From Rhizophagus irregularis (taxonomy: Eukaryota; Glomeromycota; Glomeromycetes; Glomerales; Glomeraceae), in assembly GCF_026210795.1 (NCBI RefSeq), contig NC_089448.1, positions 248,001-312,000 on the forward strand: a stretch of 64,000 nt of DNA, in the 5' to 3' direction. The notes under the pieces were generated by a model. That model was not told the DNA's origin. It did not search any database and saw only the letters and a program-made list of their open reading frames with translations. Shown one piece after another: positions 1 through 64,000 of this stretch (positions within the stretch are counted from its first letter, which is position 1; each line of letters opens with the position of its first letter). The position numbers were made by a program, and so were the translations under genes.

Positions 1-2948
1 AGTCCAATTTTTAAAATTCATTATTAAATTATTTATTTGACATGATTCACACCATTTGATATATATTGATGTATATATTTCACCACATGTTTCACAATGA
101 TTTTCGTTTTCAAGAACTAAAACATAATTTTTTGTATTTGGATTTTGTGATATTCCATATATTTTAGGAGGATTATAAATATAACTATCCTCATCTATTA
201 CAATATCATATGGTTTAATTTGCTAAAATATAAAAGACTTTTACTATATGTGTAAAGTATTAAAATTGAATCATAAATAAATTTGAAATTTCATACCTCA
301 TTTAAACATTCACTGGTAATATCTTGTGAATTATGTAAGTATTTTAAAGTAACTCCTTTGTTCTGAATTCTTTTCCATTTATAATAGTCATAATCTAACA
401 AACCATTCATCCAATTTGCTGAATATAATGTAAAAAAATCACCTTGGATTATTTTTTCTATATTATTAAACTGATTATATGGTATCCATTCAACTACATT
501 ATTATTATGCTCTTTAATTCTTAATTGCATATCTTGGATAACTTCATCAATTATTTCATTTCCACTAGTCCAATTTACAAAATTTTGCTTTAAATTATTT
601 ATTTGACATGGATTGCACCATTTATAACTTCTATCTTTATACAACATTCCACAGTTTTCACAACACCAATCTTGAAGTACCATAATATAATCTTTTGAGT
701 CTGGGTTTTGAGAAATTCCATATACTTTAATAATATTATTACCATAATTTTCATGATTTTCAATATTAGATAGTTCTATATGTTTATTAAATAATTTACT
801 CGCACTAATAACTTTATTACGTATACGTTTTTCATTAATATATGTTTCTATCTGTAAAATATAAGAAAATCATTAATATTAGTAAGTAAATAAATTGATA
901 AAGAAACCAGAAATCATACCTCATTTAAAAATTTATCAGTATTATACTGTAAAGTATTTAAGCTTATTAAAGTAACTTTTTCATTAGGCTTCCTTTCCCA
1001 TTTCATTTTATCATAATTATAATATAATGGACCATTTATAAATATTACTGAATACAATTTAGCATCTTCATATAACACCTCCATCTCGATATTATTAAAC
1101 TGATTAAATGGTATCCATTCGATTATTGTATCATTTAATTTATCAATCTTTAATTGCATTTGTTGTATAAATTCGTCAATTTTTTCACTTTCACTGGTCC
1201 AGCTTGTAAAATTTCGTTTTAAATCATTTATTAGGCATTGTTTGCACCATTTATACCTTATACTACTAAATATATTGTTACAGATTTCACAATAACCATT
1301 TTGAAGTACCATAATATAATCCCTTGTAGTCGGATTTTGGGATATTCCATATATTTTAATAATATCATCATATTCAACAAAATAGGATTTAATCTATTAT
1401 AATATATAAAAATATTATTAAAAGTGCGTAAAATAAATTACGAAAGATTAAAATTTATACCTCATTTAGAAATTTATTGGTCATATCATTATTTTGTTGA
1501 TTACTCAAAAATTTTAAGGCAATTTCTTTATTAGGCATTCTTTCTTGTTCCATTTTATCATAATTATATTCTAATAAACCATCTGTCCATATTGCTGAAT
1601 ATAATGGAGTGGAATTATCTTTATTAAGTTTTTTGATATCATTAAACTGATTAAATGGTATCCATTCAACTATTACATCATCATGTTTATTAATTTTTAA
1701 TTGCATTTCTTGAATTAATTCATTAATTTTTTCATTTCCACTAGTCCAATTTGCAAAATTTTGTTTTAAATTATTAATTTGACATGGGTTACACCATTTA
1801 TATCTTACATATGTATAAATTTTACCACAGTATTCACAATAACAATCTTGAAGTATGAGAATATAATTTTTTGTATCTGGGTTTTGAGATATTCCATATA
1901 ATTTAATAATATAATCTTCAATAAACTTTGGTTTATCCTGATAAAATATATAAAAAATTAATAAAGTACTTAAAATGAATAATAAGTAGCAATTAAAACT
2001 TTCATACCTCATTATAATTTAAAGAATCACCAAAATTTATTAAATTAATTTTTTCATTAGGTTTCCTTTTCCATTCCATTTTATCATAATTGTAGCATAA
2101 CGGTCCATTCATCCAAATTGCTGAATATAGTGACATGCCTATTTCTTTGATATAATTAAACTGGTCATATGGTATCCATTCAGATATTGTATCATCTAGA
2201 TTATCAATTTTTAACTGGATTTCTTGAATCAATTTATCAACTATTTCGTCTCCACTAGTCCAATTTACGAAATTTTGTTTTAAATTATTTATTTGACATG
2301 GTTTACACCATTTATGCTTTATATCTGTATAAATTTTACCACAGTTGTCACAATAACAATCTTGAAGTACCATGATATAATCTTTTGTATCTATATTTTG
2401 AGATATTCCATATATAGTAATCATATTACTATGATCGTCATTTTCAATAGTATATGATTTAGCCTGTTAAAATATAAAATAATTACTTTAATATAAAAAC
2501 AGATTAAATTATATTAAATTATAAAAGTTTCAAAAAAAAAATTTCTTACCTCTCTTAAAAATTCATTAATAATATTATTTTGTGAATCAACTAAATATTT
2601 TAAAACAACCTTTTTATTAGGAATCCTATTCCGTTCTATTTTCTCATAATTAAATTTTAATGGACCATCAACCCATAATGCTGAATTTATTATATTATAA
2701 TTATCTTTGTCCATTTCTTTAATACCATTAAATTGATTATATGGTATCCATTCAACTATCATATCATCATAATTTTCAATTTTTAGTTGCATTTCTTGAA
2801 TTAATTCATCAATTTTTTCGTTACCACTGGTCCAGTTTGTAAAATTTTGCTTTAAATCATTTATTTGACATGGTTCGCACCATTTATAGTTAATTTCTGT
2901 GTATATCTCACCACATTTTCTACATGTAATATCATCTTGAGATGACAT
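1..2948 (-). CDS. Serial zinc-ribbon / degenerate kinase N-lobe repeat protein, 3' end outside the window
   Basis: Seen: the gene reads leftward from an ATG at 2948. Exons are 2948-2550, 2463-2008, 1937-1461, 1393-920, 851-297 and 222 to beyond the left edge. Introns are 67-86 bp with GT-AG ends. Every complete exon is a multiple of three (399, 456, 477, 474, 555), so the frame runs straight through. Each module has a CxxC...WCxxC ribbon, a WTSGN-(I)D helix, the EWIPYNQFN segment, a YSAxW strand and a VxLK-like strand ending F-L-N-E. The next exon opens with the IYGISQNPDTKDYI strand and runs into a new ribbon. Known: these are N-lobe segments of the kinase family at 23351. Missing: the Gly-rich loop in all modules, and HxD, DFG and APE altogether. 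Inference: a non-catalytic repeat protein, possibly a binding scaffold. An ATG at 3005 would add 19 residues; I prefer 2948 because the ribbon follows directly. The alternative is a decaying pseudogene, but no stop is seen across six modules. Confidence 0.75.
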
Positions 2949-3528
2949 TGTGATTTCGAGTTGTTTTTTTCGAGAGAGAAATATGTTTAGTATTATGATC
3001 GGCATAAAAATGAAGTTGCATCATACAAATTTCGTGTGATGTGCGACTGATCAACAAATTAATGATTAATAGCTTTTGTTCACATTTACACCAATTTATT
3101 TGTGTGACAAATAGAACTGAAAAGAGGATGAATGGAGAATTTAATATTCTAGACGAAACTGTTTTATGATTGGCGAAACAATTTCGCCTTTTGAAGACAA
3201 ATTCCGGAACTTGGATCAAACTTCTGAAACGTGCCCAAACTTCCGTAATCTCCGGAAATATTAGAAATACACACAAAATGTGTTAAAATGGTTGCGGTAT
3301 TAACTTTGTAATTATCGTGTTATTATCATAAAATTCACGTTGCATCAGTAATTTCTGTTAAACGTCTCTGCATCTAAATTTAATGTATTACTCAATTGTT
3401 TAATATTAATACGGTGTAATAGAAATATCTGCCAATCAAATTACTTTTTAGGTTACGGGAAATTTCGGTAAGCTTAGTTCATAAAAAAAATGCCCCCAGG
3501 GAGTTTTCGAAGTTTCGGATGTGCAAAA
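2949..3528. other. Upstream region of the module-repeat gene, no gene seen
   Basis: Open frames here are short and lack recognisable motifs. The stretch immediately upstream of the ATG should hold the promoter of the gene at 1-2948. I see no clear TATA element or other motif to commit to. Confidence 0.4.
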
Positions 3529-3969
3529 TAGAGCTGCGACCCGTTACCCGTTTACACAGGTACATATCTGGGTATACTCGAGTATCTGGGTCATGGAATA
3601 GCAAATGGGCAAAAATGGGTAAATACCCATTTTGTATCCGTTTTGTGTTGATACACATATACCCGGGTATTACTCGGGATAATTACTCCAACCGAAAATT
3701 TTGCCAGAGTTAAGATGTTAACTCTGGCCAGAATTTTAATGCCGGCCAGAATTATAAAGGGTTATATGGATTTTCATCCGAATGAAATTATAATTTTTTT
3801 TTTATTTTTCAAAGTTTAAACAATATCTAAATTCAAGATTTGTATATTTATTGTAAAAAAGAATTGATATTTATCCGGGTAATACCCGGATATTATTCGA
3901 GTCATATCTGATAAAAAGGCAAACGGGTATAAACGAGTAATACCCGTTATGGAGTCGGGCAATACTTGA
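3529..3969. mobile_element. Possible hAT-like MITE rich in ACCCG/CGGGT motifs
   Basis: The left end reads TAGAGCTGCGACCCG and is followed by several acccgggt-type inverted motifs. The right end carries the same motif class in reverse (cgggtat...acccgttatggagtcggg). TAGAG fits the YARNG start known for hAT termini. The right end is diverged and I found no target duplication, so the borders are approximate. No coding capacity. Confidence 0.35.
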
Positions 3970-4313
3970 TCGACGGTAAACTAATTTCACCAAGTTTCGG
4001 GGGTTTCGCCTGCCAAAAGGTTTTGGTCTTACTCAAACATTAAATAGGATAAATAAAATTGGTCTCTTTTATTAAAAACGATCAAAAAAATGATTTTTCC
4101 ATTAAAATATAAAACAATCAGTCTCTTTATTATTAAAAATGAAAAATAATGTAAAATTTGTTAATAGCACTTTTCAATAGTAAAATAATGATATAATACA
4201 TCAAAATGAGGGTGCAATATAAGATAGATAAATGTAAATAGTTTTTTTTAAAAAAAAAAAATTGAGTGAAATTCATAGCAAATTGCTTAGGCTTCGATAT
4301 TATTAAACTTATA

Positions 4314-4727
4314 CAGTCAGACCTCTATGTACCGATATCCTATGTACCGATAATTGCCTGTACCGATAAATTTTCTATGTCCCGTTTCACAATTAATAAA
4401 AAAATCTCGTTGTACCGATATTATATATGGTTTCACGATGTAACGATACTTTTCTTTGCCCCTTTATAATTAATACATAGTAAGATGTACCGATACTTTA
4501 GGTTACACTGGCATTAATTCGGGTCAACACTATGAATTTGGCCGGAGTTAACATAAAGGTTCCATCCAAATCACATGACATTTTAATATATTGGAGTTTA
4601 CATAATGCTGGCAAGAATTGGATTTTGGCCCGCATTATGATTCACTGATGACGGTTATGTAACGATAATTTGATATACCGATATATTTTCCCCAAAACAA
4701 CAGTATCGGTACATAGAGGTCCGACTG
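4314..4727. mobile_element. Non-autonomous Tc1/mariner (pogo/Tigger-like) TIR element
   Basis: The two ends are inverted copies of CAGTCRGACCTCTATGTACC continuing into GATA, with one mismatch, and TA lies directly outside both ends. The CAGT..GACCTC start and TA duplication are typical of pogo/Fot/Tigger elements. The 414 bp contain no transposase, and GTACCGATA repeats occur at both ends. It is a MITE. Confidence 0.75.
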
Positions 4728-4899
4728 TATAATAGATAAAAACGATAAATAGAATTTTCATCTTTTTTTATTTGCTTTTTTTCAAATTAGTATTCTAAGG
4801 ATCAAATTTGCATAATTAGTTTTAATTTAAACTGGAAAATGCCAAAACAACGTGTGTTATTCATACCACCATTATTTTCACTAGGAGCTGTATAATTAA

Positions 4900-5503
4900 T
4901 TGCTGGTCCGCCACTCAACGGTACAAAATGATCGGCAATCTATAATTAATTTCGACGGACTTTTATATATTAAATACTATTGCTCTGGAATGGTGTTTGC
5001 ACTATCTTAAAAACACGTCACAACAACATAAATACTTCAAAAATTTACTAGAAAAAGGTATTACATTACCTGGGTGTATTTTCCAAACCCGGTAGGATCA
5101 TGGTGTGCCAAAAAAAAAAACTAAAAAGAAAAATAAAAAAATATATTTTTTTTTTGTTATTTTGTTAATTTGGTAAAGAAAATAATATATATTTTTCAAT
5201 AGTGTAAAAAAAACCTCGTAAAATTTGCAAAATTCGTGTATAAAAAATCTTACCTTAACTAAAATATAAGGTGGAATGGTGACTTCCTCCAAGGTAAACT
5301 TGTTAAATTTTATATCGAACAATAAAAAAATTTTTTTTTGTGGCTTATTCACGTTTAATGTTATTGATTGGCGAGTCATCGTTACATTTAAACGTGACCT
5401 TGTGGGACAAATCAACATCAAAATATGCCAATTAACGTAATTCATATAAAATCTGCGCCGGATCTACAAATTAATTTTGTACCGTTGAGTGACGGACCGG
5501 CAA
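4900..5503. mobile_element. Non-autonomous TIR element flanked by TTAA
   Basis: Inverted ends begin TTGCYGGTCCGYCACTCAAC and continue as GGTACAAAAT, with two transition differences, and TTAA borders both sides. TTAA duplications are known for piggyBac and Kolobok superfamilies. No transposase is present. The A-rich open frame inside (minus, about 5098-5445) has no known motif. The superfamily assignment is inference from the TTAA alone. Confidence 0.6.
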
Positions 5504-6357
5504 TTAAGGGATAAAGTCCTAAATAAATATAAAAAAAGATCTAAATTACCGCAGATCTATTTTAATCTTTTCATTCAATTTTGACGCTAAAGACATGAAT
5601 TAAAAATATTTTTATTACCGTAGTTACTGACAAATAATAATAGAAAAATTTCTGTATTTTTTATTTAGATTTACCTCAGTCAATGTATCTGCTAGTCTAT
5701 TCTAAAAGTCACTTTGCCTTAACGAAGTATCAGTGATATTGAATCTAACGGAAAAAATATGTAATCGATCAAGGATCAGAAATAAGAAAATAAAAATTAA
5801 GAAAACATGGTGGAGATCTCCCATATTTTGTGCAGCAATCCATTCCTTTTCACTCCAATAACAAAAATCTAAGTTAAGATTAGGAAGAAGAAATATATAA
5901 AAGTTATACTTACACTTCCTCAGGGGAGTTTTTAGTAAAATTATTATTATTAATGTCTAATGACATTAGTATGAAATAATTTATTAAGATTTACTATATA
6001 CAAAATAAAATTAAAGTTTAAAAGTATATTGATAAATTAATTACAAGAGTCTTCAAAGAATTATAATATCGATAAAATAATTTATTTGATCAAATTATTA
6101 AATAATTTTCCATTCTGGCTTTTTTTTAAAAAAAAAGTTATGCAAAAAGCTAAAAAGTTTGAAAAAGTGATATTATGAAAGAAACCTAGTATTTTTCTAA
6201 AATAGGAAAATCCAAAATGAAAACAAATTTATTAATTAAATGGAACTGATTATATATTTCAATTTGATAGAATATTTACAAAAATCTGAACTCGATAATA
6301 AATATATTAATAGCTCGTGTTTAATTTGAAATAATATTTTGTATACAGTATATATTA
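5504..6357. other. AT-rich intergenic DNA, nothing recognised
   Basis: I see no coding frame, RNA gene or repeat with clear borders. A short poly-T/poly-A inverted tract occurs near 6120-6140. Confidence 0.4.
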
Positions 6358-6690
6358 TTGAACGGGGAGTGCGGTCAGTCGGTCACAGTCCGAATGATTG
6401 GATAAAATGGTTTAGTGGCCTTAATGAAGGGCCCTGTGACGATATAGCCTCGTATTCAATAAAAATGTTATCGTTCTGACGCATTTAATAATTAGAACAT
6501 CATAATTAAGCTTTATTTAACTTTCTATAAATTTCATTTTTATGTTATTTTAATCCACTTTATAAGTTTTATTTATAAAATATCATTTACACCATATTTT
6601 TTACTCCACTTTACTATATCAATCATATATTATTGCTATGCCTAATAAAAATATCAATCTATGAATGAAAATCTGCATGATCCTATTATA
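6358..6690 (-). repeat. Dispersed repeat, short copy, with a 102-bp TIR core
   Basis: The reverse complement of this stretch matches 56530-57180 along most of its length, including the phrases AGGATCATGCAGATTTTCAT and GATATTTTTATTAG. It contains a core at 6358-6459 bordered by TA, with ends TTGAAC..GTCACAG like those of the larger core at 56751-57175. The core here is internally deleted. It lies just downstream of the F-box gene at 6698. Confidence 0.6.
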
Positions 6691-6697
6691 ACTTCTT

Positions 6698-8203
6698 TCA
6701 TATATACATAAAATGATAGTCAATTTCATCTACAAATAAACTATGTTTAAAAATTTTGATTACTCCATATTCTTGATATTTATTGATCAGTTTTTCATAA
6801 TTTTCTCTTTCATAAATAGGATCAGATGTAAGTATGGAAATTGCAGGTCTACCTCTCCATTTTTCTAAGAAATCCTCCAAGTTTTCTAAAGAAAATTTAA
6901 AATCCTCATAAAACCTAATTTCTTTTAAATTAGTCGGTGCTGATCTAACTAATATTTCTAATAAAATTTTCCCATTTTCCAAAATTTTTTCACTAGTTTC
7001 AATTTTATCCACATTATATATAATTATTAATAGTGATTTTATATTTTGACAAATCTTTAATAATTTTTCAAATTCGGCGAAATGTTCTTCTGATGGTGGA
7101 AATGTAATTGTCAAATATTCAATTGAAGGACAATTTTCATAAATTTTACGAATAAAATTGAGAGAATCTTCATTAAAGTTATTACATTCATATTCAATAG
7201 CATTTTCGGGTTTAAATAAAATTTTTTTGATACATCTTCCACTATTTTCAATCATACTAGGAATTACACTAAAACTATTCCACTCTAAACTAAGGATTTC
7301 AAGATCATGATAAACCTGTATTCTCAATTGTTCTAATTGTTCATTAGTAAACAAACGATAATCATTAAGCGTTAATATTTTTAATTTATATAATTTTGGA
7401 AGTATCTTTTGAAGTGATGTCTCTTCAATATTATCTACATATTGGAAATATATTCTTAAATAATTGAGACTATCTGCCTTTTTTTCTAACGCACAAAAAA
7501 CTTCTTCATAAGGATCTTCTGTAAGAATATCATCATCAAAATAATCTTTCCATTCAAAATGTTTTAAGTTATTCTGAACTTCAATAAACTTAACAATTCC
7601 GTGATTGGGTTTTGGGTCCGTATTAATAATGATAAGACTCTGTATATATTGACATAATGATGACAATCCATAAAAGTATGAAGAATCAATAGACGTATCA
7701 CATTTTAATTCACAAAGTGAATCCAGACGAGCCTTAGCTTCTGGAAAATAAAATATTTGATGCTTAATTGATCTCATATCTAAATACTTCAATTCTGGAC
7801 ATCTTTTCATAAAGAAATAATAAAATTTTTGTTGCATAAAAAATTGATTATAAACCAAAGGTGATCCAATAGAAATTATACTATTAATAGTATTTACATT
7901 GAAACTTCTACAATAAGAAAAATAATCAAACAAGTGTGACTGGTTTGAACCTGAAGGTATTTGGATTCTTTGATTTGTTATGAACTCTTTTATATCATCA
8001 AATAAATAGTGAAAAATAATGATGAATAAAGAACGTTTATTATTATAATTAATACCATTGTAGCGCCAAGGATTCCTCCATAAAATTGGAACCACAGTTT
8101 CACACCAAAGTCTATTGACCATTAGACATGAAAAGAGAGATTTAGAATCTTCCTGTAATTCTTCAAATATTAAGAAAAGAATATCTTTATTGAGTTTGGA
8201 CAT
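6698..8203 (-). CDS. F-box protein with LRR-like C-terminal region
   Basis: Intronless, 501 aa. The first ~45 residues are an F-box: LNKDILFLIFEEL, then SLFSCLMVNRLWC and a LWRNPW end. Known role: F-box proteins join target proteins to Skp1-Cullin-F-box ubiquitin ligases. The rest shows irregular leucine-rich segments (ELKYLDMRSIKHQIF, then a CDTSIDSSYF motif, CQNIKSLL, SAPTNLKEIRF, WRGRPAISIL). These align by eye with the genes at 15308, 33359, 38367, 41437 and 45421, so this is one recent subfamily. The ATG is the shared MSKLNKD start. The upstream block at 8370-8465 is shared with those paralogs. No break is seen. Confidence 0.9.
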   Translation of the reverse strand: MSKLNKDILFLIFEELQEDSKSLFSCLMVNRLWCETVVPILWRNPWRYNGINYNNKRSLFIIIFHYLFDDIKEFITNQRIQIPSGSNQSHLFDYFSYCRSFNVNTINSIISIGSPLVYNQFFMQQKFYYFFMKRCPELKYLDMRSIKHQIFYFPEAKARLDSLCELKCDTSIDSSYFYGLSSLCQYIQSLIIINTDPKPNHGIVKFIEVQNNLKHFEWKDYFDDDILTEDPYEEVFCALEKKADSLNYLRIYFQYVDNIEETSLQKILPKLYKLKILTLNDYRLFTNEQLEQLRIQVYHDLEILSLEWNSFSVIPSMIENSGRCIKKILFKPENAIEYECNNFNEDSLNFIRKIYENCPSIEYLTITFPPSEEHFAEFEKLLKICQNIKSLLIIIYNVDKIETSEKILENGKILLEILVRSAPTNLKEIRFYEDFKFSLENLEDFLEKWRGRPAISILTSDPIYERENYEKLINKYQEYGVIKIFKHSLFVDEIDYHFMYI

Positions 8204-8369
8204 TCTTAATTCAGAAAAAAAAATAAAAATAAGATAGCTTAAAAAAAAAATCTTTTTACAACTAAAACTTTAAAGTATTTTCAAAATGATTTTTACAAGT
8301 ACAAAAAAAAAATACAAATAAAAGTACTTTTTTATATTACCGGAAATCCAACTCCGATCAATTTGCTAA

Positions 8370-8465
8370 ATTGGATTGTTCTGTGTGACCATTAATTTAA
8401 TCAAATGACACAAGTAATGTTCCACAACAGCGAAAATTAATAAACCATCAACATCATGTGATTGG
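8370..8465 (-). promoter_or_regulatory. Conserved upstream block of the F-box subfamily, copy 1
   Basis: Located ~170-260 bp before the ATG of the F-box gene at 6698-8203. It contains TTCTGTGTGACC, AATCAAATGA and a GTTCCACA motif, matching blocks before the paralogs at 15308, 33359, 38367, 41437 and 45421. It could be a promoter element or simply co-duplicated flank. Confidence 0.45.
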
Positions 8466-8837
8466 TTATTAAAATCCATATAATTAAAAAAATTTAAAAA
8501 CTTTTGTAACGTTTAAATTACCTGTATAAATAAATTCTAAATTTTTCAACCTTACTTCCATTGGCCAGTTTATTATGTGACGTTAAACAAACTCAAAAAA
8601 GCGAAATTCATACGCCGATCATATAATTCCCAGCCACCAATTCTGGTACAAAGCAACAGGTTACAACTAGTATATTTGAAAAAAACACCATTATTGAATT
8701 TTTTTGGTAATAATATAACCTATAATAGTATATTATAATTGTGAACATTTGCAAATGCAATTAGAAATGAGAATTTAACCAATCAATTATTACTAAATAT
8801 AATCCAATCACGTTATTACTATCTCGACTTTGCCATT

Positions 8838-9410
8838 ATATTGACGATGAAAGTAAGGTTGATGATTTAGTGAATTAAATTAATTATTAGCTATAGTATA
8901 ATTGATAGCTTAATTACTCTATAATGTACTAGCTGCTGTAACCTGTTGCGTTGCAACAGGATAATTTATGCCGGATTACACAGTGCGTAGGACTACTAGT
9001 AGGTTTATACCAATTTATACCCATGGCCTTTTTCCTTTTTTTTGCTACTGGCTTATCTTACTTTTTACATAATCTTTTTAAGTAGTTGCCATATTTCTTT
9101 CATATATTATTCATTAGTATTTTGGAAGCATATCTGGTTTATTATTTATAATCAATATAATCAATTTTTTTTTATATCATTAAAATTTACTACAGCTTAT
9201 TAGAGGATAAAGATAACCAAAAAAAAAAATTGCAATAAATAATGAACAATAAAAAACATAATAACAAAAAAATCCTTCTTTACTGACATTATTAGTTATT
9301 AATAATTAATAAATAAAAATTCAACAAATTGTATAATAGTAAAACCCATGTTATTACATGTATTTATTTGGGATTTACATTGTAAATAGTAATATTTGCT
9401 AAGTCATAAT
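8838..9410 (+). repeat. Copy of a kinase-gene last exon plus downstream flank
   Basis: 8838-8877 reads as the last exon of the kinase gene at 23351 (residues IDDESKVDDLVN, then stop) without the rest of the gene. The following ~500 bp also match 24930-25375, including GCTGCTGTAACC and CCCATGGCC phrases. This is a pseudogene fragment carried by a segmental duplication. Confidence 0.75.
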
Positions 9411-10080
9411 TTTAACAATTTGTTAAAAAAAAAAATATTATGAATATCAAAATAACCATTGTCCGAAGCATACTAGCAGGGCTCATTCAAGATCATATAA
9501 TATCTTCTGTCATGCTGCGCCTATGGTAAATGAAAAATTTTGGGATCATGTTAACATAAGTGATTATGTATTTATAATGTTTCAGCCTTCAGGTTCCCAT
9601 TACTAGTGAACTATATACAACTTTATACAAATTTGCTGGATTTTTTGATCATTTTAAATAAAAAAAATATTTTTTTATACTTTTATTTGAAATTTAAAAA
9701 ATACTTATTCACAAATGTCTACAGTAAATTACTTTTTAGAGTTATATTTGTAAGAAGAGAAAAAAAGAAAGAGAAAAAAAGAAATTAAAGCAATAGTAAG
9801 CATATTAAAATTTTGATAAACAAATTTATCAATAAATATTGATAAAATACTTGTATAGAATATGAAAGAAATATAAGAAAAATAACATAATATAACACAA
9901 TATTACACAAATATTATAAAAAAATAACAAAATAATGACTTCATAAAATAAAAGTATTTTTATTATCATTATACAGTAGAGGTTGGTTTACAATAAGATT
10001 TCTTAATAAATAATATATAACTCAAAGATATCTTTATTTTCAGCTATTTAAATGATCATTTATATTTATATGATTTAATT
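9411..10080. other. AT-rich intergenic DNA, nothing recognised
   Basis: Low-complexity A/T-rich sequence. A 60-codon open frame at 9606-9788 is K/F-rich and has no motif, so I do not call it. Confidence 0.4.
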
Positions 10081-11150
10081 TATACTATGGCCCTGCCACA
10101 AGGGACTTCCTAAGAAGTGCACTATGCTCCTCCCATGAAATTACGCATAGCACCATGCCATACCACAACCAACCAGCCCTACTATGAGACTACAGCAAAA
10201 GCTGGTACTCACAGGCTTACAAAGTAAGCACACTATGCTCCCACCCAACGCATAGCATCATGCTGCTCCAATAAAAATACCCAAAGCTAAAAATAATGAA
10301 GAAATAAAAAAAATCATAAAAAAAAATAGAACAACTGAAAAAATAAAAAAGTGCACTTACCTTCAGCCCTACTGTGAGACTGCAGCAAAAACTGGTACTC
10401 ACAGGCTTACAAAGTAAGCACACTATGCTCCCACCCAACGCATAGCATCATGCTGCTCCAATAAAAATACCCAAAGCTAAAAATAATGAAGAAATAAAAA
10501 AAAATCATAAAAAAAAATAAAAAACAACTGAAAAAATAACAAAAAAGTGCACTTACCTTCAGCCCTACTGTGAGACTGCAGCAAAAGCTGGTACTCACAG
10601 GCTTACAAAGTAAGCACACTATGCTCCCACCCAATGCATAGCATCATGCTGCTCCAATAAAAATACCCAAAGCTAAAAATAATGAAGAAATAAAAAAAAT
10701 CATAAAAAAAATAAAAAACAACTGAAAAAATAAAAAAGTGCTCTTACCTTCAGCCCTACTGTGAGACTGCAGCAAAAGCTGGTACTCACAGGCTTACAAA
10801 GTAAGCACACTATGCTCCCACCCAACGCATAGCATCATGCTGCTCCAAAAGAAATACCCAAAGCTAAAAATATAATGAAGAAATAAAAAATAAAGATGAA
10901 AAAAAACTGAAAAATAACAAAAAAGTGCACTTACCTTCGGTCCTATCGCAGGACTGCAGCAAAAACTGGTACCCACGAGCTTACTAAAAGTAAGCGTCTA
11001 TGCTCCAACCCTCGCATAGTACTATACCGCTCCAAGTTCCCAACCAGCCCTACTGTGAGACTGCAGCAAAAGCTGGTACTCACAGGCTTACAAAGTAAGC
11101 ATGCTATGCTCCCACCCATGCATAGCATCATGCTGCTCCATCGAAATACC
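10081..11150. repeat. Satellite of ~190-bp units with internal hairpins
   Basis: The phrase GCCCTACTGTGAGACTGCAG recurs at 10176, 10366, 10562, 10753, about 10940 (diverged) and 11047, giving spacings of 190, 196, 191, 187 and a shortened 107. Each unit has a TGTGAG...CTCACA hairpin and a CATAGTGTGC/GCATGATGCTATG pair. On the minus strand each unit carries AAG|GTAAGT, a T-rich stretch and a TTTTTAG. That strand also has 60-75-codon open frames with the same peptide, but these run through the intron-like part and look spurious. The repeat might be an exon-intron array or a purely structural satellite. Confidence 0.85.
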
Positions 11151-12400
11151 CGAAAGACTACTTTCCAGACGTTTAAAGTATGATGATGAAAACAAAGTTA
11201 ATAAAGACCAAGCAGCTTTCATCATTAAAATAACGGAAAATTGGAAGGTGATAGCGTATTTTACTGAGCAATTACTGAAATGATGGAGACGGCGGTGGGT
11301 ACTTCACTGAAAAAAGATAGTGCGGATCTGATATATAAGGTGCAGAATTTCAAAATGATATAAGGGTTTCAAAGAAGAAGATGAAAACATCTGATATGCA
11401 AACACCAGTTGACTAATCGGCAAACATTTCTACGCCGCTGACACCTCCAGACAGAATATACATGGAGTTAGCAAATATGGGGAGTAGTTAAGGCTGAAGC
11501 TTCGACCAAAACACCTTTAAAATAAGATAATATTACGCCAGAAAAAGTTGTGGAGGTCATAAAGTATTATCGTGCGGCCAAAAAGATAGAGTATGTGCGA
11601 TACCAAGCGTCCAGCAAGGAATTCGAAGGTAAAAGCGAAGCTAACGGAACTGGAAGAGATCTTTACAACAACTTCCAATGATATGGAATGGCAACATATT
11701 AGAACAGAGGCTTTGTACACGTTGAGCAAAGAACAAGGTCTAGGAAGCCTGGATCAGATGAAAGACTGGCTATGAAACATAACAACTTCTTGAGGATGGG
11801 TTATAAAAGCGGAACAAAGTGAAATTTCGCAAGAATACACCATGTTGAACGACTATTTCACAAAATGACTCAAAGACGAGATTAGTACGACGATTTGAGA
11901 GAGGTAGGAGAAAAATGACCTAAGACAGGGAGCCTATAACAGTCCAGAAGCGCTAGCGGCAGTAGCTAGAATAATGCGATGAGAGATTCGAGAGCGAGAG
12001 AAAGAGAAAAGAAAAGACAGAAAGAAGGAGATCTCGCAATAGAAGTCACGTGATTTCACGTAAAAAAAGTTTCCGATAACAAAATTTCATGCGGGTACGA
12101 CGATGATTAGGGTGCAGAATTGAGTAACTGGATTTTGGATTGACGACCCTCCCAGACCAACCATATCATTGCGTCGAACTGCTTTTAGCTTAGTGTTTAA
12201 CATAGTGGTTCTTGATTAGTTTAGAATTCACAAACTTATTGATTTACTTTTTGTAGGGAAGGCCGTGAGAAAGAAGAGGGATAAAACTGGGCGAGTAAAC
12301 CGTTTGGTAATTTTGTCTGGTTTGATCACACTTTCTCCAGATACGGGTTTTTTATAGGGCTAGGGTTGGTTGTGAACTGATTTTAATTTTTTCTTTTTGA
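11151..12400 (+). pseudogene. GC-richer island of decayed coding sequence, family unknown
   Basis: Base composition is clearly richer in G and C than the surroundings. Short plus-strand open pieces look protein-like, such as ERLLSRRLKYDDENKVNKDQ near 11160 and ITPEKVVEVIKYYRAAKKIE near 11530. A lysine/glutamate-rich piece (KAKLTELEEIF) follows at ~11630 and a run of GAGAGAAAGAGAAAAG near 11990. Frames change several times and stops interrupt. I do not recognise the family; a transposon-derived protein is one possibility. Confidence 0.35.
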
Positions 12401-15059
12401 GATTTCTTCACGTTAGGTACAACCACGCACAAAAAAAAAAATAAATAAATTTTTAATTTTTGTTATAGTTATTGTGAGAAAACGAGATTTATTTATTTGC
12501 TTGTTCGTGCTATAGAGTCGCACAACTATTTGGTTGGCGTCTCTAAATATTTCTAAATATTATATATGTACTCGTATTAATTTTATTGTTGCAAAAAAAA
12601 AAAAAGTTAATATGGTCCCAACAAAATACCTAGAAGTCTACTTAAATATTTCCATAGACAGACGGTGAAAAGGACGACTATGGGCTAGAGGAAAGGGGAG
12701 AGACGACGTCCGTAACCTACAAAAGAGAAAGCCGAACGTAACGTTAGTAAACGTTTCACTAAATAAAAAAAAAAACAAAAAAAAAAAGAATTTCGTAAGT
12801 TTACCTGTCCAAGAGGCGTCCGAAGAGCCGTGGTTCTAGACAACAAGAGTGGAAAAAGGTGAGAGAGAGAAGAGCAAAAGGTAGAAAGAATAAGAAGGAA
12901 GAAGGACAAGTGATAAGTGAAAAGGGATAGAGGGTTTTTATAGTTTTTATACTTTATAAATTTATAGAGTATAAAAGTTTTTCCATAAAGATGACTCATG
13001 ATTGTTACGCGTCGCGTATAATTATAATAGGAAATTGTTAACTGATCAAAATCACAATTTGAGGTTCCGATTTCCGATTTAGTATTTGTAGACAAAGTTT
13101 GTTATATTCGACACAATATTTTAGTAAATATGTGATTGTACCTTTTGGGAAATACTATAAAAAAATGTAAAAGTTACTAATGCCGTAAATGGTATTCTAC
13201 ACTACGGTTGAAATTTTTAACTTAAATATCATATTACTAAAAATTTATAAGTATGTATTAATTTAATCTGGTTATTATTAGGATATCATTGGAAAAAATA
13301 CTCTAATAGAATCTCAAACAGAAACTTCATTTCGAGTTATTCTATTTTTAGTTACGGTATAGTTTTGTCATTTTAGTGCGCTGTTATGTATTTTTTTATC
13401 AGGTACGATTTTACGGTACGAATGTACGATAATTATTTGCAGACCATAATGCCTTATTTTTTAAAAAATTGATTATTTCAGTCAATTATATTAACAGGAT
13501 TTAATTTTGTCAAATCATCTGGCCAAAACAATTTTAAAATATTTTTTGTATTACTTCGAGATTTACAGCAGGTATGTTACGAAACCATCTACATAAGATC
13601 ATACCCGCCAGAATTTAAACTAAAATAAATTTAATATTGCTGAGTAATAAAATCACGCTAATAAAATTACGCTGCATCACATTCTACACTTTTTTTTAAT
13701 TTTTATTATAAATTCTGGGGACGGAGTGTGAATCACGCGCTCATAAAAAATCTTTTGGAAAAAACTCCGATAAATGATCATTTTTCTAGTTTTTATTCCG
13801 ACATATGACCAACTTTCTATAAGCCGATAATTTGTCATATAGTTGATTTCTTAGTGCCGGTAAAATGTCATAATTCCGGACAATTTTCGTGATTACGCTG
13901 TGGAAGTTTGTACATGATACTCAAAGATCAAAATTTATGATCACATCGTACCTTACTTATTGCGGATTTACTACGAAATCCCGATGATCAGGAATCCCAA
14001 AACCTGACGTTTCACAAAATTTCAAAGTCACGAGTCATGACATTTCCGACAATAATATCCTCATGAATACAAAAATTTTAAAAAAATTATATTAAAATTT
14101 GCAAAAGTATTATTAAAATTATTAAAATATTTAATATTAAATAAAAAAAAATAAAAATATTTTTAATTGTTACTTTATTTTTTATGACGTATTAATATAA
14201 AAATTTTAAATTTTACAAATAAAAAACGTTAATTCTTGCGAAACATTCAAATTTATTACATACCAATAAAAAATATTAATAGTTATAACATTATTACGTT
14301 TGAAAATTTTTTTTTTTTTAAAAAAAAAGAATGATAATAAATTTCGGGATAATGAGTGTGAGATTTTAAATTTTTGGTCAGGATTGTAATAACGGGAATC
14401 TGATCGTCGGAATTGTAATAACGGGATTCTGATCGTCGGAATTTTGAATGATTCCCTTATCACATCATATCGTATAAATAAATCACATGTATATGCAGTA
14501 TTGAAAGACTATTATATTAGTCTATTATTTTTTTTTGAAAAAAAAAAATATTAAGCTTATCTTTCAGTATCACAAGTTTATCATGGTTTATAGATTTACA
14601 GATTCATGTCTTCTATTATATTAAGTGTCGTTCTATTCTATATATTTTTATGCTTATTTAACAATACTCAGGGGAACGGTTCCGGAAACAATGAGTTCGG
14701 AACTCGAATAATATGGTGCTACGTCGATTAATGATCATCCGATGTAGCAAGAACCAAAATATGAGCTAGAACCAAAAACATTTGACAATTATAAATATAT
14801 GTAATAATGATTATATGATGATAATAATGAACGTATTAGAATTGTTAACGATGTCACCATAAAGATTACATAATTTTCTAATTACATATATTTTTCAAAA
14901 ATAAAATTGCCTGTAATAAAATTATTTGCAATAATAATTGTAAAAAATAATAATGATTATTTTTTAATGATTATATTAGATTTATTAATTCAATTAATTA
15001 AATAAATCAATATTCTTAAGTTAAAATATTAAAGATAAACTTCCTTATTAAAGATGTTA
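12401..15059. other. Intergenic DNA with minor repeats
   Basis: No gene is recognised. A ~29-bp direct repeat containing AATAACGGGAWTCTGATCGTC occurs twice at about 14388-14445. Poly-T/poly-A inverted tracts occur near 14307-14328 and 14527-14550. Open frames at 12685-13095 and 14206-14463 (minus) have no motif and low-complexity composition. Confidence 0.4.
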
Positions 15060-15307
15060 ATATTTTTAACCGAAGTTGGATCATGAACGTCATGTGGAAC
15101 GTCTGATCATCATAATGGTCGCACAGGGAGCCTATTTATTATTAACTCCTTTTTTTGAAATTTTTTTCTTTCTTTTTTATTTTTTTTTTAAAAAAAAAGA
15201 AAGAAAAATTATTGTATAACATTTTGTAATAATAAATACCCGAAAAAATTTTCAATTATAGAAGATTTATTTTTAAAAATCAATTTTCGTTATTTTTGGA
15301 TAAAAAA
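15060..15307 (+). promoter_or_regulatory. Upstream region of the plus-strand F-box gene with the conserved block
   Basis: Read on the minus strand, 15070-15128 gives CTGTGCGACCATTATGATGA followed by TCAGACGTTCCACATGA, the same block seen before the other subfamily members. A T-run/A-run inverted pair (about 15150-15208) lies between the block and the ATG, as it does before several paralogs. Function is inferred from conservation of position only. Confidence 0.5.
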
Positions 15308-16783
15308 ATGTCAAAACTCAATAAAGATATTCTTTTCTTAATATTTGAAGAATTACAAGATGATTCGAAATCCCTCTTTTCATGTCTAATGGTTAATAGA
15401 ACTTGGTGTGAAATTGTAATTCCAATTTTATGGAGGAATCCTTGGTGTTATGACATTAAGTATTATAATAAAAGTTATTTATTTGCAATTATTGTTTCTT
15501 ATTTATCAGATGATATTAAAGAATCTCTAACGAAACAAGGAAGTCAATTACCGTTAGTTTCATATCAAGTACTTTTATTTGATTATTTATCTTTTTGTAG
15601 AAGTATTAATGTTAAGACTATAAGAAGTATAACTTCTATTGGATCTTATATGACTTATAATCAATTTCTTTTACAACAAGAATTTTATAGCCTCTTTATG
15701 AAGAAATTTCCAGAGTTAAAGTATTTGAATATGAAATCTATTAAACATCAAATATTTTATTTTCCAGAAGCTAAGTTTCGTTTTGAATCACTTTATGAAT
15801 TAGTATGTGACACATCAATAGACCCTTCATATTTTTATGGGCTGGCATGGATATGTCAACATATACATAGACTCATCGTTGTTAATGTAAACCCACAAGT
15901 TTATCATGCGATTGCTAAATTAATTAAGGTACAGAAAAATTTAAAATATTTTGAATGGGAAGATGATTATGGGTTACCCACTACCGGATCAGATCCTTAT
16001 AAAGAGATTCTTCTTGCATTAGAAAAAAAGGTAGATACTATCAACCATTTAAAATTATTCTTCATATATAAAGATCGTACATCACAAAAGGTACTTCCAA
16101 AATTTCATAAATTAAAAACATTAATAACTGATTTTGGACCTTTTAGTGAAGAACAATTAAAATTTTTTATTTATCGTGATCTTGAAATCTTTGAAATAGA
16201 TTATTATGAATTAAAAGCAGCTTCTATTATAATTGAAAATAGTGGAGGGAAATTAAAGAAAATATTTTTTGTATCATCTTATGAACTTGATGATTATATA
16301 AATAATTTTGATGATGATTCACGTATTTTTATTCGTAGAGTTTATGAAAGTTGTCCTTTAGTTGAATATTTATCACTTGTATTTCCACCATCAAAGGAAC
16401 ATTTTAATGAATTTGAAAAATTATTAAAAATTTGTCAAAATTTGAAATCATTATTTTTAATAATATATATGAATGAAGTAGAACCTGAAAAAAAATTACT
16501 TTTAGAAAATGGAGAAGAATTATTAAAAATATTAATCAGATCAGCACCAACTAATTTAAGAGAAATTAGATTTCTTTATGATGTAGAATTTTCTTTGGAA
16601 GCTTTGGAAGAATTTTTAGAAAAATGGAGGGGTCGACCTATACTTTCCATACTTACATGTAGACCTATTTATAAAGAAGAAAATTATGTAAAATTGATTA
16701 ATAAATATAAAAATAATGGAATAATTAAAGATTTTAGATGTGAATCATTTATGAATGTAGTAAATATTAACTTCAATATATGA
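15308..16783 (+). CDS. F-box protein with LRR-like C-terminal region (plus-strand copy)
   Basis: Intronless, 491 aa from ATG 15308. The frame is open slightly further upstream, but without an ATG, and all paralogs start MSKLNKD. The F-box is in residues ~1-45 (ILFLIFEELQDDSKSLFSC, VNRTWCE, LWRNPWCYD). Subfamily landmarks follow in order: LSFCRSINV, ELKYLNMKSIKHQIF, CDTSIDPSYFYGL, LVEYLSLVFPPSKEHFNEF, ICQNLKSL, SAPTNLREIRF, WRGRP and a final IIKDFRCESF. Probable role: substrate-recognition subunit of an SCF ubiquitin ligase, target unknown. It is the only member of the subfamily in this window on the plus strand. No break is seen. Confidence 0.9.
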   Translation: MSKLNKDILFLIFEELQDDSKSLFSCLMVNRTWCEIVIPILWRNPWCYDIKYYNKSYLFAIIVSYLSDDIKESLTKQGSQLPLVSYQVLLFDYLSFCRSINVKTIRSITSIGSYMTYNQFLLQQEFYSLFMKKFPELKYLNMKSIKHQIFYFPEAKFRFESLYELVCDTSIDPSYFYGLAWICQHIHRLIVVNVNPQVYHAIAKLIKVQKNLKYFEWEDDYGLPTTGSDPYKEILLALEKKVDTINHLKLFFIYKDRTSQKVLPKFHKLKTLITDFGPFSEEQLKFFIYRDLEIFEIDYYELKAASIIIENSGGKLKKIFFVSSYELDDYINNFDDDSRIFIRRVYESCPLVEYLSLVFPPSKEHFNEFEKLLKICQNLKSLFLIIYMNEVEPEKKLLLENGEELLKILIRSAPTNLREIRFLYDVEFSLEALEEFLEKWRGRPILSILTCRPIYKEENYVKLINKYKNNGIIKDFRCESFMNVVNINFNI

Positions 16784-17251
16784 GATATAAATATTTTTTT
16801 GTTTTAATTTTAACTAGTAGGGATATATATTATAGTAGATAGGGTTGATTGATTATAATTTCTATGATAAATAAACGTGCTTTACTGTGTATAGCAATTG
16901 TATTATCTAATTTTTCTTATTAATAAATAATTTTACAAACATACCAAAAATACCGTTTTTTTAGTTGATCCGATTTTATTATAAAATTTTTTAAGCCACA
17001 ATTATCACAATTTTCGTGTATATGAAACGTAAAATTATTAAATAAAAATATATATACTTCGATTTTAAAGTTCCTTTATACACTATAAACTTACTTACCA
17101 GCAATGGAAATGTATAGTAAATCCATTAAGAGGACGAACCGGATTAATGAACATATAAAGGTTGTCTTTTTTGTTTTTTCACTTCATGTCTGCTATATAG
17201 AAGCGATAAGGAATAATATTAAATTTATATGTTTTTATTTTTATTTTATAG
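16784..17251. other. Intergenic DNA, nothing recognised
   Basis: 3' flank of the F-box gene. No motif-bearing frame or repeat is visible. Confidence 0.4.
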
Positions 17252-17536
17252 ATTTTACGTGGAGTTATAAATGAACGTCCCAATTATTATTTGGATGAAA
17301 TTGTAGGAGAGACGATTAGAGAAACTAGCAAAGAGGTTCTATATCCACATTATACAAACAAGAAATAAGGTCAGTATATTTGTCATTTTATTTCACTTTT
17401 ATATTAAAATCACAATAATTTAAATCTTTTAGTTAGAAAATCAACAAGAGAAAGGAGTGATTTATTAAAAGCTGATTATTCTTTTACTATTGGTAATGAA
17501 TATCAAGCAGAACAGTTGATCTTCCTAACGAGATGA
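17252..17536 (+). pseudogene. Tc1/mariner-type transposase fragment
   Basis: After an intron-like ...TTATAG the frame reads ILRGVINERPNYYLDEIVGE and on through TSKEV to a stop. A second piece after TCTTTTAG reads RERSDLLKADYSFTIGNEYQ followed by AEQLIFL. Known: the order Y-L-D-E-I, then ERN/S-x-LL, then EYxxEQLIFLDE is typical of Tc1-like DDE transposases common in fungi. The first catalytic Asp that should follow IFL is lost (TR then stop) and the rest of the enzyme is missing. A dead fragment. Confidence 0.6.
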
Positions 17537-18131
17537 AAGGACTTTATCAAGACACTATGTATACGTGTATACGGTATTCACAAAAATCAAGTAACATTTA
17601 AAAAGTAGTTTTTTTTAGTTGTATTAGATATACATATGATATTACCTGTTCTTATAAGATGGGTTTATTACATGTGATATCATGAAAGCTGTTGTGATTT
17701 CGTACATTTATTTTATTTCAAGACATAAGTATTTTTTTCGCGTTTATACTTTATAACATTATGTCACATTTATATTTACGTAAGCGTAACTACAATTAAA
17801 TTTGAAATATTTATCATTAAAAAACTTCTAATTTTAATGCTTCTAATTTGTATTTACCTGATAAATCCTTATCCTTGTTACAGTATATGAGGAAAAGGTA
17901 AATGTGATAAAGGTGTAGTAAAGTGTTTTCTCTTTCTCCATATTCATCCAATTACTGTATAACATGAATTTATTAATAATTTTTTGCTTCCCTAACAAGT
18001 TTTGTTTTTACTCCACTTTTTACTGATTTTTAAATTTATAAAATCACAAAATTTCTACCAAATTTTCATAATTATTAATTATTTTTTTTTATTTATAAAA
18101 AATTGAAATGTTCCTATATTTTAATACAATT
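17537..18131. other. Intergenic DNA, nothing recognised
   Basis: AT-rich stretch between the Tc1 fragment and the 3' end of the next F-box gene. No supported feature. Confidence 0.4.
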
Positions 18132-19697
18132 TTAATCAATATCCATTATAAAAGTATTAATATCAATAAATAATTCATTATAACTTTGTACTCTAATATT
18201 ATAAAATTTAAATTCTTCCAATTCATCTTTTGAATTTGATAAATCACCACTTTTCATATGATGTTCAGAAGTAAAAGTATTTTTAATAGCTAAATTTTTA
18301 ACTTTTTTCTTTTTCATAATATATTCTTTTATAAAAGGTAAAATATCAATATCATGACAATATTTTGGTGTTATATTATTAATTAATAATTTTTTAAAGA
18401 AAGTATTTTGAGAATTTTTTAAGAAAATTTCAAAATCAATTATATTAATATTAAGAGCCAAATTTAAATATTCTAATTTAAAAGGAAGGATTTGACCTAA
18501 ATTTTGTAAAATAATTGAACTAATATATTCAACATTATAATTTGGTAAACAAAAATAAATTGAAAGATAATTTAAATTATTTTTAATACTTTCAATTAAA
18601 TTAAATATTAAAGAATTAATATGAGGTTCAATTTTACATAAATTAAGAAATTTAATATTTTTAGAATATTTTGGTATTAATTCAAATAAATTAATTAATT
18701 GTTGTTTAAATAATAAAGATAAATTATAACCAGAACTAAAACCAAAATTTTCTAAATAATTACCAGATTTTTGTAATAATAATAATAATGAATCATCAAT
18801 TTGTGATCTTTTATCTAATAATAAAGATTTTAATTTAAATGGTCTAGTTAAATTAATAATTTGTTGAGTAAAACCAGAACAATAAATTATATGAACAGAT
18901 TCTAATACACATAATTTTTCAAATATATTATCTAAATTATTTATATTCTTAAAATCAATATAATAAAAAATGATTGTATTTAAAGTATTAGAACAATTAA
19001 AACATTTAGATAATAATAAAGGTTGATATAAAGATGAAAAATCACGTCTAAACATAATTTTTTTAAGATTTTGATGAGAATTAATTATTTGTGATATACG
19101 ATTTTTAATTTGTGTATTTAAAGAAATGATAGAAAGGTTTAAATTTTTAATATTATGAATAAAATTTGGATTTTGTAAAATTAATTCAAGAACATTATCA
19201 CAATATGTACCAAAAGAAGCATTTATCTCAATTTCAAAAGTATGTAAATTTATTTCATTATCAATAAATATTTTAAATAATGCCATAGAAATTGATTTTC
19301 TAAAATTATCTCTTGAAAAATATCTATTTCCAACTATTGAAGTTCTTTTAAATCTCCACATTCCAATTGAAGAAATAACTTTTCTTGTATTCATATATTT
19401 TAAAAAACTAGGATAATTAAATAATGTATTTGAAGGTAATGGATTTTTATTAATTTTATATTCATTTAATTCTGTTTTTAAATCATCTTCTAAATTATGA
19501 AAATAAATTTCAACAACATTATAATTTTTTGTAGGAAATGAAAATGTATTTTCCCATAATAATGGAATCGCAAAACGACACCATAACCTGTTAACTAAAA
19601 CACATGAATGTAAAGTTGAATAATCATCCCGAAAATATTTTATGATTTCATATATTAATTCAGGTAAATCACCTGAAAATATTTTTGAACAAGACAT
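18132..19697 (-). CDS. F-box protein of a second subfamily
   Basis: Intronless, 521 aa. The F-box is at residues ~10-55: DLPELIYEIIKYF, then STLHSCVLVNRLWCRFAIP and LLWENTFSF. This differs from the MSKLNKD subfamily but keeps the same V-N-R-x-W-C and L-W core. The remainder is Leu/Asn/Ile-rich with irregular LRR-like strands (IKNLNLSIISLN, IKFLNLCKIE, LEYLNLALNI). Asparagine-rich stretches reflect the AT-rich codon bias. Probable role: SCF ubiquitin-ligase adaptor. No conserved upstream block is seen before it. Confidence 0.88.
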   Translation of the reverse strand: MSCSKIFSGDLPELIYEIIKYFRDDYSTLHSCVLVNRLWCRFAIPLLWENTFSFPTKNYNVVEIYFHNLEDDLKTELNEYKINKNPLPSNTLFNYPSFLKYMNTRKVISSIGMWRFKRTSIVGNRYFSRDNFRKSISMALFKIFIDNEINLHTFEIEINASFGTYCDNVLELILQNPNFIHNIKNLNLSIISLNTQIKNRISQIINSHQNLKKIMFRRDFSSLYQPLLLSKCFNCSNTLNTIIFYYIDFKNINNLDNIFEKLCVLESVHIIYCSGFTQQIINLTRPFKLKSLLLDKRSQIDDSLLLLLQKSGNYLENFGFSSGYNLSLLFKQQLINLFELIPKYSKNIKFLNLCKIEPHINSLIFNLIESIKNNLNYLSIYFCLPNYNVEYISSIILQNLGQILPFKLEYLNLALNINIIDFEIFLKNSQNTFFKKLLINNITPKYCHDIDILPFIKEYIMKKKKVKNLAIKNTFTSEHHMKSGDLSNSKDELEEFKFYNIRVQSYNELFIDINTFIMDID

Positions 19698-20734
19698 ATC
19701 GTTGATATCGAAGGGAGAGTTAGAAAGTATAATATCGGCAATTGTGACAACATATTATGTTGATAGTGATTGCGCCTAATTATTGAACACATGATTAATT
19801 AAGTTGGTAAACTTAATTTTGGCCAGTATTAAAATTCGATAATCTTAATTCCGGTCAAAATTAAAAATACACCGAATATAGTTTAACGTAATATCATACT
19901 GTTCAAGTATTCATTTTGAAAAAGTAATTGGCGTTTAATGTTAAAATTAACCTATTTTTAGTTTAAAATGAAAATTCATTCAAATTCAGTTAAAGCAAAT
20001 TTTTTTTTTAATTTGGTAAATCGTAAAATTATTATTCATCAACGATATTTGAAATTTGATATGCCGTAAATCTTACCAGACAAATTTTTATTTAGTGATA
20101 ATCAAATTTAATACTAACCAATTTTAGTTTCAATTTTAGTTTAAAATGAAAATTTATTTTTTTTAATCATAAAATTATTATTTATCGACGATGTTTTGAA
20201 ATGTGATGTACCGGAAAAAAAATAATTTTATGATACATAATAAAATGAGTTTCTAAAAATTTAATTATAATAACGATTTATAATCAAATTTATTTTAGTA
20301 ATCAAACTATTATTTATTGAAAATGGATTTTTTTGTCGGTAATAATAATAATTGTACCAATCAGATAACAACAATTGCTGTGCCACAAAAATTTTTATTT
20401 TTCTTTTTATCGAAAGATACTTTAAACTTATCGTCATTATTGTAATTATAATGATATTTTCAAAAAAGAATAAAACATGATATAATTTAATATATTAAAA
20501 TAATAAAAAGTTTAATTGTTAAAAAATGAGGTTAGTATAATGGTAAAAGTGATGTTAGCTGTTAGTGCTTTTTTTTTCATATGAAATCGAAGAAAATGCA
20601 TCATGTAGATCTCTAATTAGAAGCAATGATTTATGTAACACGAGACTTTTTTTGACTTTTCTATACTTTTTTAATATTTTCAGTATTACATAAGTTAAAC
20701 CTTTTATAGTCAATCATTATAAGTTATTTTGTCA
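19698..20734. other. Intergenic DNA with a tRNA-like fragment
   Basis: No gene is recognised. At 20526-20578 the phrase GGTTAGTATAATGGTA resembles a tRNA 5' part with an A-box and is followed by a run of nine T, but no B-box or closing stem is seen. Near 19805-19870 the motif TTTTGGCCAG/TTCCGGTCAAAA recurs in inverted form. Confidence 0.35.
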
Positions 20735-21135
20735 ACTCTATAACTTTCATTAATTATAAATGATAGGATAAAAATGCCGATTTTTTGAGTTGTACATAGA
20801 GTGATAGAGATACTGTCAAAATCGTTACAATTGGATATAAAAATTAGGCGTGTACATGATACATTTATTATATAAATCCCAAAATTTAGAATTATATGTA
20901 TTTTTTATTATTCTACGATTTTTATTAATTATAAAAGATAGGTTAAAAATGCCGATTTTAAGTTATATAATAGAGAAATGTTAAAAAATTGGGCGTTTTG
21001 CGTGTCAAAAATTTTAGAATTACTGATATGTATTTTTTATCATTATACAATTCTTATTAATTACAAAAAAAGATTAAAGATAGGTTAAAATGCCAATTTT
21101 GAGTTATATATAGAGAAACTACTAAAATACTTTAC
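20735..21135. repeat. Three degenerate tandem copies of a ~155-bp unit
   Basis: The phrase GATAGGWTAAAAATGCCGAT followed by TTTGAGTT and ATAGAG recurs near 20763, 20938 and 21078. TTTTTATCATTATAC-like tails lie between copies. Not coding. Confidence 0.6.
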
Positions 21136-23350
21136 CATAATAAAAATTTTAAAGGCCGTGGTGGTGGTAATCGCAGATTAAGAAAACAATACCTGATATT
21201 TCACGACTTAAATTACCCAAATTTGTATGGATTTAAATTTCAATAATGGAATTTTATAGTTAAAGTTTATAAGATTCATAACGATAATAATTGAAATTAT
21301 AATTTTATATTTTTTCGGTTATACAATATAAAGATTTTTTTTTTTTTAAAAAAAAAATTATTTACAGCGCAACTAATATATAAGTCACATGTCAGTAATC
21401 ACATGTCTGTATAATTACTAGTTTATTCTTTGGGAAATTCAATTGTTTACATGATAGTTAAATTGTAAAGTATAAAATTAATAAGACACGTGAAATTATC
21501 AATTTACCATGAATAATAAAAAACCTCGCAATTTTATTTATAAAGATGAAATGTTCGCATGTCCGTATATAATAATTAATAAGTTCCTTCATTAAATTAT
21601 TAAAATTTATAAAAAATATTGATTTGAATAAATTGTTAAAATAATCCAACCTTTTCGTTCACATATAATAAAAAATAAAATTCAAAAAGTTTTAAATTCA
21701 TTTTTTTTTCAATTCTTCTCTCCCAATTTGTAAGTACTTAAATTATATAGCGTTTCTTCGTTTCCATTTTCTGCTTCTTTGTTATATTTTCCCTTAAATC
21801 TTTTCAATATAAGCTTTAAAATATTCCTCATGAATTTATAAGGAAGAAAAAAAAGCTTATTAAATTGAAAAAAATAATGTAAAAAAAAAACAATAACCCT
21901 TAGTAACTTTACCGTAACTATACCGAAGTAGCCTTCCTAAATTTCACATAGAAGTGAGTGATAGAACCGTACCTAGTTAAATAATTTATTGTAGCAACTA
22001 ATAACTTCTAACAAAACATTACCATTAAAAATAACAAAGTAGTGTATTTTATTCCTAAATAAGAAAAAAAAAACACGATACTTTACTGTAAAACCTTCTG
22101 AAAATAATACATCTACACGTAACTTCTAGATTTGAATAATAAAGCCATTATTCCTAGAAAAGAATAGAACGTTATTTGTTTAGTATCATGCTAAAAAACC
22201 ACCACTATCACAAAACAGAATTTACCTAATTTCACAATAGAAAAAAATATATATTTTTTTTTTGCTAATTTTTTATTTTATTACAGATAAACAAGAAATT
22301 TTTCATTTGTTTCAATTGTTGGCTTATTTTTTTTTTTACTTTGTTTCTTGAAATTTGAAATTTGATTCCATTGTTTATAAAATGTCAAAAAGTTGATTCC
22401 CAATCAATTACTAAGTATCGTCCCATCAAATTATTACTATCTCAACTTTGCCATTTAAAGTACAGCGATGATTGTCTTGATAAGTTTAATTTAGAAGCCT
22501 ACTATGAGGACAGAAAATAAATTCATTTGATTAGACTACTTTTAAAATATGTCATGTAACTGAAGAGCATATAAAGCAAAAAAAGAACAAAAGTGAATCT
22601 GAAATATTAGCAAAAATTTTGATTATTAAAAGAAATGTTGACAATATATCGATATTGTTCAAGAAAGAAACTTCATTAGACGTCTTGTTATATGATTAAG
22701 AGTACAAAGTTTTAGTAAAAAAAAATAATAACAAAAGAGCAAAAAAATAATGCACAAATTATGATGATATTGACACACAGCTGACATAACCATAATAGAA
22801 AATTTTTAAACATGTGAAACTACAAAATTTGGTTTAGATATCCTGTGTAAATTTAGTTAATTACGTAATTTTTTGTTTTCTTTCATAAAATATGTTAATA
22901 TGATCTTGGTAATTATTCTTTATTTCATATTTACTCATATATAAACAATATTTACTGCTCAAGAATTTTAGAAAAAAATAAAATAAAAATACCAATTTAG
23001 TTTACTCCCTAATTATAAGGTTGACTAGAACTTTTATTTTTTTCAAATTTGAATTAACATTTACGATCGCGCTGTTGCTTTCATAAATAAACTATTATAA
23101 ATTATAATAAAAAAAATTTTAGAATTATAAATAATAATAGAATTTTTGATGACGTCTCGAAATCTAAAAAAAGGTAGATCAATGAATCGGAAAAATTACG
23201 GCCCGAAATAACTGATCACCTGGTGCAATGATCGGAGTAATCCCGCTTTTGATCTTTTTTAGTAACTCTTTGTAAATATAAAAAAAAAAAATTTTCGTTC
23301 AAAAAAAAAGTTCTTTTTTTTTGAATACTGTATATTACGAAAATAACCTA
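21136..23350. other. Intergenic DNA upstream of the kinase gene
   Basis: No supported gene. A poly-T/poly-A inverted tract lies at ~21335-21358. The segment ~22390-22470 resembles part of 8745-8840 (ATTATTACTATCTCAACTTTGCC). Just before the kinase ATG there are A-runs and a T-run (23281-23322), as seen before the F-box genes. Confidence 0.4.
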
Positions 23351-24929
23351 ATGGAAACCGAATTTAGTAAATTAAATATCTCAGGTGAAGATTCCAATCA
23401 CAAAAGTTGTTCATATTGTAACAAACCTTTTACTGAAGAATCATGGTGTAAAGAATGTGACCCATTTAGAAAAATAGAAGGATGGACCAGTGGAAATTCA
23501 GATATTGATAAGTTTATAAAAGATACAATGTATAAGCAAGTATATAGTTATAATATTCTTGAATGGGTACCATTTGATAGATTTACAGATATAAAAGAAA
23601 TTGGTGAAGGTGGATTCGCCAAAGTATATACTGCAACTTGGATTGATGGTAAATCAAATTATGATGGAAGTTGGAAAAAAAAAGAACCCGAATCTATGGA
23701 AATTGCCTTGAAAAGGCTGAATGGATCACAGAATATGTCAGATAAATATTTAAATGAAGTACGTTTTTATACTATTTTGTATCTTATTTAATTTATTTCA
23801 TTTAGGTGTTTAATATTAAATCATTTTATTTTTTATTTTATTAAAATATAGCTTAAAATACATTGGGAAATTTCTAATAAACATGGATTAAAATTTTATG
23901 GATTAACTAAATGCCCAGAAACTAAAGAATTTATGATGATTATACAATTTGCTGATAAAGGAAATTTGAGAAGTACTCTTTCAAATAACTTTAACAAAAT
24001 TATGTGGGGAACAAAAATTATGTATTTATATATTGCACTCATAGACGTAGATGATTTACATGAATTAGGATATTGCCATAAAGATTTTCATAGTGGGAAT
24101 ATTTTACTAGCTAGCGCTACTTATATTTCAGACTTTGGATTATCAGGACCAGCAAATGAACAAAAATCAGATGGTAAAGTTTATGGAGTAATGCCATATA
24201 TTGCACCAGAAATCTTAAACGGAGAACCATATACATCATCATCTGATATTTATAGTGTAGGTGTAATTATGGCTGAATTATCATCAGGAAAACCACCTTT
24301 TTACAATAAAAAACATGATTTAAGCTTAGCATTAGCCATATGTAATGGACTCAGACCAGAATTTGGAAAAGGAACTCCTGAATTTTACAAGAAATTAGCT
24401 TATAAATGCATGAATGCTAATCCAAATGAAAGACCAACAGCTTTTGAATTATACGATATATTTAAGTTTTGGAAAAATTCTATTGAAGGTAGTTATAGTG
24501 TAGTAGAAAAATTCGGTTATAAAGGAAAAGAAATCAAAGCAGCATTTGAAGAAGCTGATAAAGAAATACCAAACATCTCAACTTCATATGAAAAGAATTC
24601 TGATGCTGTATTTACTAGTAGAGCGTTTACATTTAGCAATTTATTATCAAAACCTGTTAATTCATCCATTATCACATCATATATTAATAATGAAGGTATT
24701 TTTATTTTTAAAATTTTTATTTTTACTTAAATTATTATTAACTTTATTGTTTTAATAGTTTGTGACTCTCAATTAATCGACTTGGAAGTATCTAATTCAA
24801 TACAATTAAGAGGTACTATATTAAACATAATTAATATTATACTATACATTTTAAATATTCTAACAATATTTGTATTGCTGATATTTAGATATTGACGATG
24901 AAAGTAAGGTTGATGATTTAGTGAATTAA
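23351..24929 (+). CDS. Protein kinase with N-terminal zinc ribbon, four exons
   Basis: Exons 23351-23758, 23852-24695, 24759-24812 and 24889-24929 join in frame to 448 aa. Introns are 93, 63 and 76 bp with GT-AG ends. A ribbon (C20, C23, C33, C36) precedes WTSGN at 45-49 and EWVPFDRF at 71-78. Kinase motifs: Gly loop GEGGFAKV at 85-92, VAIK lysine K121, catalytic H212-K-D214 with N219, DFG at 230-232, APE at 254-256. All catalytic residues are visible, so activity is plausible. Known: fungal tyrosine-kinase-like/RAF-like families use this architecture, and it is hugely expanded in Glomeromycota. The last exon encodes an acidic tail, DIDDESKVDDLVN. The ATG at 23351 is the first in frame. Exon 1 ends N-E in phase 0, as in the repeat gene at 1-2948. 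Confidence 0.9.
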
Positions 24930-25375
24930 ATATTTATTAGCTATAGTTGATAGCTTAATTACTCTATAATGCACTAGCTGCTGTAACCTATTGCGTTACA
25001 ATAGGATTAATTTATGGTAATATACAAATTTATACCCATGGCCTTTTTTCTTTTTCTGTTACAGGCTTATCTTACTTTACATAATCTTTTTTGCACTGTT
25101 CAAGCAGTTGCCATATTTCTTTCATATATTGTATTACATTAGTATTATGGAAGCATATCCGATTTATAATTTATAATCAATATAATCAAATTTTTTTATT
25201 TATATCATTAAAATTTACTACAACTTTTTAGAGAATGGAGATAGTAACAAAAAAAAATTGCAATAAAAAATGAACAATAAAAAACGTAATAATAAAAAAT
25301 CCTTCTTTATTGACATTATTAGTTATTATTGATAATTAATAAACAAAAATTCAACAAAATGTATAATAATAAAAA
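24680..25375 (+). repeat. Kinase tail plus downstream segment, parent-like copy of a dispersed duplication
   Basis: The final two exons and introns match 31205-31457, and the last exon with ~450 bp of downstream flank matches 8838-9410. This copy belongs to the intact kinase. The flank contains GCACTAGCTGCTGTAACC and CCCATGGCC and is not coding. Confidence 0.7.
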
Positions 25376-26266
25376 AATCTATTTAACATAAGAAAAAGAT
25401 CACAAAATCAAAAATAAATGATAATAAAAAATTTTTCAGCAACTGAAAATAAAACTAATTAAAAAAATTATTTTTTGGTTTAAACTGAAAAAATAATTTA
25501 AAAAAATTATTTTCGGTATTAAAACTGAAAATCAAAATAAAATTTTCAGTTTTGAAAAAAAAGAACCGAAAAATAAAAAAAAATATTATCAGAAAAATTT
25601 TTATTCTATAAGAAATGGTAAAAAAAAGTATTTAAAAAAGATTGGTCACCAGTACGTCGGTACACATAATAATCCTGGCAGCTAACAAAATCATTTTGAC
25701 CGAAATAGATTAGGGCGCCTAAAATTAATAATAAAAATGAAATCAATTTGCACTTTGCAGAAGCCTGTGATTTGTTACTACGCAGTTAACAATTTAGTAC
25801 TATACAACATTTGACGACGTGATCTCATGAAATTATTGATAACACTTTTTCGAAAGGCTGAGTCAAATAATAACATTCAGAAATAATTTATTAAAAGAAA
25901 ATCCCTTCGCTAAAGAAAATAAATCTATTTAGTAGTATTAATGGAATCAACTTGCATTCGATCTTTAGATACTAGTAGAAGTCCTGAAAAATAGAATATA
26001 TGCTTTAATAATGTAACTTTATTTTACATTGAAAAATCCCTTGAAAAAAAGAAAAAATTTATTGAAAAAGATGATATTACCATAGAACTGCACAATTCAA
26101 TTAATTGTTCTCCTCGAATTTCACAATAGAAACGATCCTACACAATACTAGAGAAGCTTAATATGCTGTAGAACCCAAAAACAATAATTATCACAAACTA
26201 TAAAACTTAACTAAATTAGAATTTATAGGTTTACAGTCATATAATAGGCAATATGAGCAAGTCCGA
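25376..26266. other. Intergenic DNA, nothing recognised
   Basis: A cluster of inverted AACTGAAAA/TTTTCAGTT motifs occurs at 25435-25555. No coding frame is supported. Confidence 0.4.
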
Positions 26267-26269
26267 TAA

Positions 26270-26818
26270 AGTATTAACCCTGAGTATCTGGATTGGCAAG
26301 CAAAATTAACTGGATTACCAAGTGTTTTGACAGACAAGATTCGTTCCAGTTTATATAGAAAATATAAAAAAGAAACTGGACATGAGCCATGGCAATTATC
26401 AGAAGCACATGCATCAGAAGCCAGCCTTCTCATAAATCCGAGGCCAGAAAACAAAGTATCCTATTTATCTTTTTCTGAACAATGTGAAGAAAAAGGGCCT
26501 ATCACTTTTGAAGTCAAACCTGATCCAGAATTAATTATAAAATCAGTCTTAGAGCACTTCCCATACTTGGAATTCCAAAATAGTTTTAGAGGGATTGATA
26601 ATTATAATTTCATATTGCCTCAGCTGTGGAGCTCACTATGCCCTATTTGTGATGGAAAACATGGGAATTATGGATTACATGGCTCATGGTACTGCAAAAA
26701 TGGGAAACAGCTTCCTTATGATCCCAAGTTAGCAAAGTTACTATCCCAAGATAAGTTGGAATATTGTCTTACCTGCAACACTGCAAGCAATAAACTCAAG
26801 TTTGCAATTGTAGCATGA
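26270..26818 (+). pseudogene. Fragment of an unrecognised zinc-binding protein
   Basis: An open frame of ~183 codons without a convincing start (no ATG near its beginning; TAA just upstream at 26267). It reads NPEYLDWQAKLTG, then YRKYKKETGHEPW and FRGIDNYNFILPQLW. A C-P-I-C...W-Y-C segment with a later C-L-T-C follows, suggesting a zinc knuckle. The richer base composition and the lack of ends suggest an exon or a remnant of a larger, possibly transposon-borne, replication-type protein. I do not recognise the family. It could equally be an internal exon of a real gene whose other exons I failed to find. Confidence 0.4.
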
Positions 26819-28785
26819 ACCAGTCATGTGGTCCGATCACCTGAAATGTACAGTATTATATCATAGAAAATCTGTTAAAATTATCAGAGGTAATGGATCA
26901 TAGATTTTTTCTTTCTTACCCTGCAGATTGATTGATGATATATCACTAACATCAGTAGATCCACTCTTTATGATTCTGCTTATTCTGCTTCTATTGTGAA
27001 GAGCCTTCATGATTATCAAATGACATGGCAAGTAACAATTTAACCCTTGTTTTCTTGCTTATTATTTATACTGTACATGAAAAATTGTGACTTTATTAAG
27101 TTTTTTTCTCATATACATTTGAAAAAAAAAAAACCAATAGGATATGCTATCAGGAAAAGTTATTAGGTAAGTCATCTCCAGCAGATCAACAGATCAAGGG
27201 AGGAGTGCTAGCAGAACTAATTTGAAAATGAGGGGATGGAAGCGTGGTTGTAAGGTTTGTGAAGAATATGATCATTACTCATATCTGTATTGCAAAAGGT
27301 GCAAAAAGGTCGCAGAAGGAATATTTAAGTGATGTGAATGTCCTTTGAGGCTTGGATAATTTGATCAATAAAGAAATGGTGCAAATTTATCAGACATTTT
27401 ATAATTTTTTTGCATGAAGTTGGTTGTGGGATTGTATGAAACAAGTTTTATACTATTATTTTTTGAACAAGTTTTATTATAACTTGATAAATCAATGTAC
27501 AGTTATATTATAGTAATCATTATGGAAACAAGTAATTGCTCGAAATAATTTATTCTCAAACTTTCTTACACATTCTCAAAATTATGTATAGCCCCTTGAT
27601 GATCTTTATATATGGATAGCATTAAATTCTTTATTGTTAAATTAAGGGGATCCATTGATCAGATTTTTGTGATATGATCATATTAACATAATTTTTCCCA
27701 AAGTGTATTCCAAGATTGATCCTGCAAATTGTATAAAAAGGTATCCCAACTAGTAAATCCTTTATCTGCCTCATGCAAGTAAAATAAATCAAACAAGTCT
27801 AATCAAACCAATCTAACTTACCATTATTTGCATCAACAATATCTCTAATCAATCAAACTTGTATTTTCTGTAAAATAATAATAATGTAAGTTGGTTTATT
27901 GTTTGGCTAGCTTCTTGAGACATGTCATTATGATGTTAATCGATTTCCTATCTCTATAGATGTTTCAAAATAAAATGGACATATTACTCTTCTTGTTATA
28001 TATCAGCATTTTGATCACTGAAAAATTCCTTGACAATATCATGTGTATAATAGCACAGTAAAATTATTCACATAAATGATGAATCTCATCTCATGCAATG
28101 GCACAGCAAAAGCCTTGCGCAGTACATCAAAAAATATAAACATCTTCATGTGCAAAATTCTTTGCAATATCATACTGGTGATAAAAATTATGCATCAAAT
28201 TTCTTAAAAATCAATGAGAAGTAATGGTAAGTGTGAATCAGTAACATTACATTAGTTACTTTTTTACATCAGTTGCTAATCTTCCAATTTATGCTGTAGA
28301 TTTGAAATTATTCAATCTCTTGAAAATTGTCTTGCGGAACTTAGCTAAAATTGAAAATTACTATATAATCTGTATTGGTAAGAGTGATTTATATTGGCGG
28401 GATCTTGTAAATATAGGTTATTTCGTATTTGGGAATCTTGTAGTTAGATATAGTGATAGAAAAAAATTACAGATACTACATAAATGTGAGAGAGCAAAGA
28501 AATAACTTGATGCTGGGAATGGCCTAGGATCTGCATTCTCCCTCCTTCTTTGATAACATCATATGTTTTGCTTATCCTTTCTTAATTGCAAAGGATAAAA
28601 CATATATTATTTACTACAATTCTAATAAATTGCATTCATTTTTATTATTTTTCAAATACTACTTGTACAGTGCTTTTATACAAATTACCAATAAAACCTA
28701 CTCTACAAATGATAAGATACATGAATATATGAGATTTAATTGTATAATAAGTGTTAAAATCAAACAAACCGGAATTATTTTCATG
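26819..28785. other. Intergenic or decayed region
   Basis: A short plus frame at 27223-27333 reads MRGWKRGCKVCEEYDHYSYL and then C-K-R-C-K-K, a CxxC...CxxC ribbon-like remnant, and ends at a stop. It may be a downstream exon of the fragment at 26270. Otherwise no supported gene. Open frames at 28302-28505 and 28630-28854 lack motifs. Confidence 0.35.
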
Positions 28786-30033
28786 TCAATGTTTCTTTTT
28801 TTTCTTTTTTTTCTTTTTCTTTTTTTGTTGTTTCCTTTTTCCACCCATTTTTGATTCATACTTTAGTGATGCCTTAATTTCATCAATATCAAAATAAGCT
28901 TCGGGTGATTTTGCCCATTCTTCAGCTTCTTTATCATATGCATTTATTGGTACCAATTCATGAGTAATCTCATCAACATAATAAAGATTTTCCTGATGAA
29001 AAAGATAATTTGTTAAAGCATCTTTCAGATTATTTCCTCCGCGTATCATGCTATCATCTATGCGAGACCAAAAATAAATGATGCTGTCAGGATCTTCTAG
29101 CCAAAAGACTGAAGAATCACATGTTACAAGAATGAGATGAAAATCAGTAATGCCATACATTCCAGCAAAGAGTCGGATCTCAACATTAGTCAAAACATTT
29201 TTGTTTGTTTCAATGCGATATGGATATTTATTATTTAGTAACTTAAGAAGTGAAACCAGATCTTGCTGTGGTTCATGATCATGAGGCAATTCATGCAAAT
29301 TGGTTGCATTTCTTGTGTTGTTGTCATTATTGCATGTGTTTTGATTGGTAGCTTGGGTTTCTGTGATGCTAGTTGGAACAATGTGCACATCTTGGCACAA
29401 CACCCTAACTGCCAGGGCTTCTGATTCTTTTTCAAATTCCCATTCGCATTCTGAGGAAAGAGATGATAATTCTCTAAATTGACTTTCTGATGTGGCTTTA
29501 TTAATTGTTTTCTGGCACTCTTGTTTCCTATTAGCGATGCTCTGAATGAGGACTTTACAATTTTCTGGCACTTCGACTTCCATGATACACTTATTACTGT
29601 CGGCCATTATTGTTTCTTGAGTGGCAGGTTCTTGAGTAACAGGTCCTTGGGTATTGGCTCTAAAATCATTATCCACTTCAACAACTCGTTTTGATGTTAA
29701 AACAGCCATTTTGTCTGCTGATTGAGAGAAGTCAAATATTTCAGAGGTTTGCCAATGTTGATCGTATAGAAGAGGGCAAGAGCATTCCATATAGTGGCAA
29801 CTGGGATTGTCACTCTGTTTATATTCATTTCCAAACATTTTGGACTCCCATTCTGACGTCTTGGAATTCTTTGTTGGTAATCTCTGGAATATCATACAAA
29901 TATATATTAATGTGACATAAAATATGGCATAATATTTAAACCATACCTGTAAGGAGTGTAAGGTACTAGAAACGTCTTGTATAAAATTTTCAAATTTTCG
30001 CTCATCCTCAAAAGTTTCTTTAAGTAGTTCCAT
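28786..30033 (-). CDS. Hypothetical two-exon protein with a polylysine C-terminus
   Basis: The frame is open throughout. However, codons 30-50 (residues VWFKYYAIFYVTLIYI and following) have intron features: CAG|GTATGG at 29946 and TTCCAG at 29884, 63 bp. Splicing exons 30033-29947 and 29883-28786 keeps the frame, giving ~394 aa rather than 415. The spliced protein is acidic, polar and Gln/Thr-rich, with a more ordered C-terminal part (VEIRLFAGMYGITDFHLILV, then VFWLEDPDSIIYFW). It ends in GGKRKQQ followed by a run of lysines. The lysine run is encoded by an A-rich microsatellite and could be nuclear-targeting or repeat slippage. No family recognised. It neighbours decayed transposon-like genes, so it may be transposon cargo. 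Confidence 0.6.
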   Translation of the reverse strand: MELLKETFEDERKFENFIQDVSSTLHSLQVWFKYYAIFYVTLIYICMIFQRLPTKNSKTSEWESKMFGNEYKQSDNPSCHYMECSCPLLYDQHWQTSEIFDFSQSADKMAVLTSKRVVEVDNDFRANTQGPVTQEPATQETIMADSNKCIMEVEVPENCKVLIQSIANRKQECQKTINKATSESQFRELSSLSSECEWEFEKESEALAVRVLCQDVHIVPTSITETQATNQNTCNNDNNTRNATNLHELPHDHEPQQDLVSLLKLLNNKYPYRIETNKNVLTNVEIRLFAGMYGITDFHLILVTCDSSVFWLEDPDSIIYFWSRIDDSMIRGGNNLKDALTNYLFHQENLYYVDEITHELVPINAYDKEAEEWAKSPEAYFDIDEIKASLKYESKMGGKRKQQKKKKKKKKKKKH

Positions 30034-30310
30034 AACTACAGTAATGCTTTTCAGGTTAAAAAAAAAAAGACAAATACTAAAAAAAAATCACCCCAGTAAG
30101 GCAGTGACTTAGTATTATAGCATAGTTAAAAATCCCATTTATTGGTCAGATTTCACATGACAAGGTTTCACGTGAATAATGAGTCAATCAAAATCAATAC
30201 ATTTATTGTAAAAAAAATCTATAGTATACAAAATTCTATAAAATACAAATTCTATAAGTTTTCTATAATTATAAAGACAATTTCAAGTTAGTTAAACATA
30301 TATATAATTA
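30034..30310. other. Short intergenic gap
   Basis: An A-run near 30058-30068 lies just before the gene at 28786. Nothing else seen. Confidence 0.4.
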
Positions 30311-31095
30311 CTATTTAATACCTGAAATTGTTTCTTCTAGTTTATTATCTATATCTTTATTATTGTTACATTCGACTTTTTCTGCCTGTTCAAGTGAAAT
30401 ATCATCAGAAGATGGTATGTCGAATTCATTCTCAATGTCAGATTCTATTTGTAAGCGTTCATTAAATGATCTTGTTAATTTATCAATAGATGATGATAAA
30501 TATTCATAGCAATAGATGCATTTTGATCCCAACTTCATAAAACATTCTTGATGATATGCATGTCCGCAGTTGAGTACTTATCCATAATTATTAAAATTAT
30601 TATTACAGTAATCACAAAATTGGTCTTGAATTTGTGTGTGAAAAGAACTATAGCCATGGGTAGCGCTTCAATAGGTAATCTTTTAGCAAATGGTGGAATA
30701 TAATAGTATATTTTTTTGATTCTTGCTTCTTCTATTCTTCTTTCTGCCTTTCCTTGATTAATCCAAATTTCTCAAAAAATTGTAGAAGTAATATTGCTGC
30801 ACGTTATATCATCAAATCCAGATTCTTTTTTGTATATGGATATGATCTTTTGGATGCAAAAGACCATGCAAATTCATTATTATCGATTATAATCAATAAA
30901 AATTGCATTACGCCTTAACCATTCTCCAGCTGTCACTTTTCCAGATGTATTCTTTCGGACTAAGCTGTGGAAGTTTTCAACTAGATATTCATCAAATATA
31001 TGCAATTGAGATTTAAGATTATTTATGGTGGGATGTTGAACCGGACCAGAATAATCCAACCCTACACATATCCCCTTATTATAATTATACAACAT
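30311..31095 (-). pseudogene. Broken repetitive gene ending in a RING-like finger
   Basis: The upstream part (31095-30880) reads GICVGLDYSGPVQHP, then EYLVENFHSLVRKNTSGKV and a stop. After frame changes a RING-like pattern follows at ~30625-30510: C-D-Y-C, a TAA, then L-N-C-G-H-A-Y-H-Q-E-C-F and K-C-I-Y-C. The last part (30538-30311) is an acidic tail ending ISGIK. Known: a VENFHS segment joined to a C-terminal RING recurs in Rhizophagus repeat families, as I recall. At least one in-frame stop and several shifts mark it as dead. Confidence 0.5.
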
Positions 31096-31204
31096 TTAGG
31101 ATAGTATGAAGTCCTAAAAAAGGTAGATCTGGAAAAATTAAAGTGGATCTAAGTACATAAAGAATATAGTATACAAATTTGAGATTATGTTTGTTATGTA
31201 CTAC

Positions 31205-31457
31205 ATCATGTGTTAATAATGAAGGTATTTTCTATTTTTAAAATTTTATTCTTACTTAAATAACTATTAATTAACTTTTTATTGATTTAATAGTTTGACT
31301 CTTAATTAATCGATTTGGAAGTATCTAATTCAATACAGAGGTACTATATTAAACATAATTTGATATTATACTATACATTTTAAATAATATTTATATTGCT
31401 GATATTATATTTAGATATATTGACGGTGAAAGTAAGGTTGATGATTTAGTGAATTAA
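31205..31457 (+). pseudogene. Kinase-gene tail fragment (last three exon ends)
   Basis: Matches 24684-24929 nearly base for base: NNEG end, intron, TTTGACTCT...CAATACAGAG, intron, and a last exon coding D-x-ES/KVDDLVN and stop. The middle exon has lost bases so its frame hits TAA. No kinase domain lies upstream. A truncated duplicate. Confidence 0.75.
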
Positions 31458-32819
31458 ATACTATTATTTATTAGATATAGTATAATTGGTATTTGGTAGC
31501 TTAATTACTTAATGTAAGCTTATGATGAAATTAAGTGGATTAAAAACTTTTAATGAGCTTACGCATATTTAAAGTTAATATACTGTATAATTATTGTTTA
31601 TAAAATTCCGTTTCCAGAAAGAAAAATTTCCTTGACTGTAAATAGCTTAGATCGACCATTTAAATTTATTTTTTCAATCTGCAATCTAAGGCTTGGCCAA
31701 TACTTATACAAGTAAGCTTAAACAAAAAATTTTGCAAAATGATGGATTATCATAAAAAAATAGTTATTATAATTGTTTTATGTAACAAATATTAACCAAG
31801 TTTAGAAAAACGTAATTACTATTTTTGGACATACATATCAACAATAAATTTTAATTCATCAATCAATTTACATTTTTCTGTTAACCAATCTAAAACGTAA
31901 TAACTTATACAAGTATTACGTCTAAGGAATTTAATATCTGAAAGGGCATCTTTCTGAATCAGGAATAAGATGTATTTTGGATTCCAAATTGTGTGTAAAT
32001 ATTGTATTTTCTTTAATAAAAAGATTGTATATTTTTGAATTATTTATCAATAGGATTAATTATTCTATATATATATATTGTAAGAAAGCAACATATTATC
32101 GTAATCACAATTCACAAGAAATGTATAATTGGCTTTTAAATAATCAAATAATCCAAATAACATTTTTATACTTGGATATTTTACAATTTTATTTAAATTA
32201 TTTAAATCTAAAAGTTTACAAAAGTTTACTAATTAAAAAAAGGTCTTCTTATACGAGTAAATTTAAAAATCAAGTACCTTTAATTTATTTTTTGATTCAT
32301 CAAAAATTCCGTTTAAAAATTTAACTTTTTTTGGGTGCTTTAATTCCAAGCAAGATTTTCCTAATGTTAGGATTATAATTCACCTTCGTTAAATTATCTT
32401 CAATTCAATAATAATACATAAGGTTTTAACTGTCTCCACGAGTCAACTGCCGAAAATTCACATATGATTGATCTTAGGAAGATCCAATCATAATATGGTC
32501 CGCCTTCATATAGAATTATCTTTCAACAAGAAAATAAAAATAAATTCACATTGAATAGATACTTTTTATCCATTATATAGCTACGTAATTGTTTTCGCGT
32601 GCTGTTTTTAATCATAATAAAATTCGCATTTGATGAAATATAAGACAGATAGATTAGCATGTTTAACCAATTCTCGATAAGAACTATCAAATTTTGTGAG
32701 TATTTGTTTGTAGAAGATTGAGATTATCTGATCAAAGAATTACAATCTACTAATAGTTTTCTGTTAATATATAATAAATTTCAAATCAAATATTCGACTC
32801 ATGATTAATTTTTGTTTCT
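31458..32819. other. Intergenic region with a possible F-box remnant
   Basis: On the minus strand 31930-31819 reads IKFLRRNTCISYYVLDWLTE followed by KCKLIDELKFIVD and TAG. This resembles the C-terminal repeat region of Rhizophagus F-box/LRR proteins but is too short to be sure. An open frame at 31977-32324 (plus) has no motif. Nothing else seen. Confidence 0.3.
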
Positions 32820-32945
32820 GCATTGGTGATGACAACTAAAGTTCATTATACTGTTTGACAGATACGTGCTACATAAAATTATGGAGACTATGATGCATAC
32901 ATTTTAAATTTGCAAATAGTGATTCAAGTGAAGCCTAAGTTTAAT
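32820..32945 (-). pseudogene. F-box subfamily gene remnant
   Basis: The stretch GACAGATACGTGCTACATAA and the following ~70 bp align with the part of the paralogs encoding CDTSIDSSYFYGLA and its surroundings, ending in a match to GTGATTCAA..GAAGCCTA. Stops and indels are frequent. It lies downstream of the gene at 33359. Confidence 0.55.
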
Positions 32946-33358
32946 ATTTGGTATTTAATTTTCGTTAAAACAAACTCATTCAATGTTTTTCTCGTGTTAT
33001 ATGATTTTTACTAATTAAATCCTTTTAAATTAAGTTTTATGATTTGAAATTATTTTCATACTTATTATTGGCAAAAAAAAAAATTTTTCATAATGGGTAT
33101 GTATTATTATCAACACTTTTAATCTTTTTTTTTTTCACTTGTACAGCTTATTAATAAAAGGATAGAGCGAGATGTCTCAATTACATAATAAACCACAAAT
33201 ATAATAATGAACAATATAAACTTATAATCATTTTTATTTATTAAAATATATTTCATATTAAGTAATTTAAAATGAAATAACAAATTACAAAGTAATTATT
33301 TCTGATAAAATATATAATCAAACAAATATTTTTATAACAAAATGTAATACATAATATT

Positions 33359-34846
33359 TTATATCTTAAAGTCCATATTTACTATTTTTTCAAAATAGTC
33401 GCATATAAAATCTTTAATTACTCCATTATTTTTATATTTATTAATCAATTTTTTATAATTTTTTTCTCTATAAATATAATTGGATGTAAGTATGGAAAGT
33501 GCAGGTCGACCTTTCCATTTTTCTAAAAATTCCTCCAAAGTTTCCAAAGAAAATTCAACATCACAAATAAATCTAATTTCTTTCAAGTTAGTTGGTGATG
33601 ATCTAATTAATATTTTTAATATCTCTTCATTTTCTATAAGTAGTTCTTCTTCAGGTAGTACATCATCATTTATATGTATGGCTAATAATAATGACTTCAA
33701 ATTTTGACAAATTTTTAGTAATTTTTCAAATTCATTAAAATGTTCTTTTGATGGTGGAAATATAAGAGACAAATATTCAATTGAAAGACATTTTTCATAA
33801 ACTTTACGAATAAAAATGAGGGAATCATCATCAAAATTCCTTACATATTCATCAAGCTCATAGGGTGATCCTAAAAAAATTTTCTTTAGATGACCTCCAG
33901 TATTTTCAATTATAATAGAAGCTGCTTTTAATTCGTAATAACCTATTCTAAAGATTTCGAGATCACGAAAAACACACATTTTTAATTGCTCTTCACTTAA
34001 AGGCTCAATATTAACTATCAATGTTTTTAGTTTATAAAATTTCGGGAGTACTTTGTACAATGTGGGACATCTAAATAAGAAGTCTAATTTTAAATGGTTG
34101 ATAGTATCTACCTTTTTATCTATTGCAAAAAGAATCTCTTTGTAAGAATCTTGATCTGGCCCAGGAACATATAAAGTATCATAATCATCATTCCATTCAA
34201 AATACTTTAAATTTTTCTGAACTTTAATTAATTTAACAATCCCGTGATAATCATTTTCTGAATCTACATTATCAATAATGAGTCTCTGTATATATTGACA
34301 TTGCCATGCCAATCCATGAAAATATGAAGAATCTATCGAAGTGTCACATTTTAATTCACAAAGTGATTCAAAACGAAGCTTAGCTTCTGGTAAATAAAAT
34401 ATTTGATGTTTAATGAATCTCATATCCAAATACTTTAATTCTGGGAATTTTTTCATAAAGATGCCATAAAATTCTTGTTGTAAAATAAATTTATTATAAG
34501 ATAAAGATGATCCAATAGAAGTTATAACGTTTAAAGTATAAACATTAATGCTTCTACAAAAAGATAAATAATCAAACAAAAGTAGTTGACGTGAAACTGT
34601 CAATAGTTGAATTCCTTGTCTCGTTAGGGATTCTTTAACATCATCAGACAAGTAAGAAGAAATAATTGCAAATAAATATTTTTTAGTGTAATAATTAATA
34701 TCATAGCACCAAGGATTTCTCCATAAAATTGGAACCACAGTTTGACACCAAAGTCTATTGACCATTAGACATGAAAAGAGAGATTTCGAATCATCTTGTA
34801 ATCCTTCAAATATTAAGTAAAGAACATCTTTATTTAGTTTTGACAT
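33359..34846 (-). CDS. F-box protein, cluster member 1
   Basis: Intronless, 495 aa. The F-box (residues ~1-45) reads NKDVLYLIFEGLQDDSKSLF, then CLMVNRLWCQ and LWRNPWCYD. The subfamily landmarks CRSINV, ELKYLDMRFIKHQIF, CDTSIDSSYFHGLAW, SIEYLSLIFPPSKEHFNEF, ICQNLKSL, SPTNLKEIRF and WKGRPALSIL are all present. A Glu replaces the usual Glu/Lys pattern at EGL, a minor change. Probable SCF ubiquitin-ligase adaptor. It is the downstream-most gene of the minus-strand tandem cluster and has its own copy of the conserved upstream block. No break is seen. Confidence 0.9.
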   Translation of the reverse strand: MSKLNKDVLYLIFEGLQDDSKSLFSCLMVNRLWCQTVVPILWRNPWCYDINYYTKKYLFAIISSYLSDDVKESLTRQGIQLLTVSRQLLLFDYLSFCRSINVYTLNVITSIGSSLSYNKFILQQEFYGIFMKKFPELKYLDMRFIKHQIFYLPEAKLRFESLCELKCDTSIDSSYFHGLAWQCQYIQRLIIDNVDSENDYHGIVKLIKVQKNLKYFEWNDDYDTLYVPGPDQDSYKEILFAIDKKVDTINHLKLDFLFRCPTLYKVLPKFYKLKTLIVNIEPLSEEQLKMCVFRDLEIFRIGYYELKAASIIIENTGGHLKKIFLGSPYELDEYVRNFDDDSLIFIRKVYEKCLSIEYLSLIFPPSKEHFNEFEKLLKICQNLKSLLLAIHINDDVLPEEELLIENEEILKILIRSSPTNLKEIRFICDVEFSLETLEEFLEKWKGRPALSILTSNYIYREKNYKKLINKYKNNGVIKDFICDYFEKIVNMDFKI

Positions 34847-34919
34847 CTTTTATCCAAAAAATAATTGAAATTTTTTTAAAGGTAAATTTAGATATTTTTT
34901 CACAAAAATGTTCAAAAAA

Positions 34920-35085
34920 AAATTTTTTTTTTTTTTTTTAAAAAAAAGGAAAATTAAATACCGGAATCATTTTCTGGACAATTTAAATTTATTCTGTGCG
35001 ACCATGAAGATCAAATGATGTTTCATATGACAAAATCAAACATTACGCCAAATGATGGTGATCTACCAATCCATGTAAAGTTTGA
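34920..35085 (-). promoter_or_regulatory. Conserved upstream block, copy for the gene at 33359
   Basis: A T-run/A-run inverted tract (34920-34948) is followed, away from the gene, by TCTGTGCGACCATGAAGATC, ATGATGTTTCATATGA, AACATTACGCCAAA and CCATGTAAAGTTTGATG. The same sequence of motifs occurs before the genes at 38367 and 45421. Confidence 0.5.
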
Positions 35086-35389
35086 TGCTTTAATTTTTTT
35101 GTTTATAGTAGTAAATATTGGCATGGTCACATGTATTTAGAATATCACATATACACATGTCTTTGATTGTATATTTGGTATTTTTCGCGCCAGGTTCCCA
35201 TTGGATCCGATGTAATGACGCCAGAAGACATGGGACCGGATGATTACAAATGATTACAAATCAAAGAATTTCAGATGTTGATCAATCGGACCAGAATCAA
35301 TGGGACGTGAATATTAACAGTTAACTTTAACAAAAAATACACTAAAATTTTAACGTTATTGAAAATGTGACTAATATTTAATCAATTTT

Positions 35390-35910
35390 TTGTTTCATTA
35401 TTAGACAGATTTTAGTAGTTTTTTAAATTCAGTGAAATTTTTCCTTAACGATAGTGATAAACTTTCAATTGATTGATAGTTTCATAAATTTTGCGTCATC
35501 AAGATTACTTTATTTCGTTATTTAATACATAATACACATGTGTATACGTAATATTTGATAAAATTTATGTAGATGACCCGCTATACTGGAAGTCATATTT
35601 AATGAAAAGTTTTCAACATGTTTAATAAATTTTTTGTAAAGATCAATATATCATTTTTAATTCATAAATTTTGTTTGTTTGTAATCTGCCTTTTTTCAAA
35701 TTCAAGAAGACTTTCTTAATAAGAGTTTTTTGGCATCTTTGAATTCACCTTTCCATTCAAAATACTTTGTTTACCGATTTTATAATCAACTTTTGTACGA
35801 AATGTTATATATATATATATATCGACAGATACGTGTTAATCCATAAAGTATGGGTTAAAGTGCACCTCATTTTAAATTCACAAGTAATTCAAAAAAACGA
35901 AACTAATAAA
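35390..35910 (-). pseudogene. F-box subfamily pseudogene
   Basis: Blocks align in order with intact paralogs: ACAGATTTTAGTAGTTTTTT (the CQNLKSL/KLLKI region), TCAATTGATTGATAGTTTCA (the SIEYLSL region), TTTCCATTCAAAATACTTTG (the KYFEWK region) and the CDTSID surroundings near 35820-35890. Indels and stops throughout and a large central deletion. No F-box start is left. Confidence 0.65.
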
Positions 35911-36397
35911 ATATTTAAGGTTTAATTGTTGTAAAAAAAAACTTATTCAATAGTAACATTTCCGTTCCGATTAATTATTCGTATATACTTAAAATTTTGT
36001 TATTAGAGTTTTACGGGTTGAAATTATTTTTTATCCTTTTTTTTATTGACAAAAATATATATTTTTTTTTTATGTTATTTTATTTATCGAAACTCGTTCG
36101 ATAATAATACCTTACAGATGTATTCAAAAGTTTCCTATCTAAAAAAAATAAAACAAAATACAATGAAAAAATTTTTTAACTACTAAATAAGAACTTTTTG
36201 TAATTAACTACAAAACTATTTACATTTTTGTAGTCGTAGCAAGATTCACACGAAAAAAACTAAATTATTATTTATTAAAGATTTTTTATCTTAATTCATA
36301 TTCAAAGAAATAAGACATCCCGACTGATATCGATATACTCAAAACTCCCGATGTTTTCATCCAGAATTAACGCCTCTTGTAATGCGAAGCGTTGTCC

Positions 36398-37620
36398 TTA
36401 AAAAATTTTATTAATTACTTTTGGTACACGGTTATTATTATTCTTTCCTCTAAATTTCTGCTTGTTCTTTCCAGTTTTAACGCGTTTTGCCCTAGGATTC
36501 TTAGAATCTTCCTTTTCCGATTTGTTAGGAAGTCTTGTCGAGCAAGCTTCGTTAACTTCTGAAAAGCCCTTCAATCTTTCCATTGTAGGGTTTTTGTTTT
36601 CCGATCCCTTTGGTGTAATTATCACTCCAGCTTCTGTTTGACCTCTTTAGCACCTTGTTTAGGAGTCTTTTCTAACTATTTCTTCTTGAATTCTTCTATA
36701 ACGTCCACTACTTCTCAGGACCTGTATTCTAGTTTATTTTTTCCGATGGATTCGTTGGAGTTTGTTCACCAACCTGTATTTATTCACCAAGTTGACCACC
36801 TCGTCCTCGTTCGGTAGTTGACTTTCTAACTTCTCCTTATCTTTTCGTAACGTTGTAACATTCTTTTCTCCCCATATCTACTACAAAACCATTAAAATTA
36901 TTCTTTTTCGGCAGAATTATCCACGTTTCATCTACATCTCCATTCTCTAAACTTTGAAAAATTGTTCGTCCCTAGATCCTCTGTAAAATCGATTTGAAAA
37001 AAAATAAAATTATACAGTACATCTCTTTTGTATTCCTTGTATAAGTCTACGAAAGATAACTTTTTAGAATCATCCGGAACCTTTTTATATACAGTCCATT
37101 TGAGTATATTACATATTTCCAATAATTTTTTTTCTACTGCAAACCAACGCAATACTTAGATGTTATTCTTTATAGATGAAACCAAACCGCTTTATCAAAT
37201 TCTTTATCGTGATAAATATATATATTAGCTTTTTATGGAAACGCACTTATGTTGTTTTTTTTTACTTTAAAAATTTTGATACAGCTATTAATCGGAACAT
37301 TTAAAATTTGGGATTATGACATTTCGGGATTGGGATAACGTACCTTCGGGATTTCGAGTTTCGGGATTCCCGAACATTCGTATATAAGGATCTCATGTGA
37401 CTCGGAACAAAGTACTCCCGGATCCGGTAACTCGTTGATCCATTTTTCCCGGGTCCTTCTTTTTGATCATCGTTTCGTTTTCTTATTTTTGTTAGCCGAT
37501 TTTTTTTATGACTTCATCTGTCTGCAAAACGATTCGTTCCAACTTCTCAATCTGATTATCCTTTTTTGTCAATTCTTTATTCGCTTGCTTCAACCAATAG
37601 CGTAATGCAGCAGTGTCCTT
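36398..37620 (-). pseudogene. Decayed coding region with coiled coil, family unknown
   Basis: Minus-strand pieces look protein-like: KKDTAALRYWLKQANKELTK followed by KDNQIEKLERIV at ~37620-37510 (coiled coil), MRWFAVEKKLLEICNILKW at 37152-36928, and a basic tail with ENKNPTMERLKGF and GKNKQKFRGKNNNNRV at 36625-36398. Stops and frame changes separate them. The composition is less AT-rich than its neighbours. Possibly a transposon gag-like protein; I do not recognise it. It separates two F-box genes. Confidence 0.35.
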
Positions 37621-37661
37621 CTTATTCAATATGCTATTTATATATATATGTAATGGCAAAA

Positions 37662-37885
37662 GGTCATTTAGCCATTTTGAAACGACCCCTGCCTGAATGA
37701 CTTTCGAATGACCTAGCCATTCAGGTCATTTGTCGTTTAAGTCATTTAGATTTAATACTGGCCAAATTTATGAAGCCAACCCGAATTACAATTTTTATTC
37801 GAAAGAATTTAGAAATGAATAGGTCATTTGTCATTTAATGTTGAAATGACCCCAAATGACACGTGACCATTCTTAATAACTCTGC
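37662..37885. mobile_element. Small inverted-repeat element rich in GGTCATTT
   Basis: The left end TAATGGCAAAAGGTCATTT and the right end (reverse) GAATGGTCACGTGTCATTT are similar inverted termini, and AATGAC/GTCATT motifs fill both arms. No target duplication or coding capacity was found. Borders approximate. Confidence 0.4.
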
Positions 37886-38366
37886 GGCAGCTAAGATCTG
37901 TATTCTTCGTATTCTTCGCTAACAACGTGAAAATGTGAAAGTTTCATATATATCTTTTTCAACCTCTCTTTTGAAGTTAAATCAATATTTTGAAATTTTT
38001 ATTAATAAAAGTGCAGTTTCGTTTCGTTAAAAAAGTTTATATTCTTGTCAGATAAGACTTCAATTTTTGTCTATTTCGATAATATTTTTTTAAAACTCCG
38101 AGACTTTTACTTTTTCTCAAAAATTTTGGACCGAACGATCTATAGAAAATAAAATTTTTTTCATAATATTGTAGTATGATATTTTTACATCATTATAAAA
38201 CATTGGATAACAAGGAAAACGCTTTAATATTTTTTTGAATGTTAATACTTCCTATTTAAATATATTTGATAAAAATAATTTATTACAATATAAAGATTTA
38301 TAAGACATAGAATTAATTTCTTAATAAAAAATATAAAATTTAAAAATTAATTTCATAATGTTAACA

Positions 38367-39890
38367 TTATAACAAATGTGGTAACATATAATATTCACAA
38401 CTTAATCCATATTTTACTACATTAATAAAAGATTCACATCTAAAATCCTTAATTACTCCATTGTTTTTATATTTATTGATCAATTTTACATAATTTTCTT
38501 CTCTAAAAATAGGTTTATATGTAAGTATGGAAAGTGAAGGTCGACCTCTCCATTTTACTAAGAATTCCTCAAAGGTTCCTAAAGAAAATTTAAAATCATA
38601 AAGAAATCTAATTTCTCTTAGATTAGTTGGTGCTGATTTAATGATTATTTTTAATAATTCTTCTCCATTTTCTGAAAGGTTTTTTTCAGTTACTTGCTCT
38701 TCCATGTCACACATAATTAATGATAATGACTTCAAATTTTGACAAACATTTAATAATTTTTCAAATTCTTCGAAGTGCTCCTTTGATGGTGAAAATGCAA
38801 GAGGCAAATATTCAATTGAAGGACAATATTGATAAATTTTACGGATAAAAGTAAGAGAATCATCATAAAAGTCATCTATATGATCAGGTTCATAAGTCCC
38901 TAATAAAATTTTCTTTAAGTGTCCTCCACTATTTTCAATTATAATAGAAGCTGTTTTCAAATTACAATAATCTATTTTAAGGATTTCAAGATCATGATAG
39001 ACACACATTCTTAATTGTTCTTCATTAGTATACCTAAAATCATTAACTATTAAGGTTTTTAATTTATAAAGCTTTGGAAGTACCTTGTGTAATGTCTGAC
39101 CAATATATACAAGGTATATTTTTAAATGATTGATAATATCTGCCTTTTTTTCTAATGCAAGAAGAATTGGATCTATAGAATTAGCTGCCTTTTTTTTATC
39201 TGGTACATAATAAATTGAAGAACTATAAGTGTAAAATTCATCTATCAATTCAAAATATTTTAAATTTTTCTGAACTTCAATTAATTTAACAACTCCAAAA
39301 TTAGCTTTTGTTTTTGCATTATTAACAACGATAATCTTCTGTATATATTGAGAAATATGTGCTAATCCATAAAAGTATGAAGAGTCAATAGAAGTATCAC
39401 ATTTTAATTCATAAAGTGATTCAAAACGAAGTTTTGCTTCTGGAAAATTAAATATTTGATGTTCAATTGATCTCATATCCAAATACTTCAATTCCGAACA
39501 TTTCTTCATAAAGAGATTGTAAAATTCTTGTTGCAAAAATAATCGATTACTTGCTGAAGATGATCCAACAGAAATTATAGATTTCATAATATTTACATTA
39601 ATACTTCTACAAAAAGATACATAATCAAATAAAAGCGATTGATGTGAAACTGACGGTAATTGTTTCATTAGGAATTTTTTTGTATCATCGGATAAATAAG
39701 AAGCAATAATTGCAAATAAATATGTTTTACTATAATAATTAATATCATGAAACCAAGGATTTCTCCATAAAATTGGAATCACGGTTTCACACCAAAGTCT
39801 ATTGACCATTAGACATGAAAATAGGGATTTCGAATCATCTTTTAATTCTTCAAAGATTAAGAAAAGAACATCTTTATCGAGTCTTGACAT
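38367..39890 (-). CDS. F-box protein, cluster member 2, with frameshift-extended C-terminus
   Basis: Intronless, 507 aa. The start is MSRLDKDVLFLIFEELKDD and the F-box core VNRLWCETVIPILWRNPW is intact. Subfamily landmarks follow (SIEHQIFNFPEAK, CDTSIDSSYFYGLAH, SIEYLPLAFSPSKEHFEEF, SAPTNLREIRF, WRGRPSLSIL). A local insertion with KKKAANS lies near residue 240. The paralogs end NVVNMDFKL; here a small change just after NVV shifts the frame, giving KYGLSCEYYMLPHLL. The shift is at the very end, so function may survive. Probable SCF adaptor. Confidence 0.88.
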   Translation of the reverse strand: MSRLDKDVLFLIFEELKDDSKSLFSCLMVNRLWCETVIPILWRNPWFHDINYYSKTYLFAIIASYLSDDTKKFLMKQLPSVSHQSLLFDYVSFCRSINVNIMKSIISVGSSSASNRLFLQQEFYNLFMKKCSELKYLDMRSIEHQIFNFPEAKLRFESLYELKCDTSIDSSYFYGLAHISQYIQKIIVVNNAKTKANFGVVKLIEVQKNLKYFELIDEFYTYSSSIYYVPDKKKAANSIDPILLALEKKADIINHLKIYLVYIGQTLHKVLPKLYKLKTLIVNDFRYTNEEQLRMCVYHDLEILKIDYCNLKTASIIIENSGGHLKKILLGTYEPDHIDDFYDDSLTFIRKIYQYCPSIEYLPLAFSPSKEHFEEFEKLLNVCQNLKSLSLIMCDMEEQVTEKNLSENGEELLKIIIKSAPTNLREIRFLYDFKFSLGTFEEFLVKWRGRPSLSILTYKPIFREENYVKLINKYKNNGVIKDFRCESFINVVKYGLSCEYYMLPHLL

Positions 39891-39997
39891 TTTTATCCAA
39901 AAAATAATGAGAGAAATGTTTTAAAGGATTAAATATCTTATAATAGAAAATGTTTTTTAAATAATCTTAAATATAATTTTACAACAACGGTTAAATA

Positions 39998-40180
39998 TTT
40001 TTTTTTTAAAAAAAAAAAATAATAAATAAATGAAAATTATTAATAAATGGCGGAATCAAACTCCGGTTGTTCTGTGCGACCGTGAGACCATGCGACCATA
40101 ACGATGATCAAATAATGTTTCACATGAAAAATCAACATTACGTCAAATAGCAGGGTTTTCACAATCCCATGTAAAGTTTG
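39998..40180 (-). promoter_or_regulatory. Conserved upstream block, copy for the gene at 38367
   Basis: The poly-T/poly-A tract at 39998-40019 is followed by TTCTGTGCGACCGTGAGACC, a partial local duplication of the GCGACC motif, ATGATCAAATAATGTTTCAC, AACATTACGTCAAA and CCCATGTAAAGTTTGAT. Same order as before the gene at 33359. Confidence 0.5.
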
Positions 40181-40229
40181 ATATTTATTATAAGGAATTT
40201 GGAGATATTTATTTTACATTCGAAAAATT

Positions 40230-40990
40230 CCGCAATTTTTGAGACAAAAATTATAATTTTATTTATTTCTTCAGTATGAAAAGTGTAGGTCGATCTTCCT
40301 ATTTTCTTAAAAATTCCTCTAAGGGAAACTAATTTTCTTAAATTATTGATGTCGATCAAATTAGTTTCAAAATTCTTCCTTTTTTCATCAGTTTGTTTCT
40401 ATTCATCATTGTTCATAACAAATAACAATGATTAAATCTTGACAGGCCCTTAATAAATTTTTAAAATTCACAAAACGCTCCCTTGAGGGGATAGTTTCAT
40501 AAATTTTGTGAATAAAAATAAGAAAACTTTCATTCTATCATCACCTCAATAATTAACATATAAGGTTTTAATTGCCTTCGCAATTTTTAATCATACTAGA
40601 AACCACATTTAATGAAATATAATCTATTTTAGAGATCTCAAGCGCACGATAAATTAACGATTCTTGATAAACAAAATAAATTATCAATTTAGTAGTTGAA
40701 TTAATAGTAATTTTCTTAATTTATAAGTTTTTGAGAGTATTTTATCAAATTATTCGTTATTTTTTAGTTCAAAAATTCTTTCATAATAAGATTTTAATGA
40801 TCTTCGAGCTGACCTTTTCATTTAGAATACTTTTAATTCTTCCGAAATTAATTTTTTATGATTACTAGTTTTTGAAATCTTTATATATTGTCAGATACGT
40901 GCTATATAAAATATATAAAAGAACGGTGAATCAACAGAATGAAATGCGTCGACATTTAAATAACAAAATAATTCAAATAAATCATGTCTT
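40230..40990 (-). pseudogene. F-box subfamily pseudogene
   Basis: Aligns with the C-terminal half of the paralogs. GTATGAAAAGTGTAGGTCGA matches the WRGRPALSIL coding strand, TCTTGACAGGCCCTTAATAA matches CQNLKSL, TTTCATAAATTTTGTGAATA matches the FIRKVYE part, and 40880-40960 matches the CDTSID region. Many stops and deletions. The open frame 40159-40359 within it is a relic. Confidence 0.7.
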
Positions 40991-41436
40991 TTATTATTTA
41001 GTGTTTTAATTTTTATAAAAACGAATCATTCAATATTATTTCCGTCTTAATAAATAATTTTTCAAAATCATCTCGTATCATGTGATGTTTTATTAATTTA
41101 TTTATGTTGTATACTACTAATTATCAACAAAAAGTATATTGCGTCATTGTATCAGATTTATTAATAAGCAGTGCATGTGAAAATTGGACAATAAGAACGA
41201 TATTAGAATGGTTCAATTATATAATGCTTATTAAGTAACAAATTTATAATAATATAAACTTATAATATTTCTATTTATTATAATATATATTTCCTATTAA
41301 ATACAGATGAAATACATCACTACTAGATACAAAAATGTTTATGTTTCTGATAATAAAATATACATATAATAAATAAATAATTAAAAAATTCTAATATTAT
41401 AACAAATTCGATAAAAAAATTTGATAAAATAATGTT

Positions 41437-42915
41437 TCACAACTTAAAATCCATATTTACTACATTCATAAATGATTCACATCTAAAATCTTTAATTATT
41501 CCATTATTTTTATATTTATTAATCAATTTTACATAATTTTCTTCTTTATAAATAGACTTATATGTAAGTATAGAAAGTGCAGGTCGACCTCTCCATTTTT
41601 CCAAAAATTCTTCCAAGACGTCTAAAGAAAATTCAACATCACAAATAAATCTAATTTCTCTCAAGTTAGTTGGTGCTGATCTAATTAAAATTTTTAATAA
41701 TTTTTCTCCATTTTTTAAAAGTGAGTTTTCACCTTCTACATCATTCCAATATACAGCCAATAATAATGACTTCAAATTTTGACAAATTTTTAGTAATTTT
41801 TCAAATTCGTCAAAATGCTCTTTTAATGGTGGAAATATAAGAGACAAGTATTCAATTGAAAGACATCTTTCATAAACTTTACGAATAAAAATGATGGAAT
41901 CATCATTAAAATTATCTATATAATCATCAATTTCATATTGTGATTCTAAGAAAATTTTCTTTAAATGTCCTCCACTATTTTCAATTATAATAGAAGCTTC
42001 TTTTAATCCATAATAATCTATTTTAAAGATCTCAAGGTCATGATAAACACACATCTTTACTTGTTCTTCATCATTAAAAGGCCAAAAACTTGTTATCAAT
42101 GTTTTTAATCTACGAAATTTTGGAAGTACCTTACACAATGTTGGATTATTAACAAACATAAAATATACATTTAAATGGTTGATAGTATTTGCATTTTTCT
42201 CTAATGCATGAAGTATCTCTTTGTAAGAATCTAGTCCGGGAATATAAAAATCATGGCTATCTTTCCATTCAAAATACTTTAAATTTTTCTGAGCTTCGAT
42301 TAATTCAGCAATCCCATGATAATCATTTGGGTCTACGTTATCAACGATGAGTCTCTGTATATATTGACATAGCTGTGCTAATCCATAAAAATATGAAATA
42401 TCTATTGATGTGTCACATTTTAGTTCATAAAGTGATTCAAAACGAAGCTTAGCTTCTGGAAAATAAAATATTTGATGTTTAATGGATTTAATATCCAAAT
42501 ACTTTAACTCTGGAAATTTCTTCATAAAGATACGATAAAATTCTTGTTGCAAAAGAAATTGATTATAAGCTAAAGATATTTCAACTAAAGTTATAGAATT
42601 CATAGTATCTGTATTAATACTTCTACAATAAGATAAATAATCAAACAAAAGTAGTTTGTATGAAAATGATGGTAATTGAATTCCTTGTTTCGTTAGGGAT
42701 TCTTTAGTATCATCAGATAAATAAGAGGCAATGATTAAAAATAAATAACTTTTATTACTATACTTAATATCATAGCACCAAGGATTTCTCCATAAAATTG
42801 GAATTACAGTTTCACACCAAAGTCTATTAATCATTAGACATGAAAAGAGGGATTTCGAATCATCTTGAAATTCTTCAAATATTAAGAAAAGAATATCTTT
42901 ATTGAGTTTTGACAT
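41437..42915 (-). CDS. F-box protein, cluster member 3
   Basis: Intronless, 492 aa, MSKLNKDILFLIFEEFQDD start. F-box residues ~1-45 are intact. All subfamily landmarks are present (CRSINTDTM, ELKYLDIKSIKHQIF, CDTSIDISYFYGLAQLC, SIEYLSLIFPPLKEHFDEF, SAPTNLREIRF, WRGRPALSIL). The end IIKDFRCESFMNVVNMDFKL is close to that of the plus-strand gene at 15308, so these two may be close relatives. Probable SCF ubiquitin-ligase adaptor, target unknown. The conserved upstream block is only partly kept (43055-43120). Confidence 0.9.
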   Translation of the reverse strand: MSKLNKDILFLIFEEFQDDSKSLFSCLMINRLWCETVIPILWRNPWCYDIKYSNKSYLFLIIASYLSDDTKESLTKQGIQLPSFSYKLLLFDYLSYCRSINTDTMNSITLVEISLAYNQFLLQQEFYRIFMKKFPELKYLDIKSIKHQIFYFPEAKLRFESLYELKCDTSIDISYFYGLAQLCQYIQRLIVDNVDPNDYHGIAELIEAQKNLKYFEWKDSHDFYIPGLDSYKEILHALEKNANTINHLNVYFMFVNNPTLCKVLPKFRRLKTLITSFWPFNDEEQVKMCVYHDLEIFKIDYYGLKEASIIIENSGGHLKKIFLESQYEIDDYIDNFNDDSIIFIRKVYERCLSIEYLSLIFPPLKEHFDEFEKLLKICQNLKSLLLAVYWNDVEGENSLLKNGEKLLKILIRSAPTNLREIRFICDVEFSLDVLEEFLEKWRGRPALSILTYKSIYKEENYVKLINKYKNNGIIKDFRCESFMNVVNMDFKL

Positions 42916-43054
42916 TCTTTAGCAAAATAATTTCTTATTTTTATGGTTATTATAATAAATAACTTTTTAAAAAATTTTTCAACAATTAAAAGAAAAAGAA
43001 AAATTTTTAAGTTTCACAAAACAAATTCCAAATAATGAAATACAATTGGGAATA

Positions 43055-43120
43055 AAATTCCATCATTCACAAGTAACGTTTCACAACAAACAAATATTAC
43101 GCCAAACATTTGATTTGCCA
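43055..43120 (-). promoter_or_regulatory. Partial conserved upstream block for the gene at 41437
   Basis: AAGTAACGTTTCACAACA and ATATTACGCCAAACATTTGA match the second half of the block found before the paralogs. The first half (TGTGCGACC) is missing. Confidence 0.4.
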
Positions 43121-44023
43121 AAATTTTGTAATTTACTAGTGTTTTGACTATTTATATCATGTGATATGCATACTGTACCACATGATACTGCAGTCGTGTC
43201 TATTTGCAATTTTACAATCATGATAGGAATATGCATATAATATATTATGTACGGTATATTGTAATAAATTATGCATGAAAATAAAGAATATTACAAAGGA
43301 TGAGAGCTATGACTTTAACGCAGAGTGCATCATACATACAGTGTGGCTTGAACCACCTGAAGAGTTTCAATGCTTGTATTGGCCAATAATACTTTTAAAT
43401 TATTTTTTGAGACTGTAACTAGTGACGTATTTCAAGTTGCGCCATATTGTGTTACTTAATTGACGTGACTAGACGACTAGACGTATCTTAAGTCGAAAAT
43501 TATTATTTATTTTTATGTATTAAAAAATAAATTCCATTTTTTTTTATTGCATATATTCCTCCTTAATTAGTATATTTATCTCCTTAGCTCATTCTTCTAA
43601 TTTATTTAAAACATTAATAACTGAATTAATTGGATTGAAATCCATACTATTATCATCATCCTCTCTATTAGCATTAATTGAATATTTATGTTTGTTTCTA
43701 ATTGAGTAAGAGGAAGATTAGTGTCTGTTTTCTTATTATCATGGCAGTATATAAAAAAATTAAACTTGAAAACACACGTATCAAGTTTATAATTATAAAG
43801 AATTTCATGTTAAAAGTTCAAATGTCTAAGGCATTTTACATCAGGAGTTTTAGCTTAAGTTATTTTGCGAAGTCACATGGAAATGTGACGCTGACGCTGA
43901 AAAAAGAGACGTAACCATAAAATTTCAAGTGTCTGCAACTAATATCTGTCATAATCTTTGTAAGCAGTATTGCAAAACGGGATGCTTACTGGTATGCTTA
44001 ATGCATTGTATATCGAACTGAAC

Positions 44024-44056
<33 letters not shown>

Positions 44057-45420
44057 ACAAAAACCATTCCGTGATCATTTCGAAGATTGTTGAAACTTGA
44101 AATTAACGGTAAACAAATATTTTTGGGATATTTTAAAGACAAAGAAAAATGACGCAAGCAATTGAGAAATTGATAAAAGACGAAGGAATTTGATTGTTAA
44201 ACAAAGTTACAAAGAATTTCAGAAACTTGGTTTAGCAAATAAACAGGCTGAGGGTGAAAAGAGAATCGACGTAAGTTAAAGACAGAAAAAATGTTACAAA
44301 TTCATTATTAACCTTATTAGATAAAGAATTTATATCATTATGCGACAAGTAATAAGCATAAGAATTATTGAGGCGAAAATGGTAGCAGGTAGCGAAGAGT
44401 TTAAAAAGAATACATGATGTTTAGTACGTTTTTCTCTTATTTTATTTCTTAACGTGATTAGTCTATAATTTATATAGTTTAACACAAATAAACAAAACTT
44501 AATTCTATCTATCCAAACTAAATTCACTAAATAAATTTGTATTTATTAACATTACAGCTTTATTTATGCCATTGAAATATTATACCTTCGGTTATTTTTA
44601 TGGTCTTAAAAAAATTCAGTAATAATCACGATCATATGATAATTGCTACATTTGAGCATTCGAATAGGAATCTTTTTTTTAGATAAACCTCTCTCTTAAT
44701 ACTCCATTTTTTGTCCTTTGAATAGCAATTTAATCATATTATCAAGGGCAAATGTTACTGAACTGTTTTATCATTATTGGCGAACTCATATAAAATCATT
44801 TCTGTCATCAGGATTGCCTAAATACTTGTTATTCCATAGGTATCTGAAATATTCACCGATGACTTGAGGCCCCCCCGAAGTAGTGTATATGGAGTATTTA
44901 TTAGATATCCATGAAATAAAAGACTTATCTTATTGTACATCGCACCGATGGATTTTATAATTTTTTATACTTTTTTTATACCGGTGGAGTAATTTACAAA
45001 AAAATAATACCGATGGAATAATTTGGTATCACCTAATTTTTTTCCTTAAAATATATATAATTTTGAAACAATAAACTATAACAAGGAATACATTAAATCC
45101 TAATGACATGGTAAACACATAATTTAAAATGATTACTCTATCTTTATATATATCTATTAATCACTTTTTCGTGTCATGTGATATTTTTTTATATAAAATT
45201 CTTTTATATTAAGTTTTATACTACAAAAAAGAACTTTTTTTTCATAATGACATATTACACCATTACTAAATACTAACATACATTATAATCATTCCTATTT
45301 ATTATAACACGTTTTTTATTAAATGCTTAAATGAAATACATTTCTATAAAATGATTAATTCTGATAAAATATATAATTAACAATTAAAATGTTAACATCG
45401 TAAATGTGGTAACATAGTAT
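43121..45420. other. Intergenic region with decayed pieces and a 30-T run
   Basis: A minus-strand remnant near 43690-43550 reads NREDDDNSMDFNPINSVI and continues with an in-frame TGA. A run of 30 T lies at 44026-44055. Plus-strand fragments near 44080-44280 look like broken coding sequence, unassigned. ACCGATGGA/ACCGGTGGAGTAATTT occurs three times at 44943-45030. The 3' flank near 45170-45260 resembles the flanks downstream of the other F-box genes. Confidence 0.35.
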
Positions 45421-46926
45421 TCATATCTTATAGTCCAAATTTACTACATTTTTAAAACATTCGCATCTAAGATCTTTAATTACTCCATTATTTTTATATA
45501 TATTAATCAATTTTATAAATTTTGTTTTTTCATTTTTTTTATAAATAACATTACTAGTAGATGTAAGTATGGAAAGTGCAGGTCGGCCTCTCCATTTTTC
45601 TAAAAATTCTTTCAAGGCGCCCAAAGAAAATTTAACATCAAAAAGAATTCTAATTTCTCTTAAATTAGTTGGTGCTGATCTAACCAATAATTTTAATAAT
45701 TCTTTTCCATTTTCTAAAAGTGGTTCATCACCTTTTACATTATCCATTGTATATATAGCTAATATTAATGACTTCAAATTTTGACAAATTTTTAATAATT
45801 TCTCAAATTCATTAAAATGCTGCTTTGATGATGGAAATTCAAGAGACAAATATTCAATTGAAAGACACTTTTCATAAACTTTGCGAATAAACATGAGAGA
45901 GTATTCATTAAATTTTTCATGATGGTCTACATCATCAATATCATGGTGACGGTAAAGATAAATTTTCTTTAAATGTCCTCCACTATTTTCGATTATAATA
46001 GAAGCTGCTTTTAATTCATAATAATCTGTTTCAAGAATCTCAAGATCATGATAAACGCAAATTTTTAATTGTTCTTCACTGAAACTATTTAATCCAACTC
46101 TCAATCTTTTTAGTTTATGAAATTTTGGGAATACCTTTGGTGATGAGCGACTCATAAATTGAAAGATAATATTTAAATGAATGATAATGTTTGCACTTTT
46201 TTCTAATGCAAAAAGAATCTCTTTGTATAGGTCCGGTTCGAGAATAATAACTGGAAGATACCCAACATCTCTCCATTCAAAATACTTTAAATTTTTCTGA
46301 ACTCCAATTAGTTCAGCAATCCCATGAAACCCGTTTGCTTTTGTATTAACAATGATGAGTCTTTGTATATATTGAGAAATATGTGCTAAGCTATAAAAGT
46401 ATGAAGAGTCTATTGATGTGTCGCATTTTAATTCGCAAAGTGATTCAGAACGAAGCATAGCTTCTGGATGATGAAATATTTGATGTCTAATAATTGATTT
46501 CATATCCAAATACTTTAACTCTGGGAATTTCTTCATAAAAAGATGATAAAATTCTTGTTCCAAAAGACATTGCGCATGAGCTAATGATGTTGCAGTAGAA
46601 ATTATAGATTTCATAGTATCTGTATTAATACTTCTACAGAATGATAAATAATCAAACAAAAGTGTTTGGTATGAAAATGACGGCAGTCGGATTCTGTATC
46701 TCATTAGAGATTCTTTAGCATTATCAGATAAATAGGAAACAATGATTACAAATAAATACTTTTTCTTATTATAATTGATATAATAGTTCCAAGGATTCCT
46801 CCATAAAACTGGAATCACTGTTTTACACCAAAATCTATTGACCATTAGACATGAAAAGAGGGATTTTGAATCATCTCGTAATTCTTTAAATATTAATAAA
46901 AGAATATCTTCATTGAGTTTTGACAT
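45421..46926 (-). CDS. F-box protein, cluster member 4
   Basis: Intronless, 501 aa, start MSKLNEDILLLIFKELRDD. The F-box core VNRFWCKTVIPVLWRNPW is intact with several conservative changes against the paralogs. Landmarks: CRSINTDTMKSI, ELKYLDMKSIIRHQIF (one extra residue), CDTSIDSSYFYSLAH, SIEYLSLEFPSSKQHFNEF, SAPTNLREIRI, WRGRPALSILTS. An acidic HHDIDDVDHHEKF insertion lies near residue 340. Probable SCF adaptor. It is the upstream-most member of the cluster. Confidence 0.9.
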   Translation of the reverse strand: MSKLNEDILLLIFKELRDDSKSLFSCLMVNRFWCKTVIPVLWRNPWNYYINYNKKKYLFVIIVSYLSDNAKESLMRYRIRLPSFSYQTLLFDYLSFCRSINTDTMKSIISTATSLAHAQCLLEQEFYHLFMKKFPELKYLDMKSIIRHQIFHHPEAMLRSESLCELKCDTSIDSSYFYSLAHISQYIQRLIIVNTKANGFHGIAELIGVQKNLKYFEWRDVGYLPVIILEPDLYKEILFALEKSANIIIHLNIIFQFMSRSSPKVFPKFHKLKRLRVGLNSFSEEQLKICVYHDLEILETDYYELKAASIIIENSGGHLKKIYLYRHHDIDDVDHHEKFNEYSLMFIRKVYEKCLSIEYLSLEFPSSKQHFNEFEKLLKICQNLKSLILAIYTMDNVKGDEPLLENGKELLKLLVRSAPTNLREIRILFDVKFSLGALKEFLEKWRGRPALSILTSTSNVIYKKNEKTKFIKLINIYKNNGVIKDLRCECFKNVVNLDYKI

Positions 46927-47019
46927 TCTTTATGCAATAATAATGAAAAAGGCTTAGAATAAATTTCTTATAAAATATTTTTTAAAAAGGAAACTTTAAA
47001 AATGGTTTAATAAAACAAC

Positions 47020-47170
47020 AAAAAAAATTTTTTTTCTTTTTTTTTAAGAAAAAAATAAAAAAAAAACTAATTTTCGACATTTATGTGATTGTTCGTGCGA
47101 CTGTGATGATGATCAAATAACTAAATTATTACGCCAAATGACGAGATCTTACAGTCCCATGTAAAGTTGG
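47020..47170 (-). promoter_or_regulatory. Conserved upstream block, copy for the gene at 45421
   Basis: A T-run/A-run tract (47022-47065) is followed by GATTGTTCGTGCGACTGTGA, TGATGATCAAATAACT, ATTACGCCAAATGACGAG and CCCATGTAAAGTTGG. Same motif order and distance from the ATG as in the other members. Confidence 0.5.
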
Positions 47171-47476
47171 TGACGTCCAGTTATTGAAGATGTGTCTAGT
47201 ATTTAGATTTTTAAGTCCATGCGATAGATTCCAATTTAAATACTTCGACTATGACAACTAACGCTATTATTTTTTCAATTTTTTGCAGTAAGTGTGGAAG
47301 ATGGAGGTTGTTTCATAAGAATGAGTATATATATATTCTTATGCGGTAAGGGGATATTCAATCAATTTGATCAACTGTGCATACCCGTACTGAATATTCT
47401 TCTACCGCCTATGAATTCCTCTTAGGTATCTAATGATTATATGTATATTCAGCACGGAACTATAAAAATACCAGTA

Positions 47477-47740
47477 TCAATTTGACGACGAAAATCTATA
47501 TAGTATAGTTTTTATCCAGTATAGCTTTTTATCTATACGGTATATTTCATTTTCATATTCTTCTTCTATTCCATTGACTTGTCCCATTTCTACTTGAGAT
47601 AATTCTGTATATAATTTTGTAAACTCTTTTGAATATTTCTTTTCTTCTTCAATATCCGTTCTATTATTTTCTTCATTATCATTTCCTTCTTTTTTGATTC
47701 TATAATTAATAAAGGTATATTTTTTATTGTTTATTTTCAT
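47477..47740 (-). CDS. Small charged hypothetical protein or exon
   Basis: An 87-codon frame, Glu/Lys/Asn-rich (KKEGNDNEENNRTDIEEEKK), with IYRIDKKLYWIKTIL near the end. No family recognised and no neighbouring exon found. It may be a chance frame or a relic; its composition is more protein-like than most short frames here. Confidence 0.25.
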   Translation of the reverse strand: MKINNKKYTFINYRIKKEGNDNEENNRTDIEEEKKYSKEFTKLYTELSQVEMGQVNGIEEEYENEIYRIDKKLYWIKTILYRFSSSN

Positions 47741-47869
47741 TTCTATCTTATATTTTATTTCTTACTAACTTTATTTTTTTTTTTACTTCATAGTTTTATT
47801 TTTACTTGGTTTCTTATCATTACTATCTTTTGTTACCCAACCTCCTATCATGATCTTTTTTTATTTTTT

Positions 47870-48450
47870 GTCTCTCATCATTTTTCACCTCCTATTACTT
47901 CTCATTATTCTATTACTTTTTATCTCCCATTATTTTCTATTACATCTTTTCATTTTCCATTTTCTCTTTTCTCTCCTGTTTACTTCCCATCATTTCCTTT
48001 TGTCTCTCATCGCTCCTTTTCATCTCTCATTACTCCTCTTCATATTCTCATCACTTCTTTTCATCTCCCATCACTCCTCTTTATCTTCTCATTACTTCTT
48101 TTCGTCTCCCATTACCTCCTATCACTCCTTTTCATCTCCCATCACTCCTCACTCCTCTTCATCTTCTTATTACTCCTTTTCATATCCCATCACTCCTCTT
48201 CATCTTTCCATTACTCCTCTTTATCTTCCCATTACTCCTTTTCGACTTTTAACTTCCCATCATTCCTCTTCTTCTTCTCATCACTCCTTTTCGTCTCCCA
48301 TCACTCCTTTTTATCTCTCATCACTCTTTTTCATCTCCCATCACTCTTTTTCGTCTCCCATCACTCTTTTTCGTCTCCCATCACTCTTTTCCGTCTCCCA
48401 TCACTCCTCTTCATCTACCATCATGCCATATTTCTCCTTTTTGTTTCCTA
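47870..48450. repeat. Pyrimidine-rich minisatellite, ~18-20-bp unit
   Basis: Dozens of variants of CATCTCCCATCACTCYTTTT follow one another. The plus strand is almost entirely C/T with occasional A and G. The long Ser/Phe/His-rich open frame across it (47850-48620) is a product of the repeat and not called as a gene. Confidence 0.85.
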
Positions 48451-49174
48451 TCACTTCTCACTACTCTTTTTACTCCCTTTCATCATCTATTACTTTCCAT
48501 TACTTCATTATTATTTCATTATTTATTAGCATCTTTCTTCTTGATCATTATAATTTACTTATCTTTTTATTTATTGCTATTGTTTCTTTTATTTGTATCA
48601 CTTCATTAAAAATACAGTGATTTATTCTTTAAAATCGTAAATGTGTAACTTAAATTTTAATATTTGCAAATAAAATTTCATTAGATAAGATTATTTTGAA
48701 GAAATATGTTTGCAAAATTTTTTTTTTAAAATATCTTTTGCGATAAAATTTTTAGCTGATCAAAAATTAGCTAAGCTAAAAAAATCAGCTGTCAGCCGAT
48801 TAATAAATTTACTCTATATATTGTACATCATGTGACATATTTGGAAAAAACCCCCAGGTGACAATTGCCCAGGATATGTTTTAGCAATTTCCTCAAATTT
48901 TTACTATTTTACTATTTTAACTTATAATAAACTGAAATCTGCCATTTCTCTATACTAAATTTACTCATTATAAATAGGAAAAAATCATTTGTCTATTCAT
49001 TTTATTTAAGAAAAAACTGGATTTAAAAATTTATTTATTTTAACAAAGCTTATTCATAAAGAAGAAATCAACAATTTGTATATTTATAAATTGAAGTCAT
49101 TTTTTTTTACAATAACATTCACTTAAAAGATCTTTTAAAAGCATATCAAGCTTCCCCATGAAAATAACCTCTTG
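48451..49174. other. Intergenic DNA, nothing recognised
   Basis: AT-rich stretch between the minisatellite and the degenerate repeats. No supported feature. Confidence 0.4.
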
Positions 49175-49516
49175 TTAATTGACAATGTTATAACAATTTT
49201 ATGAAATGTTATTACATTGGAGGTAAAATGTAGAATTTTCATAAAAATGCACCATTTGCAAGAAAATCAGAATATTTGACAAAAAAAAGCAAAATTTGAT
49301 TTTAATTGACAGTGTTAATGTGGTATAACAATGTTGTGAAATGTTATAATATATTACATTTGAAGTATAATGCAGCATTTTCCCAAATTTTCTTAAAATT
49401 TGCTAAATTGAACAATGTTGTAACAATACTATTCCAAAAAATTGCTTAGCATAATGCAGCATTTTCCACAATTTCCCACCATTTTTCAGGAAAATGTGGA
49501 ATTTGCATTTTTTGAA
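49175..49516. repeat. Degenerate direct repeats left of the large transposon
   Basis: The phrase ATTGACARTGTTRTAACAA... followed by ATGCAGCATTTTCC-like sequence occurs three times (near 49178, 49305 and 49405). Not coding. This is the sequence into which the element at 49525 inserted, on its left side. Confidence 0.5.
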
Positions 49517-49524
49517 ATTTGGAC

Positions 49525-52500
49525 AGGACCCAGAAATATATATATAGGGGTAGGGTTTACCAATGAGTCGCCATCATAGTGGAGTTGGGCAGAGTAAGGT
49601 TTTGATTTGCGTATAATTTAGGATTTTTTGTCCATAGTTAGGTCATCAGATTGCGTATTTTTTACCAAAATTTTTATATGTAAGAGATTTAGTTTGCATA
49701 TTTTCGCCTATATTTGGCCGATCACATATATATATAGTATATCATGTACTTATTTGGCAAACTGCATTGTAATATTTACTTTAATTGAAATGTAAATCAA
49801 CTGATTGCGACATTCTTGTTCTTTTTCAAAAAGAAAAAAAATTTTTCAGATTTTTTTATTCTAGTTTGTACATGTAAATAGTATGACAAATTGGAAATAT
49901 AATTTTGAAAGACTTTCTAAACACAAATATGTTGCACATATTATACATCCCAAGAAAGTAATATGCATTTGTGGTAAAACAATAACACTCAACCGAAAAT
50001 GGGAAGAAGATTATCTTGACCGTCATGTTCGGCATTCTGGATGTAAAGCTGATGAAGGACAAAGGACACTTTATAATTGGTTTAAACCAAAAAAAGAGCG
50101 ACAAATTGAAGAAGCTAAAGATGTTGATGAAGAAGAAGAATATGATTCTGACGTATATGATAATATGGATGATGATGATCTAATCCAAATTGATGAAACA
50201 TTAAGCAAAGATCAAATGCAAGAATTATCAGCTATCGAAACTTTAAATATAAATGAAAAAAATACTAAAAAAAGATATTATTGTATTGGTCTCCGATCTG
50301 CAGAAATATCAAGATATATTCAGCGAACTCCTGCACAATTTGGTGGTTCTCGTCATGTTGAGGTTATTGCACGTGAACTTTTTCCAAATTTATTTTCACA
50401 GAAATTTAGTAGGAAAAAATTGAATGCAAAACAAAAAAAGCTATTGAATCGTACATTATTTGCAGAATCTGTGTGGAAAATTGATCGAGCAAGTATGCAT
50501 TATATTCTATTTGTCATAATTAATACATTATTATTAACAATCCTTTTAAATAAGGTAATGCTGTTCGTGCAAAAAGTTGTACTGGAATTTCTGGAAAAGA
50601 TAATGTGTGTGCTGAATGCTTTGCTATTCGATACAATCAAATTTTATGCAATAAAATTGTTCGTCCCTCACCATTACCTATTAATGTCAAGTTTACTCCG
50701 AAACACTATTGGAAAGATAATCCTCTAAAATATTTTCTCCAAAATCTTGATCTTCGTGATATGTGGAATGTACTTAATAATGAATCAGAAAATGTACCAG
50801 AAAACCCATGGATTGTTCTTGCTGATAAGGCATTAAAAGGTGCTTTTAAGGATACACCGGTATTTACTGGTCTTTGTGAAGTAATGGGCAATGCAATTGA
50901 GAGAAAAATGAAAAACAAAAGCAAAAGAAATTTGAAATATAGTGAAGAGTTTACAAGTTTTCTAGTCATATTAGGAGGATTTAGTACAAGGGCCTTGGAT
51001 TTGTTTCGCCAAAATTTAGAAGGCAGAACGATTCAGTCAATCCGGTATATTAATTTTTAATTTTTTTTTTAAACTCCAGTAAATAGCAAATTTATATATG
51101 GATACGTTAAGAAAATCATTTTATATGCATGTTGTTAATCTTACATAATTTTGATTTTAAATTTCATGTTTATAGACATTTGAGAAGGAATAGTGAAGAC
51201 CATTTAACCAATCCAGATTTGTGTTTTGAAAATGTTGCTAGGTTTAAGCAGTTAATTGATTCAATTCAATATAATGGTCCAGTAGTAGTGATGACTGATA
51301 ATACCAAGTTAAAATCTCGTCTTCGATATTCACCTACTTTTGGATGTATTATTGGATCCGTATTTCCTGTAGAAGAGACAAAAATTAATGTGTATGCTGA
51401 TATTCCCAATATAATTAGTAAAATTAAAAATGAAAAGGCTATTGCTAAAGATGTTCGTGCTTACATGTTACAGGTATTATTAAAATGTTTAAATTTTATT
51501 CTTTTAAATTTAATAAGAAAATTAATTTAATATTCTAATGGTAATAGATTCCTTTACCAAAATTTCCACCTATCGCCGTCGAAATAATACCAAATAAAGG
51601 AAATGATAATTCAAAAACCATTAGTCAATTGCATAAGAAGCTTATTCAAGAAATTGCTTTTCAGCTTGAAATCCATATATTATCCATTGGTTCTGATGGT
51701 GCTATTACTGAATTTCAAGCACAACAATCAATAATAGATATTCAAACTTCCCAAAGACTTTTTATTCGTGAACCAACATTAAATATTAATTTTTCCTGCC
51801 CCATTTTTGATAAGATTGGTCCAGTAGTTCGGGTTCAAGACCCAAAACACGCAAAAAAAACTGCAAGAAATGCGATAATATCTGGAGCTCAGCTTTTAAC
51901 TTTTGGAATATCTTCAGTCCGATATGATCATCTTCTTACTTTAATTAAACAGCACGATTCAATTATGTACAAAAATGATGTAATCAAATTAGATAAGCAA
52001 GACGATGCTGCTGCTTATCGAACTTTTTGTTCTGCAAATTTTAAGCAATGTCTTACACATGATTTTCAAGTAAAAGTAGGAATGAAAGGAACTATAATAT
52101 ATTTATTTATCATGGGTACGTAATATTAAACAAATTAAATTAAAATTGATAATTAATATTATTTAAATTAATTTTTATTTTAAATTAATTAATTTTTTAA
52201 CTTTTCATAATTAGGAGAAATTGTAGATTGCTATTTAAATCGTACTATTTCACCAATTGAAAGAGTACGTATGGCAATGACAGGTTACTTTTTTCTTCAT
52301 TTATGGCGCTTTCACATTACAACTCTACACCAAAAATATCTGGACTTTGTATCTATTAAACAAAATTTCCTGGCCGACCAAAGTTTTGCTATTTTTTCTT
52401 CTCTCTGTGAATCAATGGTATTACTTGTAAAAACTCATCGAGACTATTATTCTCAAGTACCTTTTCTTCCTTGGTTGCATAGATCAGAGTCATGCGAGCA

Positions 52501-54264
52501 TTTCTTTGGTGTAGCAAGGCAGATAAATCCGGACTTTGATTTTGCTGAACTTATTCAAATGTTGCCTAAGATTTCACAATACACAAAAGCTCTACGGAAT
52601 GGAAAGTTAAATTTTGATAAGGAAAGATCAGTACGTGAGGGTATATATATTTAACTATAATTAGTATTATAATTCTAATTATTAATAATAATAACTGAAA
52701 AAAAAAATTTTTAGGCTACCTTTTTGACTATACTTCTGAATTGGATAAGCTATCTTTAGAAAAACTTCGCTTATGGCCTAATGACAAGCAAATATCAGAT
52801 ACTATTCATCATTCATATCATCTCGCTCAAGATCTTGCAGAATATGTTGGCATGATTCAACCATTTGATATCTCTGTTGATATTGATACCCCACAGATCC
52901 TTATTGAATCACATGAAATTGATATTTCAAGTTCTGATGTTGACAAGCAATCCCATGATAATAATGATGATGAATACAATTTATCAACTGCTATTGGTGA
53001 GGCTTCTTTAGAAATGAAACAAATTGCTAAAACTAGTGATGATAATGGGTGTGAATTCAATGATGATTTTACTGAAGGCCGTTCACAGTTGGATGGAATT
53101 GCTAAGCCTCCTGAAAATTTGTATATTTTAAATGATGGGGATAGTGGTAAGCTTTATATTAACAATGAATATAAAAATTATATTTATATTACATTTAATA
53201 TTAATATTACCATATTTACTACAGTTGATTTATCATGTCGGTATTTATCCTTCAATAAATTGGATTTTGAATTCTTGTATAATCAGCGAAAATTCCATGA
53301 ATCATATAGTTCAAGACCTCTTGAACGAAAATTTAAAATTGTTGGAGCAAATTCAAGAATAATAACAGAAGATCCAAATTCAATTCAACCAAATATGGCC
53401 AGTCATTTTGTTGCATATTTCATTAAAAATGAAAATCCAGAACAAAGATTCATAACTCAAAGGGAAAAATGATGGAAGGATAATCGAAAAAATATTGCTA
53501 CAACATTAGCACAGTTACACGATCAAGAATTAGCCAAATCTAAAAATAGAAAGAAATTAAATAAAAAAAATGTCCAAGAAAGTTTAATTAAAAGTAAGTT
53601 TTTTATATTAGTTTATTAAAGAAATTTATGTTTAAACTATTAACATACATTTTAAAAATAGTTCCAAATATTGAAACTGCAAATATAACTGAAGAATTTC
53701 CATTAATAAAGGGAGATTATTTATTTGTTCGATATGGTTCTCAGATGTGCATCGGACGAGTAGAAGCTTTATATTTTGAGGCTTATAATCACCATTGTTA
53801 TACTGATATGCCTATTAAGGATTTGAACGATATTTCATATATTTCATTACATGTATTTGTTCCTTTACATTTAGAATTATTTACCGATATGGTTAAAGAG
53901 GGTTGTTATATACTCACACATCATATTCCTTCAAACATTATATATCATATTAAACAGAATAGAGTAGTAATTGAAGGAAATTTTCTAAGATTAGTTGGAG
54001 ATGGAAAACAATATTATTTTGATTATTTTGGCAGAAAAGATATTATTGAAAAAATGGTAAAATAGGTTGTTTTTGTAAATGATAAAATTCGTAATACAAT
54101 AAATCATGTGATCTTGAGGTCTGAAATTTTATTTGCGTATTTTTGCAGGATTTTCAATATCAGGTGTCAATTTTGCGTACCGTTCATATAAAAAACCCTT
54201 GCGTACAGCTCATAGTAAATTTTTTTTTCGCCACCTGACCCCTATATGTATATTTCTGGGTCCT
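49525..54264 (+). mobile_element. 4,740-bp DNA transposon with TIRs and perfect 8-bp target duplication
   Basis: The left end AGGACCCAGAAATATA continues to ATAGGGGT, and the right end is its inverted copy with one mismatch in ~27 bp. The 8-bp sequence ATTTGGAC lies directly outside both ends (49517-49524 and 54265-54272). It contains one gene, a predicted transposase in eight exons (49883-54065). Known: 8-bp duplications occur in hAT, P and KDZ superfamilies. The termini do not start YARNG as in hAT. Intact ends, one in-frame stop and an undiverged duplication suggest recent insertion. Confidence 0.88.
49883..54065 (+). CDS. Large multi-exon transposase, P/THAP9-like by local motifs, one in-frame TGA
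   Basis: Exons: 49883-50492, 50555-51044, 51176-51473, 51548-52115, 52215-52640, 52715-53146, 53225-53593, 53662-54065. All junctions are GT-AG and in frame; total 3,597 bp (~1,198 codons). The only in-frame stop is TGA at 53470-53472 (codon ~1024), perhaps from a Trp or Arg codon. N-terminus: a CICGK...H-x3-H-x2-G-C finger-like segment, then an acidic stretch. Candidate catalytic residues: D in VVVMTDN (~408), D in IGSDGA (~516), D-x2-H-x2-K-x2-R-N (~564-573) and E in SESCEHFFGVAR (~750). GSDGA, DPKH and EHFFG recall P/THAP9 enzymes. That is motif-level only; KDZ, hAT or a new type are alternatives. The 53147-53224 intron (78 bp) keeps frame if retained. Confidence 0.72.
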
Positions 54265-54274
54265 ATTTGGACCA

Positions 54275-56015
54275 CACTTTTTTATAACTGGATCTGCAGG
54301 AACTGGTAAATCATTTGTCACATATTTTTTACTAAAAGAATTTGAAAAGAGGAATGATCCTTCTCTTTTACTAGCACAAACTGGAGTAGTTGCATAAAAT
54401 GTTAAAGGTTCTATAATACACTCAGTTCTAAAAATACATGCTACATCAGGTGGTTTTCAAACATTGGCATTTAATGATAAAACATTTAAAGAAAGTCTTA
54501 AAAGAATAAAAATTCTTATAATAGATGAAATAATGGTTTCAGATCAACTATTCAGTTATCTTTCAAATGTTTCTAATACAGGTCGAAAGTGAAAAATTAG
54601 GCATCAATCAGTCACAAATCAGCCACCAATCAGGTAGCTTATTGGCGACTGATCGGTGACTGATTGGCATTTTCACCAAATACTGCCACCAATCAGGCAG
54701 TTTGCTAACTTTTGATCCAGTGATCAGAAAAAGATAAAGTATAGCTCATTGGAATCGTCTTAATAAGACGAATCTAATGGTAATAAAATTGCATTTCTAG
54801 GATTAATAGTTAATAAAAAATTAAATAAAATATAAATGATATTTTTTTATTTTTATATTTTACTTAATTTTTCATCAAGTATTAATCCTAGAAATGTGAT
54901 TTTACTACTATTAGATTCGTCTTATTGAGACTATTTGGTCGATTCCAATGAGCTATATTTCATTCTTTTCTGATCACTAGATCAAAAGTTAGCAAACTGC
55001 CTGATTGGTAACGGTATTTGGTGAAAATGCCGATTGGTGACTGATTGATACCTGATTTTTCACTTTTCAACCTGTGTAGACTGCATTCAAACTCTCAACC
55101 ATTTGGAGGAATAAGTGTTATAGTTCTTGATGATTTGTTTCAACTACCACCAGTAAATGAAAATTATGTTTTTGAATTACCAGTATGAAAATTATTTTAT
55201 CCACTTTTTCTAAGACAATCAAAAAGACAAGAATATGACCCTCAGTATTTTAAATTATTGGAAGAAGTAAGATTTGGAAACATTTTAGAATCATCAAAAA
55301 AATTATTATACAAGAAACTTCAAGAAAGCACAAATAATTTGTCATTAAAAGATGTTACTAGATATAACACACATTGTTGGATATAGGGAAATAGCAGAGC
55401 AAATCAATTTTCAAATTTACAATACTCTTCCAATTGAAATTGAAAAATACTTACTTTCACATTCAAAAGATATTATTAATGAAGATTGGAGAGGTGCAAG
55501 AATATGAAAATTCAGAATATCTGATGAAATATAAAACAAACTTATCTTTTATTGTAAGGTTACAAGTAGGCTGTTGAGTGATGTTCCTTAATAATAAATA
55601 TATTGATAAACAAATCTGTAATGGTACAATTGGTATTGTCACAGATATGAATAAGGAACAAGAAATAGTAAGAGTAGCATTTTGTATAAATAGAGGAATA
55701 GTTGATGTTGAAATATATCTAGAGTTAGTATATTTTAACATTAATGGAACACCTGCATGCAGAATCCAATTTCCACTACAAAATACTTTTGCCTAACAGT
55801 TCATAAAATACAAGCAATAACATTAACAAAGCATCACTTCATTTAGATGACCAAATATTTGCACCAGATCAGGCATATCAGTTGCAATAAGCAGATGTAG
55901 GTTTTTGGATGATGTAATAATTCTTTTTCTTACACTGGATGCATTTAAAGCAGATGAAAAAGTCAAAAAAGAATATATTAGGTTAGAAGAAATTATCTAT
56001 TTAAAATGTCAGGAT
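54275..56015 (+). pseudogene. Helitron-type PIF1 helicase pseudogene
   Basis: Walker A FITGSAGTGKSF at ~54281-54316, Walker B ILIIDEIMVSDQLF at ~54511, then RLHSNSQPFGG and VIVLDDLFQLPPVNENYVFE at ~55078-55185, LRQSKRQEYDPQYFKLLEEV at ~55210-55270, and NKYIDKQICNGTIGIVTD with RIQFPLQNTFA at ~55590-55795. Known: this order is typical of the PIF1/Pif1-like helicase domain of Helitrons. In-frame TAA and TGA stops and frame changes occur throughout. The coding part 5' of Walker A is not visible in the left flank of the large transposon, and the helicase is split by a foldback element (54579-55074). Dead copy. Confidence 0.8.
54579..55074. mobile_element. ~496-bp foldback (near-palindromic) element
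   Basis: Arms of over 200 bp are near-perfect inverted copies, starting CAGGTYGAAA and including GATCAAAAGTTAGCAAACTG and ATTAGATTCGTCTTATT, around a short AT-rich centre. No coding capacity. It sits inside the helicase pseudogene between S-N-V-S and R-L-H codons. Joining TTTCTA to GACTG restores the helicase reading, so a TA-type target duplication is likely but not proven. Confidence 0.8.
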
Positions 56016-56489
56016 TAAATTCCACACAAATTTCATATATATTATATCAAAACTTATATCTATACAACTTTTATTAAAGTTAAATACATTACATTATTAT
56101 AATTAAAAATTTTACTATGAGCATAGCTAACAAATGGGAGACAAAGCCTCCATATGATCACAATCCCTAGTTTTATATAAAAGTGAATGATAATTATTTC
56201 ATTGGTACTTAATAATTACCTAAGATGAAATGATTAACATCAGGAAGTTTTATACAGGCATATAAAGTGTTGAAAAATGCCATGTGTTGCTCAATGCCAA
56301 AAAGTGTAGAAATGCAAACCCTTTGTCAATCAACACCATTTAAAAATGTTTAAAAACGCACAAAATAACACCAATTTAAGTGTAAAGCTAAGCTACACAT
56401 AGTAAATCAATGATAGTTTAAAAATGTGTATAATAATGTATAAAAACACATATATATCTATTAAAATGCATATAGCAATGGTATAATTG
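56016..56489. other. Intergenic DNA, nothing recognised
   Basis: AT-rich tail following the helicase pseudogene. No supported feature. Confidence 0.4.
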
Positions 56490-57235
56490 TAGTATTAATT
56501 TATTAACATATATTACATTGTATTATCGTTCAGCCAAATAGGATCATGCAGATTTTCATAGACCGATATTTTTATTAGCCATAGCAATAACAAAATATTG
56601 ATATAATAAAGTGGAGTAAAAAAATGGCGTAAATGAATATTCTGTAGGAAAAGTTTAAATTAAGCTTATAAAAATGAAATTTATAGAAAACTTATTTATG
56701 ATGTTATTAATTAATGCATGATCAAAAACGTCAGAATGATAACACTTTTATTGGATGTGGGGCTATATCGGTCACAGAGCCCTTCATTGATTGGTGAAAA
56801 AGGACCCCGGATATCTCCAAAACAGGTCATAAGTCACACTTTCGGCAGATTGGCCCATTTTTCAGGGGCTCAAAAAATCGTTTTTTGTAAATATCTCGGC
56901 ATCCAGTGGTCCAATTTTGATGAACTCTTTTTTAAATTGTAGAGCTAAATGAGGGCTACAAAATAAAAAAACGTTCATTAAAATTGAATTACTGGATGCT
57001 GAGATATTTACAAAAAACGATTTTTTGAGTTTCAGCAAAAAGGGGTGTTTTTGGCCAAAAGTCCATTATGACCTTTATATTAGATATCCGGGGTCCTGGT
57101 GAAAATGGCCACTACATGGCCCATTTTCATCCAATCATTCAGTCCTGTGACCAATATAGCTACTCCCCCATCCAATAATATGTATGTATTAATTTATTAA
57201 CATATATTCTATTGTATATTATTAACATATGTATT
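56490..57235. repeat. Dispersed repeat with TIR core, long copy, flanked by direct repeats
   Basis: Core 56751-57175 is bordered by TA. Its left end TTGGATGTGGGGCTATATCG and its right end are inverted (one small indel) and run into GGTCACAG. Inside, two arms around AAAAAATCGTTTTTTGTAAA/inverted form a second pairing. The left flank matches the copy at 6358-6690. The outer borders carry a direct repeat GTATTAATTTATTAACATAT (at 56491 and 57186). No coding capacity; the open frame 56718-56942 is not real. Confidence 0.65.
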
Positions 57236-57479
57236 TTATATTGAATACATTATCTAATGTAGAATTGTATGTAAAATTAATTCCTCTTATTATAATTGGA
57301 TTGCTGCAGATTTTTAAGTGATCAATGTACTAAATTTCCATTGACAAAGTGCCCCTAGTAATACAACCATAACAAGGTAAAGTTTCAAATAAAAAAAGCA
57401 TAAAAATTAAAAGTAAAATCAAAAAAATGGAAGTTTTTTAATGAAACGTATAAAACTTGCCATTTTTCCTAATTTCTAA

Positions 57480-58365
57480 ATTTCTAGAAGCCTAACCTAC
57501 AAAAAAAATAAACATTCAGTTTAATAGAACATTTCTTAAAGAATAAAACAAAAAAAATGGAAGTTTCGTAACAAAATGTACAAAACTTACCATTATCCAA
57601 AATTCCAAGTCTCAGAGATTGGTTGAACCTATAAAAAAAGAGAAATATTCAGTTAGAATGTTTTTAAAGAATAAAATTAAAAAAAAACAAAAAGAATAAA
57701 ACTAAGATTCATACTTACTTATGAATCTTAGTTTTTTTTCCGTTCTTTGAAACTTGGAAATCCACCTGATCTTATAAAAAAAAAGAAAAACCAGTTAGTA
57801 AATCATTTGTAATAATAAAAAAATAAAAAAAAGTAAAGATTCATACTTACTAATCTTCAGGATTTTTCATTATTTGGAAGCCCACGAACCTATAAAAAAA
57901 AAGAAAGAACGGTTAGTAAACCGTTCCAAAATAATAATAAAAAAAACAAAAACCAAGATTTGTACTTGTAATTACAAATCTTAGTTCTTCTATTTGTCTG
58001 AAGTCCACCTGAACCTATAAAAAAGAAAAGAATGGTTAGTAAATAAACCATTTGTAATAATAAAAAAATAAAAATCAAGATTTATACTTACAAATCTTGA
58101 TTCCTTTGTTTGTCTGAAGACCACCCAAACCTATAAAAAATAGAAAGGAATGGTTAGTAAACCATTCTAAAATAATAATAAATAAAACAAAAACCAAGAT
58201 TTGTACTTATATTTACAAATCTTGGTTCTTCCATTTGTCCAAAGTCCATCTGAACCTATAAAAAAGAAAGGAATGGTTATTAGCAACCGTTCATAATAAA
58301 AAAAAAAAATCAAGATTTGTATATACTTGGTTCTTTTCTGTTCTTTGGAATCAGGAAGCCCACCC
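57480..58365. repeat. ~120-bp tandem repeats with hairpins and intron-like signals on the minus strand
   Basis: GAACCTATAAAAAA starts units near 57627, (57770), 57886, 58010, 58128 and 58250; less regular copies lie further left. Each unit has a CAAGATTTGTAYTT...ACAAATCTTG hairpin. Read on the minus strand, several units show TACTAAC, a pyrimidine tract and TTTTATAG before GTTCAGGTGGACTT-like sequence, and GTAAGTATRAATC after it. That looks like repeated mini-exons with introns. It abuts the truncated Gypsy pol. Confidence 0.75.
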
Positions 58366-58367
58366 TG

Positions 58368-61300
58368 ATGTAATCATTTACTCGAAAGGAACTTTAGAGC
58401 AACACTTGGATTACCTTAGACAAGTATTTGAAACTCTTAGATGAGCAAATTTGAAAATTAAACTTAAGAAATGTTACTTCTGTCTTGGAAATATTCATTT
58501 CTTAGGATATATAGTTGGACGAGAAGGCATTAGACCTGATCCAGAAAAAATTGAGAAAATTAGAACCTTTCCAATTCCAACAAACCTAACACAACTTCGC
58601 TCAGCATTAGGCTTATTCTCCTACTATCAAAAGTTCATCAAAGATTTCTCAAAAATAGCTAAACCAATGTTATTACTTTTAAAGAAGGAAACTCCTTTTC
58701 ATTGGACTGAGAAACAGCAAACTGCATTTGATTATTTGAAGGAAAGACTAATTAAATCTCTGATCTTAACATACCCTGACTTTGAACAACCCTTCATTAT
58801 TCATACAAACGCATCTGGTACTGGACTTGATGCTGTGTTATCACAAATAAAAGAGGATGGAAAAGAACATATAATCGCTTATGCCAGCAGATCTTTAAAT
58901 AAGGCTGAATGCAATTACCCTATAACTGACCAGAAATGTTTTGCGATAGTATGGGCTATCAAACATTTTAAACACTACTTAGGATTGAAACCTTTTACAA
59001 TTGTTACCGACCACTCTGCTCTAAAATGGTTAAAGACATCTAAAATCCAAAAGGCCGCCATGCAAGGTAGGTCATGGACCTTTAACAGTATGACTTTAAT
59101 ATTAAGCATTGAGTGGGAAAAGCAAATGCAAATGCAGACGCATTATCCAAAATGTTTGAAGAAGATAACCAAACTCTTAGTTGTTTCATGATTTCTATTG
59201 AAAAAGAAAAACAAACTAATGTAAATGAAAGCTCTACTCTAGTACATGAAGAGTATGATGCAGATTCTGAAGATGATTATACTGATAGACCTGCTCAAAG
59301 AGCTATCGATTTGTTAAATTGTTGTGATAATTTATTATACGATATGCAAAGCTACATTGAAGAACGATCAGAAAATAGTTCTCCTATCAATATTATTTCA
59401 GGAATTCGATATGATTTTGATAACCCCAATTAGGGATGGCAACGGTCACGGTCATTAACCGGTTATGACTGGTCATGACCGTGACCGATATCGGTTGGTC
59501 ATAGACTTCTGACTGACTGTTTGACCAACCGGTCTGATCAACTGGTTAACCGACCGTTTAACCAACTGTTTAACCGATCCTGAAAATGTTTGCGAAACGT
59601 AATTTAATAAAAAAATGTTTCACAAACATTTTTTTAATTATTTTAATAGAAAATGTTGTGAAAACATTTTTTATTAAGTATTTCAAACATTTTTTTATTA
59701 AATTACATTTCGCAAATGTTTTCAGGATCGGTTAAACGGTCAGTTAACCGGTTGGTCAAACAGTCGGTCAGTCGGTCAAAGGTTCTTGACTGGTTATAAC
59801 TGACCGATGACCGACATGACCAACCGTTGCCATCCTTAACCCCAATGGACCCCATCCAGAAGATTGTATTTGTAAAGATTGCCAACCTCCTCCAGCCCGT
59901 TCACCATTACCATATAGTTGCTGCAATGAGATTATTTGTCAGTGTAATGAAGATAACTATTCAATTGATACAGAAGAATATAATAATTCTTGGGAAAGAC
60001 AAATAGATGGAAATGTATTCTCTGATTATTCAGAAGAAAATCAGATCAATATTGAAGAATATATCACCTGGACCATGTGTGGCATGAACCGTCAAGCTTT
60101 AGAGAACATATATGCCAAAAATATTAAAATTAAACAAGTAATTGCTGGTTAACCAATCAATCATGGTGGAAGTTGTTGTACCATGGAATGTGATACAGAA
60201 AATCATCACGTGCATACATACTGTACAATGTGCAAGAAGAATTTATTTTATGGAATTACTATACACGACTGTATCATTGGATTCACTTTAGGAAAAATTA
60301 AGCCAGATATGAATCCCAAATTTCTTATTAATAATCAATGGTGGAAAGAACCTCAAGCAGTACAACTTGAAAATAATATCAATTATCTTAAATATATCAA
60401 ACGATTAATGAATATTTACCAGTTCACAAAGTATCTTTAGAACCTTTCATTGCCAATTTGGACTAAAAGTCCACCTCTTTTACATATTATAATTAACAAA
60501 ATTTCAAAGAGTGAAAGCGAAAGTGTCCGCATCATGACGAGACAGCCTAAATTTTCAAAAATGGATATCAAACATTACAATAACATATATAATTATTCAA
60601 TTACCTTCTACATTAAATAACCAACAACAACAACAAATTCAAAAACAATCAATATATTTTATTATCAAAAATAATTTTATTTATAAGAAAGATAAAAAGA
60701 AACAAAATAATTTATTACAAGTAATCAGAAGACATGAATTAGTACCAGTTCTTTTTATGTTCCACAATGATCCTACTGCTGCGCATTTTTCAGTTGATAC
60801 AATGTTTGACAAAATTCAATCAAGATATTATTGGCCACAAATGTACAATGACATCAGATCTTATGTCATGTCATGTGACTCTTGTCAACGAAGAGGAAAA
60901 CAAAAGACAAAGTTACCTTTACATCCTATTCCAGTAGAAAGTCCTTTTTATCAAATAGGAATAGATTTTGTAGGACCTTTACCTATAATTACAAATGAAA
61001 ACAAATATATAATTACAGCAATGGATTATTTAACAAAATGGCTAGAAGCACAATCTGTAAAAGAAGTTACTGCAGAACAAGCTGCACATTTTATTTATGA
61101 AGAAATAATTTGTTGACATGGATGTCCAGCAAAAATATTATCAGATCAAGGAACTCATTTTAGAAATCAAATAATTGAAAAATTAATGGAAAAATTTCAG
61201 ATAAAACATTTATTTTCAACGCCATACCATCCTCAAACAAATGGACTTGTAGAAAGATTTAATTGTACTTTATCAGAATCTTTAGCAAAATTATCAACAG

Positions 61301-61812
61301 ATCATATTGATAATTGGGATAATTATATTGCACCAATTTTATTTGCTTATCGTACTACAAAACATTCAACTACAAAAATTGCACCTTTCTTTTTATTATA
61401 TGGATGAGATGCTAAACTACCAACTGATTCATTAGAAAATAATGGAACTCCAACTTTAATAAATCATATAGAAAACTTAGTTGATCAACTACCTCAAGAA
61501 ATTGAAATAGCTAAGACAAATATTGAAATATCTCAACAAAAACAAAAAGAACGACATGATAGAAAATTACATCATCAAATGAAATTTTCTATTGGAGATA
61601 AAGTCTTATATTATGACGCAGTAAAAGAAAAGCAATGGACTGGAAAACTAAATCCAAAATGGAAAGGACCATACTATATTCATCAAGTTGGAGAAAAAGG
61701 AGCGTACAAATTACAAACTATAGATGGAAAAGTCTTATGAACTCCTGTAAATGGAAGTTTATTAAAATTGTATCATGATTGACAAAATTGGGAACCAATA
61801 ATTGTAGTATAA
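58368..61812 (+). pseudogene. Ty3/Gypsy pol: truncated RT, RNase H and integrase
   Basis: Begins abruptly near the RT active site (DVIIYSKGTLEQHLDYL). The connection FLGYIVGREGIRPDPEKI and RNase H (PFIIHTNASGTGLDAVL) follow; the usual TDAS Asp is Asn here. A frameshift lies near 59060-59115, then linker and a hAT insertion (59431-59838). Cys-rich pieces come next (CICKDC; CNEIICQC; HTYCTMCKKN). The integrase frame (~60585-61812) has the H-x3-H...C-x2-C finger, catalytic D in IGIDFVGP, D in LSDQGTHF and E in HPQTNGLVERF. In-frame TGA at 58442, 61114, 61405, 61738 and 61780, plus TAA elsewhere. No LTR, primer site or gag found. Dead. Confidence 0.88.
59431..59838. mobile_element. 408-bp hAT MITE inside the Gypsy pol
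   Basis: Ends TAGGGATGGCAACGG and its inverted copy (one mismatch), with 8-bp ACCCCAAT on both sides (59423-59430 and 59839-59846). TAGGG fits the hAT YARNG start. The arms are rich in GGTTAACCG/CGGTCA motifs and pair with each other. Removing it and one copy of ACCCCAAT joins the coding on both sides in frame. No transposase. Confidence 0.9.
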
Positions 61813-62036
61813 TTAGTTACGATTAAGATCTACAACTCGTGGCAAAAAGTCAATTTTACTTAGTACGATTTACAAGTGTTACAGACGATCAAAATGAATT
61901 TGCGACTCAATGTCCCAGAAAAATTTATTAACAAGATGAAAAATTTTAGAAATTTTATTGTGAAAAACTTAATGAAAATTTGTTACAAAATATATTAGAA
62001 AATTTTAGAAAAAATCAAAAAGAAGAAAATTTTTAT
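61813..62036. other. Gap after the integrase
   Basis: No clear polypurine tract or LTR start is visible. Confidence 0.4.
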
Positions 62037-63964
62037 TTAATCAACTTCTTCAATACTAGGATCAAAAGTAGAAATGTTTGACAAAATTATATTACATTCC
62101 TCAAAAAGCGCTTGTTTCGCTTCTTCAAATGCTGCTTCAGCATGACCTTTGCTACTTTCCAACCTCATATTATGTGCAATTAATTGACATACTCCCTCTT
62201 CAAGACCTTCTATCGTTCATCACTGATCAATGATTAATTTTTGGGCTTCCCATAATTTTTGTTATTCTTCAGCCCAGATTTTATTATGGAACTCAGTATC
62301 GAGATTCTTATGAGTCCCCATTTCAAGGAAGCCTTCAAATTTCTCTTGAAGATCTTCATTTTCTTTCTTAGCTTTCATAAGGTTCTCTATTAGAAATAAA
62401 AATGGAGATTTATGGTCACTCCAAGTTAGTTAAAAACTAAGTGAATAAGGTCAATAGTACAAAAAAGTTCTATAGGTAAAGGCCTTTCAAGACTTAAATA
62501 TCCTAGAAGTACAAGTACCCTGTCTAGTGTTTCGATCCGGGCAGAAACCGTCATCCGGATAAATTAAAAAAAATATCCGGTTTCTATCCGGATTATCCGA
62601 CTCGGATAAAAATCCGGATATATCCGGGTAGAAACCGAAATCCAGATAAAATTATTTAAATTTTTTTTACTGTAGATCATTTTTAATAAATAAAATTCGT
62701 GGCATTCATTTAATTTAATGTGGCATTTAATTAATTAAATATATGGCATTTAATTAACTACTAAATTTGTGGCATTTATTAAATTTATGACAATTAAATT
62801 TCGTGGGATTGATATAAAAATTTATTTATAGCATTTATTTTTTTATTTATAAATTTAAGTACAGTTAGTTAATGTAGTCCTAAGCCCTAACCAAAATAAA
62901 TAAATACTGTAATCATTTTCTTGGATTTTTTTGTAATTTCACTTGAAACATATTTTTGAATAGTGGAAAATAATTCATAAAATTATGGAAAACAGTAACG
63001 TTCAAGATTATATTACTCTAAGTGAAAATGAAGAGTCCAGTGATGAAGTTACAGAAATTACTCTAATACTAAAAAGAGGATGACCTAAAAAATTATCTAG
63101 GACACTTGGAAAATAAAGGATGATAAGTGCTAGTAAAATAAGTTAACTATACTTGAATTAACAAGTCAAATATCAAATAATCCAAATCCCTTTAAACTAA
63201 CTACTACAATGACTAAACCACAAACAAAAGTGAGTTGGGTATGGGAATATTTTGTTAGAAAACAAAGTGAAAATGGAGAAATACGTGCATATTGTCAGTT
63301 TATATCAGATAATGGAGAAAATGTACAAAAAGTTATAAATATGATGGATCTGTTGTTAAGCATGGAATAACACCACCCACAGAACACATTATATCTGAAA
63401 ACAAATCAATAATAAATGCCGCGAATTTAATATATTAAATTCAAATTATGTGACAAATCTTGTGACATAACTTAAAATTTTTCCTTGTGGTTAACGAATA
63501 ATTAAAACAATAAAAAAAAATATTTAAAGTAATCATATATAATATTTTAACTCATCTGAAAATATATGAAATGTTATGATTTAAATTTTTTTAAAATTTT
63601 TTTTTATTTTTTATCCGGATTCCGGGTCAATCCGACCATTTTTTATCCGGATATTTATCCGGGTAAAAACCGTAATTATCCGGATACCTAAAAAAAAAAA
63701 TTATCCGGGTTTATCCGGTTGAACCCGGCAACGGATCGAAACACTAACCCTGTCTACAAGCTGCGCAAAAATCAACTTTTCAAGAACTGGATATAAGGCT
63801 GAAACCCTGTCTACAGGCAATCATACCATTCAAGAGACATCTTAAGAATCTTGCGTACAATACCCACCTTTAAGTTGATGAACTTTCATTTTGTGTGCTT
63901 CTTTAAATCTTTGAAATCTTGCTCGAGATTTCTGACGTGAGGTATTAGATTGATGACAGGTCAT
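62037..63964 (-). pseudogene. Coiled-coil, possibly bZIP-like gene, two exons, with stops
   Basis: Exon 1 is 63964-63868: MTCHQSNTSRQKSRARFQRF and on to KVHQLK, a basic stretch. The donor is AAAG|GTGGGT, the acceptor CTAATAG at 62397, and exon 2 is 62396-62037. The join gives K-E-N-L-M-K-A-K-K-E-N in frame, a heptad-like coiled coil continuing to GLEEGVCQLIAHNMRLESSK and a final SIEEVD. A basic region followed by a coiled coil suggests bZIP, without the classic N-x7-R. Exon 2 has TAA and two adjacent TGA stops, so it is broken unless I misjudge exon borders. The ~1.47-kb intron consists mostly of a hAT element (62525-63746). Confidence 0.5.
62525..63746 (+). mobile_element. 1,222-bp hAT element with BED-finger remnant
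   Basis: Ends TAGTGTTTCGATCCG and its exact inverted copy, with 8-bp ACCCTGTC on both sides (62517-62524 and 63747-63754). Subterminal tccgggta/tatccgga motifs are dense at both ends, a usual place for transposase binding. Inside, 63225-63310 reads KVSWVWEYFVRKQSENGEIR followed by A-Y-C, a BED zinc-finger start as found in hAT transposases. The Cys-His part decays and the rest of the enzyme is missing. Non-autonomous. Confidence 0.88.
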
Positions 63965-64000
63965 GATAGATAGATTGGTAAATAGATAGATAGGTTGACA

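What the first reader, a model, noticed from the sequence alone, without database searches (positions are those of the whole stretch)
1..2948. Gene built from at least six tandem zinc-ribbon / kinase N-lobe modules with no C-lobe
Seen: five complete exons plus a partial sixth, each a zinc ribbon plus kinase N-lobe, chained so that the beta-strand segment opening one exon runs into the next ribbon. No HxD, DFG or APE is present. A chain of half-kinases is not an architecture I know. It could bind nucleotide-free partners, act as a decoy, or titrate ribbon ligands.
Basis: partly seen in the sequence, partly recalled or inferred. Interest (0 to 1): 0.85.

Follow-up and report, generated by a model that had tools for sequence, protein, structure and literature searches.

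The report
Kinase gene with stacked half-kinases
A fungal gene strings eight inactive half-kinase units in front of one complete protein kinase, and the same unusual build recurs elsewhere in this genome, which suggests a signalling protein with a long built-in binding or regulatory chain.

Summary
'No C-lobe' is wrong: the window cuts the gene. On the same contig the frame runs on to C20:245191; exon 10 encodes a complete kinase C-lobe (HRD, DMG, APE), and module 9 before it has an intact glycine loop and VALK. The gene is eight degenerate ribbon/N-lobe modules plus one ribbon-bearing kinase: ten phase-0 exons, 1,701 aa. Ten further arrays read in depth (not a random sample) share the plan, with 5-21 modules; 11 of 11 end in a C-lobe. 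The canonical glycine loop is in 11 of 11 last modules (one by inspection) and 0 of 87 upstream modules. Between two matched nine-module arrays, upstream modules are constrained (Ka/Ks 0.37) except the nucleotide-loop stretch (1.06); other array pairs are too noisy to repeat that contrast. So this is a real, recurrent architecture: N-lobe-only pseudo-domains ahead of a kinase. A scaffold or allosteric role is inference; no transcripts were available. My ten paper searches found no description of it.

The parts
2550..2948 (-). Exon 1: ATG (MSSQDDITC...), ribbon 1, helix, beta1-beta3 of pseudo-N-lobe 1
   Evidence: Open frame, GT donor, phase 0; same N-terminal MSSQDDITC as the single-module kinase L017
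2008..2463 (-). Exon 2: beta4-beta5 completing N-lobe 1, ribbon 2, helix, beta1-beta3 of N-lobe 2 (glycine loop deleted; INLINF in place of VALKCL)
1461..1937 (-). Exon 3: beta4-beta5 of N-lobe 2, ribbon 3, helix, beta1-beta3 of N-lobe 3
920..1393 (-). Exon 4: beta4-beta5 of N-lobe 3, ribbon 4, helix, beta1-beta3 of N-lobe 4 (VTLISL in place of VALKCL)
297..851 (-). Exon 5: longer lead, beta4-beta5 of N-lobe 4, ribbon 5, helix, beta1-beta3 of N-lobe 5
1..222 (-). Exon 6, first 222 of 492 bases: beta4-beta5 of N-lobe 5, ribbon 6; it continues outside the window to C20:247731
2464..2549 (-). Intron 1, phase 0, GTAAGA..ACAG
1938..2007 (-). Intron 2, phase 0, GTATGA..TCAG
1394..1460 (-). Intron 3, phase 0, GTATAA..ATAG
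852..919 (-). Intron 4, phase 0, GTATGA..ACAG
223..296 (-). Intron 5, phase 0, GTATGA..TTAG
2868..2924 (-). Ribbon 1, CRKCGEIYTEINYKWCEPC
   Evidence: Position
2296..2352 (-). Ribbon 2, CDNCGKIYTDIKHKWCKPC
   Evidence: Position
1782..1838 (-). Ribbon 3, CEYCGKIYTYVRYKWCNPC
   Evidence: Position
1235..1291 (-). Ribbon 4, CEICNNIFSSIRYKWCKQC
   Evidence: Position
606..662 (-). Ribbon 5, CENCGMLYKDRSYKWCNPC
   Evidence: Position
40..96 (-). Ribbon 6, CETCGEIYTSIYIKWCESC. Outside the window the gene goes on with exons 7-9 (modules 7-9) and exon 10 (C-lobe) down to C20:245191

Best explanation
The stretch is the 5' part of a protein-kinase gene of an arbuscular mycorrhizal fungus (Rhizophagus irregularis, inferred). 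The gene encodes eight tandem non-catalytic modules, each a four-cysteine ribbon, a helix and a kinase N-lobe, and then one ribbon plus a complete, motif-competent kinase. Shown: the anatomy, its recurrence, the loss of the nucleotide loop upstream, and constraint on the rest of the upstream modules. Inferred origin: arrays grew by tandem duplication of one symmetric (phase 0-0) exon, founded when the beta5/hinge codons of one kinase copy were fused to the N-terminus of the next, so that each internal exon completes the N-lobe before it and starts the next. Inferred mechanism: the upstream pseudo-N-lobes no longer bind nucleotide but keep fold and surface, and act in cis as a multivalent N-lobe scaffold or allosteric regulator of the terminal kinase, docking its N-lobe or those of related kinases in this genome. 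My estimates: architecture 0.95, non-catalytic upstream modules 0.85, scaffold/allosteric role 0.4.
For: Ten in-frame phase-0 exons ending in HRD/DMG/APE. Kinase PF07714 4.1e-40 at aa 1361-1640. 11 of 11 arrays read in depth end in a C-lobe with these motifs. 100 of 108 neighbouring blocks join through GT..AG sites, all 100 in phase 0. Canonical glycine loop in 10 of 11 last modules by rule, the eleventh by inspection, against 0 of 87 upstream. CCCC in 64 of 70 modules of the ribbon arrays. Upstream Ka/Ks 0.37 [0.30-0.45] for OWN-L002, ribbon 0.20, loop stretch 1.06 [0.66-2.00]; loop excess reached by 0 of 2000 permutations; pooled over three pairs 0.42 [0.35-0.49], loop 0.92 [0.60-1.45]. Same phase-0 intron in the single-module kinases L016 and L017.
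Against: No transcript or protein evidence was available. Five of 11 arrays carry a break, the comparison array L002 among them. L004-L005 upstream Ka/Ks is 1.11 [0.64-2.16]. The loop contrast comes from OWN-L002: in L003-L006 the loop (0.67) does not exceed helix (0.67) or beta4-5 (0.93), and in L005-L008 it is the lowest region (0.32, interval open). In ribbonless arrays the beta2 Val, beta3 Ala and Lys are mostly kept, so there the non-catalytic reading rests on the glycine loop and the missing C-lobe. L015 and L018, two further arrays, show only C-lobe fragments. The structure prediction failed. Nothing tests docking or allostery.
Confidence: 0.55

Rival explanations
1. Exon-duplication ratchet: a phase 0-0 exon multiplies by unequal exchange and the extra modules are tolerated passengers. 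Selection only keeps them open and foldable so that the terminal kinase can be made; they have no function of their own.
For: Symmetric exons; modules amplified within arrays (L009 modules 4 and 13 identical over the compared stretch) and numbers differ, 5-21; five of 11 arrays broken; L004-L005 upstream Ka/Ks about 1.
Against: Uneven constraint within modules (ribbon 0.20, loop 1.06), four cysteines kept in 64 of 70 modules, and a nine-module order kept between two arrays since they split.
Confidence: 0.25
2. Recognition platform or decoy: the non-catalytic modules imitate kinase N-lobes to capture proteins of hosts, microbes or mobile elements that target kinases, and the terminal kinase signals, comparable to plant tandem kinases.
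For: Large, variable, fast-duplicating arrays across the genome; plant tandem kinase resistance genes exist (abstracts in the listing).
Against: No excess of amino-acid change outside the loop stretch between the two matched arrays. No ligand known.
Confidence: 0.12
3. Alternative-exon reservoir: transcripts use variable sets of cassette exons, giving kinases with different module numbers or different N-lobes next to the C-lobe.
For: All 100 accepted joins are phase 0, so any exon can be skipped in frame.
Against: Only the last module keeps the glycine loop (11 of 11 against 0 of 87), so upstream N-lobes are not usable alternatives for the catalytic position. Cassette skipping of upstream exons is not excluded.
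Confidence: 0.06
4. A gene made only of half-kinases, with no C-lobe.
For: No C-lobe motif in the frame inside window 1-2948.
Against: The C-lobe exon follows in frame on the same contig, as in the ten other arrays read in depth.
Confidence: 0.02

Closest known systems
Expanded protein-kinase (PF07714) repertoire of Rhizophagus irregularis
   Same: Same organism (inferred) and same Pfam family. PMC10234402 gives 2,533 kinase genes and PMC6123716 names PF07714 the commonest motif among inflated genes (passages read). Single-module relatives L016 and L017 share the exon plan.
   Different: The passages I read describe gene number, not N-lobe-only tandem modules.
Plant tandem kinase proteins (for example wheat Pm36/WTK7-TM and Lr9; abstracts in the listing)
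   Same: Several kinase-derived units in one chain with a kinase.
   Different: As I recall they combine complete kinase or pseudokinase domains; here the extra units are N-lobes only, 5-21 modules per chain counting the last.
JAK-type pseudokinase-kinase tandem (recalled)
   Same: A non-catalytic kinase-derived unit precedes the active kinase in cis.
   Different: One complete two-lobed pseudokinase in JAK; many half-domains here.
RIPK1, TAK1 and CaMK1G kinase domains (sequence matches)
   Same: Among the best solved matches of the terminal kinase (CaMK1G 3e-16, RIPK1 1.4e-15, TAK1 1.9e-15).
   Different: Distant matches that do not fix a subfamily; DMG in place of DFG here; repeated N-lobes are not known to me in them (recalled).
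Clusters of mutually exclusive exons (Dscam type, recalled)
   Same: Tandem homologous exons with one splice phase.
   Different: Each exon here spans two half-modules and only the last keeps catalytic features.

Membership tests
Protein kinase (PF07714) | Profile match above the curated cut-off | tested here: met
   138.1 bits against 23.1, aa 1361-1640 of the 1,701-aa chain
Protein kinase (PF07714) | Glycine loop, VALK lysine, HRD, DxG, APE in the last unit | tested here: met
   IGKGGFSTVYS, VALK, HRDLHTGN, DMG, APE; DMG instead of DFG
Protein kinase (PF07714) | Catalytic activity | not testable with these tools
   Needs an assay
Protein kinase (PF07714) | The same for the upstream modules: glycine loop and own C-lobe | tested here: not met
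   0 of 87 upstream modules in 11 arrays keep KG[GC]F; in this gene no C-lobe lies between modules
TKL group of kinases | Nearest kinases are TKL | tested here: inconclusive
   RIPK1 and TAK1 are among the best solved matches, but the first is CaMK1G; no kinase-group tree was made
Tandem kinase / pseudokinase-kinase protein | Two or more complete (two-lobed) kinase or pseudokinase domains | tested here: not met
   Modules 1-8 are N-lobes without a C-lobe
Four-cysteine zinc ribbon | Two CxxC knuckles | tested here: met
   9 of 9 modules of this gene; 64 of 70 modules of the nine ribbon arrays
Four-cysteine zinc ribbon | Membership of Zn_ribbon_NOB1 (PF08772) | tested here: inconclusive
   Whole chain 48.3 bits against a cut-off of 24.9, but exons 2 and 4 alone give 16.3 and 16.5, and exons 3 and 5 none
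Four-cysteine zinc ribbon | Zinc binding | not testable with these tools
   Needs protein
Cluster of mutually exclusive exons | Interchangeable exons that all keep the function of the segment | tested here: not met
   Glycine loop only in the last module
Cluster of mutually exclusive exons | One exon per transcript | not testable with these tools
   No RNA data available

The most novel reading that the evidence does not exclude
The kinase N-lobe alone has become a repeat-protein unit: a self-standing, nucleotide-blind bead, chained up to about 20 times in front of a live kinase to form a cis-acting multivalent platform that docks or allosterically tunes N-lobes of the same very large kinase family; a way of building signalling hubs that I know from nowhere else.
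Probability: 0.3. Interest if true: 0.8.

Novelty: new variant of a known kind. Interest (0 to 1): 0.6.

Why it matters
Kinase domains are usually treated as two-lobed folds. Here the N-lobe is repeated without its C-lobe in several genes of one genome (11 arrays read in depth, 5-21 modules), and in the best-matched pair of arrays selection keeps the ribbon, helix and strands but not the nucleotide loop. If these genes are expressed, they are a natural test of whether an N-lobe can be a free-standing module and of how N-lobe contacts regulate a kinase, and they may account for part of the kinase inflation of arbuscular mycorrhizal fungi. In practice kinase profiles miss the architecture: Pfam reported one kinase stretch in the 1,701-aa chain.

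Tried and rejected
Tandem Repeats Finder gave no rows in window 1-6000. A Pfam scan with wrong coordinates failed and was redone. The structure prediction of exon 3, with the five window exons as alignment, gave mean pLDDT 43.7 and pTM 0.38 and is not used; no fold search was run. Rfam on window 1-8000: no match. Ribbon as the essential element: rejected because two arrays show none. Mutually exclusive exons: disfavoured. Intron divergence OWN-L002 (JC 0.241 over 456 aligned bases, 7 of 8 introns tried, L002 introns picked by a rough pattern) is only a rough yardstick. My rule mislabelled the last module of L011: the true one, split in the search, was recognised by eye. Kwon et al. 2019 on pseudokinases is not held and was not read.

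Rows dropped before counts: only matches of at least 60 profile positions reaching profile position 140 entered the module counts, so split or partial modules (for example in L005, L006, L011) are missing from the 98. Five C4 sites of the 100 listed were left out of the C1-C3 run count. Only 100 of 869 pattern sites were listed and 150 of 4301 candidates were scored, so genome-wide numbers are lower bounds. L002-L008 were picked for dense matches, and L009, L011 and L012 for runs: not a random sample. L013-L018 were picked as apparently isolated sites; they were read only and, apart from L016 and L017, are not in the counts or the tree. Terms such as alpha-C glutamate, spine residues, JAK and Dscam are recalled, from no call.

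Full report
WHAT IS THERE. The window is G000:C20:248001-312000; G000 has 146,748,485 bases in 32 contigs. That is close to the R. irregularis DAOM197198 assembly of 32 scaffolds and 146,773,001 bp in PMC10234402 (passages and outline read), so I take the organism to be R. irregularis (inferred).

THE GENE GOES ON. The neighbouring 10 kb (L001) continue the frame: exon 6 is completed, exons 7-9 follow, and exon 10 (C20:246048-245191) encodes a full C-lobe with VHRDLHTGN, SDMGL and APE. Module 9, directly before it, has IGKGGFSTVYSAIW and VALK. The chain is 1,701 aa in ten phase-0 exons. By eye, a GTAAGT donor at the stop codon and a short downstream frame suggest a small eleventh exon that would alter only the last residues; this was not tested. 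Pfam finds one kinase stretch (PF07714, 4.1e-40, aa 1361-1640) and ribbon similarity (Zn_ribbon_NOB1, 1.1e-12 for the whole chain; single exons fall below the cut-off or give none). Upstream modules have no kinase match of their own but are 49-57% identical to module 9.

ANATOMY OF A MODULE. An internal exon reads: end of alpha-C, beta4-beta5 (YGISQNPDTKDYIMVL), CxxC-x11-CxxC, a helix (NWTSGNEKIDELIQEMQLKI), EWIPYNQF, beta1-beta3, and a glutamate (by position the alpha-C glutamate, recalled knowledge) as the last codon. The intron after that glutamate codon is also present in two single-module kinases of the same genome, L016 and L017; L017 also starts with MSSQDDITC. So one exon completes the previous N-lobe and begins the next. 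The join VLQ-D-x-Y-C-x-x-C looks like beta5 of one copy fused to the start of another (MSSQ-DDITC-x-x-C); this origin is an inference.

IT RECURS. The exon query gave 150 matches (150 scored of 4301 candidates), in 67 same-strand runs, 37 of them with two or more exons. An exact pattern for YGISQNP gave 869 sites against 0 for the reversed control. On contigs C1-C3, 95 sites form 36 runs, 18 of them with two or more sites. I read ten further arrays in depth, chosen for dense matches. 11 of 11, the window's included, end in a C-lobe exon with HRD, DMG and APE. Module counts by my rule are 9 (own), 9, 9, 6, 8, 11, 5, 7, 21, 7 and 6, together 98. Of 108 neighbouring block pairs, 100 join through GT..AG sites, all 100 phase 0 although other phases were allowed. 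The 8 failures lie in five arrays (L002, L005, L006, L008, L011); six, this one among them, are unbroken. L009 (C2) is an unbroken run of 21 ribbonless modules plus a C-lobe. Of six loci picked as apparently isolated sites, L016 and L017 are single-module kinases, L013 is a distant single kinase, and L014, L015 and L018 turned out to be arrays; L014 has a strong C-lobe match (201 bits), while L015 and L018 show only C-lobe fragments in the stretch read.

ONLY THE LAST N-LOBE LOOKS CATALYTIC. By column rule, KG[GC]F is present in 10 of 11 last modules and 0 of 87 upstream ones. The eleventh (L011) was mislabelled; its true last module, split in the search, reads IGKGGFATIYS. The loss takes different forms in different groups of arrays: four-residue loop deletions (L003, L006), loss of VYS (most modules of L004, L005, L008), GKND-like loops (most of L009, L011), RKDE (L007 modules 2-4). 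The VALK lysine is kept in 79 of 87 upstream modules (7 replaced, 1 gap). The beta3 alanine survives in 5 of 61 upstream modules of ribbon arrays but in 18 of 26 of ribbonless ones, and the beta2 valine in 3 of 61 and 23 of 26. An N-lobe without a C-lobe is not expected to phosphorylate in any case (established kinase structure).

SELECTION. L002 (C14) matches this array module for module; eight of nine pairs are reciprocal best, module 8 is not. Upstream Ka/Ks is 0.37 [0.30-0.45]; by region: ribbon 0.20 [0.10-0.37], beta4-5 0.30, helix 0.30, beta2-3 0.41, glycine-loop stretch 1.06 [0.66-2.00]. The excess of Ka in the loop was reached by 0 of 2000 permutations, also with the two modules of differing gap pattern left out. 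Pooling three array pairs (OWN-L002, L003-L006, L004-L008): upstream 0.42 [0.35-0.49], loop 0.92 [0.60-1.45], other regions 0.30-0.39; OWN-L002 supplies more than half of the codons. Against this: L004-L005 upstream is 1.11 [0.64-2.16]. In L003-L006 the loop (0.67) does not stand out from helix (0.67) or beta4-5 (0.93). In L005-L008 the loop is the lowest region (0.32, interval open), and in L009-L011 it is 0.46. Last-module loop estimates (19 codons in OWN-L002; 57 pooled, 0.50 [0.15-2.11]) are uninformative. C-lobe intervals include 1 in four of five pairs, not in OWN-L002 (0.32 [0.19-0.52]). L002 has an in-frame stop in module 8, whose Ka/Ks is the highest of the nine (0.64). Intron divergence (JC 0.24, rough) is close to the loop Ka (0.216).

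HISTORY. In a tree of 98 modules and two single-module kinases (95 columns, 26 of 96 inner branches open), the OWN and L002 last modules pair together, away from their upstream modules; the same holds for L003/L006 and L004/L005/L008. Seven of eight upstream OWN modules pair with their L002 counterpart, those of modules 6 and 7 below the starred support level; module 8 is unresolved. The L011 row marked terminal is mislabelled (see above). So in these groups upstream modules multiplied among themselves, and the nine-module order seems older than the C14/C20 duplication.

MECHANISM. Shown: a kinase with its catalytic motifs behind many non-catalytic, constrained modules. Inferred: the modules serve as a multivalent scaffold or allosteric chain through N-lobe surfaces, with the ribbon as an optional extra contact. 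The main rival is an exon-duplication ratchet with tolerated passengers; uneven constraint speaks against it but does not exclude it. Assignment to the TKL group is tentative: the best solved matches are CaMK1G, then RIPK1 and TAK1.

LITERATURE. Ten searches listed no paper whose title or shown abstract describes N-lobe-only tandem modules. Passages read in PMC8647823, PMC10234402, PMC6123716 and PMC3886924 speak of kinase expansion only. Most subscription papers and all supplements were outside my reach, so absence from print is not established.

Noticed in passing
window 6698-8269, 15236-16783, 33359-34849, 38367-39920, 41437-42918, 45421-46929; L001 3-1124 and 3170-4696: A second tandem family around the kinase array: long open frames beginning much like MSKLNKDILFLIFEELQDDSKSLFSCLMVNRLWCE, six in the window and two in L001. 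Of the two scanned, one gave a weak F-box-like match (23 bits, just under the cut-off) and one none.
   Followed up: partly
window 23852-24730 (+): Another kinase C-lobe exon (PF00069 2e-27; HKD in place of HRD), separate from the array.
   Followed up: no
window 58445-61116 (+): Retrotransposon pieces: RNase H-like and integrase H2C2 matches.
   Followed up: no
L009+L010 (G000:C2:1367001-1383000): An unbroken array of 21 ribbonless N-lobe modules plus a kinase C-lobe. Spacing and identical or near-identical modules (4/13, 5/14) suggest that a block of nine modules was duplicated within the gene.
   Followed up: partly
G000:C14:713-715 kb and 721-723 kb: Four consecutive exon matches with identical scores, 7,589 bases apart, indicate a very recent duplication of part of an array.
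   Followed up: no
L005, L006, L008, L011, L015, L018: Frame breaks and fragmentary C-lobes: some arrays may be pseudogenes or hold assembly errors.
   Followed up: no
L017, minus strand, 1399-2074 counted on the reverse complement: A diverged neighbouring kinase on the other strand (NWTPGNNDIDNLIKN...RGGFSEIYTASW) beside the single-module kinase.
   Followed up: no
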